Of a stretch of DNA of 64,000 nucleotides, positions 1-64,000 are shown piece after piece. A program made the position numbers and the translations under genes. Under the pieces are notes generated by a model. That model ran no database searches. It saw nothing but the letters and a program-made list of their open reading frames with translations, and was not told the origin of the DNA. This DNA is from Sphaerolaimus hirsutus (Eukaryota; Nematoda; Chromadorea; Monhysterida; Sphaerolaimidae), in assembly GCA_964036195.1 (NCBI GenBank), contig OZ038458.1:13901832-13965831 (forward strand), read 5' to 3'. The stretch's first letter is position 1; every line of letters begins with the position of its first letter.

Positions 1-970
1 GCAACAGCTCATTCATAATCCATGCACGTCATGCAATTTAACATGTTTTATGCGCCCATTCAGTGTTGCAATAGATTGTAAAATTGCCCTTTGACCTTGT
101 CAGCGGTGCGACGCACGCTCAGGTACCTTTTGTCCTTACAGAGGTAATGTCTCCATACATTATTTAGGTAACACAGTCAGTGTAAAACTGTGTGAGACAC
201 ATGGTGCATCTGTGTGTGTGTATTTTACATATGTGTTGATTTATTGGCAGGCAATATTTGTGGAGCGTGTATTTTCTTTGTGTTAAGAAAAGGGATACTT
301 TAATGGGCATGATAATTCGCGTGTGCGCGCTGAACAAGCGGGCGTGGATTTCCGGTGCTCAGAATTGCCATGCACTTGTGAACATCGTCCTGGCATTTTC
401 TTTGTTACGGAAAAAAACATGTTTAATCGAATGATGCACCTTTAACTCTGAATGTTGCAATAAATTTCATCGCTTTTCTCGATCCACTCATTTGAATTCA
501 CCCTTAAAAGGGATGATCCTGTAAGCCTAATCGTTCGCCCCCATTAACCTATGATCACGTTCGCTCGTAAATCGATCACGAACGTTTTTATCCACTTGAC
601 ACGTTCCTTTATCTCGATCGGTTATCAATTTTACATGACCAAAATGCACGCCACTCTGTGCCGGGCGGTGCCGAACCGCTGTCGCGTTTTCGAAGACGTC
701 ATTTGATAAATAATGGCGCGTCGGCGATTTCGCAAAGATCTAACTGAACTGTAATATGTGATTAGGAGTGGATCCCGTTGGCGCAGTCCATTGTGCCTGG
801 AGAGTATCCTTGGGGCGGCACCGCGTGCCCGTAGATTACGCGCGAACCCCATGATCAGGGGACCAAATTTGATTAGCCCACACTTTTTGGACGGCCAGAT
901 TTATTGGATTGAAATTGCGCCCTGCTAATTTTTTAGGTTGTTATTTTTGGCAGTACACTGAAACCGTAGC
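1..970. other. Intergenic or intronic, no gene seen
   Basis: AT-rich sequence with only short open frames and no recognisable exon. The missing 5' exons of the downstream semaphorin could lie here or upstream of the window, but none could be identified. Confidence 0.5.
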
Positions 971-1140
971 ACATTGGCCCCACACACACTGGTTGACATC
1001 GACACCAAATGTCAACTGGTTCCGATCGCAATTCAAAGCTTGCTGACAAGCGAGAGACGACGTTCAAATGCAAGCTTGAAATTGGGATCGGAACCAGCTG
1101 ACATTTGGTATCGATGTCAACTGGTGTGTGTGGTGCCAAT
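971..1140. repeat. Palindromic MITE, GTTGACAT family
   Basis: Terminal inverted repeats of about 50 bp read inward from CATTGGC-CACACACACTGGTTGACATC on the left and are mirrored on the right (GATGTCAACTGGTGTGTGTGG-GCCAATG). Related ends recur at about 23.5, 25.4, 26.0, 28.95, 29.05, 30.2, 53.3 and 53.5 kb. No coding capacity, so a non-autonomous element. Confidence 0.7.
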
Positions 1141-2859
1141 GAATTGTTGGGCAACGTGTTGTTTCAGATGTGGGCAATGAATCGGGTTACCCGAAGAACA
1201 CAATGTGTCGGGCAAACTTCAATATCGCCCCGGTTAATTCTCCTACTGACACACGACGCGCGGACGCGCCGCGCTGATTTCACGGCCGTTTTTGCTCCGT
1301 AATCACCGGTTTGAAAAGCAAACGTTTATCTCCCCAGGGCCACTATTCTTATGATACCTTATGACTTTTTTTTATCAGTTCGCCGAGATCTGTGGTTTTT
1401 GTTGAAAATGTGCGTTTTGATCGAAAACGACCTTGATTTTGGTCAAACTAAACTTTGCTTTTGCCCGTTTTCAAATGAATCCACGCCAGACGGGGGCAAC
1501 CTTGAAAACGATCGCGATAGATTTGTCTTCTGAAATAATGGGGTGATTTAAAAAGTGGCGGTTTGTTTTTGTGCAAAAAAATGGCCACTGATTTTCATGG
1601 TCGATTTTACCTGGTTGCAGGATGTAAAATTTCTGCATAATTTTGTGGAGTAAATTAGTGTATTTGTGTCCTTCGTGTGACTCTTGATTACGTGATACAG
1701 AGGCACAAAATATTTTATTACGTGATACAGAAGCGTGCATGGAAACAAAATCACGTTTGCAATATTTGCATTGCGTTAGCGGGACGAATTTTTATAACAA
1801 TTGTTTTCAAACAGCTGGAAGCGAGGAATATCATGTTTCCAATGTCGTTTGACACAAACATCAGAATGGTTCCTCAGATATGTCTACCTTCGAAATAAGT
1901 ATGGCTGTCAGAAAGTCTACCGTATACTCCGGAATAAGCCCGAACTTTTTCGTCTTCAGACCATCTTGGTGGGATGTTATTCAAGGGGAAGTTTTTTGAG
2001 AATTTTTTTGGCAAAATACACTTGAATAACCATCATTCATCCTGATTGAATGCGGCATTAAACTTTTGCCAACTTTGACACGTTGTGTTGTATATTTTCG
2101 CATTTATGGACCTGTGGCTGTGCTTGTCATACTCATGTCTGACGGGGGACTTATTCAAGGTGGAGTTATTTTACTTAATTTCCATTAACTTGATGAGTTA
2201 TTGGCAGTGGACCTGTACTTTGTTTAAGGCTGTGATGTACATAAAAAGGATGAAACATGAGAAAATGAAGGGATGTTTTCACCTCATTTTCAAAGCGTTG
2301 CGTGTCCCCTCGCTGGGACAGATTTCTGAAGTGACAAAATTGGCGTCGCCTACCGTATGTATTCACGTAGAAGTGTATCCATTTGTCACATTTTGTCAAC
2401 AGTAAAGCCGCAAGAGATACAATTTCCGTATTAGACAAAACGTATATCGGCGTTTAATGGTGGGCAACCCACGAAGAAAGTAACCGACTCGTGATTTATC
2501 TGAGGGAAAATCTCCCACCATCTGTCAATCGAATTGTAAAAAAACGATTTTTACAAACAGCAGGGGAGTGTGCCTTAATATACGTAGGTGTGCCTCCACG
2601 CATCTCAAATAAATGCTAAATGGGTACATGCACCTGTCGGGTCAGCGACATTTGAATACGCATTTGGGGGCATATTTACGTACTGTTTGTTTGGAAACGA
2701 CAAACGTGTATGTCAACAAATTACAATAAATAAAATCATGTAGTGGATTATGACAGATTAGAATGTCTAATGCAATTACAAAACAAATTACGTCATTTTC
2801 AATTAATAAAAATAATCACGCAGTATCATGTTTTTCCTTACGAATCTGCGTTGTCGCAG
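1141..2859. other. No gene seen upstream of the first semaphorin exon
   Basis: AT-rich sequence without a convincing exon. It includes a short direct repeat of ATTACGTGATACAGA at about 1688-1735. It is probably intron of the semaphorin gene, because the first recognised exon starts inside the Sema domain. Confidence 0.4.
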
Positions 2860-5800
2860 GTGGACTGCCGCAACTACATCCGCGTGCTGCACGTGTCGCC
2901 CGGCAGGGAGCTGCTCGTGTGCGGCACGAACGCCTTTCACCCCGCCTGCCGCAGATACGCCAGACAATGGGTTCGTGTTTCTTTGGTTGATAAATCTGGG
3001 TTGATGTGTGGTATTTGTGTTTATTCACGTAGGATTTCGGTAACTTCACTTGTAACGCGGCAGTAATTTCAAGTGAAAAAGTGGCCTTGTTGGAAATTGA
3101 ATGGATGTCTTACTGAATCAAATGGTTATGATTCATTGCCACAATCAATCAAAAGTCGACATCCCGCAAAATTGAGATTTCTCCAGTTGAAAAACATTTC
3201 GCATTAGAAGACGGCAATTTCGCATCGCAAATAAACAGTTGGCGGGCAGTGCCTTTGCTCACAAACAGAAAAGTTTACAGGTTTCACATGATCACTTCAT
3301 TACTGATTGATTACGCATTGATTTCGCGTGTGTAAAAAAGATCGCGCAGTGTATAAAAAGGTTAAGTTTGCAAAACAATATGAAATGATTTAGTGTAAAC
3401 AAACTACTGCCTACTGTATTTATGTACGTGAGATTCACCCAGGTGAAACGAGGGATACATGGCGTGCAGAAATAAAAGACATAAAATAAAAATTGTGCTG
3501 TTTATTTTATCTATTTTTATTTATTTCAATAGATTTAAATAAAAGTTTATCCAACAGAAAATACAGAATACTGAATTTTTAAAAAACAGTGTCTTTCGTA
3601 AAAGTTATGAAAATGGTTTAGCCGGTCACACTGAATCAAGATCAACATATTTTACCAAAATGAAGCAACATGCCCACGCTCCAACAATTGAATCCATCTC
3701 CCCAGGACGGCGCGTACGCGCTGGGCGACGCGGACGAGTTCAGCGGCGTGGGCCTGGCGCCCTACGACCCGCAGCACAACTCCACCTACGTGATGGTCGA
3801 CGGCAGGCTCATCGCCGGCACAGGTTTGCCAGTGGTGGGGAGTTTTTTGTAGTTGTCGTAGTTGGCTAGATTCGCACTTTGAGGCTCACGTGACGAGTTT
3901 CAATGACAAGAAAAGTTACAGGTGTGAATAGATGAAACAAAAATTTGAAAAACTTACTAATAATATAATATAAATACTAAAAACTACACCCATGTTCACA
4001 TGGGTTCGGACACTTGAAAATTTTTCATTCAAAAATTAATTCCGCTGAAACAGGTAAACCCTAAAGGTTTTGGGTTGTATCAAAAGAAAGCTCAAACATT
4101 TCTCTACAAATGCCTTGGGCCATCCCTTGACAGAATCCCCTGTGGAATTAGTAAGAGGCCCACACATTTTTGATACAAAATTGTGTTGCTCACTTGGGTT
4201 CGGACACTTCCTTTATGTAGCAATAAATCTGTCTTTCAAGGCCGGATTTTGGCTTTGAAGACAGAAATAAGCTCTGGCTAGTTGCCAAAGTCCAATTCCT
4301 TTTAAAAATCAGATAAAAATTTCACAGGGGATTCTGTCAAGAGGTGGCCAAAGCAGGGGTCTCCTAGGGGGGGGGGTAGGGCTCGAACTCGACTCGACTC
4401 GACTCGACTCGACTTGTGACTCGAGGGTAAAATTGGGTACCGACTCGACTCGACAGACTCGACCGAAAAAATATGGCCCAAACTCGAGACTCGAGGTTTT
4501 TGCCTGACTCGACTCGAAATTTTGGCAAATTTCGAGTCGGGGATCACCATTGAAGCATGCCAAAGATATCTAATTTAATATGAATTTTGAAACATTTTTT
4601 CAAAATTTTTGCATGCAAGCGCGCATTTCGACGCTGAATGTAAAATTTATCATAACGTCATAACGTATATACTCGAGTATAGGTACGTATTTATCTAACG
4701 TAACAACTATGCATGTAATTTCCTGGCTGGTTTAGGGATGTAATTTTATCAATGGTTTTCTTTAAAAAAAATTGTTCTTATTATTTAAAAAAACTGGGTC
4801 AATAATCTATGTTGCTTTTCCATTGCCAGGCTGTTTTTTTGCGACTTTTTGTGGGAACATCAGAGAATGAAAAGTGGGACAAAAAGTTATAGTTTTGCTT
4901 TATCTTGGTATGAAAATGAACTGTTTGCATTAGACTTCATTAAGTGTGTGTGAAAACATTGGTAGAGAAACCAGTATCTGAAATCTCTGCGAGCGTCATT
5001 CCAAAAAGTAACGCATCCGACTCGACTCGAGACTCGAGATTTTTGCCTGACTCGACTCGACTTTTCACAAACTCGCCCGACTCGACTCGCCGACTCGACC
5101 GGAAAAATTTTGTGGTTGCGACTCGAACTCGAGTTTGAAAAAAATCGAGTTTCGAGCCCTAGGGGGGGGGGCTGCCCCCCCCCAAATCGGCCAGCTATCT
5201 ATCTATCCCAGAGGCCGCTCAGCTATCTATCTATCCCGAGGCAAAATTTTTGGCTACTACCCCCAAAGACCCCCCCCCCAAATCGCTCAGCTATCTATCT
5301 ATCTGGAGTGGTTTTTGACAAATTTTGCCCTAATTTTTGCACAAAATCACCAATTTTCGCACCTTTTTATAGTTTTTCACCTTCAAAATCGTGCTTTCCG
5401 ACTATATACATGGTTATATACCTATTTTTAGCCATTTTATACCTACTTTTGGCTAATTTTAACTGATTATTAGCGATTTTTCCCCCTTTCTGCCTTCTTA
5501 ACCTTGAAAAAGCCTATATATTGTGCCCCCGCCAGCCCCCCCCCCAAGCCCACCCCCCAGAATATTTTTCCAGCTATCTATCCCTCCAGAGGAGCGATTT
5601 GCTATCTATCCAGCCCCCGCGAGGGCCAAAATCCTGGAGACCCCTGGGCCAAAGGCATTTGTAGAGAAACGTTTGAGCTTTCTTTTGATACAACCCAAAA
5701 TTTTTAGGGTTTACCCGTTCCAGTGGAATTAATGTTTGAATGAAAAATTTTCAAGTGTCCGAACCCATGTAAACATGGGTGTATGTATCGTAGATTCTCC

Positions 5801-8800
5801 GTTGAGCTACTCCCGAATAACTCCCCCCTCTTTGAGGTGCGGGACGATAAAACACGCATAAAAGATCTTTTTATTTATGTATTCTGTAAAAGCATGTATT
5901 CTTTTGCGATGCTGTTCACTACTATTGATATCATTCCTTGAAAAAAACTCCAAAACTCCAAATAACTCCAAAAATTGAAAAACTCCACCCTCGAATTACC
6001 ACCAGTCAAAAAACTCTGACGAAAGAAAAACTCCCCTGGGGATTTATTCTGAGAGTTACGGTAATATGAATATATTTACCAATATAACATGTTCATTCAT
6101 TACACATTTCATTACATTCATACACATCCTTCGCACCGCAGTGAAAGACTTCAACGGCAACGACGCGATCATCTACGCAATGGACCCGGCGCGCGTGAAT
6201 CAACTCGGCGTGCAGACGCCCAGCGACGAGCACTTCTTAAATGGTGCGCAGCGCTGCACTTGAGGCCAGGGGTTACTCCCAGACCCTGTAAAATGTCACG
6301 CAATGTGTCAAAAGTCATGTAAAATGGCAAACTTTATTTGACATTTTACATGGTCTGGGAGTGGAAGGGAGTGGGCCAGACAGCAAGCTTCCAAAGACCT
6401 GACCACTACCTTCGCAGATCCTTCCTTCGTCGGTTCCTACACCCTGGGCCCATACGCGTACTTCTTCCTTCGGGAAACACTGCCGCGTTCCAGCCTGGGC
6501 TCCGCAAAGGGCCTGTGCTCCGTCGGCGCCAATCCCTCTTCCGACGGGACGGGCAGCGACGACGGGTCCTCCGCGGCCGGCCACGAGCCCGTCATGCACG
6601 CCAGAGTTGCTAGAGTTTGCGCTCAAGACGCCGGCGGCGGCAGTCTGCCCTTCTCGCAGATGTGGACCAGCTTTTTGAAGGCCAGGCTCAATTGCAGCGC
6701 GCCGGGAGAGTATCCATTTTATTTTGATAGACTCGGTTTGTTTTTGTTTGTTTTTTGAAAAATCAATTTAGTGATCAATCGCTTCAAGTGATGCATGTTG
6801 AATTTTTTTTCAGAAGCGGTGTCAAATGTCGTGCTGGGCAACTACGACAACTCTGGTGCCAGACGGCAACTGATTTATGCGGCAACTGATTTATGGAGTC
6901 TTTGGCACGCCGTATGCGGCTGTGCAGGGTGAGGCTCATTTTCTATTGACCTGAGTGTGCAGTGTCACGATGCAAAGTTTTCAATGCCTTCTCAGGGTCG
7001 GCGGTGTGCGCCTTCGATGTCTCCGCCATCGACAACGTGTTCGCAACGGGCGATTTCGCCTCGTCCAGCGACCCGGCCGTGGCCGTGCCCACTCCCAGAC
7101 CGGGCGATGTCAGTTCCAGATACCGTATTTACCCGTATAATTTCCCCCGGGGAATAATTTTTTTGTCAAATCTTTTTGAGGGGGAACTATTCAAAGGGGG
7201 AATAATGCTAGTGAACCATTTTGTAACATGTATTATCACACTACGTGAACATTATGTCCTGTCTCCGTTGCTAGTGCACATTCCATTCCACCTTTGCACA
7301 CCAGATGTGCTGCATTTGCATTCAATGAATGAAACCGTACACAGCTCTTCTGCTAGCTCCGACTTAATCAGTTGTTCTAAAAAAATGTCTGCATTATCGT
7401 TCTTCCACCATTGGGGGAATTATTCGAGTGGGTGAATTTTTTAATCACCCGTCTAACACGGGGGAATTATTCGAGTAAATGCGGCAAATACAACGCAACC
7501 ATTCCGCACGCGCAACTGTGTGTTACTTACGCAGTGCTCCGCATCGGGTGCGAATCGAACGGACGAGCAGCTGGCGTTCATTAAGACGCACCCTTTGATC
7601 GCCTCCGCCGTGCCCAACTTCTTTGGCGCGCCTGTGCTCGTATACACTGATAATGGGTGCGTTTCTGGATTGCTGAAAGTTATGTTCTTTTGTGAAACTT
7701 AGGTCGTTTTTTCAGTGAGCGAATGACGCGTGTTGCAGTCGATCCCCAGGTGACCGACGTATATGGCAAACGATATGACATCCTTTTCGTTGGAACTGGT
7801 TAGTGCTTTTGTATTGCGCTACGCACACTGTTTGTGAACTGTCAATTCAGTTTCCGTTTCTATTTTGTAATCAGATTTTAGGTGAGATATTGTTCAGGTG
7901 TACATGCGGAAATGCCAAAAAATAATTAATAATTGCAATTATTCATGTGCATTTGAACATCGTTCTACGACTCATCAACTCAAATATGAATCAAAACCAG
8001 TCGGGCCAGTTGACATCCGATGTCATTGTCAACGATTGAATTACGTGTGTGCTATAACTTGTTCTTAATGATCACATGGGCCCTTACGCGCAGATCGCGG
8101 CCGAATATTGAAATTCGTCAACATCAAGCCGCACGCCGGCGGCGAAGAAATAGCTGTGCGCATCGAGACGTTGCGCATCATGACCGACGCCTCACCCATC
8201 CGCAACCTGATGCTGCACAGGTCTGTCCATTTTGACGTCTCATCCCTGTGAAGCTTGGAAATTCAAGACTCAGTGTATTTACTCATTTAACAGATCTCAA
8301 ATTACCCAGCTCACACGCGCTGGTAATAAAAATCTGCCCATGGTGATAATTGACAGATAACTGCATGTGCAAATTTCACTGAGTCATGAATTTCCATGAC
8401 AGTTTCTCCCTCTTTCCACAACCTTCAAAACCAACCAAAACAACTCAACCTACCTCACAGACCCTCAGCCCACACCGCCGACAGCGTAGCTTCATCACAA
8501 GAGTCCGTGCTGCACTCCAGTTCCGTCCACCGCGCGCACGTGCTCGCCGTGGCCGACGACCAGGTGCGCAAGGTCGCCGTGCACCGGTGCACCCAGCAGG
8601 TCGACTGCGCAGAGTGCGTTGGTCTGAGGGATCCGTACTGCGCGTGGAATGTTCGATTGCGCAAGTGTGTGTCGGCTATCGATGGGTTAGTGTTGTTGGG
8701 CGTTTGGTGTCAATATCGGAGCCTGTAAAGTGTGAAGTAAAGTGTCAAATGTCATGTAAAATGTCAATTGCCATGACAAATGTAGGGTAAAGTGTCAATT

Positions 8801-11555
8801 GTCATGCAACTTTTTGTAATAATTGTTTTCGTTTCTTTGTTGTTTTGATTATCATTTTACATGACATTTTACACTTTACTTTACACTTTACAGGGTCTGG
8901 TGGCAGTCCCAAGCCCTGAAAAGTGTAAAGTAAAGTGTCAAATGCAAAGTAAAGTGTCAAATATAAAGTCAAATGCAAACTAAACTAAACTGTCAATTGT
9001 CATGCAAAGTTCAGTAATAAAATCTCTTCTTTATTGTTTTGATTGACACTTTACTTTGCATTTGACTTTACATTGACACTTTACACTTTACAGGGTCTGT
9101 TACTGCCCCCTGTTGATGTTTGTTTTGAATCGTGTTCTGTTACTAATCGATCTACATTAAACCATCGCAGCCGGTGGTCGGCCACAGACAAGTACGTCCA
9201 GTCCGTGTTGGCGGGCGACAAGTCCGATTGTCCGGCGCCGCCCAATGTCATCAGGAAGCCTGTAAATTCAGATGACCCCTACCAGTCGCATTCGAACAGC
9301 ATTCTGATGGCCAGGGATGCCGCCCTGGATGCCGATCAAGTGCTGCAACAGACTGATAATGATGTACAGTCTGTGAAGGGTGATGAAAATATGGTGGATC
9401 AGATTGCACCAAGCAAGGTGCCCCCGTCTGAAAGTGAGATTGGCTTTTTTGCATTTGTCTATCCGCGGTCTCGTGATGATTTTTTTGTATGTTTCATCTC
9501 TATCCCGTTGTAGCTTTTAGAACTAACTCGCCTTTTCCTCACTACTACAAGCGCACGATAAATGCAACTTTTTAGGTGCTCCACCAGCAAATGGCGTCCT
9601 GTACAACATCGGCTTCGACTATGGTAAGATTTGTACTTAATACTGCCTGCCTGACTTATTTGATTCACTAATTATCATATTTATCACATGCAATATTTTC
9701 CACGCCTTTTCTGTTAGTACAGGGGTGGGCATCTTCAGTTACCGCTGGAAAAACGCGATAGCTTGAGCTACGGTTGAGCTATCACCGTAAAATTTTTACA
9801 CAATAGAGTAGACTCCATAGGACACCTATTCTGAAATTTGCGACCCAAACGGCCACATTTTGGGTGAGTTGTGGAACACACAGTTTTTGGTGTAATTTTG
9901 TTGCTTGACCCCCCCTTATCTCGGGACTGGGTGACTATTCGAGAAGGAAAAAGAATTTGGTTGTAGCCCCGACCACAACATACTCAAAGGGCATCAAAAT
10001 CGGCCAATGTACGACAGAATGGGACGACACCAAAGACCGGTGACCCCCCCCCCTAAAATGCCACCCTCGATTTATCCTATGGGTGACGCGAAATCACAAA
10101 TTTCCACTCAAACTTTGTGTTACACAACTCACCCAAAATGTGGCCGTTTGGGTTGCAAACTTCAGAATAGGTGTCCTATGGAGTCTACTCTATTATGTTA
10201 AAATTTCACTGTGATAGCTCAATCGTAGCTCTAGCTATCGCGTTTTTCCAGCGGTAACTGAAGATGCCCACCCCTGTATAGTCTACTGACGGTACACCTT
10301 ACAATGAAATCTACCATATCTCATCTGAATAAACGAACGGACATAAAGTGTTTCTCATCAGATCACATTGCGCCCACTCTGGGTGGATTTGGTGCGCAAT
10401 TTTTCACGTAACCTTATTCATCAACATATGGTAGCGTTCATTGTATACCGTTCTGTCCCTCCAGTATAGCAACTCCCATTCAAGCGCATTCTAAAACTGC
10501 GGTCACGCAGGCGCGCCGCCATCGAAAGCCGCATCGTCGGGCGAACTGCAGTCGACGCGGCAAGTGAAGTCGACCGGCGACCATTCCAAGCCGGTGTCGC
10601 TGGCGTCGAACCCCTACCAGCACATAGCGAGCACGACCGTGGGCAGCGTCGTGTTGGCCGTGGTCGCCAGCGTGGCCGTGAGCAGCGTGATCGGCTTCGC
10701 CGCGGGATACTTGTGCCGCGCCAGGAGGTGCTTCCGCGGCAGGAAGCAGCTGAGCCAGAAGAGCAGCTTCCGCATGGACGACTATCCTACTAGTGCGGCC
10801 AGCATCGGTTCGTCTGACGTTTGAATACCGTTTTTTTGTGAAAAGAGTTCACAGAGTGAAAATTATGATGGGGGTCTTTCGAGGGTGTATTCGAGGTTTT
10901 CAGGAAGGATCGTTATATTCCCAAGAGGCAATATGAAAAGGTAATATGTATGGTTACTCAAAACTTTTTTTTCCGTTCGGTACCTCATTCAAGACCGATT
11001 TCGAGTGTGGGGTATTTTTCCTCAGCTTGTTTAGACCTAGGGGGAATTTCGGGGGGGGGGGGGGGGTAAATTCAAGGAAGGTATTTCGAGGTAATATGGT
11101 AGTTACATCTGCTTTCGTGAAACCCAACCAGCATTTGTGTTACAGTAACAGCGACCACGCCGTTGCCCACGTCGATCTCGAGCGGGCTGTACGCGGCGGC
11201 GCAGCAAAACGGCAACGCGCCCGTGCGGCGGTCGCACAGCAGCGCGGCCACGCCGCAGCCGGTCAACGGGAACCGATCGCGGCAGGTCATCGACGCCTAC
11301 GACGAGTCGGCCAGCGGGCGGAACCAGCTGCAACCGATCGACGTGTCGCTGGTGCTCGACTTGGACAGGGACTGCGGCGCGGATGGTCTGCGCGACGCGC
11401 CGCCCAGATATCCGAATGACAGCGTCAACAGATTCAACACTGTGAATAGGACTGAGTCTGTGCCGCTCGGCGCTAATGGCGACGCCGGCGGCAACTTTTC
11501 CTGCACCACTTTGCCCAGAGATTATAAGGTCAAAGTGAAGCAGTGCTATTTATAA
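2860..11555 (+). CDS. Transmembrane semaphorin, class 1/6 type (5' incomplete, frame broken in one exon)
   Basis: Axon-guidance ligand or receptor of the cell surface, binding plexins through its Sema domain. Exons: 2860-2970, 3706-3823, 6142-6243, 6418-6735, 6814-6928, 6996-7108, 7535-7656, 7716-7798, 8094-8220, 8485-8685, 9171-9433, 9576-9623, 10511-10807, 11146-11555 (stop). All introns are GT-AG and phases match except at the duplication. Seen: CRNYIRVL and CGTNAF, then FLKARLNCSAPGEYPFYFD, SAVCAF, FIKTHPL, VDPQV, YDILFVGTG (Sema blades). A PSI domain follows with CTQQVDCAECVGLRDPYC, then a linker of about 130 residues, one TM helix near 10630-10710, and a cytoplasmic tail. No Ig or TSP domain, so the Sema1/Sema6 architecture. 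The N-terminal Sema part and signal peptide are not found. A 16-bp tandem duplication at 6864-6895 shifts the frame in the fifth listed exon. Confidence 0.9.
4354..5646. mobile_element. hAT-like MITE, CAGGGGTCTCC termini
   Basis: Begins CAGGGGTCTCCTAGG and ends GGAGACCCCTG, flanked on both sides by the 8-bp duplication GGCCAAAG. Internal sequence has poly-G/C and CTATCTAT tracts. Relatives are at 15244-15753 and 51392-51886. It is interrupted by another element at 4377-5161. Confidence 0.85.
4377..5161. mobile_element. hAT-like MITE with ACTCG pentamer arrays
   Basis: Begins TAGGGCTCGAACTCG and ends CGAGTTTCGAGCCCTA. The ends run into ACTCG tandem arrays. It sits in a G run, so the target duplication would be eight G and cannot be told from the flanks. 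Innermost of three nested insertions. Confidence 0.75.
5790..6063. repeat. TIR element of the CTCCCCC/ACCGTA family
   Basis: Left side carries CTCCGTTGAGCTACTCCCG and CTCCCCCCTC, right side CTCCCCTGGGGA and ends GAGAGTTACGGTA. It resembles other C-rich elements ending in TACGGTA at about 7.1, 12.95, 19.5, 54.5 and 58.0 kb. Non-coding. Confidence 0.5.
6273..6374. repeat. Introner-family TIR element inside a semaphorin intron
   Basis: Starts near ACTCCCAGACCCTGTAAAAT and ends CATTTTACATGGTCTGGGAG. Same family as the elements that form whole introns at 32000-32166 and 44797-44958. Here it lies inside the 174-bp intron 6244-6417 and its ends do not coincide with the splice sites. Confidence 0.75.
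6864..6895 (+). repeat. 16-bp perfect tandem duplication in a semaphorin exon
   Basis: CGGCAACTGATTTATG occurs twice in a row (6864-6879 and 6880-6895). With one copy the exon reads through to the conserved YGVF...PY and SAVCAF motifs and matches the phase of the next exon. With both copies the frame shifts by one. Confidence 0.95.
7124..7486. repeat. TIR element, ACCGTATTTACCC family
   Basis: Left end TACCGTATTTACCCG with C-rich ATTTCCCCCGGGGAATAA. Right end mirrors it with GAATTATTCGAGTAAATGCGG. It begins about 15 bp after a semaphorin splice donor and fills most of that intron. Non-coding. Confidence 0.6.
8722..9105. repeat. Two tandem introner-family elements in a semaphorin intron
   Basis: Two adjacent foldback units made of AAAGTGTCAAATGTCATGTA-type repeats, each ending in CTTTACAGGGTCTG (at about 8890 and 9090). 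Termini resemble CCCTGTAAAATG. They lie between the PSI exon and the next exon. Confidence 0.7.
9719..10277. mobile_element. TIR element with CAGGGGTGGGCATC ends
   Basis: Left CAGGGGTGGGCATCTTCAGT and right ACTGAAGATGCCCACCCCTG are exact mirrors. Inner parts (CGCTGGAAAAACGCGATAGC and CTATTGTGTAAAAATTT-like) also pair. The termini resemble hAT ends, but no clear 8-bp duplication is seen. It lies in a semaphorin intron. Confidence 0.75.
10278..10460. repeat. Copy of a CTTACAATGAAATC repeat
   Basis: Contains ACACCTTACAATGAAATCTA followed by CATCTGAATAAACGAAC, the same sequence that forms the ends of the palindromic element at 59395-59575. Confidence 0.55.
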
Positions 11556-12715
11556 CGCTGGCTCGATGTTTCGGTGGTCGAGCGCTGCGCGCGCTCGTTT
11601 TTTTAGTAAATTGATGTAAGCATCGGCTGTGCAAAATGGCTTCGATGCAGTATGAAATTTGAACAGACCCGAAAAGTTTCATGACCTTTTGGACGCTTCC
11701 TTTTTGCAGTCTTCTGAACACATTAAATGTACATAAATACGAGCGTGCGCAGTGACTTGATTGTAAATCCCAACCATTTCGGAACAGTTTTGCTTGATAT
11801 TGGATGCCGAAACGTCTTGCCGAGCCTTTTTAATTATAAATTAATTACGCATATTATATGTAAGAGTGCTAGATAAGTTTAGAGAAAGGGCAGTAGTGTG
11901 TTTTGTTGATTTTGAATTCTGTGAAGAAGTATAGACAGTAAGTTTCAAAAAAATGTACACTGCTGTCCTTACCGTTTGCAGTTGTGATAAATATTTGATC
12001 GTGTAGTTCGGTAACATAAGATGTTTCGTCTGTTGTCTCTGATAAAAGCTGATGTCTGTGTATATACGTGATTTTGGTGCTCCGTATTTTTCGACTTCTC
12101 ACGCCCATTCCTTTTGTAACGTCATTTCATCCTTGTCGCTTGCGTTGGCACTTATGCATTTTGATGCGATCACACTGAATAATCTCCGGTGAAGATTTCT
12201 ATTTTTGATTGGTATTTATTTTTCATTTATTTTTCTTTTGTCTCAACCTCAAACATTTGTGCCTATATATTGTAATCATATTTTAGCTGTGTGTGTGTGT
12301 ATTATACATTTTTGTAGATTTAACGATTTACTTGAAGCTTCATGCTTTGCAGTCTTTGTAATCATCGGTAAAGTTACATATTTATGTTTATTGTATGCAT
12401 TCTCTAGCACGTACTTCTTATGCAGTATTATTTGGTCAGTATTCTGAATACGTGGTCACATTGATCATCACTGCAATGTTAGGTGATCTTGTTTACCTGG
12501 CAGACATAACTCTGCGTTCACTTCTGTAAATAGTTTTACTGGTTCTACGTGAAACTCTAAACCGACTGTTGCATTTTTTCTTGTCGGCTGTGATTCGCTG
12601 GCAAATTGTGGCATATATTTTCTTTTCGTGTTATTGGAATGAAGCTCATCTAAACCTTGATCTTGTCAATATTTACTTTGTTGGCCATCGTTTTGTCTCC
12701 CGTGCAAAGCTGTTG
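11556..12715. other. 3' flank of the semaphorin gene
   Basis: AT-rich, probably the 3' UTR and intergenic space. No gene recognised. No polyadenylation site could be fixed with confidence. Confidence 0.4.
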
Positions 12716-13590
12716 AAACGTATTTACGTTTTCTTGATAAATACGTGTACTTAAGTACTGCGTAAATACTTTTACGTTTCTTCCCGAAAAAATACCGGTA
12801 CTCACTTACTCGCGTACTCGTTGAAAGTGCGCGAGTACAGAAAACGTTTTTCATGTCGCGTACTCGTTGAAAGTGCGCGAGTACAGAAAACGTTTTTCAT
12901 GTATTTACCCAGGCCTCTTTATCGCTTTTTCAAGACATACCGTATTTCCTCGAAATACCCCCGGGGGGTGATTGTTTCATAGTGGTCCCGAGAGGGGGGG
13001 GGGGTTAAACGAGGGGGGGGGTTATTATTTCACACGAAAAATTTTCAAATCCCAGTACGAAATTGTCGTCTGAAACGTACGCAGACGTCAAAAAATACAA
13101 CAAAAACCGCCATTTATAAGGTTATGTAGACTAATGTTAGTATGTAGACGGTATAAACACTGTTCTAACGTGATTACGACATTGTTTTAACCTGTGTTCT
13201 GCACTACGCAGAACACAAACTGCAGTATTTGTTATGTACGTTCTCTTTACACTCAATCTGGGGGGGGGGTGATTGTTTCATAGTGGTCTCGAGAGGGGGG
13301 GGGGTCAAACGAGGGGGGGGGTATTTCGAGGAAATACGGTAAGAACATAAGAAAAAAGCTAAAAGTTGGGAAAGATAATCAAAATTTGGTAACGAAGCAC
13401 ATATCACCAAAAATAGTTGAAAATGGCAAAAAGGAATGAAAATTAGTGATTTTAAGTGCTAATTTCTCAAAAATACTCACTTTTACGTTTTCCACGGTAA
13501 AAGTATTGTAATCATGAGTCTACTCATGAGTAAAAGTAAAAATTGTACTTTACGTTTTCTGTACTCAGTGATGAGCTCAGTAATTTTAAC
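12716..13590. mobile_element. hAT-like element with GTACTC/ACGTTTTC arrays, interrupted
   Basis: The right end AATTTTAACAACTCTG reads CAGAGTTGTTAAAATT in reverse, a hAT-type terminus. The left end is the degraded AAAGCTGTTGAAACGT. Subterminal sequence repeats TACGTTTTC and GTACTCG units. A second element (12949-13340) lies inside it. Confidence 0.55.
12949..13340. repeat. TIR element, ACCGTATTTCCTCGAA family
   Basis: Left ACCGTATTTCCTCGAAATAC and right GTATTTCGAGGAAATACGGT are exact mirrors, followed inward by G/C runs. It is nested in the GTACTC element. Related copies are at 19487-19889, 54486-54738 and 58009-58119. Confidence 0.75.
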
Positions 13591-13723
13591 AACTCTGCTC
13601 CTGTCCACCGGCTGACCGGCTTGCATCTTGGCTGCGTGCCATGTGGTTTCATGCTCCTTTCAATTTTTGTTAGCCTCAGTAGCGCTGGCACCTATAAATT
13701 AGAAAAAAGTACACTGCCATACG

Positions 13724-14474
13724 TAGGGTTCAAACGGGATCCCGATCCCGATCCCGAATCCCGAGAAATTTCGGGATTTTGTAGTCCCGATCCCGAAACC
13801 TCAATCCCGATCCCGATCCCGAAATTTGAAAAAGCCAATCCCGATCCCGAGACTTTGAAAATCCCAATCCCGATCCCGAAAAAATGCCCCAATCCCGATC
13901 CCGATCCCGTAAAAATTCACAGACACAAAAGGTGCCAGAAATGACACTTAAAGGACCATTTTGTATGCAGTTTGCAAAAAAATTTGCGCGCAAGCGCGCA
14001 TTTCCTCACCTCCCTCTATATCTCTGTTCCATGGGCATGGATAGCACTACAAATGGACTCGATACAGTGCCCATTACCATACAAGGTTAATACACATGCA
14101 TATATGGTACACAGTGGTGTGAATGTCCATGCCAGGCAGCCCATTGCGCAGTGCTTAAATGACTCTAGCATTCATTGTTTTGAATGCCAATTTGATCCAA
14201 TGTTTCTGGCATCCATTGTTTTTGTTGTTTTGGGTCATTTTGTGAAATCTCAGGGAAAAAAACTTAAAAACCAATTTTTTTGGCCTAAATCCCGATCCCG
14301 AAAAACCGCCGATCCCGATCCCGATCCCGAAAGGTCAATCCCAATCCCGATCCTGAAATCTCAAAAAGTCAATCCCGATCCCGATCCCAAAAGGCCAATC
14401 CCGATACCCATCCCGATCCCGAAATCTCAAAAAACCAATCCCGATCCCGAAAAGTCTATCCCGTTTGAACCCTA
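13724..14474. mobile_element. hAT-like MITE with CCCGAT hexamer arrays
   Basis: Begins TAGGGTTCAAACGGGAT and ends ATCCCGTTTGAACCCTA, flanked by the exact 8-bp duplication GCCATACG (13716-13723 and 14475-14482). Both subterminal regions are CCCGAT arrays broken by AAATCTCAAAAA spacers. The open frames here (repeated DP or RD dipeptides) are array artefacts. Confidence 0.9.
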
Positions 14475-14611
14475 GCCATACGGCACCCCTTTTTGTGATT
14501 TCCACGGGTCTAATCTGCACGTGGATCCATTTGCGTTTGATTCATGTATCCTGTTCATATGGCCCCCGCAAAAAAAAGAATATCACATCGTATTTATTGG
14601 AACACTGCCAA

Positions 14612-17600
14612 ATGGGTACGCTGGACCACGGGGAGGCGGCGGGCCGCCCGTCCAATCCTCTCGATGTTGATTCGGACAATTTCGACGCTGAGGCTTATCT
14701 GAGCAACATGCTGAAACAGCAACCACTCGATGAACTGGTCGATCAGGAGGTGCGGTTTTTGAGACGTTTTTTGATCGTTCGTTGGATTCTGTGGGCGACC
14801 TTTGTCGATCCCTGGGCGTATTTGGAGATTTGAATACCAACAAAATGTGACTGTTGAATGAATAATGAAGAAATTACGCATGTGTGTGTGGACGTAGCTC
14901 CAAGTGGCACATGTGATCGATGCCACTGCATCTATGCTTCCTCTAGTACAGTTACTGCTGTTGTTTCTACCCTAAGTTATGTTGAACCAGGAACCTGCCA
15001 GGGTGTCGGTCATCATCAGCATAACCCCTAGCAGGCTCCTCAATTTCATTGCACAGGTGAATCTATTCAACGAGGTTCGGCAGCTGGAGTCAGAAATGGA
15101 ACACCTTGTGTATGAGAATTACAATAAGTTTATTACTGCCACTGATACGATACGCAAAATGAAGACTGACTTTGGGGATATTGAAGCTGAAATGGACAAA
15201 TTGGCAGAAAACATACAGGTGGGTTGGCAGATGTTGTGTCGAGCAGGGGTCTCCTAGGGGGGGGGGGCTGGGGGGGGGGGGCTGCCCCCCCCCAAATCAG
15301 CCAGCTATCTATCTATCCCGGAGGCCGCTCAGCTATCTATCTATCCCGAGGCAAAATTTTTGGCTACTACCCCAAAAGACCCCCCCCCCAAATCGCTCAG
15401 CTATCTATCTATCTGGAGTGGTTTTTGAGAAATTTTGCCCCAATTTTCGCTCAAAATCAGTAATGTTCGCACCATTTTATAGTTTTTCACCTTCAAAATC
15501 GTGCTTTCCGGCTATATACATGGTTATATACCTATTTTTAGCCATTTTATACCTACTTTTGGCTACTTTTAACTGATTATTAGCGATTTTTCCCCTTTAT
15601 GCCTTCTTAACCTTGAAAAAGCCTATATATTGTGCCCCCGCCAGCCCCCCCCAAGCCCCCCCCCCAGAAAAATTTTCCAGCTATCTATCCCTCCGGAGTA
15701 GCGATTTGCTATCTATCCAGCCCCCGCGAGGGCCAAAATCCTGGCAACCCCTGGTGTCGAACAAACCTCCCTGGCGATTTCGCGCTGATTTTCAGTCAAT
15801 TATTTTCAATTTTTATAGTCCCGTGTGAATTTGAGAACTTTCTCCTATTTTTCGGCTTTCTGTATTGTCATTTTCCATGTAATGTATTTGACATTTTCCA
15901 TCAATGTAATTACGGCCCTGTGTCATTACGCATGTAAACCCATCATGCATGTAGAACCGGCACGCATTTAGCTTTACCCGGTATGCTGAAATTATAAAAT
16001 AAAACACATGACGTAGTGTCTATGTGTCTAGTGTAGTAAATCTATAAAAAGTATGAAAATTAGCGACTTTGGGTGATAATTAAGGTAAAATTGCTCAAAA
16101 ACGCTCCAGATAGCCAGTTAGTTATGCAATTTGTGGGGGGGGGGGGCTGTTCAGGGGAAGGTAACCATAAACTTTTGCCTCTGGTATAGATAAATAGCTG
16201 AGCGGTTTTGGGGTGGGGTTACGCGCTCCCTTTCTTACCCATGCGGGTATAATGGGTCTACATGCGTAATAGGCATGGCCCTGTAATTACACCCAACGAA
16301 TCATTCCAAAACACTTAGCGTCGAAATATAGAATATTACGCATATCTCATCTGTATATTGAATATCAATTTTACGTGTAACATCGAAAAAAATTACGGTG
16401 ATCAGAAATCTGTATTGTAATTCAAGTTCCATCACATACTTGCACACAACAAACGTTTTTATCTACAGAAAATCAGTGCCATGTCGGACGAACTTTCATC
16501 ATCATCGCTATCAAAGAAACGTGCAAACGTTAACCAACTGGCCCAAGCGAACAAAACACTGAAACATCTGCAACATCTGTTCGAGTTGCCAAAATGTTTA
16601 CGTGAGTGTGTAGAACGCAAGGATTTTGCTCGTGCTGTAAGGTGAGTTTTTAAATTCACCTTTGTTGGTGGGGCGGATGATTTCGTTAGATATCTGCCAT
16701 CGTGTAGGTGTCCAGTAGATTTGTGGACCTCCATATTTGCATTATGTTTGTAATAAAATTTTCTCAGCAATTTAGCTCAAAAGCTTTGGGACATTTTCAT
16801 ACCGTACCCTGCTTAATATCCCTTCTGTTAGGGATAACCGGAGTTTAAAATTTTTTTTTAAAAACGCAAGCATAGGAGCGATTGTTTTGTTCATAAAACG
16901 ACAGCTGTTCATATCAGTACTTATTCACTATGTAAGTATTTGACAATTTGCAAATATCAAACGTAACTTTGCATCCCTACCTCCTCCAACTACACACACA
17001 CAGACTGCACAACCGTGCAAAGGACACCTTGGCTCAATACAAGGACACGGCCGCATTTGCGGGCATCTACGCCGACTGCGAGACGCTGGTGGACGAGCTC
17101 AAAGAGGCGCTCAGAGACACGTTCGCCAGCAGCCTCGGCAGCAGCGAGCAGACCGCCGCCGCCGCTGATTTGCTGCTGCAACTTGGTGCGTAGATTTATG
17201 TTGGCTGGTGCATGGAGTTAATTGTGTGCTGTTTGGAGTGTCCTACAAGTTGCAATTTTCAGACAAACTTCCTGATGACGTTTATACGCCTGGAGTATTC
17301 AGGATGTTATTTGGGGAGGGGCGAATTGTATACATGGGTCATAAAAGGGGGTTCTAAAATTCATCTTTGTTTTGGCTAGTGACACGGCTAGTCAACGTTT
17401 TTACCTCTTCAACATTGTTCCTTCAGGAGAGCCGGCTGACAGTCTGGCTGAAGCTTTCTTGGCCAAGGCGGCTACCCACTTGCAACATCAACTGGCGGAG
17501 CTGCAGCAGCAGGTCGTGCTGAAACGAGCTGCCGTTGCCGGCACTAAAGTCTTGACCAATGCTGATGCTGTGAGTAGGGTTGGAAAAAAAACGTTTTTTT

Positions 17601-20600
17601 TTAACTCGATGTTTTTTTTTAAAAAAAAACGTTTTTTTTTAAAAAAAAACGTTTTTTTTTAAAAAAAAACGTTTTTTTTTAAAAGCTCCCAGATATGACC
17701 TAGTGTCAACATATATAGGTATATCAGACACTGGCAATACTCTGTGATGTTAAATATGACCATATAATGGCTGTGGAGCCATGGGATAGCATTATAAGTG
17801 GTGATTTGTGTCAAAAATATCCATTTTTCGTCAACATATCGTTCGTATATCGCCTTATAGTCGAATGTTCGTGACTTCAGGTAAAGTTTGGCACGGAATG
17901 GTGATCAAACAAGGTTATAAAAGGAGGTTGTTACTTTGGGAGTGAAGTTACACACTGGAGGTACATGGAAGCACATTACCTCAATATTATATATTACAGC
18001 AACATATGTCGGCTTATTCACCCATGGTAGCACATAGAAATGGATGTTTTGATACTAAAAATGCAACAAAACCAATGAAAACAACCACCAATGTCAATTT
18101 GTGTGTGAAATTGCGCGCTTGCGCGCAAAAATTTTGCAAAATACCTAGTGCTTAGTACTAAAAATTTCGGCCGATGTTTTTTTTTAAAAAAAAACATTTC
18201 GGACGTCATGTTTTTTTTTAAAAAAAAACGTTTTTTTTTAAAAAAAAACGTTTAAAAAAAAACATCGGCCAACCCTAGCTGTGAGTGGACTTTATTTTTG
18301 GAAGAAAAAATGTAATTTTCGATAAATACGATACATTTCGACACCTATCCATCTCCCGATTTACATGTCCTTTCAAAGTACCTATTCGCCTTCGATAATT
18401 GATATTGAAAAGTCTCGCTATTTGAACTTATGTCGTCATTTTTTTCAGATGCTATGTTTTTCATACGATAAGTAGGTCTCTAGTTCAAACCGTACTGCCA
18501 CTGAAAAAGTGTAAATGCCCCGTGAACACAGGCGCGGCGGCCCTCTGATGCCATATTAAACCTTCCAATGGATGTGCTCGAATTCGTCGATTCCGGCCTG
18601 TCCAACATGTTCTCCGACCTGAGTCTGTTCGTCACCACCTACTACGAGATGTTCACCGGTGAATTTAACAGTACTTTACGGTTTAATTAGGGATGGCCAA
18701 AAAATCTTTTTTTGTAACGACCGTTTTTTTAAAAACAACGTTTAAAAAAACGTTTAAAAAAACGGTAACTTAAAAGCTCCCATATATGGTTATCGGTCAA
18801 CATATACAGGTATATCAGACAATTGCCAGTACTTTGCGATGCTAAATATAGCCAAAGAATGTCTGTGGAGCCATGGGGTACCATTATAAGTGGTTATTTC
18901 TGTCAAAAATATCCATTTTTTGTCGACTTGTTACGTATATCGGCTAAATTAAAAAGAATAAATTTTTTTAATGTCTCAAAATCCTATATAATTAAGTTTC
19001 TCCATTTCCAACTCAAATACAGTCACAGGTACAGTTTTCACCCCACCACATCAGGTAACAAGGACCGAGTGAGCGTCAGCGGCGCGAACGCCGAGCGCCG
19101 AGTGGTTCAATTTGCAAATCAACAATTGGCCGACGCGCTCGCCGTGGCCGAGCAGCGGTTCGAGTGCGAGCAAGAGCCCACTGATATGGGCGTGCTGGTC
19201 AGGGCCCTGGATAGGTTCTACAGGAGGTGCGTTTGTGCTGCCGTTTTTTTGGAATGTAGTAGAAATTGTATTTATTGAGTATACTCGACGGACATCACAC
19301 CTAGTATGGAAACCTAGCATAGCCCATCTGAATAATGAGCCAAAAATTATACAGTTTTTTATTATAAATAATATTTCCTTTTTACTATGGAATAATTAAT
19401 TACGAAATTTATCACAAGATTTAATTCATTAAATTATGGTAGGATTCTGCGCGTATACTTTGCGGTCCGCCGAGTATAAATACCTTATTACCTCGAATTA
19501 TCCCCCCTTGAATTAACCCCCCCCCCCTCGAATAAACCCCCCTCAAAATGGCCTGGGGAAATAATAACCCCCCCTCGAAATACCACCCCCCTCGGAATGA
19601 TGTACGTCATGTACATAATAAATACGTCATGTAAGCAATGTACATGATGTATATTAGTGTTAATTTGCATTGCAACTACACATAGACTAGTTTGTGTAGC
19701 TATCAACGTTTTATTGTACAAATGTCTCTTGTTTGGACACATTTATTACCTGTTTTGGGTATACTATTTACTACGAAACTTGCGAAAATTTCTGGCGAAA
19801 TAATAAAAAAAACCCTCGAATAAACCCCCCCTCTAATTTTGCTGGCGAAATAATAAACCCCCATGGGGGTATTTCGAGGTAATACGGTAGTAAGGCCGCG
19901 AATAAGGCTGCGTTCGCTGTTCATCTCAACCATTCAGCTGCACGCATTTTGTAGGCTGAGTCAAAAACCTACTTTTAAGCTATTGTAATTTTTACTATTT
20001 TCGTTGCATCTTTCATGTAAAATTTCATAAATAAAAAAATCGTTTTTAGCAAAACATTTATGTATGTGTGCACCAGCTAAAATGCATAAATTTATGTGCC
20101 CAGCCCAGCGTTCACTTCACGCCAATAATAGCAAGGTTGAGTGTTTTCGTTTCTTTTGCGGCATGGGTATTTAGGCGGTATAGGGATGGGATGAGGCGTG
20201 TCACTTTAATTATCATGCTATCATCATCAGACAGCTGTCAGCAAACTGATTTTTGTTGTCAGCAAACTGTGACCATTCTTCATGATTGTTAAGACGCTGT
20301 CAGTGAGTCGACAGTGTTTTGAGTTCAAACTAAGTTCAACGATGACAAACTAAAATTCGGAAACGAAACGTTCAAATGTGTCTGCTTGGAAGACCGCAAC
20401 ACATGAATTATTATTCACCAAGAAGTATTATCAATTATTCACCAAGAAATTAATATTTACAAGCAATAACCGAGAAAAGGGTTTTTCAGTTAAGAAATTG
20501 AAAATTCTAAGAAAATGATAAAACACTCGAAAATGATAATGATAATGATAAATGAATCGATAAAAATGATTCTAGAAAAGCACTTAAAAATTTAAACGTT

Positions 20601-23600
20601 TTTTTCCGGAAGGTTTGCCGTTGTTATTTGGATTTCAAAATTGGCCTAAAGTTTTCAACTCCGACATTTTCTACACCTCTACATTTCATTAATCATCAGC
20701 CAAATTTGGCAGTGGTCATCATGCTCACAAAATTACTTTTTTAGATCAAATCACACATGATTTTACCTCACACACCATCCACTTTACTCGTCATTTTTCC
20801 CATCGGAAAAGGGGAGAAATTTTGCCTTTGCACCATTTTCGCAGCGAGAAATCTGACATCACTCAGTAGATTAAACAGGGTGGCCCACAATGAAAACTTT
20901 GCCAAAAATTGGGGTTAAAGGTAACTAAACAAACAGGAATGGTGGTCGATGGAATGTGGAATATTGGAGAAGTTTCATCAAAAACTCGAGAAGTAACCGT
21001 ACCGTAACAATGGAAAGCTATGATGAAGCTTTTTATATCCTCCCTCCACCTTCAGTGACGTGAAATGGAGACTTTAAAACGTAGCGGAGAAAAAGAATAA
21101 AATTCACTGAGTTTCGTTGTTCCCACGTTTCATCGATCTACTGTTTATAAACCGTGAGCATTTCACTGTGTGCCACCCCTCGTGTGGGGCCAGTCTGCGG
21201 TGCATCTACATGTAGTTGTGCCTGCGGTCCAGCGTGTACAGGTACGTCGACCTGTGAGCAATCGCAATACTGGACGAGGAAAAAACTGTGTGACGTGATG
21301 AGAAAAGTTGTAGGTGATTTGACAGGTTCAAGTGAGAAGTGACTGATTTGACAATATAAACAACTGTCACTTATTTCACTTGAAAAAAAAACTTGTAACG
21401 TGTCTGAGTCACTTTACGGCTTGAGGAATGGGTACCTGACAGCGGGCTTCGGCTGGGCGCGATAGCCCCGCTCAATGTCGCCCACATTCACGTCGAGATC
21501 GGGATTCACCACTGCGACTGTGTCTGCGAAAATTGCGTAAATCGCTCAAGGATTCAGTGTCACAATACGACGCCATGCGACTGCCCACATGCCATGCCCA
21601 TAACAATGAGGCGCCATGCCCAACATCGCATATGCCGTCCCAAAATTCCTATAGTTGAAATTTCCACACTTTCCAAAATGAAATTTGCAATTTTCAAGTT
21701 CAATTTCAGATAAAAATGAAGTTTGCGTCTGGTTTGCGTTATACAAGTGGAATTTAAGTGGTAAGATACATAGAAAACAGTTGAAAATTTAAATACCTAT
21801 CATATTTTCATCCCATCATATTTAATCATCATTATAAATATTTAAGCGAGTTAAGATTCTTTCAGCGAGCAACGTACGTTTGGTGTAGTTCTGTGGCTCG
21901 GCGATGTACTGGGGGTCGTCGAGGGGGTCATCCACATGCTGGCTGCCGTCGGGGGTGGCCAGCTGCGGCGCCAGGTAACCCGACTGCACTTGGGGACCCG
22001 CCTGGGCCCACTGCGGCCCGAGCTGCTGCTGCTCTGGGTTAGCCTGTGGCTGTGCCGCTCGCTGAAACTGCCGCTGCACTGCGCGCTGTGCGGCCAGCTG
22101 CGCCTGCTGCTCGTTGTAGATCCGCCCACGCTCCAGCAGCTCCTGCGCGCAACACAAACTATTGCCTCTAGCTGTGTGTGGGAGGGGGGGGGGGGGCTTG
22201 CACCGCGTTGCCTCACTTGGATGTGCGCCAGGTGTTGCTCGTGGGCGTCCTGCTGCTGCTCCGTGTTGCCGTCCATCATGAAGGCGGAGTTGGAGGCAAT
22301 GGCGTAGTGCGACAGGACGGGGCGCGCCGATGCCACGCGTCGCTTGTGTTCCAGCACCTGTGCAGGGGGGGGGGGGTGTGGCAGTAGCGCTGTAAGTAGT
22401 GCAGCGCGAGATGGCAAACTCACCGGAAAAAGTTTTTATGTTTCTGAGTGTTTTTTCAAACTTATACCAGAATCAAAAATACTTTTTGAATTTCTGAACT
22501 TTCGAATTTTTCTCGACTTTCAAGTGTATTTTTTCTCATGGCAGTAAAACTTCGAAATTAGCAGTGAGGCGAGTCACCTGTGCGGGCAGTTGGCTAAGGG
22601 CGGGCGCGCGCCGCTGCGGCTTGCCGTAGTCCCACTCGAGGTGTCCCTGCAGGCGCATGGCCTCGCTGTACTGCAGCTGGTCCAGCGCCGGCTCCACGTA
22701 GAACGACGACCGCTCGGGTCCCGTCTGCGCACAACCAGGGGGGGTCTCTACTGTGCACACAGGAGGGTAGGGTAGGGTTCAAACGGGATCCCGATCCCGA
22801 ATCCCTAGAAATTTTGGGATTTTGTGGTCCCGATCCCGATCCAGAAATTTGACAAAGCCAATCTCGATCCCGATCCCGAGATTTTGAAAATCTCAATCCC
22901 GATCGATACAGTGCCCATTACCATACTTTATAGTATGCATATATGGTAGACAGTGGTGTGAATGACAATGCCGGGCAGCACATTGCGCAGTGCCTAAATG
23001 AATATATAACATTGTTTGGGATGCCAATTTAATCCAACGTTTCTGGCATTCATTGTTTTTGGTGTTTTGAGTCATTTTGTAAAATGTCAGGAAAAAACCC
23101 TGAAAACCAATTTTTTAGGCCTAAATCCCGATCCCTATCCCGAAAGGTCTATCCCGATCCCGATCCCGAAATCTCAAAAATCGAATACCGATCCCGATCC
23201 CGAAAGGCCAATTCCGATCCCGATCCCCAAATCTAAAAAAAAACAATCCCGATCCCGATCCCGAAAAGTCAATCCCGTTTGAACCCTAGGGTAGGGGTGT
23301 AAATACCTGTCCGCCGGGGCGGGGGTGCAGCATCCAGAATGGCAGATTCGTGCTGAGCTTTGGCGTGAAATGATGCAGGTCGGTTGTGCTGATGGTCGTG
23401 CCGGCGGGCCGCGCGACTGTCTTGCGCCGCGACGGCTCCCTTGCCGTCTGCAGGTTCTCGCTGCTGTTGCTGCGTGAGCGTTGCGTGGCTATGGATGCAT
23501 CGGCCGAAGCACCGTGTGTAATGGACCCACACACGTGAGTTGTCGTGTCAACTCAATGTCAACTAAATAACACAATTTGTTAACATAACTACATAAGCAT

Positions 23601-26600
23601 CACATTTAAAGGAAACAGAAATGATGATGATGAAATAACAATGATGAACATGATGTGAAATTAATTATGCTCTATCAGATGGGAAATATTAAATTTCATG
23701 TTTCAGTAAAATTTAGTTGACACGAGCGTTTACCCAGTTACCCAGCGTGTGTGGCGTCAATTACCAAGCTCGTCTATTAACGTACGCGGTGGCGAGCATT
23801 TTGTTCAGATCGGAGCTGCTGTAGAGGGCGACCTTTCTCTGCCTTGCACCCCGTTGCCCGCCGGTCACAGGGCTGGGAACTGCCAGGGGACTGGCGGCAG
23901 TCTCCGTCGACGGGTACTGGGCCCCAATGGGCGTGCACAGGTCCAGCTGCGTGGGCTCGGTGAGCACGTCGGCGCTGCCAGACATCTCTGCTGCTGCTGC
24001 TGCCTCGATCTCTCTCTTTCAGTCAACCGGTGCAAGTGCCGCTGCGATGGCTCTCCAGTGCGCCACTCGGCTCACTTTTATTGACCCCAAAGTGGGATGT
24101 TTTTTTGCGCGGTGATGTGCAAGATTTTTTTACTTTGTAAGCGGAGCTTCGATTTTTAGTGCGTGTTGTATTCTAGTGCGTCATTTCAGTTCTTTTTTAG
24201 TGCGTCAAATAATCCGTGGTATGTTTCTCCCAATAAGAGTACCTAGTGGGAAATGCACACCTTTATCGAACGAAAAAGGTGACAAAAATTCTCCAAAAAG
24301 TATATTTTTGAAAATACTCCCCCATCGTCATGCGGTGCACACAATGAAGCAAATACGATACGCCGCTGATCAAAATGAGTGGTGTGCGTTTTGTGGCCCG
24401 TATGAAACAGTCTATTAAAAACCCTCCATCCACTCAAACAGACTAGCCGCAACCAGTCGCGTGATGCCGGGCGCGGTCAGCTACGCGGCCAGCTCCATTG
24501 CCATCCTGCAGCGGGTGGCGCTGTCCTGCGTCGACTCGTGCCACGGCCATCTCAATGCCCAATTGAAGGCGCACGTGAAGCAGGCCAGGCAGTCGCTGGC
24601 GCACGTGCACAATAAGCGACTGATGCTTGGGACTGGGGTGGAGGGCGGAGCCAAGGGCGATGAGATAAGGGCTACGCATGTGCGCTATCTGGGTGAGTCG
24701 GGTGCCTGCGCACGAGCCCTGTGGGGTGAAGTGTCGAATGTCATACAAATTTGTCAATTGTTATGCAAAGTTCAGTTATAAAATGTTTTCTTTTTGTTAT
24801 TATTGACACTGGACACTTGACTTTACACTTTACAGGGTTCGGGACTGAACCCAGATAGTCGTCTGATTTTATGTTTTGTAGGTATACTCGGTGGACATCA
24901 CACTTAGTATGGAAACCTACCATAACCCATCTGAATAATGAAGCAAAAATTATACAGTTTTTTCATCGTAATGTTTATGTAGTTTTTACCATGGAATAAT
25001 TGAGTACGAAAATTATTACAAGATTTTATTCATTAAATTTCGTAGGATTCTACACATACTTTGCGGTCCGCCGAGTATAGATATTGTCTGTTTTCCCACG
25101 CAGAGGACTTGCTGAGCAAGTTGCTGCAGGCTGTGCAGCTGGACACCAAGACCGCCCTGGCCGGCCTGTTGCAGTTCGTCACGCCCGACGTCACGTTCGC
25201 CAGCGAGACCCGTTTTCGCGTGGTGCTCGCGCGCGCCACCAGAGAACGCCTGGTGGTGCAGCTGCTGCGAGACGCCGTACAGCTGGCTGACGAATTCTGT
25301 TCTGGGGCCGGCGACAAGGCTTATGTGCATTCGGCGCTTATTTTACTGTTGTCGAGGTTCTGCCAGGAGCTGCAGGTGTCTGTAGCTGGGTCTGTTCTGT
25401 GTTCATGCCGTAATGGCGGCCCGCACACTAGTTGATACATTTCTGTCAACTGGTCTGTGTCAATTGGTCTGTGTCAACTCAGATTTCGGCTTCACGTGTT
25501 GCCGAGCGATCTGCAAATGCGCATGCAAAAATTTTGAAAGATAAATATTTTGGCAAGTGCATTTGGATATCGCTCCGCGACACGTGAAGCCGAAATCTGA
25601 GTTGACCTATACCAGTTGATTGTCAACTAGTGTGTGCGCTGCCAATTGCAACACTGTCATTTTTTCTATTAAAATTTTTTTCCTTGTTCCTCAGCTACCT
25701 GCTCAACCTGTGCGAGAAGCAGTTCTCTCTGGACGCGAACACCGAGTCTGCCGCAGCGGGCGGGCTGACCAACTTGCAGTCGGGGCCGCGGCCGCCCAAG
25801 GACGTGGAGCAGTACACGCCGGCCGACAGGGTCACCAAGCAGCTCGGCGCCGCCGCGCAGAGACTGCTGGATAGATACGTCGAGATGGAGGGCAGCGGCT
25901 TGTCGCAGGTGCGCATTGGTGTATTTTATGCTGATTTTAAAAGTATTGAGCTTCGGGCGAAGTGACTTTGATGTCGCCATTCGCTTTTTAAACATTCGAT
26001 GTGAAAATGTGCTCGATATGTAGACTACTAATGGCGGGCCACACACTAGTCAACTGGTCTGTATCAATTCAAATTTCAGCTTCGCGTGTTGTAGAACGAT
26101 CTCCAAATGCACATGCACCAATGTTACGCAATAAATATTGCGGCAAGTGCATTCGAAGGTCGCTATGCGACACGTGAAGCCAAAATCTGAGTTGACACAG
26201 ACCAGTTGACACACGTGTCAACTATTATTCATTGGGCCGTCATTTGTTCATCATTTTCGATGCGAACAGAAGTTATATTCTCGACATCACATGTCCAAAT
26301 CCTACACGCAACTGGCACATCATCACAGTTACTGGTTAAATCGGTGGACACGCGCGACTGGCTCGCCTGTCCCGAACCTAAGGCTGTGCGCGCAGTGATG
26401 AAGCGATTGGTAGAGGACTTGGCCGACATTGACAACCGGGTCGGCCAGCTGTACGTGGAGGGCGCCAGGAGGGCAGGTCTGCATATTGGGGGATTTTCGA
26501 GTTCCGATGGCTAGAAATGGTAAATATCCAACCGCTTCGCTGAGCGTGTGCGGCGAGAAAAGAGACCACAGCACTTTACGGCACCTGGGGCCACTCCCAA

Positions 26601-27478
26601 ACCCTGTAAAATAAAAAACGACCGGTAAACATAAACTTTTACGTTTTACAGTGTATTTTACATGACATTTAACATTTGACAGAGTTTGACAGGGCCCCCT
26701 TATCACCGTAATCCCCAAATAACAGCGCCCATTCCCAGGCGGCGGTGCGAGCGATTCGAGCCGCGGCCGTCGCACGCTGACTGCAGGCGCACGCGGCACA
26801 TCTACAAAGGGCACCGGCTGGCGGCCGCTGGACGGCGGCGGCGCTATGAACGCACTGGATAAGCTATGGGCTGAGAGAATCGACTATTTCGCCCCGGTGC
26901 AGTTCAACAAGGCCAGCATTGTGATGGGCATAGTGAAGATATGCTTGAAGACTCTGCTGGAAAGCGTTAGGCTGAAGACTTTCAGTACGTACGGGTTGCA
27001 GCAGGTGCAAGTGAGTTCGTTTGAACTATTATAACATCCAAAAATAATAATATTTGTGAAAAAATGGCAAATCGGGTAATTCAAATCAAGGAAAAATCAG
27101 ACAATTCAGGGAAAAATTGAGTGTCGCCAATCAAACTTTTATTGATTTTAGATTTCGAAGTTTTTGTAATAATGCAAAATATAGAAGCGATACGGGACAC
27201 CTCCTTGTTGGATGGTTTATTCTACAAATATTCTATTGTGATTGCGTTATGTTAACCATTTTTATGTATTTTCCAATTTCACACATGTTGCCAGTTCAAA
27301 GTTAGTCAATTCCCAGGTGGACTGCCAGTACTTGCAGCTGTACTTATGGAACTTCGTGTACGATGAACAGTTGATGTTTGTAATGCTGGACGAAGTTCTG
27401 AAGACAACCATGCAACGTTGCATTCAACCGGTGCTTATGAACCAATCTATTGTCGATAGCATATGCGAAAGAGCGTGA
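14612..27478 (+). CDS. VPS51: VPS51, GARP/EARP tethering complex subunit
   Basis: Scaffold subunit of the GARP and EARP complexes, which tether endosome-derived vesicles at the trans-Golgi and recycling endosomes. Exons: 14612-14749, 15057-15218, 16469-16641, 17004-17185, 17427-17569, 18532-18658, 19055-19226, 24442-24692, 25104-25377, 25695-25908, 26329-26476, 26739-27010, 27317-27478. About 805 residues; the human protein is 782 from memory. Recognised blocks are [85 protein letters not shown] and a C-terminal [10 protein letters not shown]. Start chosen at the ATG before [10 protein letters not shown]; the frame stays open upstream, so the start is uncertain. The exon 9 donor GTCTGT was chosen to keep frame. 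AATAAA lies at 27719. Intron 7 hosts an antisense gene and several introns hold MITEs. Confidence 0.95.
15244..15753. mobile_element. hAT-like MITE, CAGGGGTCTCC termini
   Basis: Begins CAGGGGTCTCCTAGG and ends CCTGGCAACCCCTG. Flanking 8-mers GTGTCGAG and GTGTCGAA match at seven of eight bases. It lies 25 bp downstream of the VPS51 exon 2 donor. Internal CTATCTATC and poly-C tracts match the copies at 4354 and 51392. Confidence 0.8.
15754..16468. other. VPS51 intron remnant with degraded repeat
   Basis: AT-rich intron. The stretch at about 15910-16280 (GGCCCTGTGTCATTACGC, GGGTCTACATGCG) resembles 50915-51295 in the GPCR region, so both are copies of one unnamed repeat. Confidence 0.5.
17567..18285. 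mobile_element. hAT-like MITE that duplicated a VPS51 splice donor
   Basis: Element 17575-18277 begins TAGGGTTGGAAAAAAAACG and ends CATCGGCCAACCCTA. It is flanked by exact copies of GCTGTGAG (17567-17574, 18278-18285). The duplicated bases are the last three of VPS51 exon 5 and its donor GTGAG. Ends are octamer A/T runs joined by CG. The copy at 58320-58976 shares its interior. Confidence 0.92.
18687..18830. repeat. Truncated relative of the TAGGGTTGG A/T-run MITE
   Basis: TTAGGGATGGCC followed by A/T runs with CG and then GCTCCCATATATGGTTATCG...GTATATCAGAC, which matches the interior of 17575-18277. The right end is missing. Confidence 0.65.
19273..19480. repeat. 200-bp palindromic MITE, copy 1
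   Basis: Starts GTATACTCGACGGACATCAC and ends TTTGCGGTCCGCCGAGTATA. A close copy lies at 24878-25080 in the next VPS51 intron. Confidence 0.75.
19487..19889. repeat. TIR element, ACCGTATTACCTCGAA family
   Basis: Left ACCTCGAATTATCCCCCC, right GGGGGTATTTCGAGGTAATACGGTA, with runs of C and CCTCGAATAAACCCC inside. Non-coding, in VPS51 intron 7. Confidence 0.65.
19890..21413. other. VPS51 intron 7, no gene seen
   Basis: AT-rich intronic sequence between repeat copies and the 3' end of the antisense gene. It has a short GATAATGATAAT-like run at about 20530. No exon is supported. Confidence 0.4.
21414..23985 (-). CDS. Unrecognised Gln-rich protein, gene nested antisense in VPS51 intron 7
   Basis: Not recognised. 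Six exons on the minus strand join in frame with GT-AG introns: 23985-23786 (ATG), 23463-23307, 22724-22578, 22357-22217, 22142-21878, 21523-21414 (stop). The product is about 339 residues. The N-terminus is Ser/Thr/Pro-rich. The middle holds LPFWMLHP and [20 protein letters not shown], followed by [15 protein letters not shown] Gln/Ala-rich, probably coiled segment follows ([17 protein letters not shown]), and the tail ends AVRYPFLKP. No signal peptide or TM helix. All four internal junction phases fit, which supports a real gene rather than chance frames. One intron contains a CCCGAT hAT-like MITE (22773-23288). A family search is needed to name it. Confidence 0.75.
22773..23288. mobile_element. 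hAT-like MITE with CCCGAT arrays
   Basis: Begins TAGGGTTCAAACGGGAT and ends CCCGTTTGAACCCTA, flanked by GGGTAGGG on both sides (22765-22772, 23289-23296). Same family as 13724-14474. Lies in an intron of the nested antisense gene. Confidence 0.88.
23530..23757. repeat. Palindromic MITE, GTTGACA/CACACAC family
   Basis: Ends CCACACACGTGAGTTGTCGTG and CAGCGTGTGTGGCG with internal GTCAACT mirrored as AGTTGACAC. It lies in the first intron of the antisense nested gene. Confidence 0.6.
24712..24850. repeat. Introner-family TIR element in a VPS51 intron
   Basis: Left GAGCCCTGTGGGGTGAAGTG, right CACTTTACAGGGTTCGGGAC, with AAGTGTCGAATGTCAT and its mirror in between. It lies about 20 bp after the exon 8 donor but does not fill the intron. 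Confidence 0.6.
24878..25080. repeat. 200-bp palindromic MITE, copy 2
   Basis: Starts GTATACTCGGTGGACATCAC and ends TTTGCGGTCCGCCGAGTATA. Copy 1 is at 19273-19480. Confidence 0.75.
25422..25655. repeat. Palindromic MITE, GTTGACA family
   Basis: GGCGGCCCGCACACTAGTTGA on the left and CAACTAGTGTGTGCGCTGCC on the right. The inner TCAGATTTCGGCTTCACGTG is mirrored. A related copy is at 26030-26225. Both lie in VPS51 introns. Confidence 0.75.
26030..26225. repeat. Palindromic MITE, GTTGACA family
   Basis: GGCGGGCCACACACTAGTCAACT on the left (read as two blocks) pairs with GTTGACACACGTGTCAACT at the right. Inner AATTTCAGCTTCGCGTGTTG is mirrored. Closest relative is 25422-25655. Confidence 0.65.
26590..26700. 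repeat. Introner-family TIR element in a VPS51 intron
   Basis: Left GGGGCCACTCCCAAACCCTG, right TTTGACAGGGCCCCC, joined by TAAAAT/ATTTTACATGACATTTAAC repeats. It lies within intron 11 and does not reach the splice sites. Confidence 0.6.
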
Positions 27479-27800
27479 ATTAGTGTTTCAACTTTCTAGT
27501 TTTTGTGTGTGTGGTCTTGCTTCTCGGTAATCGATGGATATGTAAATATTTACATTGTTCCTTATTGGATTCTGTGATACTCCGCGACGGTGGGTTTTCA
27601 GATTTTTACCCGCGGTCCTACTAGACTTGAAATTATTGGAATCAATGAAGGGTGTCGACTTCTCTGAGCATTTTCCTTTATATAAATGGCGTTGAAAAAT
27701 ATACAAATTTGAATAAGCAATAAATAAATATACTGACGTCACAACCACCGAAATTTCCGAGTAAATTCCGAAGTTCCCCGTAAAATATGAGCACACGTAT

Positions 27801-30800
27801 CTAGACCCTTGCCCCGGCAGTAATCACGCCACCGGAATTGCTACAAGGCGGCGGTGTAGCCGCGGGCGTGGCGCCAGAGTCTGGCGTGGCGTCGTCCGCT
27901 GAGCTGCTGTCCGCTGGTGTGCCCACTCCGCTCATCGCCCCGTTCGCCTGCGGTGCAGTTTTTGAAGTGGCGTTTTGGAGTGGTTTTGAAATCTAAAATG
28001 GCCAAAATAATGGTTTTTAAGGTTAAAATGGGCAAGATGATCACATAATTTTAGCCTGGTTGAGAAGTGCATGTTGTGAGTGTCAAATGGGCAACCTTTT
28101 AAACGTGTGGATATTTTTGCAAAAAGAAAGCCACTAATAAAAAAGCGCCGCTGTTTAATAAACTGCTTTTTTCACCCCTACGGTACCAAACAACAGCACT
28201 CACCCTAGTGGCAGCTCGCATAGCACTCTCCACTTGAGGTTGGTACTCCCGTTCGGCGGGCACGTGCACCTTGGGCAGCAGCTGCCCATCCAGCGGCCAC
28301 GCCTCGTGCACCGGCCACAGGCGGCGAGCGCGCAGCTGCGACTGCCACGAAAGGTGCTGCGTCGCTTGCAGCGCGTCCGCCTCGCATCGGTGCCGCGACA
28401 GCAGCTCGCGCTGGGGGATGCGGAGAGGGGCTGGGTTAGAATGGAGGGTGGAAAATGGAGAGTAACGGGGTGCCAACTTTTTAAAAAATAACATTTTTGC
28501 ACTAAGAGATGTGACCAGCCACCTATAACGTACAATTTATGCCACTTTTCTGGCATTTGTCGACCCATTTGTGTTTTTCGACCCATTTTTGCGGTAAATA
28601 ATAGAAAATGCTTCAATATGAGAACTTTTACAAAGATCCCAATCCCGATCCCGAAAAGATGCCAATACAGATCCCAATCCTGATCCCGAGACACCAATCC
28701 CGATCTCGAAATCTAAAAAACCAATCCCGATCCCGAAATCTAAAAGGCAATCCCGATTTCGAAGTCAGTCCTGTTTGAACACTAACCTTATTCTTTTCGA
28801 ACTGCACCAAGGCTGCAGAAATTGCTATGGCGAACGGCTGTCTGGTGCTGCTTTCCTGACCGCTACGGTCAACGGACGTCGAGTTCGGGGACAGCGTGTT
28901 TGGCTGGAAATAGAAAAATCCCAATTCGAAGAAAAGCGAAATTCCCAAAATGGGCCCACACACGCTAGTTGACATCGACACCAAAGGCAATTGGTGCCGA
29001 TCACGATCCAGTTGACATTTGGTGTCGACGTCAACTAGCGTGTGGGGCCATTCCCACATACACTAGTTGACATCATAAACTGTGTCAACTAGATTTTGGT
29101 TAATCATGTGTTATGTTCAATTTTCCTATGTGATAGAGCATAAATAGGTAGCTACTTTCATATCGTGGCACTTAATTTTCATTGTTTCTGTTAAGTGTGA
29201 TGCTTTATTTTTGTGTTATTAAGTTGACATTCAGTTGACCGAATTTGCGATGTCAACCAATGTGTGACCCAAATCCTCCAAAACCAACCACATCCAGTTC
29301 GAGCGTATTGTAGACCTGCATATCCCTGAACATGCGACACACTGACAGCGGCGGCTTGAATCCATGCGTCCGCCGCGCGGCCATCCGCAGCACGAGTCGT
29401 TCAACTGTGAGCGCCAGCCGTTCCCGCTCTACGCGTTGACGCACTTGCAGCTGGTCGCGTTCCGCACTTTGCGACGAGTGTAATGCAGCCATACAATCGG
29501 GCACTGCGAGGGCGGATGTGATATGCGATAGTTACGCACAACTAGGTCGTCAAATCTCCGCTTTACTAAGGCAAAATTTTTCCGTTTCCATTTTTCCCGG
29601 TTCATTTTCGTTTTTCGGCAGTTTTTCTGTTGTTGTTTTGCACGCATGGAGGTTTTTCAATTATGCAAATTTTTCTGCTTCCATCAACATTTCTGCAAAT
29701 TTTTCTGTTTCCGGAAAAATGTATGCATTTTTCCATTTGTGGCAAAATATCTGCAATTTTTTTTACATTTGTGGCAAAAAAATTAAAAAATTCAGTTTCC
29801 ATACAAATTTTGCTTTTCGTTTCCGTCAAGTGCAAATTTTTTGCCACCTAGTCACGACAACAACCAAAGAATTACAAATATACCTCGAGTACTTTTTCCA
29901 CCACAATCAGCTTTCCTAGCCTTTTGTTCCTCCTCCCATTTGTCCTTGGTGAGGTAACTTCTCTTGGCTAGTAAAAAGTTGCTAGTGTCAATCCTGGGCG
30001 TGTCGTGGACGTGCCGGTCGCCCGCCCGCTGGTACTCCACTGCGGTGCTGTACCATCGACGGGCGATCTGATCGATTAAGCATGTAGATGTGCATAAGCA
30101 TAGTGGAATCATGTTAGGTGACAATTTCGCACCTCGTCGAGTGACACATGATGATGTGGCAGTAAAAGGAGTTAAAATGTGATTTGGTGAGACATCGCAT
30201 ATTCGTGTCAACTGAATGACAACTACATCACACAAAAAGAATTTTAAGGCATCGCACTCAAAAGAAACAATGAAAATTGAGTGTCCCGATTTCAAATTAA
30301 CTTTGTTCCATCATATAGGAAAGTTGATAATCAACCTAAGTTTAGTTGACATGAATTTTGTCACATGAACACTAGTGTGTGGGGGACCACTAATAGTGTT
30401 TAGAGAGTAGCAAAAAACGACAACAACGAATGTGGATTTATCGACATTTTTCCTGGGAGTTACAAGAAAATTGTCACTTCAAACTTTATACATCACTGTT
30501 CTTGCCACTTCACAAGGTTCGAAATCGTAGTATCTCAAAAAACATGGAAAACTTTCCCTCACCAACCTCTTTCCTCAAGCCTCTATAAGCATCATAACAA
30601 TTCCCAGCATGCAGCGCGTCCGTAAACCTCATCTGCGCGCCAGCCACCTGCGACCAGTGCAGCTCGTTCTGGGTGCCCTGCGCCAGCGCGGCGAGTCTGG
30701 CCGCCTTGGCAGCTTTCTTGCCGCCGCGCGTCGCCCCGCTCGCAGTCACGCTGGTGAGCGACGTGCAGGATGGTGATGGAGTGATGTGCACCGTCACCTC

Positions 30801-33800
30801 GGCCGTGGACATTGTGGTTGTAGGGGTGGCTGCGGCGCCGCTCGCGTCCCACTGAGTTGGGAGGGGCTGTGTGATGATTGGAGCAGAGTTTTTATAAGTG
30901 CTGAACTTTTTCCTAAGTAAACGTATTTTATTTTTACTCAACATTGAGTACAGAAAACGTTAAGTAATTTGTTTAGCTCTAATACTGCGTAAAAGGTGAG
31001 TAAACGTAAAATCCAATATCTAGTAATTTGTTTGGCTCTAGTTACTCAGAGAAAACGTAAAAACAAGTATTTTTTAAAAATTTTGTACCCAGGAAAACAT
31101 AAAGGCAAGTGAAAGTCAAAGTGAGAGTCGTCACTTTCCCTACTCGTCGCAACTTTCGTTTTTTCTACTCCCATTTTCGCGCCATTTCAATTCATTTGAG
31201 CGTTTCATGCGCCCCATAAATTTTTCTAAATTACATTTTCTGCACTCGCGTACTTTCAAAAAGTACGCGTAAACGTGAGCACAGGTATTTTTTAATAGGT
31301 GGAATGTAAACGTGAGTATTCACTGAGTACTAGAGTATATGTATTTTTCGAGTAAACGTAAACACTTTTCAACAAATACGGATTGGGCGAGACTTGTCAG
31401 CGATGAAACAAGGATAACGAACTAGATCTTTTCTGTTGATCCTAGTGATTAGAGATTCAGGTTTTACGGGTGTTTTCAGCTCGCCTCCAGTTGGCGACTG
31501 TTTTACAACGCGTGGAGAAGCCGCCGCCGCATCGGCGCACGCCGGAGGTGCCCCGCTATCGTTAGGAGACAAGCCCCTATTTATGAGCAACCTGCAACGT
31601 TGGCGAACTCTTTTAACGTAGTAAATTACCTAGATCAAATGTCTACCGCGCTAATAAATATAACGATATATACCAACAAGCCAAAAATCTACCTACAGCC
31701 GTTTTTTAGCTAGAAAATCCGATAAAAACCCTTCCAACTCATTTAAGTTTTCTAGAATGAGTATTTTTTATCTCCGTCAACTGTGTCAACGGACTCCACA
31801 TTCCGGTTAACTAAAATGCGTACAAAGCCCATTTATGTCCTTTCAACGTGTTGGTCACTTGAACAGCATAGATCACCTGAGCGGAGGAACCTTCTGTTCG
31901 GCGCTGCTCTGCTGCAGCGGCTTGGCCACGCCGCCCTCCTCCACCAAGACGTTCAACTGCTCACTTTGCTGCTGCGCCACCACGGACACGTTCTGCGTGC
32001 TCCAGGGAGCAGTCCCAGACCCTGTAAAATGTCAAATGTCAGTCAAAGTGTCAAAAGTCATGTAAAATGCCTAGTAAAATGGCAAACTGCCATTTCACCG
32101 GGCATTTTCCATGACTTTTGACACTTTGCATGACATTTTACATTTTACAGGGTCTGGGACTGGCACCAGGCCGCGTTGGCCACGCTCGTCCGGTCGAAGG
32201 TCACCTCGATCGGTCGCGCCGCGTCGATTGAAAGTGACGCCAGCAACGTGCGGCTGCGGTCGCTGGTAGCTCTATTCGGCTGCGGTGGGCGTGGTGATAA
32301 GGAGCGACAGCGATTCGCTGCTCCGCTTTGGGTCGGTTTGGCTGGCACGGTTTGAACAGGACAGGCGGGTGCCCGTTTGATACACTCGGAAGTGGTGTCT
32401 GATTTCGCTGGCGGCGCCGAGCTGCGGGGATCACATAGTTTATTTCAAATATTTACGTAGAGTGAAATGATATGAAAACGGTCCATAGCAGAGTCTCAAC
32501 TTTTTGTTTTCCGCTTGCGGAATATTTCGACCTAGCCGTTTTCCGGCAGCTGAAATTTTTTTATCGTTCCAGTTTTCGGCAAGTAAATTCTTTTACCGTT
32601 CCTTTTTTATCTTTAAAAAAAACTTTTTTCCTTTCCAGTTTTCAGTTTTCTGGTGGCTGAAATTTGATAACATTCCTGTTTTACGTACCGTAAGACAAAC
32701 ATTTTGACAGTACCCAAAACAGACCATTCAGTATCAGCAAGTAGCCGTTTCTTTTTGCTGTAGGCCGCCGCGCTGTGCGGCACCGCAACGCTAGGCGCAA
32801 TCTTAGCTGGTTGTTCCGTCACTTCCGCTGGCTTACTCGTTTTACTTGACACATCAGAGCAATCAGTGACATCAGCAGCGACACTATTGCTCGCTGGCTC
32901 AGTGCCAACGCTGTCAACTGGAGCACTTGGCTTTAGTGAATTTGGGCTCGTCGAAGTTTGTGCAGTCGTTGGTAAAACCAGTCTGCGCCTCGACGCAGCC
33001 AATGACCGGCTATCGGAATGATCAGAGTCGGAATCGTGAAAATCAAACACGTCGCCGCCCGTCGATGTGTCCGCTGGCCGCGAAGTGCCTGAAAAATTGC
33101 ACAATGAATTTTTTGTTTGCTTATTTTGAAACAAATGAAAGTTGCATTACCTGATGTGGGTGATATTACTGAGATGACACCAACATTAGAAGCGGCGCCC
33201 TTTTTATTCGGTGAGTTTGTCAACTTTCTCCGTTTATTCGGTGTGAAAAGTGTCGCTGGTTGGCCAGATTGATTCGCAGCCTGCAGTCATGAAACAAGTG
33301 GATCATTGTACCTGCGCACACTGGTTTGCACCGCTACTTTGGTGAAAACTGACATGGCCACATCCAGTGTACAATTATTGTATGCTATATGTGTTTTAGG
33401 TTTCAAATTTTTCAAATTTAAACTTACATAAATTTAAATAACATAAAATCATTCAACCGAGTCGATTCATTAAAATTTCAATTAAATTTCAGTTTTCAGG
33501 AAAGTGCAGCGCCAAAAGTATGCTGCGGTATCAGAGATAAACCACAACCGACCCACCTGCATTTGCATGTGTTTCCTTTTGTTACGCAAGTATTCCCGGC
33601 GGCGGCGCGCCAACGCATAAGAAGCGACCAGCGATGGCGAGGGACTAGTGCCGGCGGGATCAGCACTGCAAAATAAAATAAATGAAAGTCCAGTGCGAAT
33701 GTTTTCAACAATGGAAGTTGGACATGGAAATATGTTCAAAAAAGCTTAGAATACATAGAGAGTGACACTTATACTTGAGATGCATGTGGTCAGATGTAGA

Positions 33801-36800
33801 GATGGCACTTGATTCTTCCAGTTCCAACTGATAAAAATCTGATTTTTTTAATAAAAAAATTACACAATACTGATGCTAAACTGATGCTTGAGTTAAAAAA
33901 ACTAAGTTTCTAAAAAACGGTTGAAAAAGCAGGTCATTCCTAACAGCGACTGCAAAAAAATCTTGCCTGCAATTGTCCTGCTTTTGCAACCCTTCACTTT
34001 CTCTGGTTGGATGAGTTCCAGACGGGGGGTTGGCGAGTGCCTGCTGCGGGTACCCTTGTGCAGTCGCGCCAGAGCCGGGCAGCTGCGGCGCGGGGCACGA
34101 CAGTGCACTCGGCTGGTGCTGCGGCTGCACGGCGCGGCTGGGCAGCTCTGGCGTCGGCGCGGGGCTACGCGCGCTTTCTGAAAATGTTTGAACACAACGT
34201 TTTTGAAGTGTAAAAATTCGACTCGCATGCAAATTGCGTGAAATATTACAAAATCAAAATTTTTACACTCCAAATACGTTGTTTTTTTTTATAGATTTTG
34301 ATTTGCAGCGTTTGATTCAGCATGCAAAAAACGTTGGAACGCTGAACGCAAAATTTCAGTGTGCGGTGCTGCAAAACGATCACAAATTTTCATACCCCTT
34401 TATAGTTTTTCACTTTCAAAATCATTACCTCTCATGTGAATTATTAACTATTCTTGGCTTTATATCTGCCTAGTAGGCACCTATTTTTAGCCTTTTTTTC
34501 TCGCTTTTTCCTTCTACACCTCAAGTAAGCCTACAAGTAAGCCCTGCGAACCGCCCCACCCCACTTTTAGCTGTATATCCCTCCGGAGGAGCGATTTGTA
34601 GTCATATTTATGAACCGCCGGAGGGGTCGAAATTCAAACCCCGGTTTAAAATAAGGTACTGCAGAGTTAGTGAAAAAAGTCTGGGCACCTTCAAAAGTGA
34701 AACTCCTAGGACTGGCAGGGTCGAAATCCGAGTGCCCGACAACGTCGCTGTCAGGACTCTCACCCCTCTCCAACTGCTCCGAGCTGAGGCCCTCCTTGAG
34801 CAGCTTGACGCACTCGTCGTTGGTGCACAAGTCGCACGGCCGTTTGCCGCGATTGTTCGTTTGGTCCACGCGCGCGCCGTGGCGCAACAGCAGCAGAACC
34901 AGCTGTGGATACACAACTGATTGTAGGTTGTGTTTACCTACTAGATAAAAAACAATAAATGGATACCTGAGCGCTGTTATTGGCGGCGGCGTCGTGCAGC
35001 GGCATGTCGTTGTCCAGTCCGGGCGCGTTCACGTCGGCGCCCTTGCGGACCAGTACTTTGGCAGCACGGTACATGTCGTGGTTGCACGCCTCGTGCAGAG
35101 GGGCCCAGCCTTTAAACCGAACGTTTATCCATGAGGGTTGAAAGACGTTTCTGTTTGAAGACAAGATTTTAAAATACAACGTTGAAGGCCAACACACTTA
35201 CACGTTAATATGATATGCTCACCACCGTAAATTTTTTTTATAAATTCCCATTTATAACTGCCATTGAGGGTTAAAATTGCTTTTCGGTTCTGTTGGGGAC
35301 CGCAGGTGCCTAAACAGGAATATATAGTTGTGACACCCCTGCACACACAACAACAGCTTGATTGTTTGTGTGTCGGTTTTTAAAAAGTGATTATCAGAGT
35401 TGTTGGCACATAAAAGTGTAAAAGACCGCACCAGCATGATCCCTCGCATTAACATCGGCTCCCTCCTGCAGCAGGGCCAGACATCGCCGGTGGTCGCCCT
35501 TCTTGGCGGCGATGTGCAGCGCCGTCTCGCCGCGCTCGTTGCGTTTGTGCACGCGCGCCAAGCGGCTGCGCGGCGTGCTCGACGAGGGGGTCGACTGCAC
35601 CTGCGTCAACGTGGTGCTGCACACTGGCACGCTGCCAGCTCTGGCCTGCGGCGTGCCGCCAGTGAGGCCGGGCGAGGGCAAGGCGCTGGGTATGCAGCCG
35701 GACGATGGTGAACGAGGTGATGAGGCGTCTGCGCGGCAGGGCAGGTTGAGTTGAGAATGTGTCGTTCAACATCAGATTAATTTAATTGTCAGTGTAAAGC
35801 TGAAATACTCTCGAATATTTGTATGTTTGATACAGAAATTGTTGAGCATCAACCAGGACCAAAACATTTTTTTGCACCAGCTTACCGGTTTTTTGACCAC
35901 AAAGTGTTAAAGGCATATGAAACACTCTAAAATTTGTTGAAAATCACGATTCGAGTATAGGACCAGTACTATGACTTCCCATAATGTATTTTATTCGCTT
36001 CCTCACTTTTTGTGGTAATTTTTTTAAAGGAGGGTCTCGAATTGGTGTTAATCAACACAGAAAGAACGTATAATCAACAATGAAGAAATCTGAATCTTAA
36101 AAACTCATATGGCAATATCAAATCAACGACATACACTATAACAAAGTAAACTATGCCGCACTAAACAAAACAGGAACACACCACCGCTGATCTGCTTCAA
36201 CAATGCGAGTTGCTGCCGCTCAGACATTGGGTACGCGTGCGATCTGGGCGACAACACCACGCCGCCAGGGGCAGTTTCCGGGGGTCCGGCTATGCGGCGT
36301 CGTTTCGCGCTGCCCGTTGATGCGGCGGAACCACGCCGACCCTCCGCGCCGCCGCCTGAAGAAATGTTAACGGCAAGGTGGTCAACTCTTCACATATGGC
36401 ATGGCAGCAGCGGTTTGACTGATTAGGCGTGGGAAATGTCATTTTTTGAGTTGCCTGATATTTTTTATAGCTAAGTGGGGTTACCGTACGGTTCAAACAG
36501 GAAATAGGTTCTCGTCAACAAAACTACATTCAAAAATCAGAGTGGTTATAATCACTGAACTTTTAAAAAAAGTATATGTAAAGTTAGCAGTGACTTCCAG
36601 TGATAAAAGTGATCCTAGGCATACAGCATTGAATAAACAAAAAGTTCATCTCGTGATACATGTGTGATCCTCCTTCCCATTTCATTGTTTTAATAGTTGA
36701 TAGCTGAGCCCCACAAGGCATCAGCCAGCACCCAAGCAGCCAATGAACCAGCAACGAGCAGTTTGGTGGACCACCTGAGCTGTACCAGCAGGCACTGACA

Positions 36801-39800
36801 GCCTGTTGACGCACTGTTTGATTGTAAACAGGTGACCAGGTGGTGAGTTTAGAAAAAGATACCTCCACATTGGGAGATGCCACTGCCAAAGAATGATGCC
36901 ACTTCCTTGAAGTGATGCCACAGTTGGTGATGTCTGCACATTAGTGTGTGCTTACAATTCAGTTCAATCTCAATTTCAACATCAATTTCAAAAAGAAAAC
37001 AAAATAGATTCCACTTTCTAAAAGTGATGCCACTATTCAAGTGATGCCACCTTGTCAGGTGATGTACACACATTAGTGTGTCTATAATTAAAACAAAATT
37101 CCACTTTCTAAAGTGATGCCACTGTTTAAAAGTGATGCCACCTACATGGTGATGTACACACATTAGTGTGTCTACAATTAAACAGACATTCCACTACCAA
37201 GTGATGCCACCTTATGAGGTGATGTAAAACATTTGTGCAAACTTGCAATATATCACACAAAAGTGTGTGCTGACAAATAAAAATACCACTCTTGAAGTGA
37301 TGCCACCTTGTCAGGTGATGTAAACACAATTAAAAATCACCATTGAGTGATTGCCCAATTAGTGAGGCATATTTCAGCATAGTCTGACAAGCTCTGAGTG
37401 AGCTGGCATCTAATGAGATGGCCAATGAACAGGGAGCCAATGAAGGCCCTGCATATCACACTCGCTCACAGATGAGTGATAGTGCCACAGAAAGCAGTGC
37501 CACAAGGCAAAATGCTGAGGCACCAGCAGCAAGTACTGCTGTGAACAGAAATGACCAGGTAGATATGGTCAAGCACATGTGCACATTCATGCAGAGTATG
37601 ATGCGACAACAAGAGCGCATGGCAAACAGCATGATGCAACAGCAAGAGAGCATGGCTGATAAGCAAACAAATGCCATGGATAAAATGATGGACAAACAAA
37701 ACCAAATGATGGAAATATTGACAGAAAAGTTGTCCATCAAGCACACTGGAACTGCACCAAATGCTGTGCATGATTTGACCAGTGATGCAAGGGATGACTG
37801 TGGACGCCACTGCTAAATGACAAATTTTCCACCTTTGGTGGTGAAGATCCACTGAAATTTGAATTGTGGATGGGCGATTTGAAGGCCCGGATCAAGCTCA
37901 CTGAAGTGCCAGATGAGTTTGCAGTGATCCATGTGCGCAAATGCCTGAGTGGCAGAGCACTGCGCCAATTTGAGCACCTGTCACATGAGGACGGAATGAC
38001 CTTTGAACAGGTCTGTGCATTTTTGGAGTCACAATATGGTGACCATTTTTCTGCACAAAATGCAATGAATAAGCTGATCACAACAAAGCAATCAGCAAAG
38101 GAACAAGTCAAGGACTTTGGCTTGTTGATTGAGAGCTTGGTGCGCAAAGCGATGCCAAACATTGTTCCGGCAGCTCTCAAAGTGCAATTGAAGCACTATT
38201 TTATGTCTGGCTTGCAGAATCAGACACTGCAAAATGCACTGTATGCATTGCCAACTTATGAATTGATGACATTCAAGGAGCTGGTTGAGAATGCTGAAAG
38301 GCTGGAGTTTGCTGAAAAGCGCATGAAAGTGCATGCACCAAATGCACAGAAATATTGTGCCATGCATGGCACTTATACACATTCCACTGAGGAGTGTGAC
38401 ATTACTGCCAGCCAGGCAAAGAGAATTGCAAGCGACAAGCTGGCAAGGCAAAATGGCAGACCTGGAGCAAATCGCTTCAACAGGTCCAAACAGTGGAATG
38501 CTAATCGCTTTCCACCCAAGGTGCAGCAGAATGCTGTAGGTGCTGAAAACAAACAAATGTACCAGAAAAAGTGGTGCAGTGTCCACAAGTCTGTCACGCA
38601 TGACACACAGGACTGCTGGATGTCCAAAAGGGACAATTTCAACAAGCACCCTGTGAAAAAGGAATGGACAAGGTCCAAGGTGCACAATATTGATTGTGAC
38701 CAGGAGGGTGAACCTCCCAATGCTGTGAATCGGGTGCAGCATGTGGCACAGCCACAAAAAGTGCAAATGAAGCCAAAAACTGGCTCAAAGGTCAATCAGC
38801 CATGTGCCTTTTTGAATGGCACACAATTTGACACCTGTCACCCAGACAGTGGTGCTGATGTGACAGTGGTGACTGAAAATGTGGTGAAAAGGCTTGGCTT
38901 GATGCCAAGGCCTACCAAGCACAAACTGCTTGCAGCAAATCAGACACCAATTGAAACAAAGGGATGCGTAGACATCCAAATTGACTATGCAGGTGGCACA
39001 GCTAGGGTTCAAACGGGATTGACTTTTCGGGATCGGGATTGGGATTCACTTTTTGAGATTTCGGGATCGGGATCGGGATTGGGGTTTCGGGATCAGGATT
39101 GGGATCGGGATTGGTTTTTTGAGATTTCGGGATCGGGATCGGGATTGGCCGGGATTGGGGTCACGGGATCGGGATTGGGATTGGCATTTTTCTGGTATCG
39201 GGATTGGGTTCTAGGGATAGAGATTTTGGCCATTTTTCTGGCATTCACAGTTGTTCATAAAGGTCTCAAAACACTGTTGGATGCCAGAAAAGTGGCATAA
39301 AATTGACGCTGGGGGTTTGCATGCACATTTTTGCATGCAAAAACGTCATTATTTCACATTTTATAATGTCCACTAATTTTTCCGGGATCGGGATCCCGGA
39401 CTTGGGAGTTTCTCGGGATCAGGATCGGGATTGGTATTTTTGGATTTTGGGATCGGGATCGGGATTGGGGTTTCGGGATTGGGGTTTCGGGATTGGGATT
39501 GGGATCGGGACTGGTAAATCCCAGGATTTCACGGGATCCGGGATCGGGATCGGGATCCCGTTTGAACCCTAGGCACAGCCATGCATACATGTCAGATTTC
39601 AAATGAAATTGACTATGATGTCCTGTTGGGACAAGATGTGATGCCAAAATTGGGCATTTACATGAGAGCTGCAGATGGCAGTAACCTTTTGCCAGAGGCC
39701 AAAAATGTGCCTGTCACAAATGACATTCAAAGGCAGTTGATCAAACACTGCAAATTGGACAGTGATGACCAGTCAGCACTGGTCATTTTTTCTGACAAAC

Positions 39801-42800
39801 AGGGCCAGCCAATGCATGCTGCCCATGTGCCACTGCACAAGAATGAGCCACCCAGTGAAGTGCTCATAGGCCAAGTGCAAAATTTGGACAAAAGTGAATG
39901 GGCAAAAATGCTCAGCATTGGTGACTGCTCAGATGCAGAAAAATCCAAGTTAGTGGATGCAATTTTTGAGCTGCGACATGCATTTAGCTCCATGTTCAAA
40001 ACAGATGCATGCCAAAATGTGGATGAAATTGGATGCACAGATGTGGAGCATGAAATTGACACAGGTGACACCCTGCCATTCAGAGTTCCACCTAGGCACA
40101 TTCCACTTAGACTGCGCCCAGAGGTAGAAAAGATGCTCAAGGATTTGCTTGACCAAGGGTGCATTGTGCCTTCAAACAGCAATTACAGCAGTGCATTTGT
40201 GCTAGTGAAAAAGAAAGATGGCTCATGGAGATTCTGTGTGGATTTCCGCCAGTTGAATTTGAACACAAAGCAAGACAGCTATCCATTGCCCCGCATGGAT
40301 GATTTGCTGGATCTGTGGGCTGGGAGGAAATTTTTCTCCACCATGGACATTAAATGTGGATATTACAACATCCGCATCAAAAAGGAAGATCAGCATAAAA
40401 CTGCATTTACTGCATTGGACCAGTTGTTTGAATGGAAGTGCATGCCATTTGGGCTGCATTTGGCTCCGGCTACTTTTCAAAGAGCCATCAACAACATGCT
40501 GAGTGAACATCAAGGCTACTGCAGAGCATACCTAGATGACATCATTGTGGCATCCACCACACTTGAAGAGCACATTGCTCACCTGAAGGCAGTGATTGCA
40601 ACGACATGCAAAGCTGGATTGAGGCTGAATCCACGCAAGTGCCATTTTCTGAAAAACAAGATTCAGTATTTAGGGCATGTGATTAGTGGTGATGGAATTC
40701 ATGTGGATCCAGACAAAGCCACAGCCATTCAAAGTTACCCATTGCCTGCCACCAACAAAGAAGGCATTTCATTCATGGGACTTGTCAGCTACATGCGACG
40801 TTTTCACCACAACCTGTCCCATAAGTTGGCGCCATTGCGCAAATTTTTCCAAGCTGCTGAGAGCAGTAAGGCACAATTGAAATGGACACCTGAATTAGAG
40901 AAATTATTCAGGTAGATTTGCACTGAGATAGGTGATCCAAGGGCATTAGCAATGCCTGTGCCAGGAAATGACTATGTGATAACCACTGATGCTAGTGCCA
41001 ATGGATTAGGTGCTATGCTAGAGCAGGAAAATGAGCAAGGCAAGTTGCAGCCAATTGCTTTTGCTAGTCGTGTGACTGCACCTGCTGAAAAGCGCTACTG
41101 TGCCACTGAGTTGGAAGCGCGTGCAGTTGTTTATGCACTTCAAACTTTCAGGCCATACATAACTGGAGAAAAAGTGACAGTATTTACTGATCACCACCCC
41201 CTGACACAGCTGTTTCAGAAAAATAGCCCATCGCATAGGCTTTACCGCTGGTGTCTTGTGTTGCAACAGTTTGATGTGAAATTATGCTATAAGCCAGGAA
41301 TAAAAAATTTAGTGGCTGATGCTCTTTCAAGGGCACCTGCTGGCACAATTCCTGTTTGCATGGGGGAAAATGACTCCATTGACCAGCCAGAACTCACACT
41401 TGATACAGTGTGCAACATCAATTTCATCAGTGTGTCACACATGTTAGCCAAATTGGCTACACCAAAGGTGCACAACATTGCATTAGCAAGTGACAAAGAG
41501 CGCAATGACATGTTGCGCTGGCATCATGAAGGGCGCTGGGCAGCACATGCAAGTGCCTAGAAAACATACCAGCGCCTGAGACCATTCTATGGTCATGGAA
41601 CATGGCCCACACTTGCAGCTGATGTGCAAGAGTATTGCAAAAATTGCAAGACATGCAAGCAGCCATCAAATTGCTATGAGGTGCTGCCATTGATGCCAAG
41701 GCCACCTCCTGACCAGCCACGTCGGTGCTGGCACATGGACTTTTCCACGTTCATGCCAAACAGTTACAAAGGGCCAAAGTATTGCCTTGTTGCAATTGAT
41801 GCCATGTCGCGTTTCATCGAGGCAAGGCACAGCAATGCAACTGATGCAAAAAGTGCAGTCAAACTGTACAATGAAATTGTTGCCAGACATGGGGTCCCAG
41901 AAGAAATCGTGACTGACAGTGGGACACATTTTAAGTGCCATGAGTTTGAGACCACTTTGCAGAAAAACCAGACAGTTCTGCATGGCAAAACAGTTTCCAA
42001 AACCAGCAATGGCATCAGTGAAAGAGCCATACGCACACTGCAAGATGTGCTGTCAAAGAAAAAAGCTGATGACCACCGAGCTTGGCACCTGATCCTGCCT
42101 GATGCAGTGGCTGCCTACAATGCTACAGAGCATTCTGCTACAGGTGTGTCACCATTTGAAGCTCATTATGGCTCAAAACGCTCAACAACTGGGCATGAAT
42201 TTGAAATTGCACCGCCACTAGCCAAGTTTTGGCAACAGATCAATGAGAGAGTGGCAAATGCCCAGAAGAAAGCAGCAAGCTCTGCCTATGTCACAAATCC
42301 CACAACCAAATTCAAAATAGGTGATACCATTTTTGTGAAGGATACACCTGCCATGGGAAGTCGCAAAGCAAAATTGGACTTGCCCAATTCCAAAGAAGGT
42401 GAAATCATTTCATTCCCATCACCTAAGGCTGCAACCATAAAATTTAGCAATGGTAAAGTGCGTGTAGTCCCCATTAACATGCTGCAGCCCCATTCTTTAG
42501 GTTCAGGTACTTAGGAGAGGATCAACAGGAGACCAGCCAAGGAATTTAGGACCAGCACAGGTGATATTGTGATATAATGTAGTTTAGGTATTTGAGGCCA
42601 AATACTTCCTGCACCCCCCGAGGAGTTAGCAGTGACTTCCAGTGATAAAAGTGATCCTAGGCATACAGCATTGAATAAACAAAAAGTTCATCTTGTGATA
42701 CATGTGTGATCCTCCTTCCCGTTTCATTGTTCAAATAGTTGATAGCTGAGCCCCACAAGGCATCAGCCAGCACCCGAGCAGCCAATGAACCAGCAACCAC

Positions 42801-43702
42801 CAACCAGCTCTACCAACTGTAAATGTAAGTATTTATTTTTCACTCACCAAAACGTATAGAAAATGTATAATACTTTTTTTTACTCATTCTCATGTGAAAT
42901 GTGAGTAATATACTTTTTTCTCAGGAAAATGTAAAAGCGAGTTCTTTTCCCCTGGAAAACGTAAAACCTACTACTTTTTGAGTGAGAGTGTCAGTTTTAC
43001 ACTGGAAGGCATAATAGATGTCGTTTTTAGTGATTAGTTAGTATTTTTTAGAATTTTTTTTATGATTTCTTGAAAATTTACTTATTTTAGCAACAAAAAT
43101 ATATTTTCTCTGTACGCGTGTACTTTTAAAATGTACGCGTAAAAGTGAGTACATTACACGGAGAGTGTATAATTTAGCAAAATAAATAAAACTGAATCAT
43201 CAGACTTTAACAACCCTGTAAGATTTGACTTAAATGCACACTTTGGTGATTTCCGATATTCAATTATTTAAGTTTATGTGACGCGTCCGCACGGGTACTC
43301 GACGCACCCGCCGGCACCCAATAAATCCACGAAACCAACCCTGACACACCCTTCATGGTGGACAACCTAAACCGTATTCAATGCAGAGGGGGATGGCTGC
43401 ATCATTGCTGAATGGCTGTGCTGACCTACCAAGCTCTTCATTGGCACCTGCTCACCCATCCGCTGGGAACACAGCAGAACCAGTGCCAACAAGCTGCTTC
43501 TATCCAGCTTCAAAGGAACCTACACCTACAGCACCTGCTCACCCATCCGCTGGGCACACAGCAGAAATGCTTCACAGGTGGGAAAAGAGGTCTCCTTCAG
43601 TGCTGTCAGCTCGCGGTGTCCACTGTCACACCGGAGTGATCCAGACAAACACAAGAGCACACTGGCAAGGGAGGTACCAGTCAGTTGCTTGCAGTGGCCT
43701 CG

Positions 43703-43740
<38 letters not shown>

Positions 43741-44210
43741 AGTGTGATGGTTTTGGTTAACCCTGTTCTCCCTTAACTTAACTTATCCCTAAACTTATTA
43801 TCCTTTTCTTAAGGGAGAAAAGGGGGAATATGTTGGGAATCGTGATGTTTGTTCAGTTATACTACTTCCACATCTGATCAAATATAGCTGTGTGATAGCA
43901 GCCATCGAGAGAACAGTATGAAGTACTAACCAACCAAAACCACTCAACCTTCAAATCCAACAACCCCTACTCTCTAAAGAAAATCACGGACAAATCAAGT
44001 GCCATTTCACAACTCACTGTGGAACGACTCTGCCCCCTCGCTTGTGTTCGGACTCTGAGCGGCCGCATTTGGACAGCTAGCAGTTTGACTTTCGAAAGTT
44101 GTTACGATAGAGATTGGCTGCTGAATCGAAGTTTTGTGGACATTTGAAACTAGGTCTGTTTGTTGCTCCGAAGTTCCCGATGGCGTTTGTTGATTTTGCT
44201 TGTCCGCCAT
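27801..44210 (-). CDS. ANKRD11/ANKRD12-family ankyrin-repeat protein
   Basis: Family members are nuclear cofactors that recruit histone deacetylases and modulate transcription. Eighteen exons, high to low: 44210-44018, 36355-36182, 35728-35432, 35109-34967, 34902-34689, 34177-33967, 33665-33557, 33280-33151, 33088-32725, 32421-32167, 31999-31877, 31576-31423, 30866-30567, 30067-29902, 29503-29292, 28903-28787, 28410-28204, 27947-27801. All phases agree; about 1171 residues, far shorter than vertebrate homologues. PMSERQQLALLKQ precedes three ankyrin repeats (NERGETALHIAAKKGD, GWAPLHEACNHD, DNDMPLHDAAANN). Basic and Ser-rich linkers follow. The C-terminal domain has LSVCRMFRDMQVYNTLEL and LLSRHRCEADALQATQHLSW, as in vertebrate ANKRD11/12. 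Exon 6 appears to use a GC donor. Intron 1 (7.7 kb) holds a Ty3/gypsy copy; intron 10 is exactly one introner-like element. Confidence 0.92.
28632..28785. repeat. Degraded CCCGAT-array MITE fragment
   Basis: CCCGAT units with AAATCT spacers end at CCTGTTTGAACACTAAC, a mutated right terminus of the TAGGGTTCAAACGGG family. The left terminus is not recognisable. It lies in an ANKRD intron. Confidence 0.6.
28950..29275. repeat. Two adjacent GTTGACA-family palindromic MITEs
   Basis: First unit at about 28952-29052: CACACACGCTAGTTGACATC mirrored by GTCAACTAGCGTGTGGGG. Second at about 29053-29272: CACTAGTTGACATCA mirrored by GATGTCAACCAATGTGTG. Both lie in an ANKRD intron. Confidence 0.6.
30186..30392. 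repeat. GTTGACA-family palindromic MITE
   Basis: Left part has TCGTGTCAACTGAATGACAAC, right part TTAGTTGACATGAATTTTG and CACTAGTGTGTGGGG. It also holds the GCATCGCACTC and CAATGAAAATTGA motifs shared with 53.3-53.7 kb. Confidence 0.6.
30880..31385. repeat. hAT-like element with GTACTC/ACGTTTTC repeats
   Basis: Starts CAGAGTTTTTATAAGTGC and ends AAACACTTTTCAACAAA. Subterminal AAACGTA and GAGTACAGAAAACG units match 12716-13590, 42830-43212, 59150-59340 and 62420-62560. Flanking 8-mers GATTGGAG and GATTGGGC are similar but not equal. Confidence 0.5.
32000..32166 (-). mobile_element. Introner-like element forming a complete ANKRD intron
   Basis: Read on the minus strand the intron starts GTGCCAGTCCCAGACCCTG and ends CAGGGTCTGGGACTGCTCCCTGGAG. 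Exclusive of the splice sites it is a foldback: about 60 bp of each arm match, including TGTAAAATG and AAAGTGTCAAAAGTCATG. Exon phases on both sides agree (remainder 2 plus 1), so splicing the element out restores the ANKRD frame. Confidence 0.88.
36582..36755 (+). repeat. 5' terminal direct repeat (LTR) of the Ty3/gypsy element
   Basis: 174 bp, starts AGTTAGCAGTGACTTCCAGT and ends AATGAACCAGCAAC. The copy at 42624-42797 differs at about five positions by eye. No TG...CA ends, so the exact LTR limits are uncertain. Confidence 0.75.
36845..37330 (+). repeat. Tandem repeats in the retrotransposon leader
   Basis: About five diverged copies of a unit containing AAGTGATGCCAC, AGGTGATGT and CACATTAGTGTG, each 70-110 bp, between the 5' LTR and gag. 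The function is unknown. Reverse transcriptase slippage could generate them. Confidence 0.75.
37418..39002 (+). pseudogene. Ty3/gypsy gag and protease, frameshifted
   Basis: The first frame (37418-37816) is a Met/Gln-rich coiled-coil-like Gag N-terminus. It ends at a stop after a frame change near 37795. The next frame (37864 on) continues with a retrotransposon Gag domain and two Cys/His-containing stretches, although no classic CCHC knuckle is clear. A protease follows with an active-site-like DSGADVTVV. The reading frame is cut by the MITE inserted after 39002. Confidence 0.85.
39003..39571. mobile_element. hAT-like MITE inserted in the retrotransposon protease region
   Basis: Begins TAGGGTTCAAACGGGAT and ends ATCCCGTTTGAACCCTA, with the exact 8-bp duplication GGCACAGC on both sides (38995-39002, 39572-39579). 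Removing the element and one duplicate leaves the flanking retrotransposon frame continuous, so it inserted after the retrotransposon. Confidence 0.95.
39581..42514 (+). pseudogene. Ty3/gypsy pol: reverse transcriptase, RNase H, integrase
   Basis: One frame with two internal TAG stops. Reverse transcriptase has FCVDFRQLN and the catalytic YLDD. RNase H follows 40952 with TDASANGLGAML. Integrase after 41624 has a Cys-x2-Cys (YCKNCKTC) half of its zinc finger. Its DDE residues lie in HMDFS, TDSGTHF and SNGISERAIR. The stops at 40913-40915 (between RT and RNase H) and 41558-41560 (before integrase) disable it. Confidence 0.92.
42624..42797 (+). repeat. 3' terminal direct repeat (LTR) of the Ty3/gypsy element
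   Basis: Matches 36582-36755 over 174 bp. It is preceded by the purine-rich GAGGAG. The sequence beyond 42797 differs from that after the 5' copy, so either the repeat ends here or later insertions cut it. Confidence 0.75.
42798..44017. repeat. ANKRD intron 1: hAT-like relic, second retroelement 3' end, GA microsatellite
   Basis: 42830-43212 carries ACGTAAAA/GTACGCG repeats and ends GACTTTAACAACCCTG, a hAT-like terminus. 43440-43580 holds a direct repeat of CACCTGCTCACCCATCCGCT. A GA run lies at 43709-43737. At 43811 the purine tract GGGAGAAAAGGGGGAATA is followed by TGTTGGGAATC, which looks like a polypurine tract and LTR start of another element. No host exon is seen. Confidence 0.5.
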
Positions 44211-44631
44211 TTTACAAACACCCTGGGGTCCGTTTGGAAGTTTGAATAGAAAGGACGAGCGGTCAGTCTTTTTCACAGCTTGAAGGGTACGTTCTGGCTA
44301 AATTTTGCCTATGCAAATCACGTAATTGACCAACATAAAAATATTCCCGCTAGCGGTACGGCCTTTTAAGTATACCAAAATGCTGTAAAACAAATGTATT
44401 AGCATTTAAGTTTCATTTAGGCGGGATTTGGCTGAAGTCCAAATTTATGCAACATTTTATCAAAAAGATAATTAAAGCTGAAACACCGAACCGCGGGATA
44501 GTTCTTTCAACGGCGCCATGGCCGCACTTGTCGTACCGCAGAAGCCGCTGCTATGATGGAACAGACGAGCGAGGGTGTGTAATCAAATACGCGTTTAATT
44601 GCCATCATCAAACGTGAAACACAAAATTAAA
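44211..44631. promoter_or_regulatory. Shared head-to-head upstream region of the ANKRD and CNEP1R1 genes
   Basis: The ATG codons of the two genes face away from each other, 421 bp apart. The space must contain both 5' UTRs and probably a bidirectional promoter. It has scattered CG dinucleotides near 44490-44580 but no clear TATA box. The promoter role is inferred from geometry only. Confidence 0.5.
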
Positions 44632-45481
44632 ATGAATCTTTCCGGCGCAGATTTGAAGGCGTTCGAGCGGCGCCTTACGGAAGTGATAGCGTTTATGCAG
44701 CCTGCAGCGGGGCGCTGGCGACTGGTGCTGCTGTTGGCTACCGCTTGGCTCGTGTACGGCGCTTACGGCTGGCTGACCGACCCGCTCACTGGCCAGGTGC
44801 CACTCACGGACCCTGTAAAATGCCGTGTAAAATGTCAAGTTGTCAAAGGTCGTGTGAACTTGCAAACTCCTCTGCCTTTTTACAGGGCATTTGACATGAC
44901 TATTTACACTTTGCATGACAGTTTACAGGGCATTTTACAGGGTCTGGTAGTGCCCCAGGTGTCCCTCTTCGAGTCCATGCAAAACCACCTATTGTTCACT
45001 TCGGCGTTGCTCGTCACTGTCGCCCTGTTTATTTGCGGCATCCATAAGCGCGTTGTCGCGCCCAGTATGTGAGTCTTTTTACTTGTCAAGTGCGTATTTC
45101 TAGCCTGTAGCTAACGCAAATAAAAAGTCATCTTCTGTTATGAAATATGTGTAAATTATCGGAAAATACATGATGCGTACATAATATTGTAAACGTCATT
45201 CCACCAAAGTGTTTATTTCTCTTTTTAAAATGTGGTTATTGTGAAAATGCATTTGTGTATGCTTCAAGTTTGAAATGGGTCTGCCTGCTGCCTCATATTT
45301 TCGTCATTTTTGACAACAATTTGCAGAATCGCCGCGAGGTGTCGCGCTGTGTTGGCTGATTTCAACATGTCATGCGATGATGTTGGTTCTTGCTTTTTCT
45401 CTTGAAAATCCGATGTTTTTACGCCTGCCCGAATTTCAGAGCGGCAGATTATTACTGAGGCCGCGCCCTACTACCCCATGA
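44632..45481 (+). CDS. CNEP1R1: CNEP1R1, nuclear envelope phosphatase regulatory subunit 1
   Basis: Two-pass membrane protein of the nuclear envelope and ER that binds CTDNEP1 and lets it dephosphorylate lipin, controlling phosphatidate use. Exons: 44632-44796, 44959-45068, 45327-45381, 45440-45481; 123 residues, close to the vertebrate 125 from memory. Seen: DLKAFERRLTEVI and QPAAGRWRLVLLLATAW at the N-terminus, then TM segments before GWLTDPLTGQ and before CGIHKRVVAPS. The conserved tail is AARCRAVLADFNMSCDD followed by a basic, Pro-rich end. The first intron (44797-44958) is exactly one introner-like element. The start is the ATG directly before NLSGADLK. Confidence 0.96.
44797..44958 (+). 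mobile_element. Introner-like element forming the whole first intron of CNEP1R1
   Basis: The intron starts GTGCCACTCACGGACCCTG and ends CAGGGTCTGGTAGTGCCCCAG. The arms pair over about 35 bp including ACCCTGTAAAATGCC. Flanking 8-mers GCCAGGTG (44792-44799) and CCCAGGTG (44954-44961) match at seven of eight bases. Each holds the AG/GT splice junction, so the target duplication could have supplied both splice sites. Confidence 0.9.
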
Positions 45482-45565
45482 AACTATTTTTACTCTGCAT
45501 TATATTCAAATTCTGCTCAATATCACCAATATTCAATAATTAAAAGTGACAAATCTATATTCATA

Positions 45566-46152
45566 ATGTCGCTAGAGCCTCAAGCAAGCACCAGTGCTAG
45601 TGCACCTGCGAATATTTCATTGGCTCAGAACTATGCTAAACAATGGCGACAAGATGAATCCTACGCAAAAGGGTTCGCTAAAGGAGCCGCAGTTGCATGT
45701 GACATTTTCGCTAAACTTGGATTTATTGAGGAAACTGCGCGAATTATGCTTCTACGCGCGGAGTGTGAACCTGGGGACATTCACAAGAAAGCTTCGCATT
45801 TGAAACGTCTGAAAGTTCTGTGCGATCGATGTGCAAAGGTTGACGTGCAGGATCAGGATTTGTTATTGAATGAAGTGACTGCTATAGAGAAATTGGCTAA
45901 ACAGGTGTGTTTTTTTGCGACTGTCATATAGGGTTTGTCGTGCTATGTAAGCTGCTTTTGCATTCACACCCTTGCATGTGCTGCTGCGAACACTATTTTA
46001 CCTCACATATCATAGTTTGTCATATGCAGGCAAATATTAATTACGAAACTTCGATTACAACTGCACCTGACATGCCCAAGGCTGAATTTGCAGTTTCTTC
46101 AACGGAATCGGCTAAAAGCAATTTCCCAAGACCTGATAAAATGACGTTTTGA
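45566..46152 (+). CDS. Unknown 153-residue protein, two exons
   Basis: Not recognised. Exons 45566-45904 and 46030-46152 join in phase 0 with GTGTGT and a CAG acceptor. After a Ser/Ala-rich start comes an apparently helical region with repeated aromatic and basic residues (QNYAKQWRQDESYAKGFAKG, then IFAKLGFIEETARIMLLRAE). A second helical block follows (HKKASHLKRLKVLCDRC), then an acidic helix ending in LAKQ. The second exon is Ser/Thr/Pro-rich and ends KMTF. No signal peptide or TM helix. It starts 84 bp after the CNEP1R1 stop on the same strand, so it could be an alternative 3' part of that unit, but it has its own ATG. Confidence 0.6.
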
Positions 46153-46689
46153 GTTCCCTTTTGTCTGCGTGTGGTTGCAAAATGTTGTAATTATATCTAT
46201 TCCAGTTGTGAATACATGTGTTACCCAATGAACTGTCGTACCACACATTCTTGCTACTTTTCTGAAGTGCTAATTGTTTACTCAAGCAGCCCATAATCCT
46301 GTGCTGTTATCTCGTCTGTCAGTCTCTTTTTGTCCGTTCTTTATTGCATAGTTTTTTCTCCAGACCGTTCCCATTTACAGTTATGCCTTGAACTTTGCAC
46401 TCAAGTGAAAAAACCATAGCGCTTAAAGTGCGACACGAAACTGCGTCAATTGTTGGGCAGCCGCGCGCTGATGTCAGGTGATGGAGTTGTTTTGATGACT
46501 GGTGGGTCGATGAATTTTATATTTCTGCGCGTGCTTCTGTATGATGTCTTCTGGGTGGATGGGCTGAATTTTGGAATGTTTTGTGACGGTGATGGTTTCG
46601 GAGTAGTATGTATTGCGTGTATTCACACAAAGGTACTACAGTGTGCTGTAACGAATTGCCGTAAATCCTCGATTGGTTGTTTAACGTCT

Positions 46690-46996
46690 ATTTAGTCTTT
46701 CACTTTCCAAGTGAAGAAAAAATAATTCCCCTCGAATAGTTCCCCTGCTAGCCAATTGAGGAGAGCATAATTGACACGAATACTTGCTTCATGTATGTAG
46801 TGTGTACTATAGCCATGTAAATACATGCGATGTGTGTTTTGAGTGATGCTAAATAGCCAAAAGTTCTTGTTTAATACACATATGTAGCTCATGCATACAG
46901 AGAAAAATTGTTGAAAATTCTGCCGAAAAAAATATTCCTCCCCTTGAATAGTTTCCCCTGACGAAAAAAATTGTTCCCCATGGTAACAAATCGAGG
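46690..46996. repeat. C-rich TIR element (TTCCCCTCGAATAG)
   Basis: Left AATAATTCCCCTCGAATAGTT and right AATAGTTTCCCCTGACG...GGTAACAAATCGAGG. Similar in style to the ACCGTATTTCCTCG family but more diverged. Confidence 0.45.
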
Positions 46997-47004
46997 ACGA
47001 GGAG

Positions 47005-47852
47005 TAGGGTTCAAACGGGATTGACTTTTCGGGATCGGGATCAGGATCGGGATTCACTTTTTGAGGCTTCGGGATCGGAATCGGGATTGGGGGATCGGGA
47101 TCGGGATTGGTATTTTGAGATTTCGGGATCGGGATCGGGATTGGCCGGGATTGGGGTCACGGGATCGGGATCGGGATTGGCCGGGATTGGGGTCACGGGA
47201 TCGGGATCGGGATTGGCATTTTTTCGGGATCGGGATTGGGGTGTAGGGATAGAGATTTTCGTCACTGTTCTGGCATTCACAGTTGTTCATAAAGGTCTCG
47301 AAACACTGTTGGATGCCAGGAAAGTGACATGAAATGGACGCTGGGGGTTTGCGTTCACATTTTTGCACGCAAAAATTTCATTTTTTAACTTTTTATAATT
47401 TTCACTATTTTTTCCGGGATCCCGATCCCGGAAAAATTGGTGGAAATAATAAAAAGTGAAATAATGACGTTTTTGCATGCAAAAATGTGCAGGCAAACCC
47501 CCAGCGTCAATTTTATGCCACTTTTCTGGCATCCAACAGTGTTTTGAGACCTTTATGAACAACTGTGAATGCCAGAAAAATGGCCAAAATCTCTATCCCT
47601 AGAACCCAATCCCGATCCCGGAAAAATGCCAATGCCAATCCCGATCCCGATCCCGTGACCCCAATCCCGGCCAATCCCGATCCCGATCCCGATCCCGAAA
47701 TCTCAAAAAACCAATCCCGATCCCGATCCCGATCCCGAAACACCAATCCCGATCCCGATCCCGAAATCTCAAAAAGTGAATCCCGATCCCGATCCCGAAA
47801 AGTCAATCCCGTTTGAACCCTAATCCGGGATCGGGATCCCGTTTGAACCCTA
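47005..47852. mobile_element. Compound hAT-like MITE: two inverted CCCGAT-array copies
   Basis: Begins TAGGGTTCAAACGGGATT and ends ATCCCGTTTGAACCCTA, flanked by ACGAGGAG on both sides (46997-47004, 47853-47860). Inside, a second TTTGAACCCTA terminus occurs at about 47813-47822. The interior from about 47415 repeats the first half in reverse orientation, including CATGCAAAAATG and GCGTCAATTTTATGCC. A second copy probably inserted into the first. Confidence 0.88.
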
Positions 47853-48022
47853 ACGAGGAGTAAGAAAAAAGTGTAAAATGGGTGAAAATGGTCTAAATTT
47901 AATCATTAAATTATTTGATTAATCATTTAGTTATCTTTAGATGTGGGTCGTTTTGGGGTACCTCGCATACAGTTTGGTTTATACAGTGTTTACCACCACT
48001 CTTCCCCATTACAATCGGGCGG

Positions 48023-49043
48023 ATGCACAACGCAGTTGCGCCGGGCCCTCCAGCGACACCGATCTTGTCGCGGATAGCCTCCAACACCACGGCGAGCGCG
48101 TCCATGCTGGACGTGCTGGCGGCGGCCAAGCTCGATGATGAGCAGTTCTGGCAGGACGCCTACCACGTGAGTTGCTCCCGTACAATGTCAAGTATCGAAT
48201 GTCATACAATTTTGTCACGTCTTGGAAAGTGTCGAAAGTTCAGTAATAATATCTTTTTGTTTTAATTGACATTTTACATGACGTTTGACACTTTACTTTA
48301 CAGTTTGTAGGACTTTACAGTCTGCAGGGTTGAGCGATGGAAAATTACGAAAGTCAATTTTCTCTGACATTCTTTTTTTTATCAAAAACTGTCGAAAAGG
48401 ATACATCATTGCACCGCGTTTAGTGTGATTCACTCGTTGGCACTTTGCTCACTCAGTACGGCGTCATGTTCCTGGTGGTGGCTGCGGACTTGGTGCTGGT
48501 ATTCGGAAGCGCAGTTCCCTTTCTGTTCCAGTATGTTGAAATCAGACGTCGGCGCTCGGCCAGAGGTTTTTCTCTGGTCGTCTGCGCCACTCTCCTTGCA
48601 GCCAATATACTGAGGATTATGTTCTGGTGTGTGGGTGATGTGTTTCTTTTGTTGTTGTTTTATTGTTTTGGGGTGAAATCTAAGAGAGCTACGGTAGAAC
48701 GAGCGATTTACAACATTCAAACAGACAACATGCGTAACTTTGCATAGGAATGGTCGGCGTTTTTTCACTGTTTAAAAAACGCCGGTATCTTTTTCTGTTT
48801 TTTTTAAATATGACAGCTGAATTTTCTTTGCTGAATACTGGAAAAAAGTCTTTATCCTTTCGATTTTGTTGGTTTCAACACAAAACCCTTCTTTTTCGCT
48901 GCGCAGGTTCGGCAAGCGGTTCCGCCCAGCGTTGCTGTTGCAGAGCGTCGTTATGATATGTGTGCAGGCGGCGCTGATCGATTTGGCCGTCGACGTCAAA
49001 AGGAAGAGTTTGTTGCCGCCCGTTAAAGACAGGACATTGTGGG
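48023..49043 (+). CDS. PQ-loop membrane protein, SLC66A2/PQLC1-like (3' part not found)
   Basis: Family members are multi-pass PQ-loop proteins of endosomes and the Golgi; vertebrate SLC66A2 is linked to phospholipid scrambling. Exons: 48023-48166, 48457-48626, 48907-49043, with phases 0, 2 and 1 that fit. Seen: a TM helix (VMFLVVAADLVLVFGSAVP), then the first PQ-loop with Phe in place of Pro before Gln (PFLFQYVEI). RRSARGFSLVVC and ANILRIMFW follow, then FGKRFRPALLLQSVVM. Exon 3 ends in a GTGAGT donor with remainder 1, so more exons must exist. No second PQ-loop was found downstream in the window. The antisense receptor gene lies just beyond, probably inside the next intron. The start ATG is a choice, since family N-termini vary. 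Confidence 0.8.
48173..48335. repeat. Introner-family relic in an SLC66A2-like intron
   Basis: After the donor come GCTCCCGTACAATGTCAAGT and TGTCATACAATTTTGTCA, and on the right TTGACACTTTACTTTACAG and TCTGCAGGG. The same TGTCA/TGACA motif style is seen at 24712-24850. Ends are diverged. Confidence 0.45.
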
Positions 49044-49155
49044 GTGAGTGCGTCTCGTTTTTTTCTGTTGCATTAATTTGACGTCGTGCAATAGTTTTGT
49101 ATGTAGTTTATTGTGAAAGTAATTCGCTCATTTCGGAATAATCTTGTACGGGTGT

Positions 49156-52100
49156 TTACAACATCGCTTCGCCCGACGTATAGAACAGCTTCAAGGAATA
49201 TAAGGACGCCTGTTTCAAATGCGCCATGGGATCACTATGTCCGTTGGGCACTGAATCCACATCTGCGCACCCCCCGCAGCGCGCGTTAGGGCACACATTG
49301 CTGGGGCCAGTTCCGCAAATTGAGAAGTCCATAAGTAAAATGGCAAATGTGAAGTGAAATGGCAAAAGAGAAGTGAATTTAGAGTAAAATGGCAAAAGCG
49401 AAGTAAAATTACTTTTTATTTTTTAGAAGTAAAATCACTTTTTTGCCAATTTACTTGCCATTTCACTTCACTTTTGCCATTTTACTTATCACTTCTTAAT
49501 TTGCGGAACTGGCACCTGGCTGTCAAACTGCTCACCCCAGTGGTGGTCACCAGCACCACGCGCTTATTGCCGCCACTGCACGCGTCAGCGCTCGTCGGCT
49601 GGGGGCACTCGTGTTCGCCACTGTCTAGATGTTGCACTGATAAACCGGAGCCGGTGTGCGGTAAACATAGCGTAGCCTGGCTCCGGAATGGCCGCTTCAA
49701 AGTGCCATTGTTGATTGTCGTGCACGCCCTGTCCAGTGTGTTCGGAGACAGCACCGTGGACTGGGCGCGCCGCTGAGTTGCGCCCAGCGATGTGAGCCGA
49801 TCGATTTCGGCGCTCTGCGAAAGTTGATTAGATTCTACCACTGCGCTATCTCGTGTTTTGGCGCGTATACCTTATAAAGACTTGGCTACTTGCCAAAATT
49901 TTTGACATCGCTATAAATATAAAAATATGCTATACTAGGTATATGACCATATATATATTGGCAAAATGGAGCATATTTCAGCGATTTTGAGCAAAAAATT
50001 GAGAGACATCGTTTGGACTTGGACGTGGGTCAAATCGCTCATGTAAATTGGGACGAGGGCGAAGTCTTAATTAGTGCAGCTATCTCATGTTTTCGATCTT
50101 AAGGCCCTCGGTAAAACCTACCATTTGTACACTCCTAATGATCTTTTCTCTGCGAACGCTTTTGGCATTGCGCCAGCGCCTACTGCTGCTCACAAAGCGG
50201 CTCAGCGTCGGGCACGCGTCGCCCAGCGGTTTGAAGCAAGGTCTGAAGACTGTGGCTAAAATAGCCTTGAATTCGGCCACGTTGAAGGCATAGATGATTG
50301 GGTTGATCATACTGTTGCAGTAGCCCAGCCATGACGCTGCTTCTACCAGTTGCACTGGGATGCAGTCGCATTGAGCATCTGAAATGTATGGGTTTGGTTG
50401 TAATTTGTTATGTGAAAAAAATTATCTGTTGGCCTTCATTCTCATCTATGTGAAAGTTGTCATTCTCAACTTTTTTTAAACAAACCTCGACGTTCAAACA
50501 GTTTTCCATTGGCGGGGGGAATTTGAACCCTAACCGCCGTAGGTCTCATTTCTCCTTTCAATCGTTACTGGTGCGAAACAAAATAAATTTTGGTAACTGA
50601 CAAATAGCTGAATATTTTGATCTATTTGGGGATAGATGGCAAAAATTTCGGTGTGCATTGCTCAAAAACTACAAACTCACTAGTGAGATAGAGGGAGAAA
50701 AACGGCAGCCAGCAGAAAAGAAAAGCGCAAGAAACCAGGCCGAGTGTCTTCGCGAGGCGCTGGTGCGTTTTGAGCACCCGCTGCTGGTGCTGTATGACGC
50801 CTTCGCCGTCGCGCACACCCCCGTTTTCGGCGTTTTCACCGCCGCCGCGATGAATTCTATGTGGTTTTTGACATGTTTAGGTACTTTTAGGTACATGTTA
50901 TGGGCAGTGCACTATTCCGCATCTAAACCCATTCCGCATGTTGACCCGGAACACATTTAATTATACCTGGCATGTTGCAAATATGTAATAAAACACATGA
51001 CCTAGTTTATTTTATAGGTGAAAATCTATAAGAAGTAGTAAAATTAGGGACTTTTGGTGAAAATTAGGGTAAAATTGCTCAAAAGCGCTCCAGATAGCTA
51101 GATAGCTAGGCAATATGCGGGTGTGGGGGTTTTCAAGGGAATGTAGCCAAAAACATTTGCGCCAGGAATAGATAGATAGCTGGGCGGTTTGGGGTGGTGT
51201 TACCCACCCCCCTTTCTTACCCCTGCAGGCATAATGTGTCTATAATGGGTCTACATGCGGAATGGGCTTTGATGCGGAATGGGCCCTAGCCCATGTTATG
51301 TGCTTAGGTACTGTTTAGGTTTAGGTACGCAAATTTCTAGTTTATAAGTCATCCATATCCAAGTCAATTAAACAAGGGGGTATTGCAACACCAGGGGTCT
51401 CCAGGATTTTGGCCCTCGCGGGGGCTGGATAGATAGCAAATCGCTCCTCCGGAGGGATAGATAGCTGAAAAAATTTTCTGGGGGGGGGCTCGCGGGGGCA
51501 AAATATATTGGCTTTTTCAGTGCATAGAATGCCGAAAGGGGAAAAAATCGCTAATAATCAGTTAAAAGTGGCCAAAAGTAGGTTGTAATGGCTAAAAACA
51601 GGCATATAACCATGCATATAGCCGGAGAGCACGATTTTGAAGGTAAAAACTATAAAAAGGTGCAAAAATGAGTGATTTTGAGTGAAAATTGAGGCAAAAT
51701 TTCTCAAAAACCACTTCAGATAGATATATAGCTGAGCGATTTGGGGGGGGGGGTCTTTGGGGGTAGTAGGCAAAAATTTTGCCTCGGGATAGATAGATAG
51801 CTGAGCGGCCTCCGGGATAGATAGATAGCTGGCGGATTTGGGGGGGGGGGCACCCCCCCCAGCCCCCCCCCCCTAGGAGACCCCTGTGCAACACTTTGAT
51901 GCAGGGTTTTGTGCCCACTTATCATACGCACTGCACTATCTGGAGCAGCAATATTGTCACGGGGTACAACTAGCGGTAGAAAACAGAAACACCTGAAAAT
52001 ACGGCATCCCTCATTTTTCAACAAGGTCGCCACGGAACGATTCCCATACTATTTAGGTGCACCTCGGTACTTCTCTTACCGAAGACACAGATACATCTAA

Positions 52101-53962
52101 TACGCGCTAGCACACACTCGTTCGACGGTGCGATTTTCCGGGTGGTCCGGGATCTCTTAAAAAAGTGGATGGAATATTGATTATTGGCTTTTTAAACACT
52201 ATTGGCTGATAAATAGCTCATGCCTAACTAGTTACAAGCTCACCTGAGCGGCATGGCCGTTGCCAGTGTGCCTGTGAGCAGGTTGAGGTTCTTCCCAAAC
52301 AACATGACCATGCCCTGTCCGATCGCCCGCTGCCGGCACTTTGCCAGCTTGTAGATCTTCCAGTATAACGTCAGCGTGACCGCCGCCGGCAGGAAGAATG
52401 CAAACATTACTGAGTGGGTCAGATAACGCACCTCGTTGCCTGAGTCGTTTTGTGTTACATTCAGTGAGGAGTCTGCAGGTTGAGGGCTCCATGATGTCTG
52501 TCTGACCGATCTCTAAGCTACATTTTAGGGTTCAAACGGGATTCTTATCCCGAATGCCAAGAATTCCCCGGATTCGACGGTGCCAATCCCGATCCCGAAA
52601 CGCGAATTTCGATCCCGATCCCAATATTTGAGAATCCCGGTCCCGATTCCGAAAATTTTCAAACCCGCTCCCGTGACCTCAATCCAGATCCCGAAAATTC
52701 AACATGATAATCCCTATCCGAAAAGTCAATCTTGATCCAACCCTAACAGCGATCAACTTAAAGACAATGTCTATGAACCGACAAGCTAAATATATATTGT
52801 TCTATAGATGGAACCCGCCTTGTCTATCGCAATGCCGAAAATCGACTCACCGGCAAAGCACTGGTTTTCTTGCGAGCATGCGGTTTGCTCCCACCTCAGG
52901 GTTCCCAACAGTACTGCCGTGGAAGAAACCCAGATAACTGCGTTAGCAGTGAGCACCTTCCTTCTGGTGACCACCGCCATGTATCTCAGTGGTCTGATTG
53001 GAAATATTTTGTAGAATGTGCAATAAGGTTGATTTTTTGATGAAAATATTTATTCAACCTCGAAAACTTGCTGCTCACCTGGTGACGGCAACGTAGCGAT
53101 CCACGGAGATGACGCATATGGTCACGATTGAGGCAGTGCAGAATATCACATCGCACGAGACCCAAATGCGGCACATGAGATGTCCAAATGCCCACTCGCG
53201 CGCCAGCAGGTTTCCCACGCTCAGCGGCAGCACGACCAGCCCCACCAGTAGATCGGCTAGAGCTGTCGGGAAAAGTTTGTGCTACTTAAGATACACTAGT
53301 AGACATCGAAAATTCGTCAACTGAATGTCAACTGATTAACAGAAAAATTCAAAGCATCACACTTAACAGAAACAATGAAAATTATGTATAATAAAACTAT
53401 ATAAATTTGACTATACTCGATCGGAAAGTTGAAATCACATAATTAACCAACATTTAGTTGACACGAATTTTGATGTCAACTACTATGGCGCCACACACTA
53501 GTTGACATCGCAAATTCGCGTCAACTCAGTGTCAATTGAATAAAACAAGAAGTTTGTAAAAAGCATCACACTTAACAGGAACAATGAAAATGAAGTGTCA
53601 TGATGTAAAATAAACTATGCTCTATCAGATAGATAAGTTGGAATCACAGTATCACTTAAATTCAGTTGACATTTAGTTGACACGAATTCAGTTGACATCC
53701 AGTGTGTGGGGGCCCAATCCCGGGCTCAAAATCCCAGTGACGTACCCAAATTGCACACTAGCAGCATTGTCTGACGTTGACCCATAGCGGGCACCTTCAT
53801 CAACAGCACCAACGCATTGCCTACCACCACAATCATTATTATTATGCTTGCTGGAATGCCGATCATTGCCAACACCCATCCCGAAAATGGCTCCGGTTTT
53901 GGCAGCCTGCCAGCGGATGTGATGTTGCAGTCATCTAGTGTATCATTCAATATAAGATCCAT
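49156..53962 (-). CDS. Biogenic-amine class A GPCR
   Basis: Seven-TM receptor, probably for dopamine, octopamine, tyramine, serotonin or a related amine. Exons high to low: 53962-53746, 53262-53079, 52984-52851, 52472-52244, 50856-50681, 50378-50122, 49814-49516, 49300-49156 (stop). All phases fit; about 546 residues. Seen: TM1 with VVVGNALVLL; TM2 LADLLVGLVVLPLS; TM3 with the amine-binding Asp in WVSCDVIFCTASI and the DRY motif; TM5 in FAFFLPAAVTLTLY; TM6 CAFLFCWLPFF; TM7 WLGYCNSMINPIIY. The third loop and tail are long. The last intron (49301-49515) is an introner-like element. The ligand cannot be set from sequence alone. The N-terminal ATG was chosen as the first before an Asn-rich start, and upstream exons are possible. 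Confidence 0.92.
49301..49515 (-). mobile_element. Introner-like element forming the last intron of the GPCR
   Basis: On the minus strand the intron starts GTGCCAGTTCCGCAAATT and ends AATTTGCGGAACTGGCCCCAG. The arms pair for about 60 bp (AAGTAAAATGGCAAA, GAAGTGAAATGG). Exon phases on both sides (remainder 2 plus 1) agree. The interior differs from 32000 and 44797, but the GTGCCA start, the CTGG...CCCAG end and the size match. Confidence 0.88.
50890..51383. other. GPCR intron with degraded repeat
   Basis: Contains GCATCTAAACCCATTCCGC, the mirrored GATAGCTAGATAGCTAGG and ATGGGTCTACATGCGGAATG, similar to 15910-16280. No exon is supported. Confidence 0.45.
51392..51886. mobile_element. hAT-like MITE, CAGGGGTCTCC termini
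   Basis: Begins CAGGGGTCTCCAGGATTTTG and ends CCCTAGGAGACCCCTG, flanked by the exact 8-bp duplication TGCAACAC (51384-51391, 51887-51894). Opposite orientation to 4354-5646 and 15244-15753. Lies in a GPCR intron. Confidence 0.93.
52526..52745. mobile_element. Degraded CCCGAT-array MITE
   Basis: Starts TAGGGTTCAAACGGGATT and ends GATCCAACCCTA. Arrays are mutated and flanking 8-mers do not match, so an old copy in a GPCR intron. Confidence 0.7.
53290..53715. repeat. Two adjacent GTTGACA-family palindromic MITEs
   Basis: Unit 1 about 53292-53496 and unit 2 about 53494-53712. Both have CACTAG-TTGACATCG or similar left ends, AAGCATCACACTTAACAG and ACAATGAAAAT inside, and right ends with TTTAGTTGACACGAATTT. 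They lie in the first GPCR intron. Confidence 0.65.
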
Positions 53963-54485
53963 ATTCGTCCCACTATTTATTGAAACTAGAAAATCATAGA
54001 GTATTGTAGTGTTGGAAGATGCGAAATGTCAGCTGGTAGCTAGATGGAGTCCCATATCTCTTTTTAATCTGAGAATAGACAGAATTGACAAGACAAAATA
54101 GGCAAAAAGGATGTGTAAATTTTGCAAATATAATAGTATCAATCTGCATTCAGACGAGTAAAATACCTACTGCGTAATCTCCAAAATAAAATTCCTATCT
54201 TTAGTTTTTGAGTGATTTTTGAAGCGCAATAGCGTGTGTGGATAGCCATAGAAAAACACGTTTTAGTTAACTGAAAGGTCTTCACAGTGTTGTTTAAAAG
54301 AAAAGTAAACACTTTACATAAAATCCACATGGCAGTTTGTGCCCAAAGAAAAAGTATCAATTAGCTGTTGCTAAGTTTCGAGAACTCAAGAAGTTCATTA
54401 CACGAAAGTGAAATTCAAGCGCTTTCGGAAATTGGCAACTTGAGATGACTGCTACAAATAGATCGACCAAATAATTTATTTTAAT
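53963..54485. other. Upstream flank of the GPCR gene, no further exon seen
   Basis: AT-rich, without a recognisable exon on either strand. It may hold the GPCR 5' UTR, and on the plus strand it may be intron of the SLC66A2-like gene. Confidence 0.4.
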
Positions 54486-54738
54486 ACCGTATTCCCCCCC
54501 CCCTTGAATTAACCCCCCTCGAAATACACGCAGGTGTTTTCGAGCTGAGGCGATCTTGTTCGGTCACGTTGATTATCAGTTTTGGGTATGTAAAACGCCA
54601 CTCTTTACTACGATCCTTATCGAAAATGTCTGGCGAAATAATAAACCCCTTCCTCGAATAAGCCCCTTCGAAATACCCCTTCGAAATTTCCATTCTGAAA
54701 AATAAACCCCCTGGGGGTATTCCGAGGAAATACGGTAT
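54486..54738. repeat. TIR element, ACCGTATTCC family
   Basis: Left ACCGTATTCCCCCC...TTGAATTAACCCC, right GGGGGTATTCCGAGGAAATACGGT. The inner part has AAATGTCTGGCGAAATAATA, also found at 19787-19860 and near 58005. Confidence 0.7.
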
Positions 54739-55895
54739 ATCTAAATAAACCGGAAACTCGCCTGGAGTCCTTTTACATAACAATGTGCAATTTGAATACT
54801 ATGGGAAGGTACTTCATGCAACACTCCTATTTATAGTGTTGTATTTATTTGTTAGCATGAATATGTTACTACGTGTGTGTAAATATGTAAATAAAAATTG
54901 TTAGATTTGATTAAGGGTACAGCGAAATCCCCAGCGGATTTTCGCATTTCCCAGATGCACCTACAGCGTAGGCTGGATGTTAAAATTGACATGCCTCGGA
55001 TATGGTGAGGGGAAAATAAATTTTCTATTATTATTAGGGAAGGGTAGAAAGGATAAAACGGATTTTACGTCATAAGGATGAAAAATGCATGAATTTCTAG
55101 CCTTGATATTGCGTCTAAACTCGAAAAAGTTTACGGGTTTCGTAAACACTTGTGAGATGCGGCATTTTGATTGGTTCAGCAAAAAATCCCACTGCTTTAG
55201 TCAGAGATGCCGTTTCATGTTGGAGCGACTTGAATCGAGCAGTAATTTGCCGCCAGCATTGCTGCTAATATGCCGGTGTCACCCTAAAAGCGTCGCAGCG
55301 ACAGGCCCGGTTGTTTAGTCGTGTTGTACGGTGATTGCTTTTGGCACAACACTGCTCCATTCGGCGGCCCCACGCCATTGCAAATCGCGTACTTTAAGCG
55401 CTTTTGTCGACTCCATGATGCCGGCCGCGATGTGTGAATCTTCAACGTTCTAGCTTTTCCGCATACCACATTCACCTCATTCTGGTAGATGAAAAGTATG
55501 TACAAGGACGTATCCATGGGAGGGGGGTTGCAGCCCCCCCCTGTCTGGGGTCAGACGCTATGGCGCCATTCTGTCACTGTGGGTAAATTTTTAGTAGGAC
55601 TAACCCCCCCCCCCCCATTTGCCCGTTTCTGCAAACAATCAGCCCATCACTCAAAAACCCCTGATGTGGCATTTATGATCAGCCAGTATGCCTCCACATG
55701 CCTCTGAAGTAGGGTTGGCAAGCGATTTTGTTAACAAAAATCCTATATATTAATAAAGGAAAACGGAACACCTGGTCTGACTTTGAAAAAATCGCTGGCA
55801 ATGCTTTTTGGTACTCATGCACTAAGTAAAATGCAAAAAATTGACACGCTGGTGCACTGTTTCATGCATGCAATACATGGGTTGCTTTTCTTCAT
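54739..55895. other. No gene seen; degraded repeats
   Basis: Contains poly-G/C patches at 55515-55615 with GACGTATCCATGGG, a relic of the element at 55896-56320. A lone TAGGGTTGGCAAGCGATTTTG terminus lies at about 55711. No exon is supported on either strand. Confidence 0.4.
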
Positions 55896-56320
55896 CAGGG
55901 ACGTATCCAGGATTTTTGAGCGGGGGGGGGGGGCTGCTTGTTTACGGAGGCCGGCGAGGGGGGGGGGGCTCAGCCCCCCCCCCCCCCCGAAAATTTTAGC
56001 TACATAGTGGCTGAATGGCTCCATGGCGCTGGCGCCATTAGTAGGCGCCACGCCATGGCGCCATTGGCTTTGGCGCCAGCGCCATGGAATGCTGTATATG
56101 TATGTAAATATACATACAAAACAGCGAAAAGTTCAACATTGACTGTATTTATAGCGACATGGAGCAAATCTGATGACAATACCTTATGTCAGGTGAAGAA
56201 TGCGCGCTTGCGCGCAAAATTTTTGACGCTGACGTTGAAAAAGTCGCATTTTCTGGTCTCGCCCCGGGATGGGGGGGGGGGCTGCAGCCCCCCTCGCCCC
56301 CCCCCCTGGTTACGGCCCTG
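55896..56320. mobile_element. hAT-like MITE, CAGGGACGTATCCAGG termini
   Basis: Begins CAGGGACGTATCCAGGATTT and ends CCTGGTTACGGCCCTG. Flanking 8-mers TTCTTCAT and TTCTCCAT match at seven of eight bases. The interior has a GGCGCC/CCATGG-rich block at 56025-56090. Confidence 0.75.
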
Positions 56321-58008
56321 TTCTCCATGGCTTTTGCAGAAAATTTGTGATATAGCATCCCTTTCTGTGTGCTTTTAAGCGTGTCAGGTAGGGTGTGGAT
56401 CATTGTGGGAAGTATAAATACTCATGCTGAATAAGTATTTTCATATTTATATCAAACAATGCAAATGCATCCATTTCTTCCTTGATTCTTGCAATTGCTT
56501 CCCATTATGTTCCTTCAAATTAAATATATTGTGTTCTGAGCAATAACATGCAATTTGTGATTCACACAGTAAATATAACAAATTAATCATCTAATCACAA
56601 TTAATTAACTTACTTTCAAGCTTTTCCAATGCTCTACAGTAATTATGTTACCACAAAAATCTTAATCATAGCACAAACTGGCTATCATTTTTTTTAGTTT
56701 TAGTTCTCTATATCCCCTCAGAGGCGATTTAAAAGAAAAATGGGACTCTTATTTAAGAACTTGATTTTTTCCATCCCTACTCTGAGGTATTTATGAAGCA
56801 TCATTTTTAATGTATGAACCTTCTCTTTTAATCTCTTTTGATTAGAAGACGGCTCTGAACTCGAAAAAATGTTGTTGCCAAGAAATAATGGCATCTTTTT
56901 TCGAGTCGCAATTTTAAGTGGAAACGCAATATTGCTAATGTTTTGCTAATATTGCTGAGATGCATTGTTTCTGTAAACGTGAACGGCTTTCCCGGCTGTA
57001 CGTGATTTTTTCTTGTGGAATAATGAAAATTAATTGGGTATCGCTCTCTGCCTATAAAATGTGTCGGACTAATTGAATTTGACTGCAGACGTCCAAAATC
57101 TGCATAACAACTACATCTGCATCTAACACGAATGAATTTTACATGACAAAATCTCGAATAACTGCGAAATTTTGTTATCATCAAACCCGTCTCTAAAAAT
57201 TCTATTTGCGTAAGCACTCTCACGCTGGGAGATGAAATCGCTGCTATCCAAGCAAGATATCACACGTTCCGTCGCGCCGACGCGCTTGAAAGAACCTCTA
57301 GCAGCCCTCCCAGACTCGACCGTTTCCTCAAACGCAAATCAACCTTATCACGGGCTGCGAAGTGCCTGCGCTGCGCTGCACTGATAAACATGTGCCGCGC
57401 GGCGCGCTCGCGCACAATCCGAGAGAAACGAGACCATGATGCTCGTTTTTATCATGAGCTGAACGCACGCGGATAACCATCTGTCAATACTTCCTCAGAC
57501 TTTTTGAGGTCTTGAGACGTTGTTGCGGAATGAACAAAAAGTTGCGCTGTGCTATGCAACGCGACGCATATTGGGCGGCTGATCGAATTTACCGAGTTTC
57601 GCGTGCGCGCGTGAGTAGCTCAAATTGCTCCGGGGAGCGGCGCCGCTCGGACGCGATAATGATTTTGGGTGCCGCCTGAGGTAGATGTGGCAGTTGCGAA
57701 AGAATGAGGACATGCTTTCTTGTGAAACTGCAACAATTTTGCAGTGGGGAATGCTTGGGAAGATTGTAAATGAGAACAATATAAAGAATGCTTTGAAGAA
57801 GTTAAATAGGGGGGGGTAGTATGTGTTTCTTATCATGGCTTAAGACATTGGTGCATGCAGTGAAACAACAATCAGTCAATGCATATTGGCGTTACGCACA
57901 CTGTGCCTCATCTGTTTTTCATGGTTATTCAGATTTTATAGAAATTCATAGTAAAGTATACGGTTTAGGTAAACGCGTATTCTTAACTATGAATTTCACG
58001 AAAATTTC
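56321..58008. other. No gene seen
   Basis: Mostly AT-rich. 57220-57450 is GC-richer with CGCGC clusters, but no frame with exon character was recognised there. Confidence 0.35.
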
Positions 58009-58120
58009 TGGCAAAATAAAACCCCTCCTCGAATAAGCCCCCCCTCGAAATACGCCCTTTAAAATTTGCACTCTAAAAAAATATACCCCCCCAGGGGGTA
58101 TTTCGAGGGAATATGGTAGC
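58009..58120. repeat. Fragment of the ACCGTATT C-rich family
   Basis: Has TGGCAAAATAAAACCCCTCC, TCGAATAAGCCCCCCCTCGA and GGGGGTATTTCGAGGGAATATGGT, matching 54650-54738. The left end is missing. Confidence 0.55.
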
Positions 58121-58319
58121 TTGCATTGTGGTCTATTTTAAAGTAAATATCTTTGAAGTATGATGTTTGTGGGGTAGGGTTGGGAATTTCAAAATTTTCG
58201 GTTCCGGTTCTCGGTTCTCGGTTCCTGAAAATTTTCGGTTCCGGTTCTCGGTTCGGTTCTTAAACTCGGTTCCGGTTCGGTTCTTTCGGTTCTAAAATGA
58301 TAAAAATTTCGGTTCCGGG

Positions 58320-58976
58320 TAGGGTTGGAAAAAAAACGTTTTTTTTTAACTTGATTTTTTTTTAAATAAAAAACGTTTTTTTTTTAAAGCTCCCAGATAT
58401 AACCTTGTGTCAACATATATAGGTATATCAGACAGTGGCAATACTCTGTGATGTTATATATGACCATATAATGTCTGTGGAGCCATGGGATAGCATTATA
58501 AGTGGTGATTTGTGTCAAAAAATATCCATTTTTCGTCGACATATCGTTTGTATATCGCCTTATAGTCGAATGTTCGTGACTTCAGGTAAAGTTTGGCATG
58601 GAATAGTGATCAAACAAGGTTATAAAACGAGGTTGTTACTTTGGGAGTGAAGTTACGCACTGTGGAGGTACATGGAAGCACATTACCTCAATATTATATA
58701 CTACAGCAACATATGACGGCTTATTAACCCATGGTAGCATATATAAATGGATACTTTGATACAAAAAATGCCACAAAACCAATGGAAACAACCACCAATG
58801 TCAATTTGTGTGTGAAATTGCGCGCTTGCGCGCAAAAATTTTGCAAAATATTTAGTGCTTAGTACTAAAAATTTCGGTCGATGTTTTTTAAAAAAAAAAA
58901 CATTTCGGACGTCATGTTTTTTTTTTAACGTTTTTTTTAAATAAAAAACGTTTTAAAAAAACATCGGCCAACCCTA
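58320..58976. mobile_element. hAT-like MITE with A/T-run ends, nested
   Basis: Begins TAGGGTTGGAAAAAAAACG and ends CATCGGCCAACCCTA, flanked by GTTCCGGG on both sides (58312-58319, 58977-58984). The interior matches 17575-18277 closely, so the two are sister copies. The target is the array of the outer element. Confidence 0.92.
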
Positions 58977-59149
58977 GTTCCGGGTAATAAAAAACCCGGG
59001 TATCGGGTAGTAATCGGCTGAACAACAGAAAAACAATATACCCAAGTTTACATGTGTAAGTACATTGGTTGGATATTTCATACTACAGGAGCATATCACA
59101 GCTCATTATTTCATTCAGTAGAATGCTGAAATCATAGTTGTTATAATAA

Positions 59150-59345
59150 TACTGGTATTTAAAAAAGTGTAAAAGCAAACATATACGTTTTCTGTACTCG
59201 CGTACTTTCAAAAAGTACACGAGTAAATGAGTACTGATATTTTTTTCTGGAGGAAACGTAAATGTATTTATGTAGTACGCGAGTGAGTACGCGTATTATT
59301 TTGAGTAGAAACATAAATAAATTTTGCCAACTACGTTTAAAACTG
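59150..59345. repeat. GTACTC/ACGTTTTC repeat copy
   Basis: ACGTTTTCTGTACTCGCGTA, CTTTCAAAAAGTACACGAG and TACGCGAGTGAGTACGCG, the same subterminal units as at 12.7-13.6 and 30.9-31.4 kb. Confidence 0.5.
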
Positions 59346-59394
59346 CCACAAAACCAATGAAAACTACTACCAGTGATCATGTGTGATGTGTATA

Positions 59395-59575
59395 CTGCAG
59401 CGACATTACACCTTACAATGAAATCTACCATATCCCATCTGAATAAACGAACATACATTAAAAAATTTTATCATATTTATCAAAGCAATTTGATAAATAT
59501 GATGGAAATTTTTTTATGTTTGTTCTTTTATTCAGGTGGGATATGGTAGATTTCATTGTAAGGTGTAATGTCGCT
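59395..59575. repeat. Palindromic CTTACAATGAAATC element
   Basis: Left ACACCTTACAATGAAATCTA and right TAGATTTCATTGTAAGGTGT are mirrors, with the intervening CATATCCCATCTGAATAAAC also mirrored. A single-sided relative is at 10278-10460. Confidence 0.75.
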
Positions 59576-60041
59576 CCCGCGCAATCATTTTGCAAACAGA
59601 TGAATTTTGCGATTCTGAACACGCACCAAGATGTTCAGCTGCTGTTTAAAGGCTTAGATGTAGGTGTTGAAAAAACGCTGTTGAAAAACTTTAAGATTCC
59701 TTGAAAATTTCGGTTCTTTCGGGTATTTACTTCGGTTCCGGGTATAAGTGCCGGTTCTCGGTTCCGGTTCGGTTCTCAACCTCGGTTCCGGTTCTCGGTT
59801 CCAAAATAGTGCTCGGTTCTCGGTTCGGTTCGGGTCGGTTCGGTTCCCCAACCCTGTTGTGGGGTTCTTGTAATGTGTGGTTTTTGTACTGTGGGTTACA
59901 GATAATTATTTAATTTCTTTTTATCCCCGGATTCCAAATTCAAATTGATACAAAGTCCAGTTTACTGTGTTTGTGGTTACTTTTTAAACTTCTATTTATC
60001 AATTTGATTGAAACATTTTTGTCGGTGATGTAGGTAATTTG

Positions 60042-60816
60042 CAGTTTTGTTAAAATACCGGTATTTTTGGAAAGTGTTAGTGTAAGGTAAATACACTTTT
60101 CAAATTTTAAGTATGGATACCAAAAGTGTAAGGTATTTTTAAAATACCCAGGAAAGTGTAAAAAAAGTGTAAGTGTAAAAATTTTGTTTTAGAAAGAGCT
60201 CTCACTGTTGAGCATTAGATAACACTACTGTTTTCACCTTTAGATCAATTTATCTATTATTTTCATTCATTATTTCACATTTTACTGCCAATTATGAAAC
60301 ATTTCAGACTGTAACAAATTTAGTGGTATGAAGTTGCCTAAAAATGGCACTTTTTCAGTGTTGATATTTTACTGACTAAGCAATGTGATACACACTGTTT
60401 AAACGCAAGAATGTACATACAGCAAATATCAATGCAAAAACCAGTCCAGCTGGTGAATGTCAATTGATCTTGTCTTTTTTACAAAAGTATGATGAAACTG
60501 TAGAATACCATGAGTACTGTTCAAACGTCAGAGATAGTGCTAATTTGCACATTTGCCATATTTTCTACATTCAATGCATAACTGCATATGTGCAATGTGC
60601 AGTTATTTTTTGTACATGAACCTGTTTTATGCTTTTTCAAAAGCATAAAACAGGGCCATCTGAAAGAAAAAAATACACTTTCTGTACCCGAGTATTTTGC
60701 CCAGGAAAGTGTAAAAAAGTGTATGGGTATTTTTGAAAGTGTAAGTGTATGTGTAAATATAAATACCCATTTACCCAGGTATTTCGGGTGAGTGTAAGTA
60801 TACTTTCGCAACTCTG
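60042..60816. mobile_element. hAT-like MITE with AAGTGTAAGTGT repeats
   Basis: Begins CAGTTTTGTTAAAATACC and ends TACTTTCGCAACTCTG, flanked by the exact 8-bp duplication GTAATTTG (60034-60041, 60817-60824). The ends carry AAAGTGTAAGTGTA-type repeats. Non-coding. Confidence 0.88.
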
Positions 60817-60824
60817 GTAATTTG

Positions 60825-61556
60825 CAACTATTAGAGAAATTGCTCAAACAATATGGAAACTGATATAAATAATACGGTAAACATTTATTTAAAAGATGTT
60901 GCATAGCCAGAAAAGTTAATGGATCACTTATTTAGTTGTTTGCACTTTGCATTTATCATTATTTCATCACTTCCTGAAAATTTCGCGATTACACTTCATT
61001 CGTGACGAATCATCATTACTCCGAGATACACCTCTATTATAGTAATATAATATCTCTGTTACAGACTTCGGTACACGGTATTTGTCGCTGATGTATTTGG
61101 GACCCACGTAACCGAGTTCCCGGGAACTCTTCACCAGTATATATGTCAACGCACCAACACAATCTAACCATACCTACCAGACATTGCTCAGGCTTGTATA
61201 AACCTGCGTGATAAAAATGGGGTGTCGATAAGTTGATAAAACTGAAATTGACTGAGGGCAAGATAGCGAAAGCGTATTTATGCTAACGATTTCAAAGAAT
61301 ATCCTTACGCTTTGTTACGCTTTCCTGACCAAAATACCCAGGTACTGTGAAAGTGTAAAATTTTTTTCACATTTGCCTAATTTTACAGTTTGGAGATAGG
61401 GAAATGCATGCGTACAAAATTTTTGCAAAATTCCTCCAAAATAGCTATATAAAAGTGCCATTCCTGGTGTAGTAGTTGATTGAACATGGTGCTACCTAGT
61501 ACACTGGCATCTTTTATTTTTCACCCAGGAAGGGGGGGGGCAGCTGCCCCCCTGGC
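60825..61556. other. No gene seen
   Basis: AT-rich. 61290-61370 repeats the AAATACCCAGG...AAGTGTAAAATTTTT motif of the preceding element. A CCCAGGAAGGGGGGGGG...CCCCCCTGGC patch precedes the next MITE. Confidence 0.4.
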
Positions 61557-62129
61557 TAGGGTTCAAACGGGATCCCGATCCCGATCCCGGATCCCGTGAA
61601 ATTCCGGGATTTACCAGTCCCGATCCCGAAACCCCAATCCCGATCCCGAAATCTCAAAAATACCAATCCCGATCCCGATCCCGAAAATTTTCAAATCCCG
61701 ATCCCGAGAAACTCCCAAGTCCGGGATCCCGATCCCGGAAAAATTAGTGGAAATTATACAAAGTGAAATAATGACGTTTTTGCATGCAAAAAAGTGGATG
61801 CAAACCCCCAGCGTCAATTTTATGCCACTTTTCTGGCATCCAACAGTGTTTTGAGACCTTTATGAACAACTGTGAATGCCAGAAAAATGGCCAAAATCTC
61901 TATCCCTAGGACCCAATCCCGATCCCGGAAAAATGCCTATCCCAATCCCGATCCCGATCCCGTGACCCCAATCCCGGCCAATCCCGATCCCGATCCCGAT
62001 CCCGAAATCTCAAAAAAACAATCCCGATCCCGATCCCGAAACCCCAATCCCGATCCCGATCCCGATCCCGAAATCTCAAAAAGTGAATCCCGATCCCGAT
62101 CGCGAAAAGTCAATCCCGTTTGAACCCTA
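61557..62129. mobile_element. hAT-like MITE with CCCGAT arrays
   Basis: Begins TAGGGTTCAAACGGGATC and ends ATCCCGTTTGAACCCTA, flanked by the exact duplication CCCCTGGC (61549-61556, 62130-62137). The interior matches 39003-39571 and 47415-47822. Confidence 0.92.
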
Positions 62130-63125
62130 CCCCTGGCTACATCCTTGAGTTTGGATGCCCTTTTTTTGTTGTTGTTGAACTGGTCAATACCTGGATTACA
62201 TGAGTTAACAGAATACATTCATACAAAAGGAAAGTACACGTTTTCCTGAGAGGAAAACATAACCCCCTTGAAGAACACCCGTTCCAAAACTTCTGACAAA
62301 TTTGAGTCTTATTTGAGGATATATGGTATGCACCTATATACCGATTTTGGGTACTTTTTCCCCAATTTTGAGCTTTTTCCCTTTTTTCCACCTATGCCTT
62401 GTAAAATACTATATAAATACCTATCTGTAATGTTTTTTGTACTCGAGTACTTTCAAAAAGTAAACATAAAAGTGAGTACAGATACTTTTTTCACGGGTAA
62501 TGTAAACGTATTTACTTACTCAGTACTCGAGTATACATATGTTTTAACAACTATGCTTATTTATAATTTTTCCTTTATTTTGACACTTTTGGAAGAACTA
62601 GGAAGGCAGAAAATATATGTCTGTACCTTACACGCATATACAGCGAGACGGACAGGACTTTAGTGGTTTTTTACTGGCTTTGAGGCCGCGGATACCGGTT
62701 AACTGAAAATATATGTTGTGTGACGATAAAATGCGCGCTTGCGCGAAATAATTTTTCAAACTGCGACTAAATTGTCTTCTGGAAGTGCCATTTCTGGCAC
62801 ATTTTTTGGTTCGGCCCGGGAAGGGGGGGGGGCGGCCGCCCCCCCCCTGGCTACGTCCTTGATATCGACCATTTTTATATCGAATATCCGGTGTCGATTT
62901 TGAGGGTTCATTTCGTATCGTTATCGAATACCGAGTTTCAGGAAAAATCGCGTATCGAAATCGAAAAATCCTTTCATCCCAACTAGGTACCGTTTTAACC
63001 CTAGACCCAACTGTACGAATGACGTTGACATGTAAAAGTGTTGAATTATTTTGCCAACGAAGATGTATTGTGAAAAAATATTGTGGAATGTGCAATTAGG
63101 GTTCAAACGGGACGAGTTTTTCAGA
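62130..63125. other. No gene seen; repeat fragments
   Basis: 62420-62560 carries GTACTCGAGTACTTTCAAAAAG units of the ACGTTTTC family. 62815-62860 is a G/C patch ending CTGGCTACGTCCTTG. At 63097 AGGGTTCAAACGGGACGAG is a lone terminus of the CCCGAT family or a relative. Confidence 0.45.
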
Positions 63126-63133
63126 CCGTGACC

Positions 63134-63780
63134 AAAATTGAGGCGTCTACTTTTAGAAGTCGACAAGTACAAAATACGAAAATTTCGAGTTAGGCCCGGA
63201 AACGTCATCTGGGGCTACTTCCGCACATTTTTTATAATTTTCCATAAAAAATTTTTGAGCTCACATGCCCATATGGCAAAGTGCAAAATTTGACATTTTT
63301 TGGGAAAAATGCAAAAATTTCGGGCAAGAAGTCGACAAGTCCACTTAGTTACGGGGTAAAAGTCGACAAGTCCACCCTTCGCCTTCATTTTTTATGGGAA
63401 AAAATAGCAAGAAAGTGATAAGTCCGTCATGGACAGCTACTTCTAAAAGTCGACAAGTCCATAAATTGCCCATAAGGCAGGCGCAACCAGGGCAGGAACA
63501 AAAATGTTCGCGAGTGCAAGAAGTCGACAAGTCCATTTCCCTCCCAAAAACAGTTTTGCTCTGACCGAATGGAAATTTATGGACACCCCATTTTTCACAT
63601 ATAGGTTGAGAGCAGGGGCTGAAAATTTGACACTTTATTGTCAACATATGGAACTTAATGGAAAGCATGAGAGAGCCAAATTGGACACGCACCACGGGTC
63701 TGGATCAGAAACTTAAAATGCTATCTACTCAAAATCACATTTTGTGGACTTGTTGACTTTTAGAAGTAGAGGCCTCAATT
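63134..63780. repeat. Foldback element with AAGTCGACAAGTCCA repeats
   Basis: Left TGAGGCGTCTACTTTTAGAAG and right CTTTTAGAAGTAGAGGCCTCAATT are near mirrors. AAGTCGACAAGTCCA recurs at least five times between them, spaced unevenly. Non-coding and not matched elsewhere in the window. Confidence 0.65.
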
Positions 63781-63905
63781 GTTTTTCCAGAAATCGGGAC
63801 CTGGAATGGTGATGGAAGTGATGGACTTTTAGTGTTGGAAGGACTTTTAGTCATGGAATGGCGCCATTTGAGGGCGCCAAAGTACGCCGCACCATGGCGC
63901 CCTAT

Positions 63906-64000
63906 TTAGGGTTGGAAAAAAACGTTGTTTTAACTCGATGTTTTTTTTAAACACGTTTTTTTTAATAAAAAACGTTTTTTAAAGCTCCCAGATATGACCT
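63906..64000. mobile_element. Left end of a TAGGGTTGG A/T-run MITE, cut by the window edge
   Basis: Starts TTAGGGTTGGAAAAAAACG, then octamer-like A/T runs and GCTCCCAGATATGACCT, matching the left ends of 17575-18277 and 58320-58976. Confidence 0.8.

Follow-up and report, generated by a model that had tools for sequence, protein, structure and literature searches.

How new introns arise in animals is a long-standing question, and clear recent gains are rare. Huff and colleagues are said to have described, in 2016, introners of Micromonas and Aureococcus that are MITE-like and in which the target duplication supplies a splice site. In the part of the survey by Gozashti et al. (2022, PMC9860276) drawn on here, introners are placed in 175 of 3,325 genomes and, among animals, in only two groups, with copepods named; the smallest families have 5 copies and the largest over 2,000. 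Among open-licence papers searched by title and the start of the abstract, none describing introners in a nematode was found; later work, reportedly from the Gozashti group, could already include this host. In the 64-kb stretch of Sphaerolaimus hirsutus DNA analysed here (the window), intron 1 of the gene CNEP1R1 is very probably a copy of a non-autonomous, near-palindromic MITE acting as an introner (introner A).

The sequence-only reading had described this intron as a 162-bp inverted-repeat element running from splice site to splice site, and the sequence was as described. The exon end GGCCAG was followed by GTGCCACTCACGGACCCTGTAAAATG ... CATTTTACAGGGTCTGGTAGTGCCCCAG and then by exon GTGTCC, and the 162 nt folded into one hairpin at -72.4 kcal/mol, whereas 100 dinucleotide shuffles averaged -39.8 (z -7.8). 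The element and one CAG accounted for all 162 nt, with no remnant of an older intron. With A excised, residues 6-110 of CNEP1R1 matched positions 4-108 of the Pfam profile PF09771 without a gap (105 residues to 105 positions, 138.7 bits), in line with the earlier view that such an insertion would not change the protein; when A was kept and translated, the match dropped to 127.7 bits and was split into two stretches. CNEP1R1 presumably lacked intron 1 before A was inserted. Intron 2 of the same gene was an ordinary one in which the arm HMM listed no family element. Coordinates of these and the other features are collected in Table 1.

Table 1. Features of the window, in window coordinates (slashes within motifs mark exon-intron borders)
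Feature	Position	Strand
Family copy in larger intron, semaphorin-like gene	6270..6367	+
Two tandem family copies, the second beginning at the CTG end of the first, in larger intron of semaphorin-like gene	8707..9110	+
Empty site: repeat copy lacking the element that L045 carries at the same point	12938..12982	-
Diverged family copy just inside donor of larger intron	24703..24855	+
Diverged family copy, larger intron	26588..26698	+
Partial weak family match, 17.4 bits	30444..30524	-
Introner B, putative whole-intron copy, CTG/GTGCCAG...CTGGAG/CAC, in reading frame downstream of ankyrin-repeat exons	32000..32166	-
CNEP1R1 exon 1, coding, MNLSGADLKAF...DPLTGQ, last bases = target CAG	44632..44796	+
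Introner A = CNEP1R1 intron 1, GTGCCACTC...GTGCCC, then duplicated CAG	44797..44958	+
CNEP1R1 exon 2, VSLFESM...VVAPS	44959..45068	+
CNEP1R1 intron 2, ordinary, GTGAGT...TTTGCAG	45069..45326	+
CNEP1R1 exon 3, start (IIAARCRAVLADFNMSCDD)	45327..45381	+
Diverged family copy, intron of PQ-loop (SLC66A2-like) gene	48172..48330	+
Introner C, putative whole-intron copy, subfamily with other inner arms, CAG/GTGCCAGTTCCGC...GCGGAACTGGCCCCAG/CAA	49301..49515	-

Comparison of A with the genome (348 Mb, 762 contigs) gave at least 81 matches, the best 40 of 1,519 candidates being scored. The pattern of the donor end, with up to 1 mismatch allowed, was found 8,612 times genome-wide (4,367 + 4,245), while its reversed control was found 0 + 0 times. 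In a sample of 20 stretches of 10 kb, taken at fixed spacing from five contigs, 34 family stretches were present in 200 kb, which extrapolates to about 59,000 genome-wide with decayed ones included, a somewhat high figure, since a few adjacent pairs are apparently both arms of a single copy. The 30 sequences most like A were fetched, L002 being A itself. Once the other 29 had been oriented by the donor end, 26 of them began with GTGCCA, the start that the sequence-only reading had proposed to look for across the genome; the exceptions were L007 and L020, without GTG at the left end, and L010, whose left end was unplaced. GTGCCA was preceded by CAG in 22 of these 26 copies, by CTG in 3 and by CG in L011, and the far end was followed by CAG in 23, CTG in 2 and TAG in 1. 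GT...AG ends were possible in A, B and C and, at the expected spot, in 24 of these 26 well-placed copies, on which ground a non-canonical introner of the Amoebophrya type, defined by non-GT/AG ends, was rejected.

No convincing long autonomous element with both ends was found in a scan of 356 kb of sequence, and Rfam gave no match at gathering score over 144 kb. A transposase elsewhere in the genome presumably moves the family. A scan of viral contigs with the arm sequence returned a single match of 18 bases (L001); no element of this kind was visible around it, and the match was taken as chance. A search for the SL1 spliced leader gave no match among the best 50 of 98,806 candidates, and its controls were silent too.

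Alignment of 47 copies, preselected to have a left-end GT and a plausible right end, showed that the family is a near-palindromic MITE with a 190-base consensus almost identical to its own reverse complement. The aligned copies comprised 34 from loci fetched by likeness to A (the twins L006/L019 included), 8 from the sampled stretches, and 5 from the window, with mean identities to the consensus of 88.7%, 82.6%, and 74.4%, respectively. The two arms differed chiefly at their tips, GTGCCA versus GGGGCA when read inward, in addition to a variable position 7 and a few weak central places. This tip difference gives GT at one end only, so that only one orientation can yield a GT-AG intron there. 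One base fewer was present before the right CAG in A (window 44952-44961), L005, L014, L020, and L029. In A, L005, and L014 the right CAG was followed by GTG, giving direct repeats of 6-7 bp; GTG also followed CAG in L011, L016, and L023, which had full-length tips, and its link to the shorter tip may be chance.

The target duplication was described from the 3 bases that precede the donor end and from a CWG lying within two bases of the opposite end. The left/right triplets were CAG/CAG in 27 copies, CTG/CTG in 7, and mixed in 6 (Fisher p 0.0006), that is, 40 of the 47 copies, the other 7 being left out as CWG was missing on one or both sides. The way the middle base goes together on both sides points to a duplication rather than element sequence. 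Copies from loci fetched by likeness to A gave 22 CAG/CAG versus 3 CTG/CTG, the query itself having carried a CAG flank. CAG is CTG on the other strand, and neutral insertion thus predicts CAGGTGCCASTCCCAGACCCTG:CTGGTGCCASTCCCAGACCCTG at 1:1; were CAG in excess only within annotated genes and only in sense orientation, that excess would measure the number of copies acting as introns.

These results do not support the 8-bp target duplication proposed earlier for A, because the repeat of the family was 3 bp (CAG or CTG) and the bases after CAG varied among copies. The 8-bp repeat of A resolved into CAG, the preceding C, a first position that differed, and GTG, which belongs to the element on the left and to the exon on the right. 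Before the genome copies were compared, the 7-bp flanks had matched at 7/7 positions in A, 6/7 in B, and 4/7 in C, and random pairs gave exactly these counts in 0.16%, 1.9%, and 36% of cases, respectively; the 7/7 match of A now counts as 3 bp followed by GTG.

An empty site was found in the window (Table 1). With the element and one CWG removed, 45 bases of L045 aligned to it gap-free with 86.7% identity. L045 was a mixed copy (CTG left, CAG right), and the corresponding window site reads CCG. This shows insertion at L045 and gives the size of the duplication there to within a base. Further empty copies, in L036, L041, and L033, had single-base gaps in a C/G run.

By BLAST and arm HMM, the window contained nine copies and one weak partial, three of which are read as whole introns, and the placement of the remaining ones in larger introns follows splice sites as read from the sequence. 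A 26-base pattern of the element end, with up to 3 mismatches, gave 7 matches in the window and 0 in 100 shuffles. The earlier count of three whole-intron elements in 64 kb stood, B and C being real hairpins on the minus strand with z of -15.7 and -16.7, respectively. Their lengths (B, 167 nt; C, 215 nt) were not divisible by three, and each had stops in all three frames. On each side of B and C, one frame in three was stop-free, and excision joined exactly those frames. GC3 of the joined flanks was 0.65 and 0.88 for B and 0.71 and 0.62 for C, with 0.72 in confident exons. In B, the duplication was CTG and the frame-keeping AG (CTGGAG) lay 3 nt further on; as the frame requires this AG, the acceptor of B would not be the duplicated triplet itself.

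Several other features of the window were observed. The tandem copies at 8707-9110 share one CTG, one having apparently inserted at the end of the other, and the diverged copies at 24703-24855 and 48172-48330 both begin just inside GTGAGT donors of larger introns. A Ty3/gypsy-like retrotransposon with long open frames occupies 37388-42514, its first long frame being overlapped by a TCCCGAT-type array. Repeats rich in GGGATC/TCCCGAT were located at 13724-14475, 22767-23284, 39003-39531, 47005-47822, and 61557-62129, several of them flanked by TAGGGTTCAAACGGGAT; they lie in both orientations, and copies separated by 8-22 kb are up to 97% alike. A second dispersed repeat, likewise in both orientations and with copies about 87-96% alike, was present at 5162-5783, 15260-15757, and 51388-51873.

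Whether copies outside the window behave as introns was examined by reading frame and protein domain. After excision, the best coding frame was the same on both sides in 13 of 23 fetched copies versus 7.7 expected, and their summed coding score was above all 5,000 randomisations (z 3.5); the 23 were the 30 fetched copies minus A, the duplicate L019, three with unclear ends (L007, L010, and L020), and two with no AG near the end (L017 and L021). Read in antisense, these sites likewise agreed in frame, in 13 of 25 (null 8.4, z 2.3, p 0.009), so that part of the frame signal comes from coding sequence being present, whichever strand carries it. Copies from the sampled stretches showed no frame signal (z 0.3; 6 sites, one of doubtful membership).

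Spliced peptides from ten loci, then from nine more loci and B, were scanned against Pfam. In L014, a WHEP-TRS domain spanned the junction (after residue 42), residues 19-64 matching profile positions 5-50 at the same length with 50.6 bits (cut-off 32.5). In L006, twin of L019, Sec23_helical spanned the junction (after residue 22), residues 13-50 matching positions 1-37 with a one-residue difference in length and 29.6 bits (cut-off 27.8). Weak matches merely touched the junction in L004 (cuticle collagen N-terminus, 23.0, cut-off 23.5) and L031 (FMN_dh, 19.2, cut-off 24.9), an EGF match lay on one side of the junction only in L029, and in L011 a neurotransmitter-gated channel domain ended at the junction. 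No useful domain support came from 16 of the 20 spliced peptides. In the L011 gene, which is receptor-like, the element (about 1501-1678) lies at an apparent existing exon/GTGCGT donor, and old splice sites (CAG/GT) may be a further target.

The Sec23 gene occurs twice, about 50 kb apart (L006 and L019; G000:C6, about 3.14 and 3.09 Mb), with the element at the same codon in both, for which duplication after insertion is the simplest explanation; no Sec23 copy without the element was found. A, B, C, L006/L019, and L014 all have the donor end on the upstream side of the sense strand; the fetched loci were spliced and scanned in that orientation only, which is not an unbiased test of orientation. 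Excision kept the frame or the protein in these same copies, though not in every copy of the family, and among the 26 that begin with GTGCCA frame or domain points to an intron in some only.

Among the first 8 copies in the order of the donor-end list, the coding junction was plausible in L059 and marginal in L054, and the others looked non-coding; L057, whose 401 fetched bases contained no second end, was left unscored. The donor end was preceded by CAG in 6 of the 8, by CTG in 1, and by TAG in 1. Taken as one in eight of 8,612, the intron-forming copies may number about a thousand, with very wide limits. Many copies appear to lie in older introns or outside genes, as would be expected of a general transposon that forms introns when a coding CAG is hit. 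The earlier suggestion of an intron-making family was strengthened by the thousands of directional ends, the 3-bp duplication, the empty site, and the in-frame or domain-restoring copies in other genes.

In the mechanism proposed, the transposase would cut at CWG (CAG or CTG) and duplicate those three bases. When the element lands at a coding CAG so oriented that its GTGCCA end is transcribed first, the pre-mRNA would read CAG/GTGCCA...GTGCCCC CAG/, the donor GT being the element's own and the acceptor AG coming from the second target copy, and removal of the element would restore the original codons exactly. The sequence-only reading had held that one insertion supplies both splice sites through the duplication; this is kept for the acceptor AG and abandoned for the donor GT. 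The sites CAG/GTGCCA...CAG/ are presumably those used by the spliceosome. It is quite possible, if somewhat short of probable, that a foldback transposon became a one-way intron maker through the tip of one arm, GTGCC versus GGGGC setting the spliceable strand, and that its roughly 8,600 donor ends (up to one mismatch) have yielded on the order of a thousand introns. If this is true, that number of introns would place the family, for animals, among the largest introner families so far known.

The choice of splice sites leaves room for a variant within the introner reading. The usual donor is GTRAGT, to which GTGCCA is a weak match, and the inner sites GTAAAA and TTTTACAG in the arms look stronger. 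With splicing at GTAAAATG...TTTTACAG, the CNEP1R1 mRNA would keep 36 nt, or 12 codons, and the inner donor with the outer acceptor would leave 6 codons; in A the remainders of both inner sites are 18 nt, so that the frame survives. Such splicing is nevertheless rather unlikely. The inner acceptor leaves 19 nt and shifts the frame in L004, L006, L019, and L031, if these are coding as read, and leaves 22 nt in B (counted by eye). For the inner donor GTAAAA the remainder was 18 nt, and thus frame-compatible, in 6/6 loci checked, but its use would add residues inside conserved helices in Sec23 and WHEP; since a six-residue insertion there seems unlikely, the outer donor is favoured.

An alternative origin of intron 1 is an old ordinary CNEP1R1 intron that was invaded by the MITE and lost its older sequence. 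Family copies do sit inside older introns (window 6270, 8707, 24703, 26588, and 48172), and the L011 copy lies at an apparent existing donor. This history is improbable, however, as A contains no older remnant, element and intron fit equally closely in C, L004, L006/L019, and L014 and to within 3 nt in B, and the loss of every remnant each time is unlikely.

Similarly low in probability is a further variant of the introner reading, in which the inverted repeats are excised from the RNA by guidance of the hairpin, as in DNA transposons of C. elegans, and not by ordinary GT/AG recognition. A long pre-mRNA hairpin would bring both exon ends together; against this, A, L004, L006/L019, L014, and L031 have GT at one end and AG at the other, and CAG targets dominate among the loci fetched with the CAG-flanked query. 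The term hairpin-guided excision was absent from the papers returned by the literature search. The probabilities given to this variant and to the inner-site variant overlap with that given to the introner reading. That A is never removed and is read as 54 extra codons is most improbable, for although the open frame 44599-45072, a point absent from the sequence-only reading, spans it and its 162 nt are stop-free and translatable, a stop-free reading was also obtained in about 10% of dinucleotide shuffles, GC3 of A was 0.44 versus 0.72 in confident exons and thus without coding bias, no frame of B or C is free of stops, and L002 (A) and L016 alone of the 30 copies fetched stayed open in the chosen frame.

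With A read as an introner, the family could serve as a test bed in which gain is datable for each copy, orientation and CAG/CTG bias are countable, and splicing is testable through two bases. Its copy number and the picture of a symmetric transposon made directional for splicing would set it apart. PIF/Harbinger elements make 3-bp duplications, their usual targets being CWG and TWA, and the present family resembles PIF/Harbinger MITEs in its 3-bp duplication, here of CWG; assignment to that superfamily is a lead only. The introners of Micromonas and Aureococcus reportedly differ in host and ends.

As far as the sections of PMC9860276 drawn on here describe them, DNA-transposon introners are likewise non-autonomous, many with inverted repeats, short duplications, and ends that are the splice sites, and some bring one splice site and gain the other through the duplication; the Chrysochromulina introner likewise carries its 5' site and takes the 3' site from the duplication, which is 4 bp there. 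Compared with the introners in those sections, the present family differs in its CWG duplication, in being a near-palindrome over its whole length with chiefly the tips differing, and in its animal host. The introner elements of Amoebophrya, in the part of PMC7789003 drawn on, similarly have inverted repeats near both ends that form a hairpin, with direct repeats of 3-5 nt at the exon borders. They are described there as making up part of the non-canonical introns and as varying in their ends, whereas the ends here are fixed and of the GT-AG type, with thousands of copies alike. On the whole there is good support for reading the copies as a family of a known kind, the DNA-transposon introner, and as a new family in a phylum possibly without an earlier description.
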